Shown here one piece after another: positions 1 to 49,054 of a DNA stretch of 49,054 nt. The translations under genes were made by a program, and so were the position numbers. The notes beneath the pieces are model-generated. The model saw only the letters and a program-made list of their open reading frames with translations. It had not been told where the DNA came from and searched no databases. The first letter of the stretch is position 1; every line of letters begins with the position of its first letter. The stretch comes from a virus: positions 1 through 49,054 of the IMG/VR virus record IMGVR_UViG_3300008448_000142; one strand, written 5' to 3'.

Positions 1-29
1 TTTAGAGTATTAGAAATTGAGGTGAGATA

Positions 30-173
30 ATGAGAGGTTTCGTTGAACATTACGAGGCAATCGCTCAAGATTTGCCAGAAGGTGTAGAGCCTTCACACGA
101 TGATTTCGTGGCTTACTGGAATAGTAAGTTAGACGCTATCATCGCTAACGCTAAGGCTAATAGCCCTAGATAG
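30..173 (+). CDS. Small hypothetical protein (47 aa)
   Basis: Complete small gene starting at ATG 30, preceded at good spacing by a GAGGTGAG ribosome binding site, and ending at TAG 171-173. The product begins MRGFVEHYEA, is acidic in its first half and has no Cys, membrane segment or motif I recognise. It is the first of a run of very short genes typical of phage early regions. The function is unknown; the strong ribosome binding site is the main support that it is real. Confidence 0.6.
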   Translation: MRGFVEHYEAIAQDLPEGVEPSHDDFVAYWNSKLDAIIANAKANSPR

Positions 174-180
174 TTAGCAC

Positions 181-243
181 CCTCGCTGGATGAGCCTAGC
201 AAATAAGCCCGCAAGGGATGAGCCTAGCAAATAAGCCAGAGAG
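181..243 (+). ncRNA. Symmetric stem-loop element, copy 1
   Basis: An outer stem pairs 182-189 with 236-243 (CTCGCTGG with CCAGAGAG, one G-A mismatch). Inside it are two identical 18-base strands, 190-207 and 218-235 (ATGAGCCTAGCAAATAAG). Between them is a CCC-GCAA-GGG hairpin (208-217) with a GNRA tetraloop. The same layout recurs at 378-441 with different stem bases that still pair, which argues for a conserved fold. I do not recognise it as a named RNA class. As DNA, the 18-base repeats could instead be iterons. Confidence 0.5.
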
Positions 244-252
244 ATCCACAAG

Positions 253-273
253 TTATACACAGCCTGTGGATAA
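253..273. promoter_or_regulatory. Inverted pair of DnaA boxes
   Basis: TTATACACA (253-261) and, after a GCC spacer, TGTGGATAA (265-273), which is TTATCCACA on the other strand. Both match the bacterial DnaA box consensus TTATnCACA. Together they form a 10-base inverted repeat with one mismatch. The pair lies between the two copies of the 18-base repeat element (181-243 and 378-441), an arrangement like iteron origins. The same bases could also form an RNA hairpin. Confidence 0.5.
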
Positions 274-377
274 CCACGTACGGCCAGTGTGATGAACGTC
301 ACAAAAGAAAGTGTAACGCAACACGGCGTGTCGCCCCTAAATTGTCAGACCCCCCCTATAGAGTAGAAGTATAGAAA

Positions 378-441
378 GAGGTTAGGTGAGCCTAGCAAAT
401 AAGACCCGAAAGGGTATGAGCCTAGCGAATAAACTAACCTC
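378..441 (+). ncRNA. Symmetric stem-loop element, copy 2
   Basis: A perfect 8-base outer stem pairs 378-385 (GAGGTTAG) with 434-441 (CTAACCTC). Inside are two 18-base strands, 386-403 and 416-433, matching the strands of copy 1 except at the first, twelfth or last base. The inner hairpin is ACCC-GAAA-GGGT (404-415), again with a GNRA loop. Stem bases differ from copy 1 but remain paired. The element ends 28 bases before the start of the gene at 470, so a cis-regulatory leader role is possible. See copy 1 for the alternative as origin iterons. Confidence 0.55.
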
Positions 442-469
442 ACAGAGAATTACTAGAAAGGTAATAAAA

Positions 470-625
470 ATGATAAATACTCAAATTGTAGACATTAAAT
501 GTCAATGTGCTAGGTGCGAAACACCTATTACTAAAATGGTATTAAATACCAGATTACACGAGGTTATGCTCTTGTGTTACGATTGCCATTATGCTAGACT
601 AGCAGAAATTAGAAAGGCTAAATAA
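470..625 (+). CDS. Small zinc-ribbon-like protein (51 aa)
   Basis: The protein starts MINTQIVDIK and carries a C-x-C-x2-C cluster (CQCARC) followed by a second C-x2-C pair (CYDC), the layout of a small zinc ribbon. I chose ATG 470, with GAAAGG upstream at normal spacing. An upstream in-frame GTG at 386 would add 28 residues encoded inside the symmetric stem-loop element, and that extension (two MSLANK repeats) looks like translated structure. The next gene begins immediately after the stop codon. A regulatory or nucleic-acid-binding role is plausible from the fold only. Confidence 0.65.
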   Translation: MINTQIVDIKCQCARCETPITKMVLNTRLHEVMLLCYDCHYARLAEIRKAK

Positions 626-772
626 ATGAATACTATATCAGTAACTAGTAGACTAAATGACGGACTAGAAGTGCCGTTCATCTACGAGATAGACTCTATC
701 CAAAAGGCTCTAGAGATTATACAAAACACCATAGAACTTGGTGCAGAAATTACGGGGGTAGAAATTAAATGA
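626..772 (+). CDS. Small hypothetical protein (48 aa)
   Basis: ATG 626 directly abuts the previous stop codon (TAAATG) and the stop codon TGA 770-772 overlaps the next start in ATGA, so translation is probably coupled on both sides. The product begins MNTISVTSRL and has an amphipathic acidic centre (around residues 20-42), with no Cys and no membrane segment. I do not recognise the family. Tight packing in a three-gene overlap chain supports it as a real gene. Confidence 0.6.
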   Translation: MNTISVTSRLNDGLEVPFIYEIDSIQKALEIIQNTIELGAEITGVEIK

Positions 773-963
773 TATCTATATACTCAAAGACATATTACAG
801 AATAGAGAATACTAAGTATCATCTATCTAATGCATGGGATACTACTAAGTATCATGTGTCCAATGTAGTAGATACAATTAGATACGCACATGATGAAACA
901 TATCTAGCCATAGCATTAGTAACTACATGGGTAGCATGTGCCTATATTGCGAGTGTGAACTAA
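769..963 (+). CDS. Small putative membrane protein (64 aa)
   Basis: Starts in an ATGA overlap with the upstream gene and ends in a TAATGA overlap with the downstream gene. Residues about 46-62 form one hydrophobic segment (LAIALVTTWVACAYIAS), consistent with a C-terminal membrane anchor. The N-terminal part has an internal repeat, TKYHLSNAWD then TKYHVSNVVD. No family is recognised. It may act with the next membrane protein because the two genes are translationally coupled. Confidence 0.6.
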   Translation: MISIYSKTYYRIENTKYHLSNAWDTTKYHVSNVVDTIRYAHDETYLAIALVTTWVACAYIASVN

Positions 964-1247
964 TGACATGGAATGACCTAACGCCTAGAGGTAAGTCACT
1001 AGTCACTATCCTTTACACAATCATCATGACCCTGCTACTTGTCGGGGTATGGAATAAGTATGACAAGAAAGGTTGTATAGATAAATACACAGCCGATATC
1101 TTGGCTACACAATTCCTATATGGCGAGGGTATAGATGTAGACAGAGCAATGACTGCTATCTATAACAATGGTGGATGGATAGAGGATGAACTCACACCAG
1201 ATGTAGAAGTCATCTTCCCTTGTCTCAAGAATGAAGATTTCATTTAA
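963..1247 (+). CDS. Small membrane protein (94 aa)
   Basis: I chose ATG 963 (MTWNDLTPRG) because it overlaps the previous stop codon. An in-frame start at 927 lies inside the upstream gene and lacks a ribosome binding site. Residues about 14-30 (VTILYTIIMTLLLVGVW) form a membrane segment, followed by a soluble acidic tail with two Cys. The function is unknown. It closes the four-gene overlapping set and is followed by a hairpin at 1265-1289. Confidence 0.6.
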   Translation: MTWNDLTPRGKSLVTILYTIIMTLLLVGVWNKYDKKGCIDKYTADILATQFLYGEGIDVDRAMTAIYNNGGWIEDELTPDVEVIFPCLKNEDFI

Positions 1248-1264
1248 ATCTAAAATTTAAAATG

Positions 1265-1289
1265 TGCTCACTAATTAAAATGGTGAGCA
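1265..1289 (+). terminator. Hairpin after small-gene operon
   Basis: TGCTCAC (1265-1271) pairs perfectly with GTGAGCA (1283-1289). It is flanked by AAAA upstream and TTTT (1291-1294) downstream, which could extend the stem in either direction. The T run is short, so it is a weak intrinsic terminator or a 3-prime stabilising hairpin. Confidence 0.45.
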
Positions 1290-1360
1290 GTTTTAAAATG
1301 TGCATCATACATCTGAGCAAAATATTCAGATTTTGTTAAAAACGACTTTTATAATGGATC

Positions 1361-1473
1361 CAAGAGATCTTGTATGGGATACGCTCTCTAAGAACTCGCC
1401 CACAAAAAGGGACCAAGACCCCCTCCTCTGATCTTCGGATTACGTGGGGGTTATCTAACTTAAGGAGATAGAA
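1361..1473 (+). promoter_or_regulatory. Structured leader before the Cys-rich peptide
   Basis: The span 1290-1473 has no credible gene. A TATAAT at 1350-1355 without a clear -35 could start a leader. Within it are a CAAGA-GA-TCTTG stem (1361-1372), an outer stem ACCCCC (1418-1423) with GGGGGT (1446-1451), and an inner ATC-TTCG-GAT tetraloop hairpin (1431-1440). The ribosome binding site TAAGGAG (1461-1467) lies just after the second stem. It is a candidate control region for the peptide at 1474. A tRNA was considered and does not fit. Confidence 0.35.
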
Positions 1474-1539
1474 ATGAACAACTGCGAATGTAACCCATGT
1501 ACCTGTAAAGACTGCTCCTGCACTAACTGCACCTGCTAA
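1474..1539 (+). CDS. Metallothionein-like Cys-rich micropeptide (21 aa)
   Basis: A 21-residue peptide with eight Cys at positions 4, 6, 9, 11, 14, 16, 19 and 21. These form four C-x-C pairs, each separated by two residues (NP, KD, TN), a regular C-x-C-x2 repeat. This is the arrangement that binds Zn, Cd or Cu clusters in metallothioneins, although those proteins are normally longer. A strong ribosome binding site (AAGGAG) sits seven bases before the ATG, after a structured leader. A promoter for the following genes begins 12 bases after the stop codon, so it is probably a unit of its own. Metal binding is inferred from the Cys pattern. Confidence 0.65.
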   Translation: MNNCECNPCTCKDCSCTNCTC

Positions 1540-1551
1540 TTTCCTCACGAT

Positions 1552-1581
1552 TTGACAACATTTATAACTCTCTGTTATACT
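1552..1581 (+). promoter_or_regulatory. Consensus -35/-10 promoter
   Basis: TTGACA (1552-1557), an 18-base spacer, and TATACT (1576-1581). It is followed by two G runs (1582-1588 and 1592-1598) in the early transcript. It faces the small zinc-ribbon genes at 1623 and 1812 and is one of the few promoters here with a perfect -35. Confidence 0.75.
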
Positions 1582-1622
1582 GGGGGGGAAAGGGGGGGCA
1601 GAATAGTTAATAAAAAGAAAGA

Positions 1623-1790
1623 ATGAAAAAAGATAAATACTCTCCCAAAGAAAAGAAATGTATATGGTGTCTCCAAATAAAAAATTATTCAGAATTCTCT
1701 AAATATGAAAAATCATCAGATGGATATAGGTCACAATGTGACATTTGTTTAAAAACCTCTAAAAGGGCATTTAAAGGCAATAAGATATAA
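1623..1790 (+). CDS. Small zinc-ribbon protein (55 aa)
   Basis: Residues 13-16 (CIWC) and 39-42 (CDIC) are two C-x2-C pairs framing a KNYSEF-KYEKSSDGYRSQ stretch. This pattern (C-x2-C, then a phrase ending in DGY, then C-x2-C) is common in short phage zinc-ribbon proteins and at the N-terminus of some HNH endonucleases. No HNH catalytic part follows, so it is either a stand-alone zinc ribbon or a remnant of such a nuclease. It is expressed from the promoter at 1552-1581. The ribosome binding site (AAGAAAG) is modest. A role in binding nucleic acid is inferred. Confidence 0.65.
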   Translation: MKKDKYSPKEKKCIWCLQIKNYSEFSKYEKSSDGYRSQCDICLKTSKRAFKGNKI

Positions 1791-1811
1791 TAGATAAGTA
1801 GAAAGGTCAAG

Positions 1812-1919
1812 ATGAGCAAAAAAGATCCAGTATTCTGTGAAATTCCCAATTGTGGGGGTATTGCAATAGAACAAGTAGGTCCTTTCTTCCTATGTATAGA
1901 CTGTATTCAAAATGATTAA
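1812..1919 (+). CDS. Small Cys-pair protein (35 aa)
   Basis: Starts MSKKDPVFCE after a GAAAGG ribosome binding site. Four Cys at residues 9, 14, 28 and 31 suggest a minimal zinc-binding knuckle. The stop codon overlaps the start of the next gene by eight bases, supporting translation and coupling. The spacing (C-x4-C then C-x2-C) resembles half of the DUF7455-type protein at 3648-3878, but I cannot show homology. The function is unknown. Confidence 0.55.
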   Translation: MSKKDPVFCEIPNCGGIAIEQVGPFFLCIDCIQND

Positions 1920-2643
1920 TATTTATTGGTCTCCCTATTATTCAATACATCCACAAGATAAAGATCTAGAAATATTCTATGGAGACATAGAACATGCTAG
2001 AAAAGAGTTTATGGATAATATGAATGACAATCTTGGATTTAATGATAATTTTCTAAATTGTCCTAGTTTTACTGATTTGTTTAAAAATACATATTTATTT
2101 AGAAATCTAGTCGAGGGGTATGCGAAGGTAGAAAATGGACAAATTGTCTCTGGCAAACTAGACCATGATGCTATCTCATTTAATCTTATAAGAAAGAATA
2201 CTCTAAAAAATCGGGTATTAATAAAATACGAAATGTCCTGGATATTATTTGCAGATAAACCTCTTAATATGTCTATATCCTCTCCATATTTCCATGAATC
2301 ACAAAATACTAAATTTGGACATATTGTTCCAGGAACATTTGATATAGGATCTTGGTTTAGACCTATTAATCTTGAGTATTCTCTGGATAAGGATACGGAT
2401 GAAATTTATATACCCCCCGATGATCCTCTGGTCTATTTAACATTTCATACTGATGAAAAAATTAAACTATCCAGATTTTCAATGAATGAAAAACTTATGA
2501 AGTATGCATTATCTGTTATGAGGACTAGACCCACTGGGTCATTTGCTCCTCTAAAGAAGTCATATGCATATTTTAATAAAACACATTTAAGAGGAAATAT
2601 ATTAAAAGAGATAAAGGCAAATTTGTTATACCCCACAGAATAA
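1912..2643 (+). CDS. Divergent member of the 20.5-21.9 kb protein family (243 aa)
   Basis: Starts MINIYWSPYY and overlaps the preceding gene by eight bases. I do not see a known catalytic motif. The layout matches the two adjacent paralogues at 20468-21214 and 21207-21932. All have a Cys-x2-F-x-D segment early (CPSFTD here, CSSFFD and CVPFLD there). All have a central phrase like ILF-x-HPLNR (here ILFADKPLNM), and a C-terminal phrase of the type I-x3-PLV-x3-F. The length is also alike (243, 248 and 241 residues). Such proteins occur in tailed phages, including T4-like cyanophages, mostly as hypotheticals. Relationship by this eye alignment is moderate; the function is unknown. Confidence 0.6.
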   Translation: MINIYWSPYYSIHPQDKDLEIFYGDIEHARKEFMDNMNDNLGFNDNFLNCPSFTDLFKNTYLFRNLVEGYAKVENGQIVSGKLDHDAISFNLIRKNTLKNRVLIKYEMSWILFADKPLNMSISSPYFHESQNTKFGHIVPGTFDIGSWFRPINLEYSLDKDTDEIYIPPDDPLVYLTFHTDEKIKLSRFSMNEKLMKYALSVMRTRPTGSFAPLKKSYAYFNKTHLRGNILKEIKANLLYPTE

Positions 2644-2687
2644 TGCAGAGTAATGCCGAAGGCATATAGGACTGCAGGGGGAGTGGA

Positions 2688-2696
2688 TGGTATACT
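2688..2696 (+). promoter_or_regulatory. Extended -10 promoter for the AhpD-like gene
   Basis: TGGTATACT, an extended -10 without a recognisable -35, 28 bases before ATG 2725. A small ATGCC-GAA-GGCAT hairpin (2653-2665) lies just upstream. Confidence 0.5.
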
Positions 2697-2724
2697 TATA
2701 TCGCCGACTTTAGAAAGGAAACCT

Positions 2725-3255
2725 ATGTCGCACTTTACTACACTAAAAAACGCAAAAAGCATTGTTGACGTTTTTGCAGAAAATCCAAAGAAATATATGG
2801 TGTCATTATCAATGGCAGAAAAATTTCTACGTGAAGAAGCAAATCTGTCTGAAGCCGAAAGAGAAACCATTGCCGCTTTGACATCTAATTTAAATAATTG
2901 TCAATTTTGCAAAGATTCACATGTTGAATTTGCTATCTCTGTAGGTGCTGATGCGAACGAACTTAAAGACATTTTAGAAGGAAATTATGCCTCGCACCGA
3001 CTTGCTTCCGTTTACGACTATGTCACTAAATTAACACTAAGTCCAAGTTCTTTGAATAAAGAAGATTTTGACAAAGTTGTTAATTCTGGCGTAACTGAAG
3101 AAGAACTAAAAGAAGCAGTAGCAGTGTGTGCTGCATTTAATTACTTTAACCGAATTGTTGAAGGTCACTTTATTGAAACAAATAAAGATGGATTTGCAGA
3201 AGATGCAAAGATGATCAATCAATTTGGATACGATAGAAGCAGATTCAATGGCTAA
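2725..3255 (+). CDS. AhpD-like carboxymuconolactone decarboxylase family protein
   Basis: The 176-residue product has the hallmark NCQFCKDSH, with a redox pair C59-x2-C62 followed by H66. This is the active site pattern of the AhpD/CMD family, whose members reduce peroxides or act as small redox enzymes in the cytoplasm. The protein looks all-helical, as expected. I chose ATG 2725 (MSHFTT), which has a GAAAGGAA ribosome binding site; an in-frame ATG at 2653 lacks one and precedes the promoter. It has its own extended -10. The stop codon overlaps the next gene by eight bases. A role in coping with host oxidative stress is an inference; the exact substrate cannot be read from sequence. Confidence 0.8.
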   Translation: MSHFTTLKNAKSIVDVFAENPKKYMVSLSMAEKFLREEANLSEAERETIAALTSNLNNCQFCKDSHVEFAISVGADANELKDILEGNYASHRLASVYDYVTKLTLSPSSLNKEDFDKVVNSGVTEEELKEAVAVCAAFNYFNRIVEGHFIETNKDGFAEDAKMINQFGYDRSRFNG

Positions 3256-3547
3256 GAAAAAAGTTGCTAGACACATGGAATGGCTAGAAGCCATCAAAAC
3301 CATGAAGCATAAGACATATTGGAATAAAGTTAATGCAGTAGAATTTTGGGCATTTGCTACAAAACTATGTATTATATTTCCTGGTCTTATTTTTGGAAAA
3401 CAATGGTGGTGGCTATATATCTTTGCATTAGTATCATCATTATTGTTAATATGGTCATCTACTAAAAAGACTTTACCTACTATTATTCTTTTTAATATTG
3501 GATGGTCTATTTTAGCAACTACCGCAATTTTGAAATACTGGTTATAA
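3248..3547 (+). CDS. Putative membrane protein with three TM segments (99 aa)
   Basis: I chose ATG 3248 (MAKKKVARHM), which overlaps the end of the AhpD-like gene. An in-frame ATG at 3224 is possible but lies deeper in that gene. A basic N-terminus is followed by hydrophobic segments around residues 33-49, 52-68 and 75-92. With three helices and short length it could be a holin or an inner membrane protein, but nothing specific supports either. It ends before the stem-loop at 3555-3593. Confidence 0.55.
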   Translation: MAKKKVARHMEWLEAIKTMKHKTYWNKVNAVEFWAFATKLCIIFPGLIFGKQWWWLYIFALVSSLLLIWSSTKKTLPTIILFNIGWSILATTAILKYWL

Positions 3548-3554
3548 AATAAGG

Positions 3555-3593
3555 GAGAGCCAACCCTGGTGGTGTGGTGGTGGGCTGGCTCTC
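3555..3593. terminator. Strong stem-loop between convergent genes
   Basis: GAGAGCCA (3555-3562) pairs perfectly with TGGCTCTC (3586-3593). The stem continues with CCC/GGG after one mismatch, around a G/T-rich loop. It sits between the plus-strand gene ending at 3547 and the minus-strand gene ending at 3648. No T run follows, so it may end transcription imperfectly or protect transcript ends. The high GC of this stem stands out from its surroundings. Confidence 0.5.
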
Positions 3594-3647
3594 GGTATAT
3601 CGCCTAGGGAGATTTTCTCAACCTAAACAAGATTAATCTATTATATC

Positions 3648-3878
3648 TTAATTCTCTGATCCTGTCAAACGATTCTCTTGAAGTCTTTCAGTTTCATCTA
3701 TTACTTCAAAAGCCCATTTAGATAATTCATTCTTATGTTTATTGTAATGATGGGAACAAAATAATAATTCTCCATTTACCCCGCTTGCTTTTACCCAGGC
3801 TTGGGCAGTACAACGGTCACAGCGATCTAATGCTGTCAATTCATATTTTACTTCTTCTTGTACTTTGGTCTTTGCCAT
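3648..3878 (-). CDS. DUF7455-type small zinc protein (76 aa)
   Basis: The core reads LTALDRCDRC-x-AQAWV-x8-ELLFCSHHYNKH. That is a C-x2-C pair followed by a C-x2-H-type pair, the signature of small proteins (DUF7455) widespread in Actinobacteria and their phages. They are thought to bind zinc; their function is not known. Start at 3878 with AAGGAG upstream on the minus strand and a clear promoter at 3901-3929. It is one of three minus-strand genes here and is divergent from the gene at 3948. It is the best single clue to an actinobacterial host. Confidence 0.75.
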   Translation of the reverse strand: MAKTKVQEEVKYELTALDRCDRCTAQAWVKASGVNGELLFCSHHYNKHKNELSKWAFEVIDETERLQENRLTGSEN

Positions 3879-3900
3879 ATATCACCACTCCTTAGTATTA

Positions 3901-3929
3901 ATTATATTGTAACTATTTGATAAAGTCAA
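3901..3929 (-). promoter_or_regulatory. Minus-strand promoter for the DUF7455-type gene
   Basis: Read on the minus strand: TTGACT (3929-3924), a 17-base spacer and a perfect TATAAT (3906-3901). It overlaps the region from which the plus-strand extended -10 at 3930 acts, forming a compact divergent control region. Confidence 0.7.
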
Positions 3930-3938
3930 TGTTATAAT
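3930..3938 (+). promoter_or_regulatory. Extended -10 for a probably leaderless gene
   Basis: TGTTATAAT with no good -35. Transcription would start around 3945, only a few bases before ATG 3948. No ribosome binding site lies between them, so the transcript is probably leaderless. Confidence 0.6.
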
Positions 3939-3947
3939 TTTACTATC

Positions 3948-4259
3948 ATGGAAATGAACTTCCTTTCTACCCTCGCCGATACTTGGCAAATGTTAACCGT
4001 AATAGGTGTAGCCCTAAGCGTTGGTTATGCAATGGCAAGAAGATTTGAAGGCCTGCTTGGTAAAAACAAGAAAGGCGACACAATCGTAGAAAGACTAGAC
4101 AAGATTGAAAGACAACTACAACCAAATGGGGGTAGTTCTATGTCAGATAAAATAGACTATATCCGTAGAGATCAAAATAAGATGAAACAAGAGATGTCTA
4201 AAATCTCTGGAGAAATTGAAGTAATTAAAGATATCGTTATTAACATGGTAGAAAAATAA
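3948..4259 (+). CDS. Membrane-anchored coiled-coil protein (103 aa)
   Basis: One N-terminal hydrophobic segment (about residues 10-30, with LTVIGVALSVGYAMA) is followed by a charged stretch and then a helix rich in K, E, D and I (about 45-103) that looks like a coiled coil. A second ATG two codons in (3954) is an alternative start. No ribosome binding site is present, and the extended -10 at 3930 ends ten bases before the ATG. Holins and some tail-associated proteins have one helix plus a coiled coil, so a lysis role is possible. I do not recognise a family. Confidence 0.55.
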   Translation: MEMNFLSTLADTWQMLTVIGVALSVGYAMARRFEGLLGKNKKGDTIVERLDKIERQLQPNGGSSMSDKIDYIRRDQNKMKQEMSKISGEIEVIKDIVINMVEK

Positions 4260-4261
4260 TT

Positions 4262-4290
4262 TGATATAATGAAGTTGAGGCTTCTGCCTC
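4262..4290 (+). promoter_or_regulatory. Extended -10 followed by a 5-prime end hairpin
   Basis: TGATATAAT (4262-4270) is followed about seven bases later by GAGGC-TTCT-GCCTC (4277-4290). The transcript would therefore begin at or near the first base of the hairpin, a placement known to protect mRNA 5-prime ends. AGGAG before ATG 4306 follows. It serves the first beta-sandwich/collagen-like cassette and the fibre genes behind it. Confidence 0.55.
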
Positions 4291-4305
4291 TTTAGGAGCA
4301 CCCTC

Positions 4306-4650
4306 ATGACCCCAGGGAGATTAAACTTTACATGTCCTCAAGGAAGCACATTCCGTAGGACTTTAACTTACAAAATCGATAACGTCCCAGTAAATTTAAG
4401 TGGATATCAAGGAAGACTACAAGTTCGTGAAACTCATGAATCTACAGATTACATTGTTAGTTTAACAAATGGAAATGGAATAACAATGGGTGCATCTGCA
4501 GGAACTATTGATATCTTAATTCCAGACTCAACAACTGCTAACTTTATTACTGGCGACCATGTATATGATCTAGAAATAGAATCCTCTGGCGGCATAACAG
4601 ACAGAATTATAGAAGGTCGTTTTAATGTCACACCAGAGGTGACACGTTAA
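4306..4650 (+). CDS. Phage beta-sandwich protein, cassette copy 1 (114 aa)
   Basis: The features are QGSTFRRTLTY near the N-terminus, VNLSGYQGRLQVRET in the middle, and a C-terminal YDLEIESSGG followed by EGRFNVTPEVTR. This layout is that of the LtfC/p132/Gp6-type beta-sandwich proteins found in many tailed phages near fibre genes. Paralogues lie at 21969-22316 and 23312-23656, and all three are 114-115 residues long. Its stop codon overlaps the start of the next gene (TAATG). It probably sits at the tail tip or on fibres; the role is inferred from family and neighbours. Confidence 0.65.
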   Translation: MTPGRLNFTCPQGSTFRRTLTYKIDNVPVNLSGYQGRLQVRETHESTDYIVSLTNGNGITMGASAGTIDILIPDSTTANFITGDHVYDLEIESSGGITDRIIEGRFNVTPEVTR

Positions 4651-5123
4651 TGCCAGAAGGCCAAGTATTAATATCCTTAACTGAAAATCCTACAATTGTT
4701 AATGTAACAGAGGAATCAGTATCAGTATTAGTTGACGAACAAATTATCACATTAGATTTAGGTGTAACTGGACCACAAGGTCCAAGAGGTAATTCATTAC
4801 TTAGTGGTAATGGAGAGCCAAATATAACTGTTGGTATAGATGGAGATTTCTATATTGACAATTTAACAACTGAACTTTATGGACCAAGGACTAACGGTCT
4901 ATGGGGAACTGGTACAAGACTAGTACAAATACTAGGATATGTTCATAATCAAAATAGCCCAGCAACAACTTGGACTATTAATCATGATTTAGATTTTGTA
5001 CCAAACATAACAGTAGTTGATTCTGCAGGAACAGTCGTTGAGGGGTCATATGACTATCCAAATGATTCAACTGTTGTATTAACCTTTTCAAGTCCATTTT
5101 CTGGAAAGGCATTCTTATCATAA
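4650..5123 (+). CDS. Tail-fibre-associated protein with collagen-like stretch, cassette copy 1 (157 aa)
   Basis: Beta-rich N-terminus of about 45 residues, then a short collagen-like stretch (GPQGPRG) and the phrase SGNGEPN, then a C-terminal domain with HNQNSPATTWTINHDLDF. The last part resembles C-terminal fibre domains in which an N-H-x-L phrase recurs (compare VTHNLGTRNVSVQV in the gene at 5139). It is translationally coupled to the beta-sandwich gene. Equivalent second members of the cassette lie at 22316 and 23666. It is a likely virion protein in the fibre or baseplate periphery. Confidence 0.6.
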   Translation: MPEGQVLISLTENPTIVNVTEESVSVLVDEQIITLDLGVTGPQGPRGNSLLSGNGEPNITVGIDGDFYIDNLTTELYGPRTNGLWGTGTRLVQILGYVHNQNSPATTWTINHDLDFVPNITVVDSAGTVVEGSYDYPNDSTVVLTFSSPFSGKAFLS

Positions 5124-5138
5124 GAGGGGGGAAAAAAT

Positions 5139-6275
5139 ATGGCTAGACAATTTCTAACAGGTATAGATCTAACACAGAATGAACTCATCAGGGCAGTGTT
5201 TCAAAACCTTACACAAGATCCGCAAGGAACTGGCAAAGCAGGTCAGGTTTACTACAACACAGCAGATGAAGTTCTAAAGATTTATAACGGCACCGCATCC
5301 GCATGGCAAGCAGTAGGAAGTGTTGAATTCATTGGAGACGCAGTTGCTGACGTTTTAGACGCAGGAACTGGTATCTCTCTAAATTATGATGATAATGCTA
5401 ACTCACTTACCATTACAAATACAGGTGTCACAAGTGTTTATGGAACATCTAATGAAGTTACAGTATCTGCATCAGCAGGTTCAGTTACAATCGGTTTGCC
5501 AGACGATGTAACAGTTGGTAGAGACTTAACTGTAACTAGAAACTTAGGTGTAACAGGATCTGCTGCATTTACTGGTGATGTAAACATTACTGGAGACTTA
5601 AATGTTGAAGGTAATTTAAACGCAATCAACAGAACAGAAATAAATGTAGAAGATAACACACTTATATTAAATACAGGAGTAACAGGAACACCAACAGTTA
5701 GTGCTGGTTTTCAAATTGAACGTGGCGATGAAACAAACGCTTCTTTAATTTGGGACGAAGGCGATAACAAATGGAAAGTTGGTTATCTAGGATCAGAAGT
5801 TGAAATATCAGTTGTAGGACATTCACATGTTGCATCAGATATTACAGACTTCCAAGAAGCAGTAGAAGATGTCGTTGGCTCTCTATTCACTGACAGTGCA
5901 ACTGTTAACTTTGAATATAGCGACAATGGTGCTTCTGCAGGCTTTGTTTCAGCATCCGTAGTTACCGCTTCCACAAGTTATTTAACAACTGCTGGCGGTC
6001 TTGCAGTAGATAAGTCTTCTTTTGAAAGTGCATTAGTTTCTGATGGATTCACCAGAAAATTTGCACAACCAATTGGAGACGGAGTATCAACTTCTATTCC
6101 AGTAACTCATAATCTTGGAACACGTAACGTTTCGGTTCAAGTTTATGCAATTTCAGGAGCAGGAGCATACCAAACAGTTGAAACAGATGTAGATAGAACA
6201 GATGCAAATACTGTAACTATCGGATTTGGTTCAGCACCAGCAAGTGCAGCATACACAGTAGTTGTACTTGGATAA
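5139..6275 (+). CDS. Tail fibre protein (378 aa)
   Basis: The N-terminal 60 residues (FLTGIDLTQNEL, GQVYYNTADEVLKIYNGTASAWQ) form a module shared with the next gene and with many phage fibres. Then come repetitive beta strands (DVTVGRDLTVTRNLGVTG, DVNITGDLNVEGNLNA) typical of trimeric fibre shafts. The C-terminal domain has IPVTHNLGTRNVSVQVYA. The ribosome binding site is GAGGGGGG. It is expected to form a homotrimer for host adsorption. Receptor and position on the virion cannot be read from sequence. Confidence 0.75.
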   Translation: MARQFLTGIDLTQNELIRAVFQNLTQDPQGTGKAGQVYYNTADEVLKIYNGTASAWQAVGSVEFIGDAVADVLDAGTGISLNYDDNANSLTITNTGVTSVYGTSNEVTVSASAGSVTIGLPDDVTVGRDLTVTRNLGVTGSAAFTGDVNITGDLNVEGNLNAINRTEINVEDNTLILNTGVTGTPTVSAGFQIERGDETNASLIWDEGDNKWKVGYLGSEVEISVVGHSHVASDITDFQEAVEDVVGSLFTDSATVNFEYSDNGASAGFVSASVVTASTSYLTTAGGLAVDKSSFESALVSDGFTRKFAQPIGDGVSTSIPVTHNLGTRNVSVQVYAISGAGAYQTVETDVDRTDANTVTIGFGSAPASAAYTVVVLG

Positions 6276-6324
6276 CAATTCGTAGGGGTTGGAGAAATCT
6301 AGCCCCTACAAACAAAGGATTAAA

Positions 6325-7128
6325 ATGTCAAAAAAGTTTTTAACGCCCATAGGATTAGCAACACTAGCCTCTGATCCAGCAACTGCATCAGAAGGTGACA
6401 TGTACTATAACACTACGTCTGATATTCCTAGAATATATAAGAATGGTGCATGGGAAGATTTAGCAGGCGGTATAGCAATTTATGATCAACCAAGCGAACC
6501 AAATACTGCCGAAATAAATATAGGTGACTTATGGCTAGACACAGATGCAGAAATAGTAACAACACCATCTTTTAACATTAACGACACAGTTAGTGCAATA
6601 GAAGGATTTTTTAATATGTCTAGTACAGCAATAGATACTGGACCAAGATTGTTTAACAATACCGCAACATTTCAAAGCGGAGCAATGTATTTTACATTCT
6701 TTACACCACTTAGAGACTTATTAGTATCATCAATTCGTATGGCATCAGCAGGTTCTTCAACATCTGGTGCAACATTAATTAGATTTGGACTTTATCAATT
6801 TGATGGAACAACTGCAACATTAAAAGCATGGACAGCAAATGACCCATCAATATTCTCAGTTCCACAAACCGTTTATCAAAGAAACTTCACATCTGATGGT
6901 GGATATCCAACATCATTCTTTATAGAAAAAGGAAAAAGATATGCAGTAGCAGTTATTGTCATTGCATCTAGTCCAGGAAACGCATATTTAAATAGTGGTG
7001 CTGCACCAATAGCAATCAATACAATGACTCCTAGAATGACAGGAATACACGCAGGACATATTGATTTGCAGCCAACCAATACAACATTTTCAAATACATC
7101 AACAGCATTTTGGGCAAGGCTATCATGA
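6325..7128 (+). CDS. Tail fibre-like protein (267 aa)
   Basis: I chose ATG 6325 (MSKKFLTPIGLATL), with AAAGGAT upstream; an in-frame TTG at 6289 has no support. The first 50 residues repeat the module at the start of the gene at 5139 (GDMYYNTTSDIPRIYKNGAW). A further phrase, QPSEPNTAEINIGDLWLDTD, recurs in phage fibres. The C-terminal 170 residues are beta-rich without a recognised motif. The stop codon overlaps the next start (ATGA). It is a probable virion protein. Confidence 0.65.
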   Translation: MSKKFLTPIGLATLASDPATASEGDMYYNTTSDIPRIYKNGAWEDLAGGIAIYDQPSEPNTAEINIGDLWLDTDAEIVTTPSFNINDTVSAIEGFFNMSSTAIDTGPRLFNNTATFQSGAMYFTFFTPLRDLLVSSIRMASAGSSTSGATLIRFGLYQFDGTTATLKAWTANDPSIFSVPQTVYQRNFTSDGGYPTSFFIEKGKRYAVAVIVIASSPGNAYLNSGAAPIAINTMTPRMTGIHAGHIDLQPTNTTFSNTSTAFWARLS

Positions 7129-7244
7129 ACATAATTAAAAATATAATTTCAGAAGAAATAGGATTAACAGTATATGAAGTTATTAATTCAGATACCAATG
7201 AAGTAATTGGGTATGACTATGTATCAACAGAGGTGAATGAATAA
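7125..7244 (+). CDS. Small hypothetical protein between fibre genes (39 aa)
   Basis: ATG 7125 lies in an ATGA overlap with the fibre gene before it, and TAA 7242-7244 overlaps the start of the fibre gene after it (TAATGG). The product starts MNIIKNIISE and reads like a short amphipathic helix followed by a beta hairpin (VYEVINSDTNEVIGYDY). The double overlap is good evidence for translation. It may be a fibre chaperone or small fibre subunit; the function is unknown. Confidence 0.6.
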   Translation: MNIIKNIISEEIGLTVYEVINSDTNEVIGYDYVSTEVNE

Positions 7245-8770
7245 TGGCATCAGTTCAATCTACTGGTAGACCAATGTACTACTGGAATGGAACTACATGG
7301 ATTCCTATTGCTTCAGTTATTGGTGATACAGAAGTTATTCAAGATGTTGCCGCAGACTTATTAGATCATTTATATCACGAAAACATAACAGTTAACTATG
7401 ATGATGCAAATGGCAGGCTTATACTTTCAGCACAAGGTGCAGTAGTTTCTGTTAATGGTCAAAGTGGATCTGTTCAATTAACAACTACAGACATTCCAGA
7501 AGGAACAAATCTATACTTTACAGATAGCCGTGCAATATTAGCATCGGCATCAACAATCGCAGCAGCGTCAGCAGCAGCAGTTAGTGAATCAACTTTATAT
7601 ATAGATTCAGTTTTACCAAGTGCATCAGCAGCAGCAGTGTCATCAGTAAGATGGAAATATAAAGGTGCATATAATAACGGACTAGATTACTCACCAGATG
7701 ACGTGGTAACCTATGATACATCTTTATGGATTAGAATAGGCGAACCAAATCCAGGATATGCTCCATATGTTGGATCACCTTATTGGCAATTGTTAGCAAT
7801 ATCAGAAGTTGATTTAACAGATTACTTAACAACAGCATCTGCTGCAGCAATTTATCACACAACAGCATCAGCAACAGCATCAGTTGCATATTTAGAAGAA
7901 TTAATTGATCAACTACAATTGTCAATTAGTCCATCTAGTGCTTCTGCTACCGCTTCAAGAATTACTGCATATGTTAAAAACGGAACAACACCTCTTGCAA
8001 TAGGAACACCAGTTTATATAACTGGATCAGATGGAACAAATATTATAGTTGGTCCAGCAAGCAATGCTTCAGAATCAACTTCTAGTAAAACTTTTGGTTT
8101 AACACAAACAGCATTAGATGCAAATCAACATGGATACATTGTTCTTCAAGGTGAGATTGAAGGTTTAAATACAAATAGTGCAAATGATGGAGACCCAGTT
8201 TGGCTAGGAAACACTCCAGGAACTCTTATTTATGGATTAACCAATAAACCATCTGCACCAAATCACTTAGTTTATATTGGTGTGGTATCTAGAAAGAATC
8301 AAAACAATGGTGAAATATTTGTATCTATACAAAATGGATTTGAATTAAGAGAATTACATGACGTAAAAATTAATGGTATTGCCAATGGAGATATTATTAA
8401 ATGGAATTCTGCTTCATCTCTTTGGATAAATACCCCGCTTGTTACCACAACAGTTCCAGAAGGCGACAACTTATATTTTACAAACGAAAGAGCACAAGAT
8501 GCAGTAGCACTTGCCTTAGCCTCTGGAAGCCACTCAAATATTACAGTTACCTATAATGATGAAAACAATGCAATAAGTTTAATAGGCTCTGCAAATGTTA
8601 CAAATGAGCAGGTTCAGGACGCAGTAGCACCATTATTTACTCACAATTTACATAGTAACGTAACAGTGGTTTATAATGATGATGCAAACAAAATTATCTT
8701 ATCAGCAACAGGCGGTGGCGGCGGTGGTGGCACTGGTGATGCTACGATGAGTTGGTGGATGGGAGTATAA
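7244..8770 (+). CDS. Tail fibre protein, Ala/Ser-rich (508 aa)
   Basis: Contains the fibre phrases VNGQSGSVQLTTTDIPEG, NLYFTDSRA and later VPEGDNLYFTNERAQDAV, a repeat type common in phage fibre shafts. Several Ala/Ser-rich stretches (STIAAASAAAVSES, SASAAAVSS, SASATASVAY) probably form coiled or flexible links. An inserted part around residues 240-370 (GTPVYITGSDGTN, VWLGNTPG, VYIGVVSRKNQNNGEIFVSI) looks like a separate beta domain found in fibres. The C-terminus is a poly-Gly run then GDATMSWWMGV, with the same final MGV as the gene at 9425. It probably forms trimers. Confidence 0.7.
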   Translation: MASVQSTGRPMYYWNGTTWIPIASVIGDTEVIQDVAADLLDHLYHENITVNYDDANGRLILSAQGAVVSVNGQSGSVQLTTTDIPEGTNLYFTDSRAILASASTIAAASAAAVSESTLYIDSVLPSASAAAVSSVRWKYKGAYNNGLDYSPDDVVTYDTSLWIRIGEPNPGYAPYVGSPYWQLLAISEVDLTDYLTTASAAAIYHTTASATASVAYLEELIDQLQLSISPSSASATASRITAYVKNGTTPLAIGTPVYITGSDGTNIIVGPASNASESTSSKTFGLTQTALDANQHGYIVLQGEIEGLNTNSANDGDPVWLGNTPGTLIYGLTNKPSAPNHLVYIGVVSRKNQNNGEIFVSIQNGFELRELHDVKINGIANGDIIKWNSASSLWINTPLVTTTVPEGDNLYFTNERAQDAVALALASGSHSNITVTYNDENNAISLIGSANVTNEQVQDAVAPLFTHNLHSNVTVVYNDDANKIILSATGGGGGGGTGDATMSWWMGV

Positions 8771-9097
8771 ATGGCATCAATACATAGAATAGCAATAGCA
8801 AACCCTAGTGCTAATACAGACACCTTGGTTCACACAGCCGAAGGTTTATATTTAGTTTCAGTAATCGTTGCAAATAAGTCACGTGACGAACAGGGTCTAG
8901 TAGACATTTGGATAGCACCTGAAGGAACAGGAAATTCAGCCTCTTTTGGCTACATTGCAGGTGCATTACCAGTTACACCTAAGAACCCATACGAAACTTT
9001 TAAATTTACCATGAATATTGACGATGAACTATATGTAAGAGCAACCACTGCATCTGTGTCCTTCATAGTGCAGGGTGTAAATCAAGGACTTTCTTAG
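8771..9097 (+). CDS. Small beta-sandwich virion protein (108 aa)
   Basis: Starts immediately after the previous stop codon (TAAATG). The sequence alternates hydrophobic strands (LYLVSVIVANKS, VDIWIAPEG, SFIVQGVNQG) in a compact beta-sandwich pattern. The same fold pattern appears in the small protein at 24822-25136 and in the last 80 residues of the gene at 11688. It is probably a fibre or tail-tip accessory protein. No enzyme motif is seen. Confidence 0.55.
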   Translation: MASIHRIAIANPSANTDTLVHTAEGLYLVSVIVANKSRDEQGLVDIWIAPEGTGNSASFGYIAGALPVTPKNPYETFKFTMNIDDELYVRATTASVSFIVQGVNQGLS

Positions 9098-9112
9098 GGG
9101 GTATATTAGTAA

Positions 9113-9138
9113 GTTTATAATTATAAACATGCTATAAT
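9113..9138 (+). promoter_or_regulatory. Extended -10 with overlapping palindrome
   Basis: TGCTATAAT (9130-9138) ends six bases before ATG 9145, so the transcript should be leaderless. Directly upstream is a perfect 16-base palindrome, GTTTATAATTATAAAC (9113-9128), lying where a -35 and spacer would be. It could be an operator or an activator site. Confidence 0.55.
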
Positions 9139-9144
9139 AAAATC

Positions 9145-9423
9145 ATGCCAGGATATGCAAATCAAACTACATCTTCACAAGTTATAGTTGATGAATATTC
9201 TTTTGATGACCTGATTGATAAAAAATTCTACGGAATAAAATTCAATCCAAAAACTGGCAAAGCAGTAGTAGATGTAATAGGATCAGGCGAAGTAATCTCA
9301 CTTCCTAATAAAGGAATCACAAGTGATGAAGATTATAAAACTTGGATAAGTTCTACAAGACATCTACAATTCTACTGGAAGGAAGACGGAGACAAAGACC
9401 GTCTTATAGTGGAGGTTCAATAA
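9145..9423 (+). CDS. Small phage structural protein, probably leaderless (92 aa)
   Basis: Starts MPGYANQTTS at ATG 9145. No ribosome binding site precedes it, and the extended -10 ends just six bases upstream. The body (residues 20-92) has the phrases FYGIKFNPKTGKAVVDVIG and TWISSTRHLQFYWKEDGD. These look like a small beta-rich domain found next to fibre genes in environmental phages. Because it heads the transcript of the large fibre gene at 9425 (two bases after its stop codon), it is probably a virion or fibre assembly protein. The function is unknown. Confidence 0.6.
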   Translation: MPGYANQTTSSQVIVDEYSFDDLIDKKFYGIKFNPKTGKAVVDVIGSGEVISLPNKGITSDEDYKTWISSTRHLQFYWKEDGDKDRLIVEVQ

Positions 9424-9424
9424 G

Positions 9425-11686
9425 ATGCCACAGCCAATTGATTTAGGCAAATTAAGATTTAGTTACAACGGTGTGTTTGACAATGGCAAACTTTACGAAG
9501 TAAATGATGTTGTTAAATATGGTGGTAGTGCATATGTTTATACAAATAATATTTCAGCATCTGGAAATGTTCCAACTAATGCTACATATTGGGCAAAAAT
9601 GGTTGATGGTGTTCAATACGAAGACGACTGGTCAGCCTCAGCATCATATCAAGTAAATGACGTAGTTAAATATGGTCCACAAACTTATATTGCTTTAACA
9701 GATAACACAAATACAGATCCTTCATTAAATGCAAATGTATGGGATGTATTTACAGGTGGTATGCAATTCGTTGGAGTATGGGCATCAGCCTCACTTTACT
9801 ATCCAAAACAAGTTGTTAGACTTGGTGGATCAACATACATTGCACAATTAAGACATACTTCAGGTTCCTCTTTCTTAGTAGATCATCAAGCAGGAAAGTG
9901 GACACCATTTACATCAGGTTTTGAATACCTAGGCTTATGGACAGCAAACACACCTTATCTTCCAGGAGACATTGTTAACGATGGCGTTTCTGCATTCTTA
10001 GCAATTGGTGAATTTACATCTGGTGAAAACTTTGAAACAGAAAAATTAGATACCTCTAAATGGGAATTGTTTGTACAAGGTGCAGACTACCTTCCTTCAC
10101 AATTAGGTCAAGCAGGAAAAATCTTAACAACAGATGGAGAAAATCCACTTTGGGTTAGAGATGTTGAACTTGGCGAAACAGTTATCTTAGAAAAACTTTT
10201 TGTTGGAGAAACAGCACAAACATTTGAAGCAAGTGCAGCATTAACATCTCCAATAGCAATATTTGGATTAAACTCAGGCGAAGATCCATATGCACAAGTA
10301 TCATTCCAAAACGCAAATCCAGAAGCATCAACAGACGTTATTGTTTATGGAGACACTGGTGATGATACCTCTGGTTGGATGGACATGGGTATTACAGGAA
10401 GTGAATTTGAACAATCAGAATTTGGTATTACAGGACCAGATAACGGATATATTTTCTTCGAAGCACCAGAATCAACAACTGGTACAGGAAATATGGTTAT
10501 TGCAACTGGTGGAAATGGTTCAGAAAACGCAATTGTAATCGCAGCAGGAGGATTTGAGACTGGTAGAAGCCAGATGATTATTCTTCCAGATAATCGTGTA
10601 CATATTGAAATTGCAACAGAATCAACAAACCCAACAAATGGTGCTTTAACAGTTCTTGGTGGTGCAGGTGTACAAGGAAACTTAAACGTATTAGGTAATA
10701 TGGGTATTGAAGGAAATATTAATCTTCAAGGAAATATTACAATCGGTGGTGGACAATTCGTAACTGAAAACCTATCTTCATCAGATCCATTACTATTCGT
10801 AGGTAACGAAAACCCAGGAAATGATTATGACTTAGGATTCATGGCAGAACAAAAACTTCCAAGTGCAAGTGCAAGAGCACTATTTGGTATGCAAAGAATG
10901 ACAGCAAGTGCAGTATTATTAGAAACAAAACAATATGGTGGAAACTTTGTAGAAGTTACTCAAGGTTCACCATCCAATACATGTACAATTACACTTGATG
11001 TAATTCACGCATTGGCAGTTGGAGACTTTGTAGAAGTAAACGGATTAGCAGATACAAATCTAAATGGCGTATTTCAAATAATCGCAAAAACAGATACAAC
11101 AATATCATTTGCTACAAATGTTGCACCATTCTCATTACTATCAGATGCCTCAACAGTTCAATACTATATGTTCCCAGATGCAAGAACAATGGTAGTGGGA
11201 GACGTAGTAACAATTACTGGAGCAAGTGCAGCATTTAACGGATCAAGAAAACTTAAAACAGTTAACGCAAAACAAATAACATTTGCTAAACCAACTGGAA
11301 TTGCAGCATCAGCAACATTGGCAGATAACTATATAACACTTGCTACTGCAACAAGAACTACAAGATCAATTTTCTCAGGCTTAGTTAAAGACCACAATAA
11401 TAATCAATGGTATTTGATGACAGGTCTTGAAGATAAGCCACTAAACGACATTGACATGGATGAGGTTATTTGTGACGTATTAAATGTAGGGTCACTAATA
11501 GCAAAATATGGAGTGAACGTATTTGCTACAGAGGCAGACAGAAATGTCAATATACCTTCCCCAAGTCATGGTACAATGGTTTATGTGCAAGAGAAAAAGG
11601 CACAACAATATTACAGCAGTCAAAATAGATGGGAAAGTATCGAGTTCGATAGTTTCGTATCACCACTTCTGCTGATGGGAGTATAA
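9425..11686 (+). CDS. Large tail fibre protein with carbohydrate-binding-like repeats (753 aa)
   Basis: The first 220 residues hold four repeats of about 50 residues, each with Y-x-V/P-x-D/Q-V-V-x-Y/L-G-x-x-Y-x-A and a closing W. Examples are LYEVNDVVKYGGSAYVYT, YQVNDVVKYGPQTYIALT, YYPKQVVRLGGSTYIAQL and YLPGDIVNDGVSAFLAIG. These resemble chitin-binding-type (CBM5/12-like) modules and probably bind cell surface glycans. A beta-helical shaft with NLNVLGNMGIEGNINLQGN follows. Then come two copies of an H-x-L-x-V-G-D-x-V-x-V domain (about residues 520-640), and a C-terminal domain ending LLLMGV. GGAGG precedes the start. It is a likely main adsorption fibre. Confidence 0.75.
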   Translation: MPQPIDLGKLRFSYNGVFDNGKLYEVNDVVKYGGSAYVYTNNISASGNVPTNATYWAKMVDGVQYEDDWSASASYQVNDVVKYGPQTYIALTDNTNTDPSLNANVWDVFTGGMQFVGVWASASLYYPKQVVRLGGSTYIAQLRHTSGSSFLVDHQAGKWTPFTSGFEYLGLWTANTPYLPGDIVNDGVSAFLAIGEFTSGENFETEKLDTSKWELFVQGADYLPSQLGQAGKILTTDGENPLWVRDVELGETVILEKLFVGETAQTFEASAALTSPIAIFGLNSGEDPYAQVSFQNANPEASTDVIVYGDTGDDTSGWMDMGITGSEFEQSEFGITGPDNGYIFFEAPESTTGTGNMVIATGGNGSENAIVIAAGGFETGRSQMIILPDNRVHIEIATESTNPTNGALTVLGGAGVQGNLNVLGNMGIEGNINLQGNITIGGGQFVTENLSSSDPLLFVGNENPGNDYDLGFMAEQKLPSASARALFGMQRMTASAVLLETKQYGGNFVEVTQGSPSNTCTITLDVIHALAVGDFVEVNGLADTNLNGVFQIIAKTDTTISFATNVAPFSLLSDASTVQYYMFPDARTMVVGDVVTITGASAAFNGSRKLKTVNAKQITFAKPTGIAASATLADNYITLATATRTTRSIFSGLVKDHNNNQWYLMTGLEDKPLNDIDMDEVICDVLNVGSLIAKYGVNVFATEADRNVNIPSPSHGTMVYVQEKKAQQYYSSQNRWESIEFDSFVSPLLLMGV

Positions 11687-11687
11687 A

Positions 11688-12533
11688 ATGGCAATTTCCA
11701 ATTATAAGATCCTAGGTCAAGTAACCTCTGGAACATACGAACGTCTTCCTATTAACTCACGAGGACTAACAACAAATCAAGCATACGTAGGAACACCAGT
11801 TCCACACGGTCTAGCACTAGGTGATCGTTATGAAGTATGGTCAACAGATCAAACTATCATGAATAGACGCCGTGTTGTAGCAAAACTTGGTAAAAACGAT
11901 GATACTCTCACAACAACATTCGTAACTTCTCCTTTAACTAATGGAAACATTGCAGATGCAGCACAAACTTCAGCATACTTATACAAATATGCAAACGGCC
12001 AAGGAAAACAAGTTCTTAATAAACAAAAAACAAGTGGGTTAGTTACACTTATTACAAATGGTGCACACGGTGCAGCAGCAGGTGACTTAATAACCGTAGA
12101 TATCAACGATACAAACTATGACGGAGACTTTACAATTTATGATATTGTATCTTCAAGTGCGTTTAGATATATTGCTCTTGGTTCAGATCAATCATCAGCA
12201 TCAGTTATTACAGGTACAGCACCAGGTGCAGTAGCAATTCAAAAAGCATTAACAGTATTTACTGTAGACGCTTCAGCACAAGCAATTATCTCAACATTAT
12301 CAGTTTCAAATACATTAAATCATTCATGCTACTTTTACGCACATGTTGTTCCTAGTGGATTATCTAAAACATCACCACCAGATAGAACAATGATTGCAAA
12401 TAGAATTGCATTAGATCCAGGTGAAACATATAGCATGACTATGGGCTATACATTAGACCAAGGAGACGCACTAGTAGTTAGGGCTTCACATGCTGGAGTA
12501 TATTTTACAGCATTCGGAACTCTATTAAGATAA
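11688..12533 (+). CDS. Tail fibre/baseplate periphery protein (281 aa)
   Basis: Starts two bases after the previous stop codon. Residues about 117-160 (VTLITNGAHGAAAGDLITV, NYDGDFTIYDIV) match a domain also found in the genes at 9425 and 25520. The last 80 residues (NTLNHSCYFYAHVVPSG, RIALDPGETYSMTMGY) have the same beta pattern as the small proteins at 8771 and 24822. Thus it looks like a fusion of two modules used singly elsewhere in this window. It is a probable virion protein; no enzyme motif is seen. Confidence 0.6.
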   Translation: MAISNYKILGQVTSGTYERLPINSRGLTTNQAYVGTPVPHGLALGDRYEVWSTDQTIMNRRRVVAKLGKNDDTLTTTFVTSPLTNGNIADAAQTSAYLYKYANGQGKQVLNKQKTSGLVTLITNGAHGAAAGDLITVDINDTNYDGDFTIYDIVSSSAFRYIALGSDQSSASVITGTAPGAVAIQKALTVFTVDASAQAIISTLSVSNTLNHSCYFYAHVVPSGLSKTSPPDRTMIANRIALDPGETYSMTMGYTLDQGDALVVRASHAGVYFTAFGTLLR

Positions 12534-12547
12534 GGGGGAATCATTAA

Positions 12548-13651
12548 GTGACCCTCACTAGAAGCAGGTCAGTAAAATCTCTTGCTACATTATTTAATAC
12601 AGCAACTACAAGATATGAAAGAATAGATTTAACATCTAATTACTCATCACCTATTTTTAATAAAGGATCAGGAACTGGTCAAAATGGACACGATGCTGTT
12701 CCTGGAGTAAACTTTGGAGAATGGGTTTTAACACCTAATCAAACTTTTCAAGCAGAAGTAAAAATGTGGGGTGCAGGCGGTGGAGCACACAATCACAGTG
12801 GCTCTGGTGCAGCAGGTGGTGGAGGATATGCAAGATCACAAATAACTTTTTATAAAGATATTCCATATGTAATTTGGGTTGGACAAGGTGGAAGTTATTC
12901 AGATCATCAACATGATGGAAATGGAAATAGAACAAGTCAATGGGAATCTGGTGGATTTGGAAATGGTGGAAACGGTGGTCATAATGCTGGTGGCGGTGGA
13001 GGAATGTCTGCACTATTTTTTAATACAAATGGATCAGAAGGAACACCAGGTGGTCACTTTGGAGCGTTAGAGTCAACCTTTAGAGGACCAGATCAGTCAA
13101 ACGTAATTTTAGTAGCAGGTGGAGGCGGTGGTGCAGGACATCATGGACAGGGACATCATGGTCAAGGTGGTGGTGGTGGTGGACAACATGGTCATCATGG
13201 ACATAATCAAAATCATTCACATCAATATGATGCAGCACATGCTTGGCGTGGAACAAGTGCACCAGGAAGTCCAGGATATAGATTTCATGGAGGATATGGA
13301 GGACCATCATCTTATACAGGTGGTGGCGGTGGAGGATACTGGGGTGGACCAGGTGGAACACATCATTCAAATCATCACAACGGTGGCGGTGGTGGATCGG
13401 GTCACGCATTAGATTTATATTCAGAAAAAGAACATTGGAATAATTGGATTAAAGAAAGATACCCAACACTTGTTAGAAATTCATATTTAGAAATTGCACC
13501 AGGAAATCATCAAAATCATAATCCAAATCCTGCAGCAACAGGAGACTCAGACTTTGTTGGTGGTATTGGTCGTGGTGCTGGTCACGATGCAAGTCATGGT
13601 GTATACCATGGCGGGGGTAACGGAAAAGTTATAATTAGGGTGTTAGGATAG
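12548..13651 (+). CDS. Gly/His-rich adhesin-like protein 1 (367 aa)
   Basis: GTG start at 12548 with AAGGGGGA upstream. The protein has a beta-rich N-terminus, then the key phrase VKMWGAGGG and many long Gly runs with His clusters (GHHGQGHHGQGGGGGG, HHSNHHNGGGGGSGH). The C-terminus ends NGKVIIRVLG. The Gly-run layout resembles the polyglycine-II sandwich of the tip adhesin gp38 of phage S16, in which the Gly helices carry receptor-binding loops. The His density is unusual and suggests metal binding. It is the first of five tandem paralogues and shares with the third (14867) the phrases QTF-x-A-x-VK-WGAGGG and FYKDIPY. Confidence 0.65.
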   Translation: MTLTRSRSVKSLATLFNTATTRYERIDLTSNYSSPIFNKGSGTGQNGHDAVPGVNFGEWVLTPNQTFQAEVKMWGAGGGAHNHSGSGAAGGGGYARSQITFYKDIPYVIWVGQGGSYSDHQHDGNGNRTSQWESGGFGNGGNGGHNAGGGGGMSALFFNTNGSEGTPGGHFGALESTFRGPDQSNVILVAGGGGGAGHHGQGHHGQGGGGGGQHGHHGHNQNHSHQYDAAHAWRGTSAPGSPGYRFHGGYGGPSSYTGGGGGGYWGGPGGTHHSNHHNGGGGGSGHALDLYSEKEHWNNWIKERYPTLVRNSYLEIAPGNHQNHNPNPAATGDSDFVGGIGRGAGHDASHGVYHGGGNGKVIIRVLG

Positions 13652-13655
13652 TATT

Positions 13656-14867
13656 ATGACAAATAATTCATCTAGAAGAAAAATAACAGATAAAAAAGTA
13701 AATTTAGATAGCATAGCCCAATATACTTTATTAAGTCCAAATGGAACTATTTTAAATGAAGAGGTGTCAGAATTTAATGCATATTCTAGAAGTACAACTG
13801 GAACAGGTGGAGAAATATTTAACGTTGGTGGCGGATCACCACACGAATCAGAAACTGAGTTTCAATTAGACTTTGGTGGATATGTTTTAACACCTAAAAA
13901 TGATTTTAATGCTTGGGTTTCAATGTGGGGTGCTGGTGGTGGAGGTTCTGGAGGATCAGGAAGTCAACACGCAGGTGGTGGAGGATTTACAAGAGGTTTG
14001 GTTCAATTTAAAGCAAATATTCCTTACACGGTAGTTATTGGTGAAGGTGGAATGTCTGTTAATAGAAGCACATTTGGTGGTGGAGGTCGTGGACATCATG
14101 GTGGAACAGGTGGAGATGGTGGAGGACTTTCTGGATTGTTTATGAATGTTTCACATAACAGTAAGGCTGCATGGGGACATACAATGAATACACCAGTTAG
14201 AAGAGATCAAGCAATGTTGATTGCAGGCGGTGGTGGAGGAAAAGGTCACACTGGAAACTCTCATCATGGAAATGGTGGAGGTGGAGGTGGTTGGTATGGA
14301 AGACATGGACATAACTCTGGAGCAGGAAATCAATTTTCACCAGGAGGACCTGGATATAATAATAGCCCTGTTGCTGGTGGTGGACATGGATTTCACGGAG
14401 GACACTCTGGATCAAATACATCATGGTTAGGCGGCGGCGGTGGTGGCTGGTATGGTGGCGGCGGTGGAGGTCATACTGCAACACATCATAACGGTGGTTC
14501 TGGTGGATCTGGACATCATGCATTACCAAAAGACTTTGCAGTTATGCCAAATAATGATAAGTTTGAATTTTTAATTACAGCACATACACAACAAGCAGCA
14601 GGACATCATAATTATGGATCACCAAGACCAGCAAACTGGAGAAATCCACTAGGACATACAACAGCAAGAGGTGGTCATGTTGGACGTGGTGGGTATGAAG
14701 TAAATACTGCTAGTGGTTCTAGAAACGGAAAAGTTGTAATTCAACTTGCACCAGGTTATTATGATAATCACAAGAGATTTAGCGATATAAATGCTTCTTC
14801 ATCAGAATGGTCTCATTCTACTCCTTTTAGCAGAGGACAATTTGATGATAATAGGGGTGTTGAATAA
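13656..14867 (+). CDS. Gly/His-rich adhesin-like protein 2 (403 aa)
   Basis: Starts five bases after the previous gene, with AGGATAG upstream. The N-terminal part has GGEIFNVGGG and LTPKNDFNAWVSMWGAGGG, followed by Gly runs with His (GGGRGHHGG, HHGNGGGGGGWYG, THHNGGSGGSGHH) and a C-terminal NGKVVIQLAPG. It belongs to the second subtype of the tandem set, with the genes at 16039 and 17222. That subtype uses FKA-N/G-IPYT where the first subtype uses FYKDIPY. A polyglycine-type tip adhesin role is inferred. The stop codon overlaps the next start codon. Confidence 0.65.
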   Translation: MTNNSSRRKITDKKVNLDSIAQYTLLSPNGTILNEEVSEFNAYSRSTTGTGGEIFNVGGGSPHESETEFQLDFGGYVLTPKNDFNAWVSMWGAGGGGSGGSGSQHAGGGGFTRGLVQFKANIPYTVVIGEGGMSVNRSTFGGGGRGHHGGTGGDGGGLSGLFMNVSHNSKAAWGHTMNTPVRRDQAMLIAGGGGGKGHTGNSHHGNGGGGGGWYGRHGHNSGAGNQFSPGGPGYNNSPVAGGGHGFHGGHSGSNTSWLGGGGGGWYGGGGGGHTATHHNGGSGGSGHHALPKDFAVMPNNDKFEFLITAHTQQAAGHHNYGSPRPANWRNPLGHTTARGGHVGRGGYEVNTASGSRNGKVVIQLAPGYYDNHKRFSDINASSSEWSHSTPFSRGQFDDNRGVE

Positions 14868-16039
14868 TGTCTAATGTAGAAAGAACTAAAACTCAAAATG
14901 TTCAACCAATTGCACATGTTTTAAATGAAGATTTAGCACAATCATATGATGTATTTAATACTGATCAAAATAGAGGAAGAATTTTTGCAAAAGGATTTGG
15001 ACAAACTTCAAGATCATTAGTAGCAGATATGGGTGGTGCTAATGGTGGTCAAGGAGTTAACTTTGGTGGATGGGTAATTGTTCCAAATCAAACTTTTGAT
15101 GCAAATGTTAAAGTATGGGGTGCAGGTGGAGGTTCAAGAGGCCATGATACAGGAAATGCATATGCAGGAGGTGGAGGATTCTCTTCTGGACTAGTTAGAT
15201 TTTATAAAGATATTCCTTATGCAGTTATGGTTGGTCAAGGTGGAGATCATACAACACATAGACATTCTGGAACTGCTCAACGAGGAGTTCATAGACTTGC
15301 AGGAACATTTGGTAATGGAGGTGGCGGTGCACATCATGGTGGTAACGGTGGAGGTATGTCGGGAATATTTTTCAATACTTTTATTAATAACGGAGGCCCA
15401 GGATCAGGTCATGGTGCAGTAGGATCAACTTTTAGAGGTCCAAATAGATCTAATGCTTTAATTATCGCAGGTGGAGGTGGAGGACAAGGTCATCATTCAC
15501 AAGGACATCATGGTGGTGGCGGTGGTGGTGGAGGAACTACTGGAAACAATGGTCATAACGCAGGTGGTGGATCACAAACTGGTGGTGGAGGAAACTGGGC
15601 TTATGGATCACAAGCAGGATATGGATTTCATGGAGGACATGCTGGAGATGCTGGAGATTCAGGTGGTGGCGGTGGTGGATATTATGGTGGAGCAGGTGGA
15701 GCACATCACTCAAGTCATCACAACGGTGGTGGCGGTGGATCAGGACATTTATTAGATGTGCATGCAACATCTGGATATGCAAATTTTTGGATTAAACAAA
15801 GATATCCAGACATAGTTAGAAATGGATCAACTTCAACAGCACCTGGAGTGTATAATAATCATAACGTTTATCCAGGATATCATTCAGACTCAGATTGGAT
15901 GGGTGCAGGACTTGGTGGAGGATCTGCAGGCCAAGATCCTGGACAACAAACTTTTGGTAGAACTGGTCTTGGAAATTATCACACTGGACATAATGGGAGG
16001 GTAGTAATTACTGTAGCAGACAGTAATGTTAATAAATAA
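14867..16039 (+). CDS. Gly/His-rich adhesin-like protein 3 (390 aa)
   Basis: First subtype, like the gene at 12548. It shares GQGVNFGGWVIVPNQTFDANV, WGAGGG and FYKDIPYAVMVGQGG, and a C-terminal FWIKQRYPDIVRNG that matches NWIKERYPTLVRNS of the first copy. His clusters lie between Gly runs (GHHSQGHHGGGGGGGG, AHHSSHHNGGGGGSGH). The start overlaps the previous stop codon by one base. It probably arose by duplication of a two-gene unit (first plus second subtype). Confidence 0.65.
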   Translation: MSNVERTKTQNVQPIAHVLNEDLAQSYDVFNTDQNRGRIFAKGFGQTSRSLVADMGGANGGQGVNFGGWVIVPNQTFDANVKVWGAGGGSRGHDTGNAYAGGGGFSSGLVRFYKDIPYAVMVGQGGDHTTHRHSGTAQRGVHRLAGTFGNGGGGAHHGGNGGGMSGIFFNTFINNGGPGSGHGAVGSTFRGPNRSNALIIAGGGGGQGHHSQGHHGGGGGGGGTTGNNGHNAGGGSQTGGGGNWAYGSQAGYGFHGGHAGDAGDSGGGGGGYYGGAGGAHHSSHHNGGGGGSGHLLDVHATSGYANFWIKQRYPDIVRNGSTSTAPGVYNNHNVYPGYHSDSDWMGAGLGGGSAGQDPGQQTFGRTGLGNYHTGHNGRVVITVADSNVNK

Positions 16040-17208
16040 TGCCTATTCAAAAATTAAAACAAAACTTTGCTGGAATTACATATACCTTGCAACAACCAAA
16101 TGGTAATATAACAAATTTTGAAGTAGATCAAAATACTTGGTATCCATGGAGTAAAACAAAAAGAAAGGGTGAAATATTTAATATTGGTGGTGGAGTTCAG
16201 TTATCAACAAAAAATTATGTTGACAGTGGAGAATTTTGGTTAGACTATGGATCACATGTTTTACGTTCTCAAAATGATTTTACAGCATGGGTACAAATGT
16301 GGGGTGCAGGTGGTGGTGGACAACATCACGAAGGAAACACAACTGCAGGTGGTGGAGGATATTCTCAAGCATTAGTTAAATTTAAAGCAGGCATTCCGTA
16401 TACAATTACAGTTGGCCAAGCAGGAGATCATGGAAATGATACAACTCATGGTGGTGGAGGTCGTGGACATGATGGCGGTGGACAAGGTGGTGGATTATCT
16501 GGTATTTTTATGGGTTCAGAACATTTTGGTAAAACAAGGTGGGGTCACGGAACTCCTCCAGTTACTCAAGCACAAGGATTAATTGTTGCAGGTGGTGGTG
16601 GAGGTAAAGGACATCATTCACAAGGACATCATGGTGCTGGTGGTGCTGGAGGTGGATGGACAGGAAGAACTGGACATAACACTGGTGCAGGTCATCAAAC
16701 ATATGGTGGTCATGGTGGATATAACAATGACGGCGTAGACGGTGGTCGTGGAAAAGCACTTCACGGTGGACACTCATATTCAAGTTCTTGGCAAGGCGGC
16801 GGCGGTGGCGGCTGGTGGGGTGGCGGTGGTGGAGGTCACACTTCAACCCATCACAACGGTGGTGGCGGTGGGTCAGGACATATTGCTTATCCTTCATCAA
16901 TTGGATCACAACCAAATAATGATAAGGCTCAATACATAGTTACTGGACATACCGAAATGGGCGTTGGAGCACATGGTCATCAATTTACTTCACCTGCAAA
17001 TCCTTTTAATCCATTAGCAAAAGGAGACGGAACAACCTTAGCAGGATCAGGTGGTTATGGATTTAGAACAGGTCATGGTCAACATGGTGGAGCATCACAT
17101 GGAAAAGTTGTTATAACACTGGCAAGTGAAAAATTAAATAGTCCAGAATATGAATATCCAGTACATGGTTCTCCACAAGATCCAAATAGTTGGTCTCAAT
17201 CATATTAA
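16039..17208 (+). CDS. Gly/His-rich adhesin-like protein 4 (389 aa)
   Basis: Second subtype. It has KGEIFNIGGG, SQNDFTAWVQMWGAGGG and FKAGIPYTITVGQAGD, with His-bearing Gly runs (GHHSQGHHGAGGAGGG, STHHNGGGGGSGH) and a C-terminal GKVVITLASEKLN. It starts on the last base of the previous stop codon. An N-terminal domain of about 75 residues precedes the Gly region and probably attaches to the fibre or tail. The receptor specificity is unknown. Confidence 0.65.
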   Translation: MPIQKLKQNFAGITYTLQQPNGNITNFEVDQNTWYPWSKTKRKGEIFNIGGGVQLSTKNYVDSGEFWLDYGSHVLRSQNDFTAWVQMWGAGGGGQHHEGNTTAGGGGYSQALVKFKAGIPYTITVGQAGDHGNDTTHGGGGRGHDGGGQGGGLSGIFMGSEHFGKTRWGHGTPPVTQAQGLIVAGGGGGKGHHSQGHHGAGGAGGGWTGRTGHNTGAGHQTYGGHGGYNNDGVDGGRGKALHGGHSYSSSWQGGGGGGWWGGGGGGHTSTHHNGGGGGSGHIAYPSSIGSQPNNDKAQYIVTGHTEMGVGAHGHQFTSPANPFNPLAKGDGTTLAGSGGYGFRTGHGQHGGASHGKVVITLASEKLNSPEYEYPVHGSPQDPNSWSQSY

Positions 17209-17221
17209 CTAGGAGACTAAT

Positions 17222-18229
17222 ATGCAATATAAAATAACAGATTTTAATGGAAATGAAAAAGTAGATACTGTAGAAAATATTGAAGATTGTGTATTTTTTT
17301 ATGGCGGTGGAAATGCTGACACTTCATTTACAACAAATGAACAAAACTTAGGATATGGATCTTTTGTTATAATACCAGAAGAAGATTTTGTTGCATGGGT
17401 AGAATTATATGGTTCAGATGGTGGAACATATGGAACAGATGATAATGAAAATATAGGTGGAATTGGTGGGTATACAAAAGCATTAGTTAAATTTAAAAAA
17501 GATATTAATTATACTGTAGTTATAGGACAAGGTGGAGGATTAAATAATATAAATACCCACGGTGGTGGAGGAAAAGGACATCTATTAGGTGGGTCAGGTG
17601 GAGGATTGTCTGGTTTATTTATAGATACAAATTATTACGGAAAAGAAATGTGGGATGACGATAATATTCCAGTATTAAAAGAAAAAGCGTTATTAATCGC
17701 AGGCGGTGGCGGAGGAAAAGGTGGAACAGATAATAAAACACAATCAATGGGTGGCAATGGTGGAGGTTGGATGGGAACTGGTGCTCATAATTCTGAATCA
17801 ACATTACAACAACGAGATGAAGAAGATACTGTTATAGGAAGAAATGCAAGTAGGAATGGAAATAATGGTGGTGGTGGTGGAGGTTGGCTAGGAGGACTAG
17901 TTAACTTAAACTTATCAGTAAAAAATACTGGAGGAAGTGGTGGTTCGGGGTATATAGTTAGTTCTGGAGATTATAAATCAGAAGTAATAACAGGTATAAC
18001 AAAACCTGGTATAAGTGTTAGAAAAGATATAAATAGAAACATATTGGATCCTAATAAATTTACAATTGTAAGTGGAATAAGAGGAAGACTAGATAATAAT
18101 ATTTATAAAAATATATATTCACCACAAAATGGCAAAGTTATTATTACTTTAGCAGAAGAAGCATTTGATCCCAAATACTACCCACTAGAAATCAAGCCTC
18201 TTGACACATATGATACAATTAACTTATAA
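17222..18229 (+). CDS. Gly-rich adhesin-like protein 5, His-poor (335 aa)
   Basis: AGGAG upstream of ATG 17222. It follows the second subtype (FFYGGGNADTSF, EEDFVAWVELYG, FKKDINYTVVIGQGGG, GGGGGKG, NGKVIITLAEE). However, the conserved WGAGGG is changed to YGSDGG and the His clusters have been replaced by Asn, Asp, Ser and Thr. Its AT content looks higher than in the other four copies. It is either a diverged copy with altered ligand or one decaying after duplication; the reading frame is intact. The end of the gene carries the extended -10 of the halogenase gene. Confidence 0.65.
   Translation: MQYKITDFNGNEKVDTVENIEDCVFFYGGGNADTSFTTNEQNLGYGSFVIIPEEDFVAWVELYGSDGGTYGTDDNENIGGIGGYTKALVKFKKDINYTVVIGQGGGLNNINTHGGGGKGHLLGGSGGGLSGLFIDTNYYGKEMWDDDNIPVLKEKALLIAGGGGGKGGTDNKTQSMGGNGGGWMGTGAHNSESTLQQRDEEDTVIGRNASRNGNNGGGGGGWLGGLVNLNLSVKNTGGSGGSGYIVSSGDYKSEVITGITKPGISVRKDINRNILDPNKFTIVSGIRGRLDNNIYKNIYSPQNGKVIITLAEEAFDPKYYPLEIKPLDTYDTINL
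18211..18219 (+). promoter_or_regulatory. Extended -10 for the halogenase gene
   Basis: TGATACAAT inside the end of the preceding coding region, 27 bases before ATG 18246. A TTGACA (18201-18206) is present but only seven bases away from the -10 hexamer, too close to act as its -35. Confidence 0.45.
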
Positions 18230-18245
18230 ATAGAAAAGAGCATGC

Positions 18246-19889
18246 ATGAAAATCAATAAAATTGTTATTGTTGGTGGTGGATCCGCTGGATGGATGACTG
18301 CAGCAACCTTAATTAGAAAATTTCCTAAAGGCAAAAATATTAGCGTTATTGAACCATCTGATATAGATATAGTTGGAGTCGGAGAAAGCACCCTAGGCGG
18401 CATTCGTAGGTGGACTAGATGGATAGGTGTAGACGAAAAAGATTTTTTCCCAACATGTGATGCATCAATCAAAATGAGTATTAAATTTACAGACTTTTAC
18501 AAAAAAGACTCAGGTGGATTTCATTATCCATTTGGTAAGCCATTATTGGATGGTCCAAACCCTTCATTTAATATGTGGCACTATAAAAAATATCTATTTC
18601 CAGAAACACCAGTTCAAGACTTTACAAGATGTTTATTTCCAGCAGAAGCATTATATGAAAACAATAGATTTAATTTAAACTTCTTTGAAGACTTTGATAA
18701 TTTTGATCCAAATCAAGATGTAGCATATCATTTTGATGCTAAAAAATTTGGTTACTGGTTAAAAGAACATTATTGTATTCCAAAGGGTGTAATGCATATA
18801 GATGGGTCAGTAAAGAATGTAGTCACAAACGAAGATGGCGTTGACTATTTAGAACTGTCTAATGGAAGCACTGTATATGCAGATCTATTTATAGATTGCA
18901 CAGGTTTTAGAAGCGTGCTATTAGGTGATGCACTTAAAGAACCGTTTGAGTCATATGAAGAAATGCTACCTAATAATAGAGCATGGGCAACTAGAATCCC
19001 TTATAAAGAAAAAGCAAAGGAACTGCAACCATATACAAATTCAACAGCAATAGATACAGGATGGTGTTGGAATATTCCATCATGGGAAAGATTAGGTGCT
19101 GGATATGTATATTCAGATAAGTTTGCTACACCAGAAAAAGCATTGGAACAATTTAAAAACTACCTAATGTCAGATAAAATGACTATTCCAAGAACAAAGG
19201 AAGAAGTAGATGAGTTAGAATTTAGAGATATTAAAATGCGTGTAGGTATTCATAGTAGAACATTTGTTAAGAATGTTGTAGCAATTGGATTATCAGCAGG
19301 ATTTATTGAACCACTAGAAAGTAATGGGCTATATACAGTTCATGAGTTCTTATTTAAATTGATGGATGCATTAGGAAGAGATGAAACTATATCTCAGTTT
19401 GATAGAGATATGTATAACTCAAGCACTAGAACAATGTATGATGGCTTTGCTAAATTTGTTGCTTTACACTACGCATTGTCACATAGAGATGATACAGAAT
19501 ATTGGAGAGCAATATCTAAAAAACAATTTACAGATAGAGGCGATGAAATGAATACGCCTTATTTAGAAAAAGCACCAGGATTTTGGGACATGGCAATTAG
19601 ATACCTAGATAACTGGGGACACCCAATAGGTCAGGCTGGAATTACATATATTGCAACTGGAATGAATGTACCTATGGTAAATGAACAAAGGTATCTACAA
19701 GTTCAATATGAAGAAAAAGATACAGACATATATCAAAGAGTAGTAAAGCAATGTGAGGTATGGGAAGAAAGAAAGGCTAAATGGTATAGAAATGCCATGA
19801 ACTCTCCAACAGTAGAGCAATACCTTTATAACTTCTTCTATAAACCAAAAGAAGATGCTAAGACTATAAATTCACAATTTGAATTATAA
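18246..19889 (+). CDS. Flavin-dependent (tryptophan-type) halogenase (547 aa)
   Basis: FAD-dependent enzyme that makes hypohalous acid and halogenates an aromatic or other electron-rich substrate through an active-site lysine. Seen here: the dinucleotide-binding GGGSAG (residues 10-15) and VGVGESTLGG (43-52). The likely catalytic lysine is K76 in ASIKMSIKF, matching K79 of PrnA. The halogenase signature W-x-W-x-I-P is present as WCWNIP (273-278). FIEPLESNG (353-361) has E358-S359 matching E346-S347 of PrnA. The length is normal. Such genes occur in marine cyanophages, where VirX1 of phage Syn10 was shown to iodinate many substrates. Substrate and halide here are unknown. The ribosome binding site is AAAAGAG. 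Confidence 0.9.
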   Translation: MKINKIVIVGGGSAGWMTAATLIRKFPKGKNISVIEPSDIDIVGVGESTLGGIRRWTRWIGVDEKDFFPTCDASIKMSIKFTDFYKKDSGGFHYPFGKPLLDGPNPSFNMWHYKKYLFPETPVQDFTRCLFPAEALYENNRFNLNFFEDFDNFDPNQDVAYHFDAKKFGYWLKEHYCIPKGVMHIDGSVKNVVTNEDGVDYLELSNGSTVYADLFIDCTGFRSVLLGDALKEPFESYEEMLPNNRAWATRIPYKEKAKELQPYTNSTAIDTGWCWNIPSWERLGAGYVYSDKFATPEKALEQFKNYLMSDKMTIPRTKEEVDELEFRDIKMRVGIHSRTFVKNVVAIGLSAGFIEPLESNGLYTVHEFLFKLMDALGRDETISQFDRDMYNSSTRTMYDGFAKFVALHYALSHRDDTEYWRAISKKQFTDRGDEMNTPYLEKAPGFWDMAIRYLDNWGHPIGQAGITYIATGMNVPMVNEQRYLQVQYEEKDTDIYQRVVKQCEVWEERKAKWYRNAMNSPTVEQYLYNFFYKPKEDAKTINSQFEL

Positions 19890-19907
19890 TATAGTATGTG
19901 CTATAAT
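19879..19907 (+). promoter_or_regulatory. Promoter with extended -10 and fair -35
   Basis: TTGAAT (19879-19884), a 17-base spacer and TATAAT (19902-19907), the latter preceded by TGC to give an extended -10. It begins in the end of the halogenase gene and drives the three genes from 19925. Confidence 0.65.
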
Positions 19908-19924
19908 TCTACAAGGAGATAAAA

Positions 19925-20458
19925 ATGGCCGAAGATATAGAAAATCAAGTACAATCAACAATGCCTATTGTTGGATTAGAAAACGTTGATCCAATGCTTT
20001 ACCCTACAGAGGTAGCAATAGATCCAAATTTAAGAAATTTTGCAAAAGTTAGAAGACTTAGCAATCAAGTTGTAGGATTCTTAACATATCAAGAAGGAAC
20101 AACTAATAATGTTTTACCAGAAGATAACGATCACTTTTACTGGTTAGAATTTACACAAACTGCACACAATAAAGCAGCAATGCCTGGAAATCCATCAGCA
20201 CCAGAAATTGAAATTAAAGCATACGTTGATGGTCAACCAGTTGGTTTAATGGATGATTTTCAGGTGGGTGTAGTTTGGGAACCAACAGTTAAAAAATTCT
20301 TACCTAAGATTGATTTTGGTGACATGAGTAGAGAATTCTTTGTGTTTGATTACAACACATGGCAATGGAAATCTCCTCTATTTGAAGGTGGAAAGATGTT
20401 AATTTGGAATCCACTAAATAGAGAATACGAAGAATACGTATACAGTAACCCACAGTAA
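19925..20458 (+). CDS. Hypothetical protein after the halogenase (177 aa)
   Basis: AAGGAG before the ATG. The product is acidic and beta-rich with aromatic phrases (DNDHFYWLEFTQ, VVWEPTVKKFLPKIDFGD, YNTWQWKSPLF). No Cys, signal peptide or known motif is visible. It heads a three-gene unit with the two paralogues at 20468 and 21207, nine bases before the first of them. The EPTVKKFLPK phrase and its position suggest a virion accessory protein, but I do not recognise the family. Confidence 0.6.
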   Translation: MAEDIENQVQSTMPIVGLENVDPMLYPTEVAIDPNLRNFAKVRRLSNQVVGFLTYQEGTTNNVLPEDNDHFYWLEFTQTAHNKAAMPGNPSAPEIEIKAYVDGQPVGLMDDFQVGVVWEPTVKKFLPKIDFGDMSREFFVFDYNTWQWKSPLFEGGKMLIWNPLNREYEEYVYSNPQ

Positions 20459-20467
20459 GCATAATAC

Positions 20468-21214
20468 ATGCCAATACTAGAGTCGTTTCCTATTTTAAAA
20501 GAAATTGATGGAATTATAAATCCACCACAAGCAGCACAAAAATTTATTCCTGATTGGTATAAATCACTAGATATACATATATACGGACAAACAAAAACAA
20601 CAGTTCATCCAGACATACCATCAGAAAGTAATTTTACAGTAAAAGGATGTTCGTCTTTTTTTGACGCATTGACACATGGATATATTTATACACTTCCAGC
20701 AGATATAGAGTTTGAAGGACTTCCTGCTGGTAAGTTAAAAGTTCAAATGAATGTTCATGAAGATTTTGTAGTTAAAATGCTTAATGGTCCAGCAGATAAA
20801 TCAATAGTAAACTCTCTTCCAGTAGGCAAAGAATTTTATGAACATCTATTAATGTGGAGTTTTGATTTTTCATTAAAAACACCTAAAGGATATAGTATTC
20901 TTTTTTGCCATCCTCTTAATAGATTTGAACTGCCATTTCAAACATTTAGCGGGGTAGTTGAAACTGATGAATATAGTCAGGCTATACACTTTCCATTCTA
21001 TATAAAGAAACTAGATGCTGGTGAAAAAATAATGCTTAAAAAAGGAACTCCTATAGTTCAAATAATCCCATTTAAAAGAGAGCATTGGAAGATAGAAAAT
21101 AAACCATTTTCTCAAAAGGTATATGATTTTATAATGAAACAAAATTTTCAATTAAAGTCAATTATAGGAAGATCTTATAAACTACAATGGTGGAAAAGAA
21201 AAAAATATGAATAA
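20468..21214 (+). CDS. Conserved phage protein, paralogue pair member 1 (248 aa)
   Basis: The N-terminus has FIPDWYKSL, then KGCSSFFDALTHGY, a central GYSILFCHPLNRFELPFQTFSG, GVVETDEYSQAIHFPF, and a C-terminal GTPIVQIIPFKREHWK. The same landmarks run through the next gene. I associate this family (I believe DUF6065-like) with T4-like cyanophages and some bacteria, where its function is not known. The conserved His-Pro-Leu-Asn-Arg and the G-x-P-I-x-Q-x-x-PFKR phrase hint at a metal or small-molecule site in a beta barrel. It overlaps the next gene by eight bases. Enzymatic or structural role unresolved. Confidence 0.65.
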   Translation: MPILESFPILKEIDGIINPPQAAQKFIPDWYKSLDIHIYGQTKTTVHPDIPSESNFTVKGCSSFFDALTHGYIYTLPADIEFEGLPAGKLKVQMNVHEDFVVKMLNGPADKSIVNSLPVGKEFYEHLLMWSFDFSLKTPKGYSILFCHPLNRFELPFQTFSGVVETDEYSQAIHFPFYIKKLDAGEKIMLKKGTPIVQIIPFKREHWKIENKPFSQKVYDFIMKQNFQLKSIIGRSYKLQWWKRKKYE

Positions 21215-21932
21215 AATAACATTTAGACCGATGACGCAGGCTGTAACTAATTTTTCAGTGGCTCCAGTTCCAGCAAAACAAGCCTTGCCCCAATGGTATA
21301 AAGAGGCCTCTCCGTATGTTTATGATGAAAAAGAGATAGGTATGCACCCCAATCCAAATGCTGGTATATCAAACGCCACTATAAAGGCATGTGTTCCATT
21401 TTTAGATGCAATGACCACTGGCTACATGATTACCTTGGTATCAGATATAGAATTAAGAAAAACAGACAAGAAAGAGATATTAATTAGATGGAGTCAGCCA
21501 TACTTAAATATGGTAGAAGGTCATCATCCAGATCAAATAGAAACTTTACCATTTGAAAATGGTGAATTTAAAACTATATCAAAATGGTTGTTTGATTGGA
21601 AAATAGAAACACCACCTGGATATAGTTGTTTGTATACTCACCCAATTAATAGGCATGACCTACCATTCAGAACCTTCTCTGGTGTAGTTGATACAGATAC
21701 GTTTCCAGATGCAGTTCATTTTCCTTTTAGTATTTTAAATTTTGAAGGAGACAGAAAGATTATTCCTATGGGAACTCCAATCTGTCAAGTATTTCCATTT
21801 AAGAGAGATGAGTGGCAATCTGAGGTATTACCACTTGAGCCATACTTAAAAGAAAAGGCTACCTTTAGCATATTAAAAGTAATCGGTAGATCCTATAAAA
21901 GACAATTTTGGCATAAAAAGACCTATAATTAA
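21207..21932 (+). CDS. Conserved phage protein, paralogue pair member 2 (241 aa)
   Basis: Paralogue of the preceding gene with the same order of landmarks: LPQWYKEAS, KACVPFLDAMTTGY, GYSCLYTHPINRHDLPFRTF, GVVDTDTFPDAVHFPF and GTPICQVFPFKRDEW, ending in a shared GRSYKRQFW (GRSYKLQWW in the first). The tandem pair and the eight-base overlap suggest that the two products work together, perhaps as a heteromer. It ends just before the extended -10 at 21942. The function is unknown. Confidence 0.65.
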   Translation: MNKITFRPMTQAVTNFSVAPVPAKQALPQWYKEASPYVYDEKEIGMHPNPNAGISNATIKACVPFLDAMTTGYMITLVSDIELRKTDKKEILIRWSQPYLNMVEGHHPDQIETLPFENGEFKTISKWLFDWKIETPPGYSCLYTHPINRHDLPFRTFSGVVDTDTFPDAVHFPFSILNFEGDRKIIPMGTPICQVFPFKRDEWQSEVLPLEPYLKEKATFSILKVIGRSYKRQFWHKKTYN

Positions 21933-21941
21933 TTTGTAGGG

Positions 21942-21950
21942 TGGTATAAT
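21942..21950 (+). promoter_or_regulatory. Extended -10 before cassette copy 2
   Basis: TGGTATAAT without a matching -35, 18 bases before ATG 21969. AAAGGTGAT follows as ribosome binding site. Confidence 0.55.
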
Positions 21951-21968
21951 TAAAAAAGGTGATAATCA

Positions 21969-22316
21969 ATGGCATTTCCTGCTACATATAATTTTAACTA
22001 CTATAGAGGAGATAGTTACTCCTTTTCAATTACCCCTAAAAATGCAAATGGCACAACATTTGATTTAACTGGGTACTCAGCATCTTTTAACATTGCTACA
22101 GCCAGAGGATCTTCTGGAGTATTCGTTACAGATGGCTCAGCAACTATAGATACAATTAACGGAAGAGTTGATTGTGCTATTACACCAACAGTTGGTGTAG
22201 AACTAGGATTAACAACATACTACTATGATGTAGAAATTACTAAGAACGATAAAGTCTATACAGTAGTTACAGGAACAATCAATGTAACACAAGACATAAC
22301 TGGTGCTGGTGCCTAA
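21969..22316 (+). CDS. Phage beta-sandwich protein, cassette copy 2 (115 aa)
   Basis: Same layout as the genes at 4306 and 23312: NYYRGDSYSFSITP at the start, DLTGYSASFNIATARGSS in the middle, YYYDVEITKNDKVYTVVTG and INVTQDIT at the end. It is clearly closer to the copy at 23312 than to that at 4306. The stop codon overlaps the next start (TAATG). It is a probable tail-tip or fibre attachment protein. Confidence 0.65.
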   Translation: MAFPATYNFNYYRGDSYSFSITPKNANGTTFDLTGYSASFNIATARGSSGVFVTDGSATIDTINGRVDCAITPTVGVELGLTTYYYDVEITKNDKVYTVVTGTINVTQDITGAGA

Positions 22317-23287
22317 TGCCAGTAGTAGACCTAGGTAGTGCTTCAGTAACTATATTCGGTCCACCAGAAATAATCTCTGTCTCAGTAGAACGTGGCACAA
22401 AAGGTGACACAGGAACACGTGGCAGCGTAATATACAGTGGAACAGCAAATCCTCAAGACGCAGACTTCTCATCACTTCCTCCAGCAGTAAGAGATTTATA
22501 CATCAAGACTTTGGCGGGTAGCGATAATTATGGATCAATATTTCAATATAGATTAGTACTAGGTAATTTTGTATGGGTAGAAATTGTAGACTGGAATGAT
22601 ATTGTAAATCAATTCTTCCAAGATAATCCAGATTATTTATTAGATTATGTATCTGACTTTGAAGCAAATACTACATATTTAAAAATTAATACAGCAGCAT
22701 CTACATACCTTACACTAGCCTCAGCATCCTCAACATATGTTCCTCAATCAAATTATTCATATCAAAATATTCCAGTATCTGTTTATGAAAATATTCCAAG
22801 TCTTCCAAATCCAGAAAATCATATTGGAAAATTATATTTAGTAAGATCTGAGTCATCTATTTATTATGGATACCAAGGTGCTTCTGGTGGTGCTGTGTGG
22901 TTTAGAATGCTTCATACAGAAGAAGCAAACGAAACATACGTAACACAGATTAACGCCGCAGAGACATACGTTCCACAAGCACAAGAAGTAGAAACTTCCG
23001 CAAGCACAACATACGTTATTCAAGGGTCAGACAGATCAAAGGTAAAACTTTTTGACAATTCTAACAATATATCTGTTATAGTTCCAAATGCTGGAAGTGC
23101 AACGTTTCCAATAGGAACAAAAATAGATTTAATACAGGTTGGACAAGGTCAGGTTACAGTATCTGGTGCAGTTGGAGTAACTGTAAACGGAAACCCAGGA
23201 ACAAGATTAAATGGTCAATGGGCACAAGGTTCAATAATTAAAACAGCAGCAAACACGTGGGTAATATATGGAAACCTATCCTCGTGA
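22316..23287 (+). CDS. Fibre-type protein with collagen-like stretch, cassette copy 2 (323 aa)
   Basis: A beta-rich head (VDLGSASVTIFGPPEIISVSV), then a collagen-like stretch (RGTKGDTGTRG) and the phrase VIYSGTANPQ, followed by a longer fibre part. That part includes repeated A-x-T-Y-L/V segments (AASTYLTLASASSTYVPQ, NETYVTQINAAETYVPQ) that look like short coiled shafts, and a tip domain (NISVIVPNAGSATFPIGTKI, GAVGVTVNGNPG) of a common fibre type. It is translationally coupled to the beta-sandwich gene. It is the longest of the three cassette second genes. Likely role: side fibre. Confidence 0.65.
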   Translation: MPVVDLGSASVTIFGPPEIISVSVERGTKGDTGTRGSVIYSGTANPQDADFSSLPPAVRDLYIKTLAGSDNYGSIFQYRLVLGNFVWVEIVDWNDIVNQFFQDNPDYLLDYVSDFEANTTYLKINTAASTYLTLASASSTYVPQSNYSYQNIPVSVYENIPSLPNPENHIGKLYLVRSESSIYYGYQGASGGAVWFRMLHTEEANETYVTQINAAETYVPQAQEVETSASTTYVIQGSDRSKVKLFDNSNNISVIVPNAGSATFPIGTKIDLIQVGQGQVTVSGAVGVTVNGNPGTRLNGQWAQGSIIKTAANTWVIYGNLSS

Positions 23288-23293
23288 TACAAT
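23285..23293 (+). promoter_or_regulatory. Extended -10 before cassette copy 3
   Basis: TGATACAAT begins with the stop codon of the previous gene and lies 18 bases before ATG 23312. No -35 is evident. Confidence 0.5.
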
Positions 23294-23311
23294 TAAAAGG
23301 GTGATTAAATA

Positions 23312-23656
23312 ATGCCATTTCCAGTATCATACGATATAAACTATTATCAGGGTGACACCTACGAATTACTTTTGCAACCAAAAGATTCTTCTGGTGCAGC
23401 AATGAACCTTACAGGCTATGCTGGGCTATTTACAGTATCAACAGCACGTGGAGATTCAGGAATTACAGTAGCAAGCGGAACGGTAACAGTATCAAGCGGA
23501 TCAAATATATTTTGCACATTAGCAGCGTCTGCTGGAAATAATTTATTAGCAAGTTCATATGTTTACGACATTCAACTATCAAGTGGATCAACAGTATACA
23601 CACTGTTAACTGGCAACGTTAATGTTACTCAAAATATTAAAGAAGCATTAACATAA
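23312..23656 (+). CDS. Phage beta-sandwich protein, cassette copy 3 (114 aa)
   Basis: Close paralogue of the gene at 21969: NYYQGDTYELLLQPKD, NLTGYAGLFTVSTARGDS, YVYDIQLSSGSTVYTLLTG and NVNVTQNI occupy the same positions. AGGGTGAT serves as ribosome binding site. Together with the next gene it forms the third copy of the cassette. It is a likely virion component that attaches or organises the partner fibre. Confidence 0.65.
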   Translation: MPFPVSYDINYYQGDTYELLLQPKDSSGAAMNLTGYAGLFTVSTARGDSGITVASGTVTVSSGSNIFCTLAASAGNNLLASSYVYDIQLSSGSTVYTLLTGNVNVTQNIKEALT

Positions 23657-23665
23657 GAGGTCACC

Positions 23666-24241
23666 ATGGCTATTAACCTAATTGTTCAAGACGATAACCT
23701 AACAGTATACGGTCCACCACAATCACTAGAATTAGCAGTTGACATTGGGCCAAAGGGTGATAAGGGAAACAAAATATATTCTGGCCCTGGAAATCCAAAT
23801 ACTAACAGTGGATTATTTATTAATGACCCAGCCTCAATATCAGATATCTTTATTAGAAATGATTTAGGAGCAGATTATGGGGTTGTATATCAATATAGGT
23901 CAGTTCCAGGTGGAAACGAATGGCAGTCAGTTCTTAAATTTCAACCAATTACATATTCAGAAATAATTGATGTTCCATTTACTTCGGGATCAGCCTCATT
24001 CTTAATTCCATTAACATCTTTATATGTTGATGCACCATTAAACTTAACAGCAGAAAATATATCAATCCAACTTACACCAAAGCATACAGCACCAGTTGCT
24101 ATAACGATTTCAAACAAATTAGTGACCTCTGGAACCAGTAGATCTCTACAAGTATCGCTTATTGGAAAAGAACTATCTGGATCAGTCACAAATCTAAGTG
24201 GAACAGTATCAATTAATGTTAGTTTAAGCATAGTGATATAA
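23666..24241 (+). CDS. Fibre-type protein with collagen-like stretch, cassette copy 3 (191 aa)
   Basis: Begins with the same head as the gene at 22316 (LTVYGPPQSLELAVDI), the collagen-like GPKGDKG, the phrase KIYSGPGNPN, and DIFIRNDLGADYGVVYQYR (compare DLYIKTLAGSDNYGSIFQYR). It then replaces the fibre tail by a different beta domain of about 90 residues (LTAENISIQLTPKHTAPVAI, VSLIGKELSGSV). Thus the cassette keeps its head and swaps its tip. The ribosome binding site is AGAGGT. Confidence 0.65.
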   Translation: MAINLIVQDDNLTVYGPPQSLELAVDIGPKGDKGNKIYSGPGNPNTNSGLFINDPASISDIFIRNDLGADYGVVYQYRSVPGGNEWQSVLKFQPITYSEIIDVPFTSGSASFLIPLTSLYVDAPLNLTAENISIQLTPKHTAPVAITISNKLVTSGTSRSLQVSLIGKELSGSVTNLSGTVSINVSLSIVI

Positions 24242-24242
24242 T
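24234..24242 (+). promoter_or_regulatory. Extended -10 before the fibre gene at 24261
   Basis: TGATATAAT overlapping the stop codon of the previous gene, without a good -35. AGAGGTGAT follows as ribosome binding site for a TTG start. Confidence 0.55.
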
Positions 24243-24260
24243 TTATAGAGGTGATCATTC

Positions 24261-24812
24261 TTGGCTAATCAAGGTCAATTATTAAGTGCAATTTCAGGTT
24301 ATGAAGAAACCGAATTCGATACTCTAATTCCTCAAATCAATAGCACAGCAGATGTTATAGAGGCTTTTAAACAATATCACTATGGACTATCAGATTTTAA
24401 TGGAACAGTTGACCCATCTCCAAATAGTATTCACTCGCATCTTTCAGGTATTAATTCTAGAGTATCAACACTAGAAAGTACACCAACTGGTGGAGGTCTA
24501 GTTACAGAAAACATTCCCCACTTAGTTATAAGAACAGATCTAAGCACCGCAGAAGTTCCAGAAGGTTTTATGTGGGTAGACGAAGATGGGTCTGTAGCAA
24601 ACGTTGTTTCAGCAGGGGTAGTTTCACTAATTAATGACGAACCAGCCTCACCAACACACGGTCAGGTTTGGGTAGATAAGGATTACAACATAGCATCTGT
24701 TAATTTATCAAACTATGCTACACTAGATTCATTGACTCAATTACAAAACACAGTAACAGCACTAACAGCAAGAGTGGACGCAATAGAAGGTCTTGCTTTA
24801 GTAGGACTATAA
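24261..24812 (+). CDS. Fibre-associated protein with C-terminal coiled coil (183 aa)
   Basis: TTG start at 24261, chosen because AGAGGTGAT precedes it at good spacing and the reading frame begins ANQGQLLSAI. The phrase SIHSHLSGINSRVSTLEST and the C-terminal LDSLTQLQNTVTALTARVDAIEGL are heptad-like, so it probably trimerises. The central part (RTDLSTAEVPEGFMWVDEDG, SPTHGQVWVDKDYNIASV) has two copies of a G-x-x-WVD module seen in other phage fibres. It probably forms part of the tail fibre network. Confidence 0.6.
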   Translation: MANQGQLLSAISGYEETEFDTLIPQINSTADVIEAFKQYHYGLSDFNGTVDPSPNSIHSHLSGINSRVSTLESTPTGGGLVTENIPHLVIRTDLSTAEVPEGFMWVDEDGSVANVVSAGVVSLINDEPASPTHGQVWVDKDYNIASVNLSNYATLDSLTQLQNTVTALTARVDAIEGLALVGL

Positions 24813-24821
24813 GGAGAATAA

Positions 24822-25136
24822 ATGCCAAATACATTTAAAGCGTTGTCAAGAGGAGCAGCAACAACTAGTGCTTCAACTGTTTACACAACCCCAACAACAG
24901 CACCAAATCCAACAACAACATTAATTAATAATATTCTTGTTGCAAATACAGCAAGTGCTGCAGCAACCTTTACTATTTTGTTTAATGATGTTGCAGTTGC
25001 GGCTGCATCAACAGTTCCAGGAAACGACTCTGTAATTCTAGATATTAAACAGATACTTCCAGAAGGCAATACAATTAAAACTTTTGCTTCAGCAACCACA
25101 GTAAGTTTTCACATCTCTGGTTTAGAAATTTCATAG
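24822..25136 (+). CDS. Small beta-sandwich virion protein (104 aa)
   Basis: ATG 24822 after AAGGAGAA. The product has Thr/Ala-rich strands (TSASTVYTTPTTAPNPTTT, INNILVANTASAAATFTIL, NDSVILDIKQILPEGNTI, VSFHISGLEIS). The pattern matches the small protein at 8771 and the C-terminal part of the gene at 11688, which supports a shared small virion domain. No enzymatic motif is seen. A strong promoter starts two bases after its stop codon. Confidence 0.55.
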   Translation: MPNTFKALSRGAATTSASTVYTTPTTAPNPTTTLINNILVANTASAAATFTILFNDVAVAAASTVPGNDSVILDIKQILPEGNTIKTFASATTVSFHISGLEIS

Positions 25137-25138
25137 TA

Positions 25139-25168
25139 TTGACACCACTAAAGGTTAGGGTGTACAAT
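25139..25168 (+). promoter_or_regulatory. Consensus promoter for the holin candidate
   Basis: TTGACA (25139-25144), an 18-base spacer and TACAAT (25163-25168). It has a perfect -35, unlike most promoters here, and lies directly after the previous gene. It implies separate timing of the gene at 25199. Confidence 0.7.
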
Positions 25169-25198
25169 TGTCTATACATGTTCTAAAGGAGGACATCA

Positions 25199-25444
25199 AT
25201 GGAATCAGTACTAAATAAAAAAGTTTTAAGTTCAGCACTTAATGCTTTTATTATCGCACTCGTAACTCAATTTGTTGCTACAGGTGCAGACCTAACATCT
25301 CTATCAGGAGATGCTCTAGGAACAGTCCTAAACTCAGCAGTTTCTGCAGCAGTTTGGGTTGTAATTCGTGCAGTGAATCCAAAAGATACCAAGTTTGGTT
25401 TTGGTGCACAACCAGAAGTAGCACCTAAAGCAAAAAAGAAATAA
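25199..25444 (+). CDS. Holin candidate (81 aa)
   Basis: AAAGGAGG precedes ATG 25199. Two hydrophobic segments (about residues 12-28, ALNAFIIALVTQFVATG, and 43-58, TVLNSAVSAAVWVVIRA) are joined by a short acidic loop. The C-terminus is basic (PKAKKK). Small size, two helices and a charged tail fit a phage holin, which would make membrane holes at lysis. The own promoter and terminator support independently timed expression. Other membrane proteins in the window (3248, 3948) are weaker alternatives. The likely lytic enzyme is at 28834-29343. Confidence 0.6.
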   Translation: MESVLNKKVLSSALNAFIIALVTQFVATGADLTSLSGDALGTVLNSAVSAAVWVVIRAVNPKDTKFGFGAQPEVAPKAKKK

Positions 25445-25458
25445 GCACATTCAAAACT

Positions 25459-25488
25459 GGGGGGTCTGAAAAGGATCCCCCTTTTTTT
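25459..25488 (+). terminator. Strong intrinsic terminator after the holin candidate
   Basis: Nine-base stem, 25459-25467 (GGGGGGTCT) with 25473-25481 (GGATCCCCC), including two G-U pairs, loop GAAAA, followed by seven T (25482-25488). It is the clearest terminator in the window. Confidence 0.85.
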
Positions 25489-25493
25489 GTTCG

Positions 25494-25502
25494 TGATATA
25501 AT
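25494..25502 (+). promoter_or_regulatory. Extended -10 directly after the terminator
   Basis: TGATATAAT starting six bases after the T run. The terminator sits where a -35 would be, so this promoter cannot have a normal -35. It drives the genes from 25520. GAGGAA is the ribosome binding site. Confidence 0.6.
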
Positions 25503-25519
25503 TTTTATGAGGAATAAAT

Positions 25520-26161
25520 ATGCCATCTAGACTAATTACAAATAAAGCACTATCTTCAAATGTTGCAACACTAACAACATCAACTCCTCATGGAGTTTCC
25601 GCTGGCACATATATTACAGTTGTCAATGTAGATTCCACATTTAATGGATCATATACCGTTTTAGGAACCCCACAAAATAATACACTTACATACGCAAAAG
25701 TTTCAGCAAGCGTTGCATCTACAGCAGTTCCAGGAAGTGCTAGTGCTAACGTTCTATATGCAACAGTAAACGAACAAGCAAGACCAGGCTATATGTACGA
25801 TAAGACATCAGACTCATGGTTTCCAATTGCAGGAAAAGTAGATACTGGTAAAAACTATACATGGACTGGAACACAACTTTTTCAAGCACCAGCAACTTTT
25901 CAAGATCAAATTAAAGCAACCTCAGCAAGCGTTAGCGGATCTGTATCAATAGGAACATCAGCAAGCATTAATCAAAACTTGATAGTAAATGGAAGCATTA
26001 CTCTAAAAGGTGGAATAAATGTTTTCGCTTCAGATGCTGCTAGAAACTCAGCACTTCCAAATCCAGTTGCTGGAACATTGGCATATGTTCCAAGTCTAAA
26101 TAAATTATATATATATGATGGGAACGCTTGGGACATTATAGTCACAGCAAATCAGGCATAG
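25520..26161 (+). CDS. Tail fibre-like protein (213 aa)
   Basis: The N-terminus (ATLTTSTPHGVSAGTYITVV, STFNGSYTVLGTPQ) is the same small domain found in the genes at 11688 and 9425. A shaft with ASVSGSVSIGTSASINQNLI follows. The C-terminal 45 residues (NVFASDAARNSALPNPVAG, LAYVPSLNKLYIYDGNAWD) match the end of the gene at 9425 (NVFATEADRNVNIPSPSHG). It is thus a shortened relative of the large fibre, built from its end modules. It is a probable virion protein. Confidence 0.65.
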   Translation: MPSRLITNKALSSNVATLTTSTPHGVSAGTYITVVNVDSTFNGSYTVLGTPQNNTLTYAKVSASVASTAVPGSASANVLYATVNEQARPGYMYDKTSDSWFPIAGKVDTGKNYTWTGTQLFQAPATFQDQIKATSASVSGSVSIGTSASINQNLIVNGSITLKGGINVFASDAARNSALPNPVAGTLAYVPSLNKLYIYDGNAWDIIVTANQA

Positions 26162-26169
26162 GTGAAAAA

Positions 26170-26958
26170 ATGAGAATTAATACAACTAATCTAAGTGGAA
26201 CAAAAACTTTAAATGCAAGAAAAATACCTAAGAGTATTTACGCAAGTGCAAATAAAAACTATAAAAGAGAATATAATGATAATTTTACAAAGTTGGGTGC
26301 CTGGATTAATTTAAAGTCTGGATGGACATTTGGTAGTGGTCAGGCTACAACAACTCAGCCATCTACTAACTATACCCTTTCAGTATCAGATGTTAATGCT
26401 AGAAATATTGATGCTCAAATAAATCTTAATCAAAGTGGTGCTGGAATAGCATTTTGGGTAGAAAGTCCAAATACGTGGTGGGCAGCAATTCCATACTATA
26501 CTACAAACTCAGAGCAGTATATTTCATCATATTATTATTGCAACTGTCAGCAATGTTGTTGGGGATATTATTGTAGACCAAGACCACAAACAGGATGTCA
26601 CAGTACATGCGGAGAATGCGGATGCTGGTCATGTCCAAATTATTCAACAGGAACTAGATATAATTACTTTTTAAGAATATTACAATCAGTAGATGGAACA
26701 GTATCAGTTAGACAAGACACTAATTTTAATTCAAGACTTAATGACGATACCGATAACTTAACTGGAATGAGGATAGTTACAAACGGTCCATCGGTAACAG
26801 TATACGCAAAAGATAATGCTGGAAACTTTTTAGAAACAACAAACTCATTTACAGCATCATCTCTTCCTGTAGGAATTTTAAGTGGCATTATGTTTGCTCC
26901 AGGGGGATATGCAGAAACTGCTGTTATTACAAGTTTTTCAAGTAAGGCCGTAGAATAA
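26170..26958 (+). CDS. Virion-type protein with a dense Cys insert (262 aa)
   Basis: I chose ATG 26170 (MRINTTNLSG), with AGGTGA upstream; an in-frame ATG at 26128 lies in the previous gene. The overall pattern, FTKLGAWINLKSGWTFGSG near residue 40 and a beta-rich C-terminus, resembles LamG/concanavalin-type domains of phage fibres. The remarkable part is residues 124-155, with ten Cys in 32 residues (CNCQQCC, then single Cys, ending CGECGCWSC). These could bind metal or form a disulfide knot. The stop codon overlaps the next start. Confidence 0.6.
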   Translation: MRINTTNLSGTKTLNARKIPKSIYASANKNYKREYNDNFTKLGAWINLKSGWTFGSGQATTTQPSTNYTLSVSDVNARNIDAQINLNQSGAGIAFWVESPNTWWAAIPYYTTNSEQYISSYYYCNCQQCCWGYYCRPRPQTGCHSTCGECGCWSCPNYSTGTRYNYFLRILQSVDGTVSVRQDTNFNSRLNDDTDNLTGMRIVTNGPSVTVYAKDNAGNFLETTNSFTASSLPVGILSGIMFAPGGYAETAVITSFSSKAVE

Positions 26959-27209
26959 TGGCACAATCAGCATGGCAAAGATGGAAAGAAGCGAACCGTG
27001 GCAATGCAAAGCCATGGGATATGCTAAATCCAAATGTTAAAAGAGTTCCAGAACATATATCAGAAGAAAGACTAAAAATTTGTTTATCTTGTGATAGATT
27101 TATGAAGGCCACAAGAACATGCAAAGAATGTGGATGTTTCATGGATGCTAAAACAAAAATAGGACACGCATATTGCCCACTAGGAAAGTGGAGCGAATTC
27201 GAAGAGTAA
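26958..27209 (+). CDS. Small zinc-binding phage protein (83 aa)
   Basis: Overlaps the previous stop codon by one base. Residues about 42-77 have C-x2-C-x8-C-x2-C-x-C, then K-x-K and C-P-x-G-KW (KICLSCDRF, CKECGCFMDAKTK, YCPLGKW). This is a known pattern in short phage proteins that probably form a zinc knuckle. Their role is not established. Neighbours are virion and fibre genes, so a structural or assembly role is possible. Confidence 0.65.
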   Translation: MAQSAWQRWKEANRGNAKPWDMLNPNVKRVPEHISEERLKICLSCDRFMKATRTCKECGCFMDAKTKIGHAYCPLGKWSEFEE

Positions 27210-27234
27210 TGTATAATAAGGATAGGAGGATACA

Positions 27235-27483
27235 ATGTCAATAAACAATCCAGAAACATTTCCAGCCCCATTAATTTTTGCATTAGTGGTAGACGGAGAA
27301 GTTGCAGAATTATTAAATTGCAACGATAAACTAGCAGCAGTTCTTCAAAGCAACCCAACAATTATAGATGTAACAAACAGAAACATCATAACAGAAGGTC
27401 CACACGAAGGTTGGACTTGGGATGGAGAAGAATTTCACAATCCAAGAAATACTGCTCCAGTCACAGGTTTAGATCTACCATAG
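27235..27483 (+). CDS. Small fibre-region protein (82 aa)
   Basis: GGAGGA precedes ATG 27235, and a TATAAT (27212-27217) may act as a -10. The product has an N-terminal beta part (PLIFALVVDGEVAELLNCND) and a closing GWTWDGEEFHNP. The ending W-x-WDG-x-x-F is typical of small proteins encoded beside phage fibre genes, some of which are fibre assembly proteins. The function is unknown; the context supports a tail role. Confidence 0.6.
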   Translation: MSINNPETFPAPLIFALVVDGEVAELLNCNDKLAAVLQSNPTIIDVTNRNIITEGPHEGWTWDGEEFHNPRNTAPVTGLDLP

Positions 27484-27490
27484 GAATAAT

Positions 27491-27694
27491 ATGGCTAGTG
27501 TAAACGATAGTATAGGAAAACTTGCAAGAGTTTATGATTCATCCACAGACACATGGATACCTTTAATTGGTGCACCAGCACCACATACACATGATATATC
27601 ATCACTAGGACTTGTTCAAATTACTAATCCTCAAGACGGAGACGTTTTAGTTTATAGTTCTTCAGCAAGTGCATGGATAAATCAACAACCATAG
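27491..27694 (+). CDS. Small fibre-like protein (67 aa)
   Basis: Starts seven bases after the previous stop codon. It has the phrases LARVYDSSTDTWIPLIG, HTHDISSL and QDGDVLVYSSSASAWIN. These are modules of phage fibre C-termini (compare the gene at 7244), here in a stand-alone short gene. It may be a fibre subunit or a remnant of a longer fibre. The promoter of the next gene begins directly at its stop codon. Confidence 0.55.
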   Translation: MASVNDSIGKLARVYDSSTDTWIPLIGAPAPHTHDISSLGLVQITNPQDGDVLVYSSSASAWINQQP

Positions 27695-27723
27695 TTGACA
27701 ATACAAGTAGTAATTGATATACT
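27695..27723 (+). promoter_or_regulatory. Consensus promoter for the glycosyltransferase
   Basis: TTGACA (27695-27700), a 17-base spacer and TATACT (27718-27723), with TGA before the -10. Both hexamers and the extended element are good, making it one of the strongest promoters here. Confidence 0.75.
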
Positions 27724-27745
27724 TTATTAAAACAGAAAGAGAATA

Positions 27746-28837
27746 ATGTCCCAACCAACAATTTGCTTCTTAACATACGATTGGGCTTTTGGAACAAACC
27801 CACTACAACCAAATGGATGTGCTTGGTATAGGTGCATGTTACCAATGAAAGAATTAGAAAAGCATGGATGGGCCACTGGCATTGGATTTCCTGCATTTGC
27901 TCCAGAACATGGCTTTGGATTATTAATCCCAGACTCAAAAGCAATACATGGTTGGGAAATTGTAGTTCTTAAATTAATGATGCTTGATAGATTTGTTGAA
28001 GAAATTCCAAAAGCACAAGCATTAGGTCAAAAAATAGTTATAGATATTGATGATCATCATGCTGGACTAGAAAAAACCAATATGGCATATACAGCAACAG
28101 ATCCAAAAGTTAACCCTAAAAATAATAGAGAACACTATTTTAAAACTATGGATATGGCAGATGCCTTGATCACATCAACCCCTTTCTTAGAACAATACTA
28201 TAAAAAGAAATATCCAGACAAGCCAATATTTATGGTTAGAAATGCAGTTGACCCACAATACTTTAAATTTAGAAAAGATAAGTCAGACAACTGGCCAGTC
28301 CTTGGTTGGGTAGGGGCTACACCATGGCGTTCAAACGATCTAGAAACCCTTAATCCCTTTGTAGGAGAATTCTTAAATGATAAGAAGTGGCGTTTTCATC
28401 ATTCTGGGCATATCTTAAATGCACCTACTGTAGAAGAACAGTTGGGGGTACCTCATAATTTATTTACATCAGAACCAATGCAACCAATATTAACATATGG
28501 AGAAATGTTTAAAAGAATAGATATTGGAATTGTTCCTTTGAATAATGTTGAATTTAATCTTGCAAAATCTTTTATTAAAGGTTTAGAATACAGTGCAGCA
28601 GGAGTGCCTTGGATCGCTACAGACCTTGAGGAATACTCATATATCAATAAAGAATTTGGTATAGGAAGGGTTGCCTCTACTAAGGATGAATGGTTGGGTC
28701 ATCTAGAAGAATTATCAAATGTAAAAGTAAGAAATAAAGAACGTCAAAAGAATATGGAATTAGTAAGGCAGTTCCATACTATGGAAAAACGTGGTCCTGA
28801 ATGGGATCGTGTTTATAAAGAAATACTGGCTATTTAA
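27746..28837 (+). CDS. GT-B glycosyltransferase (363 aa)
   Basis: Two-domain layout of GT4-like glycosyltransferases. The N-terminal half has NGCAWYRCMLP, QKIVIDIDDHHAG and ADALITSTPFLEQYY, ending in VRNAVDPQYF. The C-terminal half starts PVLGWVGATPWRSNDLE, and the nucleotide-sugar-binding region reads DIGIVPL-x-x-VEFN-x-AKSFIKGLEYSAAGVPWIATDL. Such enzymes move a sugar from a nucleotide-sugar to an acceptor in the cytoplasm. In a phage, targets could be virion proteins, DNA or host surface polymers. The place among fibre genes suggests fibre glycosylation, but this is inferred. It converges with the lytic gene, the two ends overlapping by four bases. Confidence 0.8.
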   Translation: MSQPTICFLTYDWAFGTNPLQPNGCAWYRCMLPMKELEKHGWATGIGFPAFAPEHGFGLLIPDSKAIHGWEIVVLKLMMLDRFVEEIPKAQALGQKIVIDIDDHHAGLEKTNMAYTATDPKVNPKNNREHYFKTMDMADALITSTPFLEQYYKKKYPDKPIFMVRNAVDPQYFKFRKDKSDNWPVLGWVGATPWRSNDLETLNPFVGEFLNDKKWRFHHSGHILNAPTVEEQLGVPHNLFTSEPMQPILTYGEMFKRIDIGIVPLNNVEFNLAKSFIKGLEYSAAGVPWIATDLEEYSYINKEFGIGRVASTKDEWLGHLEELSNVKVRNKERQKNMELVRQFHTMEKRGPEWDRVYKEILAI

Positions 28838-29343
28838 TACCAGCCGTGCTGGCTTCTAAAATGCCAGGCATTACATCCATTACCATAAATTAATTTTACA
28901 TATATAACCATTGCGTCAATTTGGTCATAAGGATTCTTAGTCTTTTTATAATCCACTAATCCCCATGTGCTGTTTAAAAATTGACCTATTCCAAATGCTG
29001 TTGATTTAGGATTTTGAGCAAGTGGATTCCAATCACTTTCTTTATCAACAATATTGAAATAACATGATTCTTCATTATCTGGAACTACATCTTTTAAATA
29101 CTCTTGATAGGCAGCAATTGCCTTATCTGATTTAGGATCTTCAAATCTAGCCTTAGAACGTGCTGCAATGGTGCTAGAAGCCTCTCTAGCGGCCTGTACA
29201 GCCCCTAAAACACTTGAAGTGGTCTGCCCTTCTGGGACGACCACTAACGGTTCTGCGGGGTATAAAATATGCGATCTTTCCAGTCGATTTGAATAAGTTC
29301 CAACAATAATAAATGCCATTAATGCTAATAATACTTTCTTCAT
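28834..29343 (-). CDS. Lytic transglycosylase with N-terminal signal or anchor (169 aa)
   Basis: Cleaves the glycan backbone of peptidoglycan. The SLT-like domain (about residues 92-169) has the catalytic Glu E102 in DKESDWNPLAQNP. It is followed by GIGQFLNSTWG and the Y-D-Q-I-D-A-x-x-x-Y-V pattern of this fold, ending W-HFRSQHGWY. The N-terminus (KKVLLALMAFIIVG) is a signal peptide or membrane anchor, so export may not need a holin. An Ala-rich helix (about 43-85) links the two. AAGGAGG precedes the start at 29343, and a -35/-10 pair lies at 29384-29412. It could be the endolysin or a virion entry enzyme. Confidence 0.8.
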   Translation of the reverse strand: MKKVLLALMAFIIVGTYSNRLERSHILYPAEPLVVVPEGQTTSSVLGAVQAAREASSTIAARSKARFEDPKSDKAIAAYQEYLKDVVPDNEESCYFNIVDKESDWNPLAQNPKSTAFGIGQFLNSTWGLVDYKKTKNPYDQIDAMVIYVKLIYGNGCNAWHFRSQHGWY

Positions 29344-29383
29344 AAGTTACCTCCTTGAAGAAGCCATTTTTAGTTACCATACT

Positions 29384-29412
29384 AGTATAACCCTTGAATT
29401 CCCAAAAATCAA
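29384..29412 (-). promoter_or_regulatory. Minus-strand promoter for the lytic enzyme
   Basis: Read on the minus strand: TTGATT (29412-29407), a 17-base spacer, TATACT (29389-29384). It gives the lytic gene control separate from the surrounding plus-strand late genes. Confidence 0.65.
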
Positions 29413-29440
29413 GTATTTTTAAAAATTGTTATAAGTGAGG

Positions 29441-29674
29441 TTATTTTATATTTCTTATATCTTTAAATGTGTTAATAGCGTCTTTAATTCTTTTTTGAGT
29501 ATTTGTGCCCAAATCAAAGTTACTGCTACATGATATGCAATAAATAATTGGCTCATCATTCTTACCAATTTTTGTAATTATGATATCTGATTCATCAAAA
29601 GGACATGTGATTTTTTGCACAAGCCCTTTTCTGGCTAATTTATTATAAAGATGAATATCTTGAAAAGTTATCAT
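29441..29674 (-). CDS. Small zinc-ribbon-like protein (77 aa)
   Basis: Product MITFQDIHLY with a first Cys in ITCPFDESD and a pair in YCISCSSNF, so three Cys in a ribbon-like layout. It has a basic C-terminal helix. The start at 29674 has GGAGAG upstream. It is divergent from the RNR gene, and the RNR promoter's -35 overlaps its start codon, so the two may affect each other. A regulatory role is possible; the family is not recognised. Confidence 0.55.
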   Translation of the reverse strand: MITFQDIHLYNKLARKGLVQKITCPFDESDIIITKIGKNDEPIIYCISCSSNFDLGTNTQKRIKDAINTFKDIRNIK

Positions 29675-29702
29675 TGACTCTCCTCATAAAGTCGTGTACA
29701 AT
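29674..29702 (+). promoter_or_regulatory. Promoter of the ribonucleotide reductase gene
   Basis: TTGACT (29674-29679), a 17-base spacer and TACAAT (29697-29702). It overlaps the start codon of the divergent minus-strand gene. Confidence 0.7.
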
Positions 29703-29746
29703 ACTATTATCTCACAAAATCAAACAAACAGGAGTTGTATTTAATA

Positions 29747-31687
29747 ATGTCATTTATTAATGAAAACGGATCAATTACAGATCCATATAAGAATTTTATT
29801 CACGTATCAAGATACGCAAGGTGGATACCAGATCAAAATCGTAGAGAAACTTGGGTAGAGACTGTGTCACGCCTTATGAACTTTATGAAAGACCACTTAG
29901 TATTAAACTATGGTTATAGCCCAAACGCTAAAATTTTTGATGAAGTAAAGGATGCAATTTTAAATCATAAGGTAATGCCTTCGATGAGAGCATTGATGAC
30001 AGCAGGACCTGCTTTAGAACGTGATCACATTGCTGCCTATAACTGCTCTTTTATCGCAGTTGATAGCCCACGTGCATTTGATGAGGCAATGTATATTTTA
30101 ATGAACGGAACTGGTGTAGGGTTTTCAGTAGAATCAAAATACGTAAACGAAATGCCAATAATCGCAGAATCATTTAACCAAACAGAAACAACAATTGTTG
30201 TAGAAGATTCTAAACTTGGATGGGCAAAAGCATTAAAAGAATTAATTGCTTTGCTTTATCAAGGACAAATTCCTAACTGGGATATGTCAAAAGTTAGACC
30301 AGCAGGTGCAAGACTAAAGACTTTTGGTGGCCGTGCATCTGGTCCTGGACCGCTTAATGCTCTATTTGTATTTGTAACAGATACATTTAGAAATGCTGCA
30401 GGTCGTAGACTAAAGTCTGTAGAAGCACATGACATCATGTGTAAAGTTGGAGAAGTAGTGGTTGTTGGTGGAGTTCGCAGAAGTGCACTAATCAGCCTAT
30501 CTAACTTAGATGACTTTGAAATGGCAAAAGCAAAAAGTGGATCATGGTGGGAACAAAATGGTCAACGTGCATTAGCAAACAACTCTGCTGTTTATAATGC
30601 TAAACCAAGCGTTGCACAATTCCTCCGTGAATGGAGAAACTTATATGAATCTAAGTCTGGAGAACGTGGCATATACAATATGGACTCTGTTCGCAAACAT
30701 GTCGAATCATTTGGTCGTAGAGATGCTTCACTTGTTGCAGGCACAAATCCTTGTGGAGAAATTATTCTCCGTCCTAATGAATTTTGTAATCTAACAGAAG
30801 TTGTTATCTCAGCAGAAGATACAAGAGAAGACTTACTAGATAAAGTTAGACTAGCAACAATACTTGGAACATGGCAATCAACATTGACAGACTTCAAGTA
30901 CATCAGAAAGTCATGGAGAGATAATTGTGAAGAAGAAAGACTATTAGGTGTTTCACTAACAGGTATCTATGGAAATAAAATAACTTCTACTCCTGGAAAA
31001 CCATTAGAACAGTTATTGACTGACATGAGAACTGAAGCAGTAAGAATTAATGAACACGAAGCAAAAAAACTAAACATTAATCCTTCTGCATCAATTACTT
31101 GCGTTAAGCCTTCTGGCACTGTAAGTCAATTGGTCGGGGTGTCAAGTGGTATTCATCCATGGTACTCAGAATATTATTTAAGAAGCGTTCGTGGCTCAAA
31201 CAATGATCCATTAACACAATTCTTAAAAGATTCTGGTATTCCAAATGAACCAGATGTAATGAAGCCTGATGAAACAACAGTTTTCTATTTTCCTCAAAAG
31301 GCTCCTAAGAATGCAACTGTTACAAAAGATTTAACAGCCATAGATCATTTAGAAATGTGGAAAACATACAGAACATATTGGACAGAACACAATCCAAGCG
31401 TTACTGTAAATGTCCACGAAGACGAATGGTTAAGAGTTGGTGCCTGGGTATTTGATAACTTTGACTCAATTGGCGGAGTATCTTTCTTGCCAGCAAGCGA
31501 GCACACATATAAGCAAGCCCCATACCAAGAAATCTCTAAAGAAGAATATGAAGCGTGGGTAAGTAAATCACCTTCAAATATTCAATGGGAAATGATATCT
31601 TTGTATGAAAAAGAAGATGGAACAACTGGAACACAAGAATTGTCCTGTGTTGCTGGGGTATGCGAAATAGTCGATATTTCTAAATAG
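29747..31687 (+). CDS. nrdJ: Class II (adenosylcobalamin-dependent) ribonucleotide reductase (646 aa)
   Basis: Makes deoxyribonucleotides for phage DNA synthesis from ribonucleotides, using vitamin B12 coenzyme to start the radical. Seen here: C100 in AAYNCSF, C336 and E338 in NPCGEI, and C347 in NEFCNLTE. The spacing C336 to C347 is eleven, the same as C408 to C419 in the monomeric enzyme of Lactobacillus leichmannii. The C-terminal C-x4-C (CVAGVC) is the reducing pair. At 646 residues it is shorter than that enzyme (739), but all key residues are present. I chose ATG 29747 with AGGAG 12 bases upstream. B12 must come from the host. It stands alone between lysis and head genes. Confidence 0.9.
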   Translation: MSFINENGSITDPYKNFIHVSRYARWIPDQNRRETWVETVSRLMNFMKDHLVLNYGYSPNAKIFDEVKDAILNHKVMPSMRALMTAGPALERDHIAAYNCSFIAVDSPRAFDEAMYILMNGTGVGFSVESKYVNEMPIIAESFNQTETTIVVEDSKLGWAKALKELIALLYQGQIPNWDMSKVRPAGARLKTFGGRASGPGPLNALFVFVTDTFRNAAGRRLKSVEAHDIMCKVGEVVVVGGVRRSALISLSNLDDFEMAKAKSGSWWEQNGQRALANNSAVYNAKPSVAQFLREWRNLYESKSGERGIYNMDSVRKHVESFGRRDASLVAGTNPCGEIILRPNEFCNLTEVVISAEDTREDLLDKVRLATILGTWQSTLTDFKYIRKSWRDNCEEERLLGVSLTGIYGNKITSTPGKPLEQLLTDMRTEAVRINEHEAKKLNINPSASITCVKPSGTVSQLVGVSSGIHPWYSEYYLRSVRGSNNDPLTQFLKDSGIPNEPDVMKPDETTVFYFPQKAPKNATVTKDLTAIDHLEMWKTYRTYWTEHNPSVTVNVHEDEWLRVGAWVFDNFDSIGGVSFLPASEHTYKQAPYQEISKEEYEAWVSKSPSNIQWEMISLYEKEDGTTGTQELSCVAGVCEIVDISK

Positions 31688-31693
31688 TCATCG

Positions 31694-31702
31694 TGCTAAA
31701 AT
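31694..31702 (+). promoter_or_regulatory. Extended -10 before the large structural gene
   Basis: TGCTAAAAT, six bases after the RNR stop codon, 14 bases before ATG 31717. GAGGTAA serves as ribosome binding site. No -35 is evident. Confidence 0.45.
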
Positions 31703-31716
31703 AGATTAGAGGTAAC

Positions 31717-34700
31717 ATGACCCATATAATTTCTAATCTATACGCTTCTAAAATATTTGCTGAACACCCAGTAGCATTATGGGCATTGGATGATGAAGCA
31801 TATAATCCATCACTATTTACAGTTCAACAAAAGAGCATATCAAGCCTATCAATAGAAGACTTTGCAGAATGGGTATCGGCATCTAGTATCACTACAACCT
31901 CAGCACCTCTACCAGAAGAATCATCTGCAGTTCTTTCTAGAACAGACATTAATGAAAATTTTGTAACAATAAATGGACCAATAGTTAGTGCAAGTGCTCT
32001 AGATCCAACTAAGCCAACAGTGTGCTTAAATACTTTTGTTTATGCCATAAGTACACTTACTGACTACTACGAGTTAGGAATTTTATATGGACTTTCTGGA
32101 TCAGCAACACATTATGACAAGATAGACGTAAACGCTCTAGGAATAACAGCATGGCAAAAACTTCAATTTACTTCCATAATTCCAAATAATGCACAAACAA
32201 TTCAACCAATTATAAAAGTTAAATACATAGATGGTGCAACAATAGAAGAGTATGATATCTGGTTTAATGCACTATCACTTGGTCAATGGTCAGAAGAGTT
32301 TAACTGGGAAACAACTGGTAATATTCTTGACGAACTAACAGACAATGACTTAATAGATCTACTTCCAGATACTAATTATAAAGTTATGACAGCAGATGCA
32401 TATGGCTTTGATGATCAATACAACGGCTATTACATAGTTGATAACTCTAAACCGCTATCAATAAACACAAGTATGCCCATGGTGTATGGATCTGGAAACA
32501 TAACTCATATAGAAGCCCCAATTACATCAGGAATGCCAGGGCTAGTTATACCAGGCAAAGGATTTTTAAATGAATCAGGAAGATATCAAAATAGAACTTT
32601 TGAATTTTGGCTAAGAACATATAGTGACATGCATCAAGAATTTAGAATAATGGGACCACTTGCATCTACAGATGGCTTGTATATAAATCAAGAATACTTA
32701 GTTTTAAAAATAGGCAAAAATAAAAAATCATACTTTATTGGAAAATGGTTTAGACCAATGCTAATTGATATTAAATATAGTCAGAATTTAGCAACCATAT
32801 TATTAAATGGAGAAGAAGTTCTCTCTATGGATATAGATCAGGACTATACAAACTTTCCACTGTCTAATCAAGATTGGATAGGATTCTTTGGACACTCAGA
32901 CCTACACCCATACGATATAGACTGCATTGCTATTTATCCATATCTAGTTCCAGCAGAAGTTGCCAAAAGAAGATTCGTGTATGGTCAAGGAGTAATAGGA
33001 TCTGAAATTATAGTTAATAACTTTGACGGCAACTCTTTATATGTTGACTTCCCATTTGCAAACTATGCTGCCACCATGAACTATCCAGAAACAACAACAT
33101 GGAATTCGGGGTATTTTAATAATTTAAATGTAACATCTAAATACATAGCAATGCCAGAATACGAATTACCAGAATTACTACATACTGAAGATATAGGTGA
33201 TTTAGACATATATGCTGATAACTATGCAATACAGGCTGGAAGTGCTACATTCTTTAAGTTTAGACCAGATGAAGAAGAATATACTCAAAACTCATATTTA
33301 TATTTTAATAACATAGCCAAACTATCCTCGCCAACAAAGTCAATATTTGGAATATTTGAAACTACAGATCCTTTAATAAATACTAAAAAAACTATTATGA
33401 AATTTACTAATGCTGCAAATAACAATATATTTGAAGTAGCCCTAAATAGTTCAAGTATTCAATACCTATATAACGAAGACCTAGTTCACTCAGCATCCAC
33501 ATCTGCTTCACAGTACTTTATGGTTGGCTTAGACCTAGACAAGATAACATCAAGCGGATTAGTTGGAAACTTCTTCTCTAATCCACAAAACGTATCTCTA
33601 AGCGTAGGTGGGGACGGAACCAATACATTTACAGGAAAAATATTTAACGTTACCATGAACAATAAGTTCTTTACAGACAAAGATACAACAGAGTGGTTTA
33701 CAGATAATGGATTTATAGACTACGATCCAAATGTAGACCCAACAGTATTGCAATACATAGGATGCTACACATTTAGGCCAGATAGATCAAGTCCAGTAGT
33801 TTACTTTGATATAGCGTCTTCTGGTTATTGGGAAAACTCTATGCCACTTTCATACTTTGGCAAATACATCACAGACAAGTTTGGCAATTCTTACTACGAC
33901 CTAGACATGATTCAGTTTAATATTGACTACTCTTCAAATCCAATAGTTAATATTCCACAACATCAAAATAGTCAGTTTGAAAATCACGCATTGAAGTCTT
34001 ATATAACACTACAGCACTATTCCCAAGTAGGAAAAATACCTTATTCACAATACTCAAATGTAGATCAAAATACAAACCCTAGGGTAGTTGACTTTGATAA
34101 CAGCCTAGACGTAATATCTACAAAGTTTGAAGTAGTTGACGGATCTGTTATATTCCCACCAAAAGAACTAATTGACTTTGAAGAATACTACATAACAGTT
34201 CACTTAGAAGTTAAATCTACTGGCATACAAACTTATCCTACAGCAATTCCTAGCATGTCTTTGAGTTCAGTAGTTCATAACGATACAGAGTTCTTTGCAA
34301 TCAATACAAAGACTGGAAACAAAATATATCCAGTGGTCAAGTATGGAAATGTATATTCACATAAATCAAAGAATCCTTTTAGAATATATAAAGACTCAAC
34401 ACCATACCTATACCTAACAGGTGACTCAGGAATTCAGTGTATGACACAGGGAGAAGTTGGGGTAGTTAAGGGATTCTCAATACCTATCAATAGTCAGAAG
34501 TCATCTGAGTATATTTTTGGCGGTATGCAATTATGGCTTATGTATAATCAAAATGAATATATATCAGAACCAAAGAAACTAGGAAGAATCATAACTCCCA
34601 ATAAAGAACTAGATATCTTCTTAATTCCAGAAGTATCTGGAAATGCTAAAAGAGGATTTATAAAGGTATATGACTCAGAAACTGGATATGAAGATATAAC

Positions 34701-35181
34701 TATTGATTTCTATCAAAATGGTATAAAGATTCAAAACCCTGTTATCAAACCCCTAATGTGGACATCCTTAGTAATGTCCTTTGGAGAATCCATTCCTGTC
34801 AATGGGGTATCTGGACAATTAGAACTTTATAACGGATTTGTATACAACAATATGGCCTTCTTCAAGAGATCATCCCTAGTTTTGGGTCAAAGTATTAATG
34901 AAAGAATTTGGCAGCAGGTTAAGACCACCGAGGCATTAATCAACAATCAGATACAACAAGTAGACCTTCAATGGGAAGATTGGTATATTTCATTCTGGTT
35001 AGATTTGATTGAAAGAAGAACAACTTTAACTTATATTATTGACGGAGAAAGAATATTTGGATCATTCTTAGGTATATCTAACTCTATTATTTCAGATGAT
35101 TCAATTGTTGAGTTAGAATCTGAAGGTGCAGATGTATTTTCTGATATTGAGTGGGATCAATATGTTGGCAAACCAGTATAA
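31717..35181 (+). CDS. Large structural protein with LamG-like domains (1154 aa)
   Basis: The N-terminal phrase FAEHPVALWALDDEAY is typical of large phage proteins with concanavalin/LamG-like folds. Further beta domains follow: RTFEFWLRTYSDMHQEFRI and IGKWFRPMLIDIKYS (about residues 290-365) and a second lectin-like region with NQDWIGFFGHSD. The C-terminal part (LELYNGFVYNNMAFFKRSS, LQWEDWYISFWLDLI) is again beta-rich. No catalytic motif is seen. It is a probable minor tail or host-binding protein. It is the longest complete gene in the window and lies upstream of the portal gene, where a terminase is often found. Confidence 0.65.
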   Translation: MTHIISNLYASKIFAEHPVALWALDDEAYNPSLFTVQQKSISSLSIEDFAEWVSASSITTTSAPLPEESSAVLSRTDINENFVTINGPIVSASALDPTKPTVCLNTFVYAISTLTDYYELGILYGLSGSATHYDKIDVNALGITAWQKLQFTSIIPNNAQTIQPIIKVKYIDGATIEEYDIWFNALSLGQWSEEFNWETTGNILDELTDNDLIDLLPDTNYKVMTADAYGFDDQYNGYYIVDNSKPLSINTSMPMVYGSGNITHIEAPITSGMPGLVIPGKGFLNESGRYQNRTFEFWLRTYSDMHQEFRIMGPLASTDGLYINQEYLVLKIGKNKKSYFIGKWFRPMLIDIKYSQNLATILLNGEEVLSMDIDQDYTNFPLSNQDWIGFFGHSDLHPYDIDCIAIYPYLVPAEVAKRRFVYGQGVIGSEIIVNNFDGNSLYVDFPFANYAATMNYPETTTWNSGYFNNLNVTSKYIAMPEYELPELLHTEDIGDLDIYADNYAIQAGSATFFKFRPDEEEYTQNSYLYFNNIAKLSSPTKSIFGIFETTDPLINTKKTIMKFTNAANNNIFEVALNSSSIQYLYNEDLVHSASTSASQYFMVGLDLDKITSSGLVGNFFSNPQNVSLSVGGDGTNTFTGKIFNVTMNNKFFTDKDTTEWFTDNGFIDYDPNVDPTVLQYIGCYTFRPDRSSPVVYFDIASSGYWENSMPLSYFGKYITDKFGNSYYDLDMIQFNIDYSSNPIVNIPQHQNSQFENHALKSYITLQHYSQVGKIPYSQYSNVDQNTNPRVVDFDNSLDVISTKFEVVDGSVIFPPKELIDFEEYYITVHLEVKSTGIQTYPTAIPSMSLSSVVHNDTEFFAINTKTGNKIYPVVKYGNVYSHKSKNPFRIYKDSTPYLYLTGDSGIQCMTQGEVGVVKGFSIPINSQKSSEYIFGGMQLWLMYNQNEYISEPKKLGRIITPNKELDIFLIPEVSGNAKRGFIKVYDSETGYEDITIDFYQNGIKIQNPVIKPLMWTSLVMSFGESIPVNGVSGQLELYNGFVYNNMAFFKRSSLVLGQSINERIWQQVKTTEALINNQIQQVDLQWEDWYISFWLDLIERRTTLTYIIDGERIFGSFLGISNSIISDDSIVELESEGADVFSDIEWDQYVGKPV

Positions 35182-35192
35182 TATGGTATACT
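35165..35192 (+). promoter_or_regulatory. Promoter for a leaderless gene
   Basis: TTGGCA (35165-35170), a 16-base spacer and TATACT (35187-35192), with TGG before it as extended -10. ATG 35200 follows seven bases after the hexamer, with no ribosome binding site. Confidence 0.6.
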
Positions 35193-35199
35193 TGGTGTC

Positions 35200-35565
35200 A
35201 TGAATAATAAAAAACTAAAGAATAATGGTAAGCCTAAGATAACAGTAGTAGAAAAACAATCAGACTGGGGTATTTATGTCTGGATGTGTGATCTAGATAA
35301 TAAACCATTCGGTGATGGAAATGGAAATATCATGAACATTCCAGGTAGACCATATGATTTAGAAAAGATGGCCAAACTAAGACAAGCAGCAGAACATTAC
35401 GGTGCCCCTGCTGGTAAGGTTCAGTTTATGGCTGGAGTAAATAGAGTAACAGAAGAACAACACGCAGAGCAAATAGAAAGAATGAAATCAGGCCTAATTC
35501 CAAGTGAAACAGATATCGGTGCTTGGATGGCTGCAGAAAAAGGATTTAGAAAACATGGACAATGA
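35200..35565 (+). CDS. Conserved protein before the portal, probably leaderless (121 aa)
   Basis: Starts MNNKKLKNNG at ATG 35200, directly after the promoter. The middle has KQSDWGIYVWMCDLDNKPF and GDGNGNIMNIPGRPYDLEKM, followed by a helix (MAKLRQAAEHYGAPAG). The last 11 bases overlap the portal start. I do not recognise the fold. Position next to the portal suggests a role in head assembly or packaging; this is inferred only. Confidence 0.6.
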   Translation: MNNKKLKNNGKPKITVVEKQSDWGIYVWMCDLDNKPFGDGNGNIMNIPGRPYDLEKMAKLRQAAEHYGAPAGKVQFMAGVNRVTEEQHAEQIERMKSGLIPSETDIGAWMAAEKGFRKHGQ

Positions 35566-37108
35566 CGAATTAGTAGCAAGAATAGATAATCTTGATAGGT
35601 CAGAAAAAAAAGAAAAAAATGACCCATTTAGCACTAGTGTTGAACTAGTAAAATCATACGATGGAATGACACATAATTTTAAACGTAAGGCATCAAGAGT
35701 TGTAAATAAAGCATTTGCTGGTATAGACGATACAAAGTCTAAACAACTATTTCCAGAACAAGATATGGTTACAGCATATGGTCTTTTTGATGTAGTGATC
35801 CCGCCATACAACCTAGATGAACTAGCATATTTTTATGAAAACTCATTTGCAAATCATGCGGCAATCAGTGCAAAGGTATCCAATATAGTAGGTCTTGGAT
35901 ACGGATTTGAAATGACGGACATGACAATAGCAAGATTAGAAGAAGCACCAAACGAAGAATCTTTAATGAGAGCACAAAGAAAGATTCAAAGAACAAAAGC
36001 AGCATTGACAGATTGGCTAGAAAGCCTAAACGATGAAGATACATTTACACATGTTTTGGAAAAAGTATATACAGATGTTGAAACAGTAGGAAACGGATAC
36101 ATTGAAGTTGGAAGAAAAGTCAATGGAGAAATCGGATACATTGGACATATTCCAGCAACAACAATTAGAGTTCGCCGTATGCGTGATGGGTACATTCAGA
36201 TAGTAAATCAAAGAATTGTATACTTTAGAAACTTTCAAGGTAAAGATGCAAATCCAGTAACAAACGATAATAGACCAAATGAATTAATTCACATTAAGAA
36301 ATATTCACCAAAGAACTCATACTATGGAGTTCCAGATACAGTGGCAGCAGCAACCTCAATGGTAGGAAACGAATTAGCAGCAAAATACAATGTTGACTAT
36401 TTTGAAAACAAGGCTGTTCCTAGATATATTGCAACCTTAAAGGGTGCCAAACTAAGTTCAGATGCAGAAGATAAGTTCTTTAGATTTATGCAGGCTGGAT
36501 TAAAGGGACAAAGTCACAGAACTTTGTTTATACCACTTCCTGGAGATAGCCAAGATAATAAGGTTGAATTTAAATTAGATCCAATTGAGAACGGTGTTCA
36601 AGATGGATCATTCGATAGATACCGCAAGGCTAACCGTGATGACATTCTCATGGCACATCAAGTTCCTTATTCAAAAGTTGGTGGAGGTGCAGGGGTATCA
36701 ATCGCATCTGCACTAGTCGCAGACAGAACATTTAAAGAGCAAGTTGCAAGACCATCTCAAAGAAACCTCGAAAAGACTATCAATAAGATTGTTAAAGAAA
36801 AAACAGATATGGTAGTTTTAAAGTTTAATGAACTAACACTCACTGACGAACAAACTCAAAGTCAGATTGATGAGAGATACCTTCGTATGCAAGTTCTAGT
36901 TCCTAACGAAGTCCGTGAAAGACTTGGATACCCTGTAAGACCAGGTGGCTCAGATCCAGTATTGATGGGTGCACAAGCCAGAGCAGAGCAGACCGCACAA
37001 GCCACAGGTAACAGACTAAGAGACCAAGCAAGAACCGACAACGCATCAGATTCTACTTCAACCACTGATGGACGAAATCCACAGGGCGAGGGTAGAAGAC
37101 AACAATAG
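35555..37108 (+). CDS. Portal protein (517 aa)
   Basis: Forms the dodecameric ring through which DNA enters and leaves the head. I chose ATG 35555 (MDNDELVARI), which overlaps the previous gene; an in-frame ATG at 35504 lies further inside it. Family landmarks are PYNLDELAYFYENSFANHAAISAKV, split here as PYNLDELAYF and NHAAISAKV, and ELIHIKKYSPKNSYYGVPD. The clip and stem helices are around residues 250-330. FRKANRDDILMAHQ is represented by YRKANRDDILMAHQVPYSKV. It belongs to the HK97/PBSX portal type. The C-terminus is hydrophilic (TDNASDSTSTTDG). Confidence 0.85.
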   Translation: MDNDELVARIDNLDRSEKKEKNDPFSTSVELVKSYDGMTHNFKRKASRVVNKAFAGIDDTKSKQLFPEQDMVTAYGLFDVVIPPYNLDELAYFYENSFANHAAISAKVSNIVGLGYGFEMTDMTIARLEEAPNEESLMRAQRKIQRTKAALTDWLESLNDEDTFTHVLEKVYTDVETVGNGYIEVGRKVNGEIGYIGHIPATTIRVRRMRDGYIQIVNQRIVYFRNFQGKDANPVTNDNRPNELIHIKKYSPKNSYYGVPDTVAAATSMVGNELAAKYNVDYFENKAVPRYIATLKGAKLSSDAEDKFFRFMQAGLKGQSHRTLFIPLPGDSQDNKVEFKLDPIENGVQDGSFDRYRKANRDDILMAHQVPYSKVGGGAGVSIASALVADRTFKEQVARPSQRNLEKTINKIVKEKTDMVVLKFNELTLTDEQTQSQIDERYLRMQVLVPNEVRERLGYPVRPGGSDPVLMGAQARAEQTAQATGNRLRDQARTDNASDSTSTTDGRNPQGEGRRQQ

Positions 37109-37117
37109 TGTTATAAT
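37109..37117 (+). promoter_or_regulatory. Extended -10 before the protease gene
   Basis: TGTTATAAT beginning at the end of the portal gene. A second TATAAT at 37143-37148 lies just before the ribosome binding site AGAGGTAG of ATG 37158. Confidence 0.5.
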
Positions 37118-37157
37118 ATTAAAAATACCTATAAACACTTATTATAATAGAGGTAGT

Positions 37158-38525
37158 ATGACTAACATGCATAAAGCATTCTGGCACTCAGAAGATAACA
37201 GTATCAAGTTATCCATGCCAATTGCTAAAGTCGATAAAGAGAAACGAATGGTTTCTGGTTTCGCAACCCTTGACAACGTTGACAAGCAAGACGATATTGT
37301 CCCAACAGATGTAAGCGTCAAGGCCTTCGAACGTTTTCGTGGCAACCTTCGTGAAATGCACATGCCTATTGCAGTCGGCAGGGTAGTGTCATTTAAATCA
37401 GATAAATTTTATAATAAAGAAGAAGACAAATTTTATAATGGGGTGTATGTAGATGCCTATATTTCTAAAGGTGCTCAAGATACTTGGGAAAAAGTTCTTG
37501 ATGGCACTCTTTCTGGCTTTTCTATTGGTGGCAGCATCAAAGATTCTGAAAGCATATACAACACCGACATGGATAAAGCGGTTCGTGTTATTAAGGACTA
37601 TGACCTCCACGAACTCTCATTGGTAGACAACCCAGCAAATCAATTTGCAAACATTGTGTCAATTGAAAAATTGGCTGATGGCCAAAATAAAATAGATGGT
37701 ATCATTAGTAAGGTAGACCTTGAAAATGTTTACTGGTGTGAACCTGATTCACTCATTAGACTTTCTCAAGACGAATCCTCTGCATGCCCATCTTGCGATA
37801 AAGGCATGAGCAACATTGGCTTCGTTGAATCAAATGATAACGAAAAGAATTCTGTGATTAAAGGTTTATTAGCATCGCAGAAAATTAGACTTGGTGAACA
37901 ATTAACCAAGGCTGACAATCCTATTAAGGAGGGGAATAATATGGCAAATGAAAATGTTGAAGTTGCAGCAACTGAAGAAGTTGTAGCAGCAGAAGAAAAC
38001 ATTGTAAAATCTGAAGACGAATCCACACCTGAAGCAGCACCTGCTGAAGAAGCAGCACCTGCAGAAGAAGCAGCACCTGCTGAAGAAGCAGCACCTGCAG
38101 AAGAAGCAGCACCTGCTGAAGAAGCAGCACCTGCTGAAGAAAAAGTGGAAGATGCTCCAGCAGAAGATGCCGCCACTCCTGCCGAAGAAGCACCTGCTGA
38201 TTTGGCAAAGGCTGTAGGTACAGTACAAGAATCTATTGATGAGGTTCAAAATACAGTTGCTTCAGCACTTGGAGAATTGGTGGCAACAGTAAAGTCACTA
38301 AATGAAACAGTGGCATCATTGAAAAAAGACATTGCTTCCGCTAAAGAGGAACTAACAGCAGTAAAAGGCAATGTAGAAGAGTTTGGAAAGCGTGTTGACT
38401 CACTAGAAGACGACACAGCAGTCCGCAAGTCTGGCGATCTCGGCGGGATCGTTCAAGAAGAAAAAATAACAACAAAAAGCATGTGGGGCGGGCGTTTCCT
38501 CAAATCCGCTGACCTATATCGCTAA
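37158..38525 (+). CDS. Prohead protease with C-terminal scaffold domain (455 aa)
   Basis: Residues about 20-170 form an HK97-type prohead protease (U35/XkdF-like). MVSGFATLDNVDKQDDIV is followed by a candidate catalytic His in LREMHMPIAVG, a Ser in LSGFSIGGSI and HELSLVDNPANQ. The enzyme cleaves head proteins during maturation. From about residue 262 a scaffold-like part begins: six EAAPAE repeats, then a long coiled coil (VQNTVASALGELVATVKSLN). An internal in-frame start at 37941 has a near-perfect ribosome binding site, so the scaffold may also be made alone. I chose ATG 37158 with AGAGGTAG; further upstream in-frame starts overlap the portal gene. Confidence 0.8.
   Translation: MTNMHKAFWHSEDNSIKLSMPIAKVDKEKRMVSGFATLDNVDKQDDIVPTDVSVKAFERFRGNLREMHMPIAVGRVVSFKSDKFYNKEEDKFYNGVYVDAYISKGAQDTWEKVLDGTLSGFSIGGSIKDSESIYNTDMDKAVRVIKDYDLHELSLVDNPANQFANIVSIEKLADGQNKIDGIISKVDLENVYWCEPDSLIRLSQDESSACPSCDKGMSNIGFVESNDNEKNSVIKGLLASQKIRLGEQLTKADNPIKEGNNMANENVEVAATEEVVAAEENIVKSEDESTPEAAPAEEAAPAEEAAPAEEAAPAEEAAPAEEAAPAEEKVEDAPAEDAATPAEEAPADLAKAVGTVQESIDEVQNTVASALGELVATVKSLNETVASLKKDIASAKEELTAVKGNVEEFGKRVDSLEDDTAVRKSGDLGGIVQEEKITTKSMWGGRFLKSADLYR
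37941..38525 (+). CDS. Nested scaffold protein from an internal start (194 aa)
   Basis: ATG 37941 is in frame with the protease gene (codon 262) and is preceded at seven bases by AAGGAGGGG, stronger than the ribosome binding site of the full gene. The product MANENVEVAA would hold the EAAPAE repeats and coiled coil without the protease. The same arrangement, a protease and a nested scaffold sharing the C-terminus, is known in lambda (C and Nu3). Internal initiation is inferred from the site. Confidence 0.7.
   Translation: MANENVEVAATEEVVAAEENIVKSEDESTPEAAPAEEAAPAEEAAPAEEAAPAEEAAPAEEAAPAEEKVEDAPAEDAATPAEEAPADLAKAVGTVQESIDEVQNTVASALGELVATVKSLNETVASLKKDIASAKEELTAVKGNVEEFGKRVDSLEDDTAVRKSGDLGGIVQEEKITTKSMWGGRFLKSADLYR
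38031..38138 (+). repeat. Six tandem 18-base repeats in the scaffold
   Basis: Six units of GAAGCAGCACCTGC(T/A)GAA, each coding for EAAPAE. Units differ only at the T/A base, in the order T, A, T, A, T, T. The repeat gives a flexible acidic Ala/Pro linker and can easily change copy number. Confidence 0.85.
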
Positions 38526-38548
38526 GTTCACTGGGAGGTGAAATAATT

Positions 38549-39529
38549 ATGGCAGATGAAATTTTAGAAAAGGCTGCTTCAACAGGATCAATCGTGTCTG
38601 GTGGCGTGGGTGCAGTATCCGCTCCAGCAGCAGGTGATCTAGGTGTTTATGGTTCCACTACAAATGATGGTGGTATCCTTTCACCAGAACAGTCTCGTCA
38701 ATTTATCGAATACATTTTCGAACAACAAGTTTTGGCTCGTGATGGTCGCAGAGTAACAATGCGTACCAATGCAGCAGAACTTGAAAAACTAAATGTTGGA
38801 GAACGTGTAATCCGTGCCGCTGCTCAAGCAGATGCAACTTACACAAACGCAGGTGTTACTTTCACAAAGGTAGAACTTTCAACAAAGAAAATTCGCCTTG
38901 ACTGGGAAGTATCAACAGAAGCACTAGAAGATAACTTGGAAGGTGCAGGATTAGAAGATCATTTAGTTCGTGTAATGACTCGTGCATTCGCAAACGATCT
39001 TGAAGATCTTGCAATCAACGGAACTGGAACAGGTTCCAATGCTTTCTTGAACATCATGGAAGGCTTCGTTGCAAAAGAAAATGCTTCAACAAACACAGCA
39101 ACATTCGGTACAGATGTAGAAGATTTACAAGCATTGGTATTAGCAATGCCACGTAAATATCGTGCATCACGTGCTGCAATGAAGTTCTACGCAGATACAG
39201 AAACAGTATCAGCAATCATCAACGGACTAGGCTCATCAGGCAACTTAAACAGCGAAAGAATCGTTGAAAGAGTTGTTGGTGGTCAAGAACCACAAGTACT
39301 TGGTGCTCCAATTGCTTACCGTGTTCTTGGTCTTCCACTTTTGGAAGTTCCTTTGATGCCAGCAAACCGTGTTGTATTGACATTCCCAGAAAACCGTATC
39401 TGGGGATTCCAACGTGATATCACAGTTCATCGTGAATTCCAACCTAAGAAAGACACTGTAGAATATACAGTATTCTTACGTTTCGGAGTTGCAATCGAAG
39501 AATCTGATGCAATCGCACGTACAGCATAA
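38549..39529 (+). CDS. Major capsid protein, HK97-like (326 aa)
   Basis: Starts MADEILEKAA with GGAGGTGA upstream. Landmarks of the HK97 capsid fold are GGILSPEQSRQFIEYIF, the E-loop region with FTKVELSTKKIRLDWEVSTE, a spine helix (HLVRVMTRAFANDLEDLAINGTG) split across residues 130-155, and a C-terminal LPLLEVPLMPANRVVLTFPEN. The last strands (GFQRDITVHREFQPKKDTVE, RFGVAIEESDAIARTA) are typical. No long N-terminal scaffold domain is present, which fits a separate scaffold upstream. A terminator follows. Confidence 0.85.
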   Translation: MADEILEKAASTGSIVSGGVGAVSAPAAGDLGVYGSTTNDGGILSPEQSRQFIEYIFEQQVLARDGRRVTMRTNAAELEKLNVGERVIRAAAQADATYTNAGVTFTKVELSTKKIRLDWEVSTEALEDNLEGAGLEDHLVRVMTRAFANDLEDLAINGTGTGSNAFLNIMEGFVAKENASTNTATFGTDVEDLQALVLAMPRKYRASRAAMKFYADTETVSAIINGLGSSGNLNSERIVERVVGGQEPQVLGAPIAYRVLGLPLLEVPLMPANRVVLTFPENRIWGFQRDITVHREFQPKKDTVEYTVFLRFGVAIEESDAIARTA

Positions 39530-39547
39530 TTTGCTTTACGCAATTAG

Positions 39548-39582
39548 AGAGGGGAGCAGAAATGTTCCCCTCTTATTTTTTA
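39548..39582 (+). terminator. Intrinsic terminator after the capsid gene
   Basis: AGAGGGGA (39548-39555) pairs perfectly with TCCCCTCT (39566-39573), followed by TATTTTTTT. The next extended -10 starts five bases after it. Confidence 0.8.
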
Positions 39583-39586
39583 TAAA

Positions 39587-39595
39587 TGATATAAT
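39587..39595 (+). promoter_or_regulatory. Extended -10 after the capsid terminator
   Basis: TGATATAAT, 15 bases before ATG 39611. The terminator occupies the -35 region. AGAGG is the ribosome binding site. Confidence 0.6.
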
Positions 39596-39610
39596 AATTT
39601 AGAGGTGCAC

Positions 39611-40486
39611 ATGGAACTTTTAAGATTGAATAACACAACTAGTTTGTCCGCATCTTTTTCAGGTTTAACTGCAAGTGCACCATATACTATCGAATATGAT
39701 GATTTAATAACTGGAAATGCATACTCTGCATCAGCAACAGCAAATGGATCTGGAGTAGCATCATTTGCAATACCAAGTCACTACATAACTTACACAGGAT
39801 CATTAGCAGCATCAGTTAAAAATCAGGCTGGAAATGTTGTAAACATTACAAACATAGATATCGTAAGACCATATTCTTCAATCACATCTCTCGCAGCAGC
39901 ACTTAAAATTACAACAGCACAGGCTACAGAATATGAAAGACTATCAAGATATATCATAGATGCACATACTGGCGGATTTTCTTTTATGAGAAAGCAAAAA
40001 GAATTTATCGGAGATAACTCTGATCAACTAATAATGGACGAAAAGATTTTTAAACTATACAAGATTTATGAAAACGGAGAACTAATGTATGACTCAGAGT
40101 CTCTATCTAATGATTCAGACTTCAAAATACATAGACAACTAAATGCTATTGTATTAGACATTCCAGAAACAAACAGAGTAAACTATGCGAAGGTATGGAG
40201 AGATAGATACCTAGATGTAGAATTCTATGATGGATATGAATACCTAGTGGATGCAGACTTTGGATATATTGTAATTCCACAAGACATCCAAGATGCTTCT
40301 GAATTACTGGTTCAAGATATAGCACAAGACAATTTAAAATATGTTAATAAGTACATTGAATCATTTGACAACGATGATTTTAAGATTCAATTTTCTAAGG
40401 GATATGCAAAGAACAGTACAGGTAACCTGACAGTAGATAGAATCTTGGAGAGATATCAGAAGCCGATTAGACCTGGAGTGTTGTAA
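39611..40486 (+). CDS. Head-tail connector candidate with N-terminal beta domain (291 aa)
   Basis: I chose ATG 39611 (MELLRLNNTT) with AGAGG seven bases upstream; GTG two codons before is an alternative. Residues 1-90 form an Ala/Ser/Thr-rich beta domain (SFSGLTASAPYTIEY, NGSGVASFAIPSHYI). The rest is mostly helical and mixed, starting ITSLAAALKITTAQATEYERL, with FMRKQKEFIGDN and DIAQDNLKYVNKYIESF. Its place straight after the capsid gene is that of the head-tail adaptor in HK97-like phages. The N-terminal domain is unusual for such a protein. The function is inferred from order. Confidence 0.5.
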   Translation: MELLRLNNTTSLSASFSGLTASAPYTIEYDDLITGNAYSASATANGSGVASFAIPSHYITYTGSLAASVKNQAGNVVNITNIDIVRPYSSITSLAAALKITTAQATEYERLSRYIIDAHTGGFSFMRKQKEFIGDNSDQLIMDEKIFKLYKIYENGELMYDSESLSNDSDFKIHRQLNAIVLDIPETNRVNYAKVWRDRYLDVEFYDGYEYLVDADFGYIVIPQDIQDASELLVQDIAQDNLKYVNKYIESFDNDDFKIQFSKGYAKNSTGNLTVDRILERYQKPIRPGVL

Positions 40487-40938
40487 TGCTTCCTAATTCT
40501 AGTTTAAAAAGTATATTTTATCCAATGACAGCAGAAATTTATTATGCTGAAAATAAACAAGATGCCCTAGGCGTAGTCCAAAAATCGTGGGTATATGATA
40601 GAACAGTTAAATGCTCAGTAATATCAACTATGGCAGATAGATCATTAACATCTGAAATAAAGAGTAATTCATCTAATTTTAATTACAACCAAGATCTATT
40701 ATTTAGAGTTGGAGAAGATATCCAAGAAAAGAAGAATGGAACAATATTTCCAATTACAGAAATACTAATAACAAATGTTAAAGATCCTTCTGGAAAACTA
40801 GTATTTAAAGAAAAAGGAAATATACCAAGTCAATATGAAATAAAGACATTTGTTCCTTCATACGATGGAGACCACATGCTATCCTTTTGGAGAGGCTATA
40901 TCGCCAGATCAACAAAGCAAAATGAGGTCATCTACTAA
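40486..40938 (+). CDS. Head closure protein candidate (150 aa)
   Basis: Starts on the last base of the previous stop codon (TAATG). It is a beta-rich, basic protein with IFYPMTAEIYYAENKQDALG, VVQKSWVYDRTVKCSVIS and LFRVGEDIQEKKNGTIFPI. Head closure or stopper proteins of this size occupy this slot. The phrase around the transcript overlap on both sides suggests coordinated translation. No family-specific motif is seen, so the call rests on position, size and composition. Confidence 0.5.
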   Translation: MLPNSSLKSIFYPMTAEIYYAENKQDALGVVQKSWVYDRTVKCSVISTMADRSLTSEIKSNSSNFNYNQDLLFRVGEDIQEKKNGTIFPITEILITNVKDPSGKLVFKEKGNIPSQYEIKTFVPSYDGDHMLSFWRGYIARSTKQNEVIY

Positions 40939-41633
40939 TGATTACAGTAAAGTTTGATGCAAAGAAATTAACAAAAACTATAAATAACCTTGTTCAATAT
41001 TCTGATGGATTTATCAATGAAACTAAGGAAAGCAAACAAAAGATAACAAACAAACTTGCTATTACAGGAATAAACGCATTTTACGATTATCTAGATGCAC
41101 TTGCCAGAATGCACCCAACCATACTTCATCATGTATATGAATGGGGAGAGGTTGGAAACCCAGTACAAAGATTATACGAACTTAACCTATCAATATCAAG
41201 TTCTGGTGCAACTATTGGTGCAGAATTTTTAGACTCAAATACCATACCAACTAATGGAACCGAGCCATTCTATAACAAGGCAGAAGTTATGGAAAATGGA
41301 GAAACAGTAGTGGTAAACGAAAAAGATGCCAATGCATTATTCTTTGAAATAGACGGAGAAGAATTCTTTAGAAAAGGACCTATTACTATTGCCAATCCTG
41401 GTGGAGAAGCAGTAAGAGGATCATTTGTAAGAGCCTTTAATGAGTTCTATGAATCATACTTTAGTCAAGTATACTTAGATTCAATTAAGTTTTATAAGCA
41501 CTTATCAAAGCCAGCAGAATATTCTAGAAATCTAAAGTCTGCTGTGAAGAGTGGAAATGCTAGATCTGCTGGTAAAAATGCAGCAGCACAATGGATAAGC
41601 AGATTACCTGGAGATGATCAACTTGACTCTTAA
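40938..41633 (+). CDS. Neck/tail completion protein candidate, HK97 gp10-type (231 aa)
   Basis: Starts MITVKFDAKKL on the last base of the previous stop codon. A helical N-terminus (INNLVQYSDGFINETKES) is followed by a beta-rich part with RMHPTILHHVYEWGEVGNP and LFFEIDGEEFFRKGP. Many gp10-type proteins follow the stopper gene and have this length and helix-then-strand order. The last 20 bases overlap the next gene. Moderate confidence from position. Confidence 0.5.
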   Translation: MITVKFDAKKLTKTINNLVQYSDGFINETKESKQKITNKLAITGINAFYDYLDALARMHPTILHHVYEWGEVGNPVQRLYELNLSISSSGATIGAEFLDSNTIPTNGTEPFYNKAEVMENGETVVVNEKDANALFFEIDGEEFFRKGPITIANPGGEAVRGSFVRAFNEFYESYFSQVYLDSIKFYKHLSKPAEYSRNLKSAVKSGNARSAGKNAAAQWISRLPGDDQLDS

Positions 41634-42219
41634 TTCAGCAAGTGTTGCTTTTATAACATCAGTAGAACATCCTACTTTAAATATCATTAACTTTGCATAC
41701 GAAAAACTTTTACTTATGCCAGAGTTCGAACACTTCAATAATATAGTGGACGACAACGGACAAAGATACACACCAATATATCCATCAAGTTTATATCAGG
41801 CTGGAGCAGTAGGTCTAACACATCTAGATCCAAGAACTAACCCAGAAATGGTTTCTATAGTTTATGACGACTTTATTAAAGCAAGGTCGGGGGGTATGAA
41901 ATATTTCTATCCTATTAAATCAATACAAGCAAGAGTAAAGATTAGTACAAATGATATAGGAAGAACTATATTACTAAGAAATAGATTTGTAGAAATTATA
42001 GATAGAGAAGATGCAGCAGCAGAGGAAATTAATCTTTGGTATGCAGAAAAGTATCCATTGGCAAACAATGACCCTTCTAGAAGATTATCCTTTCATTGCG
42101 TTAATGCCTATCAGACAGCATACATGTCAGATGCGACAAATATGGACGATCAAAGAAATGTGTTCTCTGGAGACATCATAATCAAGGCAGATTACCATAT
42201 AAACGGTAGTTATAATTAG
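41614..42219 (+). CDS. Tail terminator protein candidate (201 aa)
   Basis: Lies between the gp10-type gene and the major tail gene, the usual place of the tail terminator that caps the tail tube at the neck. It has YTPIYPSSLYQAGAVG, SIQARVKISTNDIGRTI and EIIDREDAAAEEINLW. The ATG at 41614 overlaps the previous gene by 20 bases; the ribosome binding site is poor, so translation is probably coupled. No signature motif is visible; the call rests on position and size. Confidence 0.5.
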   Translation: MINLTLNSASVAFITSVEHPTLNIINFAYEKLLLMPEFEHFNNIVDDNGQRYTPIYPSSLYQAGAVGLTHLDPRTNPEMVSIVYDDFIKARSGGMKYFYPIKSIQARVKISTNDIGRTILLRNRFVEIIDREDAAAEEINLWYAEKYPLANNDPSRRLSFHCVNAYQTAYMSDATNMDDQRNVFSGDIIIKADYHINGSYN

Positions 42220-42269
42220 TATTGAGGATACGCCCCCACTATTTATAAACATAGAGGAGGTAAGACAAT

Positions 42270-42929
42270 ATGGCATATACACGTGGTAATTCTAAGCAAA
42301 TTATCGTAGGTGCAGCAGCATTATTTATTGCTGATGATTCCCTAGACTACTACTCAAGTGCTTCCGCATATAAGTTTTCATCTGCAAGTGCAAATGGTTT
42401 ACCAGCATTCGCAAATGGAACTTCTTTCAAAGAAACACTAAGTGCAGGCACAGGTGACGCAGCATATTGGACAAACGTTGGATACACAATGAATGGTCTG
42501 GAATTACAATTCCAACCAGACTTTGGTGAAGTTCAAGTTGACCAATTACTTGACGTTGCTCGTCTATACAAACAAGGCATGTCAGTAAGTCTTGTAACAG
42601 CATTTGCTGAAGCAACACTTGACAACTTAGTAACAGCAATTGCTGCTAAGGACTCTGACTTGACAACTTCAGGATCAACTAACACACTAGAACTAAAATC
42701 TGGTGACATTGGTGACGTTCCTGTAGAACGTGCTCTTGCTGCAGTAGGTCCAGGTACTGGTGACCCACAAGTCACTAAAGAACGTGTTTACATTGCAAAC
42801 CGTGCACTTTCAATCGAAAATGTTACAGTTTCAGCAAAACGTGACACACCTTCAATGTTCGAAGTAACTTTCCGTTTACTTTCAGCATCCAATGGATCTT
42901 ACGGTAGAATCGTAGACCGTACGCTCTAA
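42270..42929 (+). CDS. Major tail tube protein (219 aa)
   Basis: Strong ribosome binding site GAGGAGGT. The protein starts MAYTRGNSKQIIVGAAALFI and has the beta-rich pattern of tail tube proteins (FQPDFGEVQVDQLLDVARLY, SVSLVTAFAEATLDNL, VYIANRALSIENVTVSAKRD, MFEVTFRLLSASNGSYG). It is expressed from the upstream set and followed by an intrinsic terminator, as expected for the most abundant tail protein. Position directly before the chaperone genes supports the call. Confidence 0.75.
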   Translation: MAYTRGNSKQIIVGAAALFIADDSLDYYSSASAYKFSSASANGLPAFANGTSFKETLSAGTGDAAYWTNVGYTMNGLELQFQPDFGEVQVDQLLDVARLYKQGMSVSLVTAFAEATLDNLVTAIAAKDSDLTTSGSTNTLELKSGDIGDVPVERALAAVGPGTGDPQVTKERVYIANRALSIENVTVSAKRDTPSMFEVTFRLLSASNGSYGRIVDRTL

Positions 42930-42949
42930 AAAATTCATAAACACTAAAG

Positions 42950-42979
42950 CCCACTCTTCAATTCTGGAGGGTGGGTTTT
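42950..42979 (+). terminator. Intrinsic terminator after the tail tube gene
   Basis: CCCACTCT (42950-42957) pairs with AGGGTGGG (42968-42975), with one T-G pair, followed by TTTT. The next extended -10 begins two bases after it. Confidence 0.7.
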
Positions 42980-42980
42980 G

Positions 42981-42989
42981 TGCTATAAT
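42981..42989 (+). promoter_or_regulatory. Extended -10 before the tail chaperone genes
   Basis: TGCTATAAT immediately after the terminator. It drives the chaperone frames and, probably, the tape measure gene. Confidence 0.6.
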
Positions 42990-43017
42990 TTTAATTGAGT
43001 CTTAAGGAGGCTTATTA

Positions 43018-43353
43018 ATGGCTACAAGTGTTTATGAAGTTGTAGAGATTGAATTACAAGACGGAACAAAAGTAGAAATGAAACCACTTAAAATTAAAGT
43101 TTTGAGAGATTTCATGAAAGAGTTTCAAAAAATTTCTGATGACAAAATATCAGGAGACAATATCAAATCTATGGATCTTCTATTAGATTGTGCAGTAATC
43201 GCAATGAAACAGTACAATCCAGATTTGGCAACAAAAGAAAAATTAGAAGATGTTGTAGATTTACCAACTGTATATAAGATCATAGAAGTTGCAGCAGGTA
43301 TTAAGTTGAACGACCCAAACCTACTAGCGGCGGCTCTAAATGGGGAGAACTAG
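43018..43353 (+). CDS. Tail assembly chaperone, short form (111 aa)
   Basis: Acts with its longer frameshifted form to hold the tape measure during tail assembly. AAGGAGG precedes ATG 43018. The product starts MATSVYEVVEIELQDGTKVEM and is helical after residue 30 (LRDFMKEFQKISDDKISGD, LLLDCAVIAMKQYN). Its place between tail tube and tape measure is that of gpG in lambda-like tails. The frame contains a slippery CCCAAAC at 43314-43320 and ends at TAG 43351-43353, inside a 14-base palindrome (43348-43361). Confidence 0.8.
   Translation: MATSVYEVVEIELQDGTKVEMKPLKIKVLRDFMKEFQKISDDKISGDNIKSMDLLLDCAVIAMKQYNPDLATKEKLEDVVDLPTVYKIIEVAAGIKLNDPNLLAAALNGEN
43314..43320 (+). promoter_or_regulatory. Slippery heptamer for -1 frameshifting
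   Basis: C-CCA-AAC in the frame of the short chaperone fits the canonical X-XXY-YYZ pattern. After slipping, CCC-AAA still pair in the first two positions, and the -1 frame continues for 122 codons to 43688. Confidence 0.8.
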
Positions 43354-43688
43354 ATCTAGTTGAGTTGGAATCCAAAGTATTTCTTCTAGGATTTTGGAAG
43401 AATTACGAGGAGTTGGAGGAATCAATATCAATGCCAGAACTTGTTGAAATACTAAAAGCAAAAGGCAAAGAAGATTATGAAAATAAAAAATTCTTTGCAG
43501 CGATGCAAGGTGTTGATATAGATAAGGATAGTCAAGAAGGCCAAGATGCTTGGGAAAGAATAAAGGCAAAGGCGTTCAGTGGTGGTAATACTTCAGATCC
43601 AAACGATATAGTTTCCTTGAGTGGTGCTGCCGCTAAAAGAGCGGGATTTGGAATAGGCGAAGGCCTAGATTATGAGGTGATTGACTAG
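43320..43688 (+). CDS. Tail assembly chaperone, -1 frameshift extension
   Basis: This frame is open from 43305, has no ATG or ribosome binding site near its start, and overlaps the short form. A -1 slip on CCCAAAC joins it after residue 101, giving a fusion of 223 residues (43018-43320 joined to 43320-43688). The extension reads PTSGGSKWGELDLVELESKV and then LLGFWKNYEELEESISMPEL. This G/G-T arrangement is conserved in long-tailed phages. A TTG at 43365 would be the only independent start, and it lacks a ribosome binding site. The stop codon overlaps the tape measure GTG start. Confidence 0.8.
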   Translation, partial: PTSGGSKWGELDLVELESKVFLLGFWKNYEELEESISMPELVEILKAKGKEDYENKKFFAAMQGVDIDKDSQEGQDAWERIKAKAFSGGNTSDPNDIVSLSGAAAKRAGFGIGEGLDYEVID

Positions 43689-46600
43689 TGGCCGAGGTTA
43701 TTAAAACCGTTATAGATGTTGAACTCAACACTGGTCAATTCGCTTCTGAATTAAGAGCACTTCAACAACAAATTAATGCTTTTAATTTAACACTTAATAA
43801 ATCACAAGCAGTGCAGGGTCAGGCTTCCAAATTATGGGCTGACAATTTAGCACAAGTTATAAATAGAACTGGATATTTTAAAGCAGAGTTAACTAAAATT
43901 CAAACTTCTGCTGCAGCATTAGACTCTACATTAAAAAAGGGCCAGGCCACATTAGGTCAATTCTTTAGTGCTGCATTTAATAAACGTGGTGCAATGGCCG
44001 CTGAGGTATTTGCCTTAGCATCAGAACGTGCAAGAACAATGCAAACCCAGTTTATTGCAACTGGAAAAGCAGCAAAGGGTATGCAAGATGTTCTTGCTAT
44101 AAGACCACTAACCGCCTTCTCTTCTGAAATATCAGTAGCAAGCCAAAGAATGCAAATTCTTGGATCAATGTTCAAACAAGGAACAACTCAACTTATTAAT
44201 TTTGGTAAAAACGTTCAGTGGGCTGGACGTCAGTTGATGGTAGGTTTTACTGTGCCACTTACAATATTTGGAACTACTGCTGGCAGAGTATTTATGGACT
44301 TAGAAAAACAAGTAGTAGCATTCAAAAAAGTTTATGGAGACTTATTTACAACTCCAGCAGAATTAAATGCAAACCTAGATGCAGTAAGAGGTTTAGCAGC
44401 AGAATATACTAAATATGGAATAGCAGTAAAAGATACCCTATCGCTTGCTGCTCAGGCTGCTGCAGCGGGTAGACAAAATGCAGACTTAACAGACGCTGTA
44501 AGAGAATCAACTAGATTAGCAACACTTGGTCAGATGGACCAAAATGCAGCACTAGAAACCACAATTGCACTACAGAGTGCATTCAAGTTATCTGGTCAAG
44601 ATTTGTCAGACACAATTAACTTCTTAAACATGGTTGAAAACCAAACTGTAGTTAGCCTACAGGATATTGCAGCAGCAATACCTAGAGTAGCACCAGTTGT
44701 ACAAGGTTTGGGTGGAGACGTTAAAGACTTAACAGTATTTCTAGCAGCAATGCAAGAAGGTGGAGTAACGGCAGAGCAGGGTGCTAACGCATTAAAGTCA
44801 GGCTTGGCATCTCTTATAAACCCTACAAAATCAGCAACATCATTTTTAGGAAAGTTTGGGATTAACTTAGACTATATTGTTCAACAAAATAAAGGTGACC
44901 TAATGGGCACAGTTATGGATTTCTCTAGAGCGTTACAAACACTAGATGAATTTACAAGACAACAGGCACTAGAAAATGTATTTGGAAAGTTTCAGTATGC
45001 AAAATTAGCACCACTTTTTGACAACATAGCAAGAAGCGGATCTCAGGCAAGTCGGGTTATGGACACAATGGGATACTCTTCTGAACAACTTGCTTCAACA
45101 GCAAATAAAGAATTAGGAACAATAGAGCAATCTTTTGGTGTTCAACTTACAGGGGCTATGGAAAGATTTAAGTTAGCAATTGCACCAATTGGAGAACTAT
45201 TCGTAAAGATGGCAATTCCTATTGTAAATATGCTAACTAAGATAGTTGAATGGTTCAACAGACTTCCAGATGGTGTTAAAAACTTTAGTGCCATAGCCGC
45301 AGTAATAACTGGCTTGGTTGTTCCAGCAGTAACTATGATGTTCGGTTTATTTATGAACTTAGTTGGAACCTTGGCAAAGATGAGTCAAAGCATAGTTATA
45401 TTCGGAGCAACTTGGAAAAAGAGTGGAATATTAGCAGCATTTCAATCACTAACTCAATCATCAAAATATTTAAGTCTTTCAGAAATAGATGCAGCAAATG
45501 CAGCACGACAACTTGGTAGTGCAACAGAAATAGCAAATAGAGCAATACTAGAACAGGCTGCAACTCAAAATAATTCAAGAGCAGCAATAGAAGCATATAC
45601 AACTGCACTGTATAGACAGATTGCAGCACAAAAAGAAGCAGCATTACTAAATCCAACAATGTTTGCTACAGGACAAAAGGCTGCCACAAGTGTTCCTAGG
45701 GTTATTAAAAGATCAACAGGTGGCATTGTTCCAGGAACTGGCAACACAGATACTGTTCCAGCCATGCTTACAGGTGGAGAATTTGTAGTTAATAAACAAT
45801 CTACTCAACAAAACTTAGGATTGCTCAAAGCAATCAATAATGGCTACAATGCTGGCGGGGTAGTAAAGAGTAAAAGAAATGCATATGGATTCCCTCCATC
45901 AGATACTCAATTAAGAATAGAATTGAATAAGTTTACAAAAGATCCAACAAAATGGTCTACAAATGTTAAAGGACAACCAGTAGAAAATAGAAAATCATTT
46001 AAAGTATTTAAAGATGCAATTGATTTTATTGATGAAGAAGGTTCTGGAAAAGGTCAAGAGTTTGTTAGAAAATTATTGGCTGAGGCAGATAAAAAATCAA
46101 CTGGAAGAATAGGTTCAAAAGAAGTATACAAAGTATTTGAAGAGATATTTGATATTCCAAAAAATGCTAGTGCAAGAGCACAAAAAGTTGCCTCAATGGG
46201 CTTTGATATACGTGAGTCAGGAGGAATAACTCAGGCATCTCACACAACATTAAGCAGATCAGGTATTTTAGGACAAGACACTTTTGATGGTTCAAGAGGA
46301 TTCAAAGCAGGAACACCAGTAAAGTTTTTGAAGAATAGAGTTATGGATCTTCCAGATTGGATGAATCAAAACTTTAAATCAAGTGGAGTAAGAGCATCAA
46401 GAGTCCGTGACTATATACAGGCAAATGGCAAGGAGATATTTTCTACACAACAAGGACAGTTAAATAGATTTATTTCTGCTATGGAGCCAGCACAGATTGG
46501 TAGATTATTTGATAAAGAGTACAACTCTGTATTAGATGAAATTATAAAAAATCTAATTGATGAATTGGACAAGAATCCAAATGCAATGATAACTGACGCT

Positions 46601-49054
46601 ACCTTTGAGCCTATAGTTACAAAGGCATACAAGCCTCTTGCAGAATCGCCAGTTCAAGTATTAAGAGAATTTAATGAATTAATAAATACAGAAAGCCTTC
46701 TTAGATTAGACGATGAAAAGGCCATTGCTGATAGATTAAGAACATTAGGTGGAAGTCCTGTATCTAGTGCAGTTGGTGGAAAACAACCTAAACTTGTTAA
46801 TTATGAAAACTTACTAAGAAAACTTGGAGTCGCAGAAGCAGATATTCCTAAGTTTTTATCATATGCAGAAAATAGTACAAGAGTAAAAGAAGAAACTCTC
46901 AATATAGCAAAAAGTCCAAAAGGTATTGCAGTTTTTTATGAAGCAGCCAAAAAGGCAATAAGAAGAGGTGGACTACAACGTAAAAATGCTGGTGGATCAA
47001 TTCTTGGAAGCACAAATAAAGATACTGTTCCAGCAATGCTTACACCTGGAGAATTTGTAATTAATAGAAAATCAGCACAAGCAAACATGCCTTTGCTAAA
47101 CGCTATTAATAATGGACAAAGATTAAATAAAGGTGGAATGGTTAAGGGCGGAGTTCTATATGCAAACGATGGAACACCAGGTGGGGTAACTACTGGATCA
47201 CCATTAACATTTGGTGCAACACCACAAAGATCAACAATGACTACTCAAGCAGCATTTGTACCATCACCAAGTAGAGGTGGAATGCTAAAAAGTTATTTGC
47301 CAATGGTTGCTGGAACTGGTGCTCAAATGGCACTGTTTATGCCATTAATGGAAGCAGGAAATAAATTAGCAGGAACAATGGGTGGTCTTGCATTATCTCT
47401 TGCTGGAACAACTGCAGTTAGTGGAGCAGTACAATTTGCACTTAAAAGAATGATGGGAACACCAATTAAACTGTCTGAACAATTTAACATAACATCAAAG
47501 GTATTGTCAAAAGTTGGACCAGTTATAGGAAGAATAGGCCTTGTTGGTACTGGATGGATAGCCGCAGTTTCTGGTGCAGCATTTGCAACCTATAAAGTAA
47601 TTCAAACTATGAATAACGTAAAGAATGCTGGTGCAGAACTTTCAGAAGCAATGTCTGGTGGAGTTAATAGCGTTAATAATATGGCTGCAGCATTTGGTAG
47701 ACAAACCCCAACCCAAAAACTTACAGCACTAAGAGCACAAGCCGCTGGCGGTGCAATTGGCCAAGAAGCACAACAACAAGCAAGTCAATTTATGAAAACA
47801 GACGCTGCTAAAGAAATTCTTAGCGATATAGAAACAGCAAAGAAAAATGGTGAAGATGCAGTAGAACTATTAAGAAATCAACTTACAAGATCAGTCTTGG
47901 CTGGAGTAATTACACCAGAAGAAGCAAGAGGTGTGGCGGTAGAAATTGGAAATGCTCTTAATGATGAAAAATTAGCAATAGATGCATCAGGTAGAATAAC
48001 TGAATTAATAGGACCTAAAGGTGAATTAATTAAAGATAATAGAGTAAAGATTATAGGAGAAATAGCACCTACTATAGATCCTGCATCACTTAAAAAGATA
48101 GCAGAAGATCAGTATAAGGCAGAGACTAGCGGATTCTGGGGACCACTTACTAGATTAGTTGATGATGAATCAAAGGCCATATCAATAAACACTACAAAAG
48201 CATTAGCATCAGGAATATCAAACTATGCCTTAATCCAAAAACAAAATATGGATGCATTAGAAATTCAATTATATGATGGACAAATTACATTAGAACAATA
48301 TAACAAAGAGGTTGAACAATTAGATAAGAATGCTAGAAACTTTAACGCAGAAGCATTAACATCATTTATAGAAATTACTGGTTCAAACAACCTAGAAGAA
48401 TTTAATAGAATATTAAAAGAAACAAAAGAGGTAGATTCTCTTGCTGGAACTGGAGTGGTGACTGTTCCAACAGCAGCAGCCGCAGCCGCTCAAAAACAAG
48501 TTGAAGATCAAGTAAAGCAAATGCAAGATGCGTATTTTGCACAAATGCCAAATATTAAAGAAGAAGAAAAGAAAGCAATCATTGATGGTATGAAAGAAGC
48601 ATTTGGTGGAACTGAGTCAACAGACATTATTGTTGGATGGGCACAACTACTTGGCTCATATATATCAGTTGAGGCCGTTAAAGGATTAGCAGGTAGCAAT
48701 GCTCCAGATGGTGTATTAAATAAAGAAGGACTTGATAGAAGATTATTAACTAGTAAGTTAAGAGAAGAAGCGGCAGCAAATGCTGCTAAGTTTGGAGATT
48801 TTGGTCCAAAAGTTCCTGAACCTGGAAAAGAATCAGCATGGGCAAGAATTAAGAGAGAAACTGAAGAAACTAAAAAATATTCATCAGCAGTTCAAGGACT
48901 TCTTGGCTCTGGATTAAAACCACAAAATATTGCATTGCTAAGTCAGGCAGACTTATTAGAGATGTCAAACTCTCAAAGAAAAGAAGCAATTAAACTTCTT
49001 AAAGACCAACAAGATGCTTCAAAAGTTTTGTCATTTGTATTGATGAGTACAGAA
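43688..49054 (+). CDS. Tape measure protein, cut by window end (at least 1789 aa)
   Basis: Sets tail length. GTG start at 43688 overlaps the previous stop codon and is preceded by GAGGTGATT. The frame stays open to the last base. The N-terminus is helical (LRALQQQINAFNLTLNKSQA). Hydrophobic segments lie near residues 177-203 and 535-563, typical of the membrane-inserting part. Two related motifs occur: GGIVPGTGNTDTVPAMLTGG near residue 678 and GGSILGSTNKDTVPAMLTPG near 1102. The roughly 420 residues between them are soluble in character and look inserted. A third hydrophobic region is near 1200-1300. The length implies a tail of well over 200 nm by the usual 1.5 angstrom per residue rule. Confidence 0.85.
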   Translation, partial: MAEVIKTVIDVELNTGQFASELRALQQQINAFNLTLNKSQAVQGQASKLWADNLAQVINRTGYFKAELTKIQTSAAALDSTLKKGQATLGQFFSAAFNKRGAMAAEVFALASERARTMQTQFIATGKAAKGMQDVLAIRPLTAFSSEISVASQRMQILGSMFKQGTTQLINFGKNVQWAGRQLMVGFTVPLTIFGTTAGRVFMDLEKQVVAFKKVYGDLFTTPAELNANLDAVRGLAAEYTKYGIAVKDTLSLAAQAAAAGRQNADLTDAVRESTRLATLGQMDQNAALETTIALQSAFKLSGQDLSDTINFLNMVENQTVVSLQDIAAAIPRVAPVVQGLGGDVKDLTVFLAAMQEGGVTAEQGANALKSGLASLINPTKSATSFLGKFGINLDYIVQQNKGDLMGTVMDFSRALQTLDEFTRQQALENVFGKFQYAKLAPLFDNIARSGSQASRVMDTMGYSSEQLASTANKELGTIEQSFGVQLTGAMERFKLAIAPIGELFVKMAIPIVNMLTKIVEWFNRLPDGVKNFSAIAAVITGLVVPAVTMMFGLFMNLVGTLAKMSQSIVIFGATWKKSGILAAFQSLTQSSKYLSLSEIDAANAARQLGSATEIANRAILEQAATQNNSRAAIEAYTTALYRQIAAQKEAALLNPTMFATGQKAATSVPRVIKRSTGGIVPGTGNTDTVPAMLTGGEFVVNKQSTQQNLGLLKAINNGYNAGGVVKSKRNAYGFPPSDTQLRIELNKFTKDPTKWSTNVKGQPVENRKSFKVFKDAIDFIDEEGSGKGQEFVRKLLAEADKKSTGRIGSKEVYKVFEEIFDIPKNASARAQKVASMGFDIRESGGITQASHTTLSRSGILGQDTFDGSRGFKAGTPVKFLKNRVMDLPDWMNQNFKSSGVRASRVRDYIQANGKEIFSTQQGQLNRFISAMEPAQIGRLFDKEYNSVLDEIIKNLIDELDKNPNAMITDATFEPIVTKAYKPLAESPVQVLREFNELINTESLLRLDDEKAIADRLRTLGGSPVSSAVGGKQPKLVNYENLLRKLGVAEADIPKFLSYAENSTRVKEETLNIAKSPKGIAVFYEAAKKAIRRGGLQRKNAGGSILGSTNKDTVPAMLTPGEFVINRKSAQANMPLLNAINNGQRLNKGGMVKGGVLYANDGTPGGVTTGSPLTFGATPQRSTMTTQAAFVPSPSRGGMLKSYLPMVAGTGAQMALFMPLMEAGNKLAGTMGGLALSLAGTTAVSGAVQFALKRMMGTPIKLSEQFNITSKVLSKVGPVIGRIGLVGTGWIAAVSGAAFATYKVIQTMNNVKNAGAELSEAMSGGVNSVNNMAAAFGRQTPTQKLTALRAQAAGGAIGQEAQQQASQFMKTDAAKEILSDIETAKKNGEDAVELLRNQLTRSVLAGVITPEEARGVAVEIGNALNDEKLAIDASGRITELIGPKGELIKDNRVKIIGEIAPTIDPASLKKIAEDQYKAETSGFWGPLTRLVDDESKAISINTTKALASGISNYALIQKQNMDALEIQLYDGQITLEQYNKEVEQLDKNARNFNAEALTSFIEITGSNNLEEFNRILKETKEVDSLAGTGVVTVPTAAAAAAQKQVEDQVKQMQDAYFAQMPNIKEEEKKAIIDGMKEAFGGTESTDIIVGWAQLLGSYISVEAVKGLAGSNAPDGVLNKEGLDRRLLTSKLREEAAANAAKFGDFGPKVPEPGKESAWARIKRETEETKKYSSAVQGLLGSGLKPQNIALLSQADLLEMSNSQRKEAIKLLKDQQDASKVLSFVLMSTE

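Follow-up and report, generated by a model that had tools for sequence, protein, structure and literature searches.

A VirX1-like halogenase in a phage tail-fibre gene cluster and the possible modification of Gly-rich adhesins

A halogenase gene among fibre and adhesin genes

The window, i.e. the whole stretch of viral DNA that was analysed (49,054 nucleotides), carries a flavin-dependent halogenase gene embedded in a fibre/adhesin cluster, as the preliminary description had proposed. The gene order on the + strand is five Gly-rich genes, the halogenase, a 177-aa orphan, two DUF6065 paralogues and fibre-type genes, and the halogenase, the orphan and the two paralogues, all on this strand, overlap or are set 9 to 36 bases apart from the genes beside them. 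With Gly-rich genes of the ALK_LTK_GRD type on its 5' side and BppU_N/tail-fibre-type genes on its 3' side, the halogenase sits, together with its companions, within what gene order and family matches identify as a tail-fibre operon. The features are as follows:

1912..2643, +, third, distant DUF6065-like gene
3224..3547, +, small C3-family protein
9425..11686, +, tail fibre protein with a CBM_5_12-like match
12548..13651, +, Gly-rich adhesin-like protein 1 (367 aa, 25% Gly, 8.2% His)
13656..14867, +, Gly-rich adhesin-like protein 2 (403 aa, 24% Gly, 6.5% His; ALK_LTK_GRD)
14867..16039, +, Gly-rich adhesin-like protein 3 (390 aa, 28% Gly, 6.7% His)
16039..17208, +, Gly-rich adhesin-like protein 4 (389 aa, 26% Gly, 7.2% His; ALK_LTK_GRD)
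17222..18229, +, Gly-rich adhesin-like protein 5 (335 aa, 0.9% His; ALK_LTK_GRD, 5.9e-19)
18246..19889, +, flavin-dependent halogenase, VirX1-like, motifs intact (547 aa)
19925..20458, +, 177-aa orphan, no family match, kept only in nearest kin
20468..21214, +, DUF6065/phrog_7084 paralogue A (248 aa, dUTPase-fold family)
21207..21932, +, DUF6065/phrog_7084 paralogue B, the one modelled (241 aa)
21969..24241, +, BppU_N-like and tail-fibre-type genes at the end of the cassette

The neighbours of the halogenase are fibre genes, larger than those for the short leader-bearing precursor peptides of RiPP halogenation systems. Elsewhere, the C3 family was found within 5 kb of a halogenase in 25 of 80 loci. 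A glycosyltransferase is encoded at 27746-28837, and no 2OG-Fe(II) oxygenase was found within the 49-kb window. The major capsid protein and the ribonucleotide reductase are closest to those of Streptomyces phages, in line with the actinophage affinity suggested earlier.

The halogenase proved to be complete and, by its sequence, a member of an already known family. It matched Pfam Trp_halogenase (5.8e-100, 335.7 bits against a cut-off of 21) and the PHROG tryptophan halogenase family (6.8e-142), and its best match and best solved relative was the viral halogenase VirX1 of cyanophage Syn10 (PDB 6qgm, 6e-93), with which it has its motifs in common. The flavin motif GGGSAG (residues 10-15, GxGxxG type), Lys76, WCWNIP (273-278, WxWxIP type) and PLESNG (356-361, with Glu358) are all intact, and K76, E358, W273, W275, I277 and P278 are invariant in an alignment of 13 viral halogenases. 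Identity to the match in the Syn10 genome is 38%, and the activity of the window enzyme is predicted from its sequence. In the halogenase tree, one side, tentatively a viral group apart from cellular enzymes, comprised 34 viral contigs, 10 rows from phage isolates and L177, a viral-looking contig filed under a Dehalococcoidia MAG (45 rows in all; support 81/99, not starred), and the window halogenase paired with the contig L002 (support 100/100). A search of bacterial genomes with a single halogenase sequence returned no match; an alignment-based search of such genomes returned halogenases that were mostly 30-38% identical.

Recurrent neighbours of viral halogenases

Neighbours within 5 kb were compared with those of control genes for 19 dereplicated viral halogenase loci. 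Gly-rich proteins were present in 10 of the 19 loci (control 11.1%, p 1e-5), 2OG-Fe(II) oxygenases in 11 (control 9.4%, p 2e-7) and DUF6065 in 11 (control 12.6%, p 4e-6), these binomial statistics, like those on His below, ignoring phylogeny, and 17 of the 19 loci had at least one of the three. None of these partners was found near the halogenase in L021 and L056; the S-B64 halogenase lies among replication genes and that of HTVC008M adjoins the terminase. Among 80 bacterial halogenase loci, DUF6065 was found in none and a 2OG oxygenase in two. The module recurs across phage groups, including freshwater contigs, L177 and the Kyanoviridae isolates Syn10, S-RIM44, S-CREM1, P-TIM40, S-WAM1, Sf-CH11, S-SZBM1 and P-RSM6. 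DUF6065 lies directly 3' of the halogenase in four cyanophages (Syn10, S-RIM44, S-CREM1 and P-TIM40). Like the window, Syn10 has Gly-rich fibre genes 5' of the halogenase and DUF6065 3' of it, but it also has a tandem halogenase pair and 2OG oxygenases on the 3' side, neither of which occurs in the window.

The earlier suggestion that the genes following the halogenase are its partners thus gains support for the two DUF6065 paralogues, which are conserved companions of viral halogenases, and not for the 177-aa orphan. The latter had no match in phages, and only three contigs of close kin carry relatives (60-61% identity); it was therefore rejected as a general halogenase partner. Its AlphaFold model, built from two sequences, was uninformative (pLDDT 38).

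DUF6065 paralogues A and B are 35% identical. Paralogue B was modelled with AlphaFold (pLDDT 92), and the top 50 PDB matches of the model were all dUTPase or dCTP deaminase entries or complexes thereof (Z about 10, Foldseek 7.5e-4), indicating that DUF6065 has a predicted dUTPase-like fold; the sequence match to dUTPases was below significance (E 0.2). The GVVDTD and GTPxxQ segments align with those of dUTPases, and the Asp of motif III and the Gln of motif IV are kept (among 37 DUF6065 sequences, D164 is invariant, and D162 and Q194 each occur in at least 90%). Unlike in dUTPases, motif II (PRS) and the C-terminal Gly-rich motif V are absent from the consensus; DUF6065 was therefore not classed as a dUTPase enzyme, and an ordinary dUTPase role was dropped. 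Our literature search returned no paper on DUF6065; the model offers a fold for this family.

Histidine content of the Gly-rich proteins

All three of the window's five Gly-rich proteins that were tested matched Pfam ALK_LTK_GRD (5.9e-19, 2.5e-8 and 5.9e-7); a search of solved structures with two of them gave no sequence match. His makes up 6.5-8.2% of four of the five, and the one encoded next to the halogenase is His-poor (0.9%). Among the surveyed loci, the median His content of Gly-rich proteins was 2.3-2.6% near halogenases compared with 0.4-0.6% otherwise (2.63 vs 0.41%, p 1.5e-11), and a content of at least 1.5% was reached in 19 of 26 halogenase loci but in only 4 of 33 loci without the enzyme (p 2e-6). 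None of the 19 Gly-rich proteins near DUF6065 or 2OG genes without a halogenase reached 2% His. The 27 records of halogenase-free loci, which are fragments, many with Gly-rich genes, contained no hidden halogenase elsewhere. Trp and Tyr, the targets named in the preliminary description, were modestly raised as well (p 0.007 and 0.005); they are possible sites of halogenation, and the strongest compositional signal is His. Background His was also higher in halogenase loci (2.04 vs 1.32%), partly because the enzymes of these loci are themselves His-rich, so that lineage accounts for part of the His signal. Some halogenase-free cyanophages encode a moderately Gly-rich protein of 464 aa with 1.9-2.8% His.

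Possible modification of the attachment fibre

The grouping shared by many unrelated viruses suggests that these phages chemically modify their own attachment fibres. On balance, synteny and composition make it probable that the cassette in the window modifies the virion, making and maturing the receptor-binding fibre tip by halogenating the adjacent Gly-rich adhesins. The enzyme would draw on reduced flavin (probably supplied by a host reductase), O2 and halide, and would attach Cl, Br or I to aromatic side chains exposed on the adhesins before or during folding, His being the likeliest target and Trp and Tyr further ones. DUF6065 may act beside it as a binding or presenting partner or as a second modifying activity, and the phage could gain in adhesion, in resistance to proteases or through a change of receptor specificity. 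Many other phages would add hydroxylation, carried out by 2OG-Fe(II) oxygenases encoded in the cassette. We more tentatively propose a general form, in which a portable cassette for virion maturation, made up of the halogenase, 2OG oxygenases and the dUTPase-fold DUF6065, lets tailed phages from several groups halogenate and hydroxylate His, Trp and Tyr of their Gly-rich receptor-binding tips.

Fibre modification, as first suggested, thus gains indirect support from Gly-rich adhesin and 2OG oxygenase genes repeatedly lying close to halogenases, from the His enrichment, and further from related flavoproteins that act on protein or peptide side chains. The RiPP halogenases SrpI and MibH are flavin-dependent and act on Trp of ribosomal peptides (PMC10858898), and the MibH structure 5uao was among the structure matches of the window halogenase; their substrates are short precursor peptides, whereas the candidate substrate here is a large fibre protein. 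The peptidyl-Trp dihydroxylase QhpG has a related flavoprotein fold (weak match, 1.6e-9) and a protein substrate (PMC7876137), but it hydroxylates in a single turnover, and the match lies far below the family cut-off (37 vs 240 bits). VirX1 takes bulky substrates into an active site that is large and accessible (PMC8407142). The His-poor adjoining Gly-rich protein, an adjacency that is not universal, the raised background His, the 464-aa protein of halogenase-free cyanophages and the readiness of fibre regions to gather neighbours that need not cooperate weaken this reading.

The usual label for cyanophage halogenases is auxiliary metabolic gene (PMC10452541), and many small aromatics serve VirX1 as substrates in vitro (PMC8407142). 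The enzyme might accordingly halogenate free metabolites of the host, such as Trp, a signal or a toxin, its fibre location being accidental, and halogenases do occur beside a sulfotransferase and a peroxiredoxin (L021/L036) or an epimerase/cupin (L065, L071, L079). We regard this as unlikely, given that at least one of the three partner families lies near the halogenase in 17 of 19 loci, that the fibre-linked loci have no recurring biosynthetic gene set and that the His enrichment would be left unexplained. Somewhat less likely still, His, the strongest compositional signal, may serve metal binding, the enzymes acting on different residues or not on the fibre at all. In favour, Nereis has Gly/His-rich jaw proteins that bind Zn and are also described as halogenated (PMC13120676). 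Against it, the His enrichment tracks the halogenase rather than DUF6065 or 2OG neighbours alone, and Trp and Tyr are raised too. Clustering with receptor-binding genes and the glycosyltransferase at 27746-28837 would fit action on the host cell surface or a glycan receptor, or marking of the infected cell against superinfection. This is very improbable: inspection of the halogenase revealed no obvious secretion signal, the cytoplasm suits reduced-flavin chemistry, and the 2OG oxygenases and His-rich fibres would go unexplained. Fibre regions are recombination hot spots where neighbours can pile up without acting together, and these regions are hypervariable with neighbours that vary among loci, but that the halogenase is random cargo is hardly credible when a small set of families turns up much more often than around control genes and the order halogenase-then-DUF6065 is fixed in distant phages.

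The adhesins of hafunaviruses, Pam3 gp24 and S16 gp38 resemble those of the window in their ALK-like Gly-rich domain and fibre locus, and a Gly-rich adhesin sets hafunavirus host range (PMC9608196, PMC8651126); the available portions of these reports describe no modifying enzyme. DUF6065 lies close to Gly-rich adhesin genes in hafunaviruses too. Nvjp-1 of Nereis is likewise a Gly-/His-rich structural protein that is halogenated (PMC13120676), but as an animal extracellular protein it provides an analogy only. Our literature search returned no paper linking a halogenase with a phage tail fibre; the cassette and its candidate substrate appear undescribed in the literature searched, where post-translational halogenation or hydroxylation of phage adhesins is not described either. 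Cyanophage 2OG oxygenases have so far been explained by metabolism (PMC3037559), and fibre modification offers a role for the many such enzymes. If it is true, phages tune host attachment through enzymatic chemistry on their adhesins, and viral halogenases would be halogenases for folded or folding proteins. The survey gives these enzymes one concrete candidate substrate, the adjacent Gly/His-rich fibre tip, and since this is present in isolated phages (Syn10, S-CREM1, S-WAM1 and P-TIM40), virion mass spectrometry can test it.

The halogenase and its locus

The window, a single virus record of 49,054 bases, had been described in a preliminary description as carrying a complete flavin-dependent halogenase in one unit with an unknown protein and two paralogues. 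The gene was found by both Pfam (5.8e-100) and PHROG (6.8e-142), and its top relative of solved structure is VirX1 of cyanophage Syn10 (PDB 6qgm, 6e-93). In line with completeness, which these matches bear out, the flavin motif, Lys76, the WxWxIP motif and Glu358 are all present in the window protein and are kept across 13 viral relatives. The unit was likewise confirmed as part of a tightly packed run on the plus strand:

12548-18229, plus strand: five Gly-rich, adhesin-like genes
18246-19889, plus strand: complete halogenase
19925-20458, plus strand: orphan of 177 aa
20468-21214, plus strand: DUF6065 paralogue A
21207-21932, plus strand: DUF6065 paralogue B
from 21969, plus strand: BppU/tail-fibre genes

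The five tandem Gly-rich paralogues are 18-45% alike and include two closer pairs (first and third, second and fourth), a pattern of similarity that suggests pairwise duplication. Immediately downstream of the fibre region lies a glycosyltransferase gene (27746-28837; PHROG, 1.3e-29), and a 1154-aa open reading frame without a PHROG family occupies positions 31717-35181.

Streptomyces phages gave the closest relatives of two window proteins, at up to 41% for the major capsid protein and 62% for the ribonucleotide reductase, and the virus is therefore likely to be actinophage-like, as had been supposed. In a tree of 61 viral and cellular halogenases, the viral proteins and VirX1 were set apart from the cellular ones with support of 81/99, which is not decisive, the exception being the halogenase of L177, a contig catalogued as part of a Dehalococcoidia MAG. 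The halogenase of the surveyed locus L002 was the sister of the window protein (support 100/100), and that of CP21 formed a long branch.

Gene families near viral halogenases

A gene neighbourhood survey was performed on 80 viral-contig loci and 80 bacterial halogenase loci, with portal and ribonucleotide reductase genes as the two control baits, and was scored with profile models and a simple rule for Gly content. Dereplication at 80% identity left 19 viral halogenase loci flanked on each side by 4 kb or more. Among these, 17 contained at least one of three families within 5 kb of the halogenase: a Gly-rich protein (10/19), a 2OG-Fe(II) oxygenase (11/19; 2OG-FeII_Oxy_3 and _Oxy_5, confirmed on representatives) or DUF6065 (11/19), the family of the two paralogues that the preliminary description had proposed as partners. 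The corresponding rates around 531 control genes were 11.1%, 9.4% and 12.6% (one-sided binomial p = 1e-5, 2e-7 and 4e-6, respectively), and in the bacterial halogenase loci DUF6065 was found in 0/80 and the oxygenase in 2/80.

Similar neighbourhoods were observed in isolates. Syn10, the phage of VirX1, as well as S-RIM44, S-CREM1 and P-TIM40 carry Gly-rich genes followed by one or two halogenases, DUF6065 and several 2OG oxygenases, and in S-WAM1, S-SZBM1, P-RSM6 and Sf-CH11 the halogenase and oxygenases occur together with Gly-rich genes. Exceptions were S-B64, where replication genes surround the halogenase, HTVC008M, where it adjoins the terminase, and CP21, which has no partner. On L177 (1-11048), a Gly-rich protein, three 2OG oxygenases, the halogenase, three more 2OG oxygenases and tail-like genes were found, and judged by these neighbours the contig looks viral. 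In two haloarchaeal viruses, HJTV-2 and HF2 (L088 and L089), a Gly-rich adhesin lies about 1 kb or less from DUF6065 in a locus without a halogenase; host range is set by this adhesin (PMC8651126).

Other arrangements were also seen. In three loci (L065, L071 and L079) the halogenase stands amid epimerase-like, cupin-like and sugar-nucleotide-type genes, with no Gly-rich gene, and in two (L021 and L036) the genes that come after it are sulfotransferase-like, peroxiredoxin-like and AhpD-like. A family of about 137 aa (C8), with no Pfam match, adjoins a Gly-rich gene on the same strand in L004, L015, L024, L027, L030, L063 and L076 and is a candidate adhesin chaperone.

Predicted fold of DUF6065

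A confident model of DUF6065 predicted from an alignment of 37 members (pLDDT 92, pTM 0.87) had as its listed PDB matches dUTPases, dCTP deaminases or their complexes (best Foldseek value 7.5e-4); in VIA-align, most rows had a Z score of about 10 and spanned about 117-130 residues at an rmsd of 3-6. The family profile matched only three dUTPases in the PDB; none reached significance, but the alignments fell exactly on the GVVDTD...GTPxxQ segment. DUF6065 shares with dUTPases the predicted fold and the conserved Asp and Gln of this segment, but neither dUTPase motif II nor the Gly-rich motif of the C-terminus is present in its alignment. We read it as a dUTPase-fold family with a function other than dUTPase.

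Fibre-tip proteins as putative substrate

Most probably the halogenase modifies His, Trp or Tyr of the fibre tip, and in other loci the oxygenases would add hydroxyls. We infer each of the protein substrate, the target residue, a role for DUF6065 and the benefit. SrpI, MibH and QhpG, flavoproteins of the same kind that act on peptides or proteins, provide precedents.

The median His content of Gly-rich proteins encoded no more than 6 kb from a halogenase was 2.63 versus 0.41% (p = 1.5e-11), part of which difference lies in the background (2.04 versus 1.32%); Trp and Tyr were modestly raised. Under a stricter Gly-rich definition, at least 2% His was found in 34/61 proteins near a halogenase, 0/19 near DUF6065 or 2OG only and 2/27 near none, and when counted by locus, 19/26 versus 4/33 reached 1.5% His, in statistics uncorrected for phylogeny and with thresholds of our own choice. 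The homologous fibre loci of cyanophages match this pattern in part: in all eight halogenase-positive loci a Gly-rich gene reaches 2.2% His or more, and among halogenase-free phages, S-SM1 and S-SSM5 have 0.6-1.0% His in a strongly Gly-rich protein, but a 464-aa protein of 16% Gly in S-RIM12, Syn19, S-RIM2 and S-H25 contains 1.9-2.8% His. In the window, four of the five Gly-rich proteins contain 6.5-8.2% His, with contexts such as HHGGGG and GGGGGGWYG.
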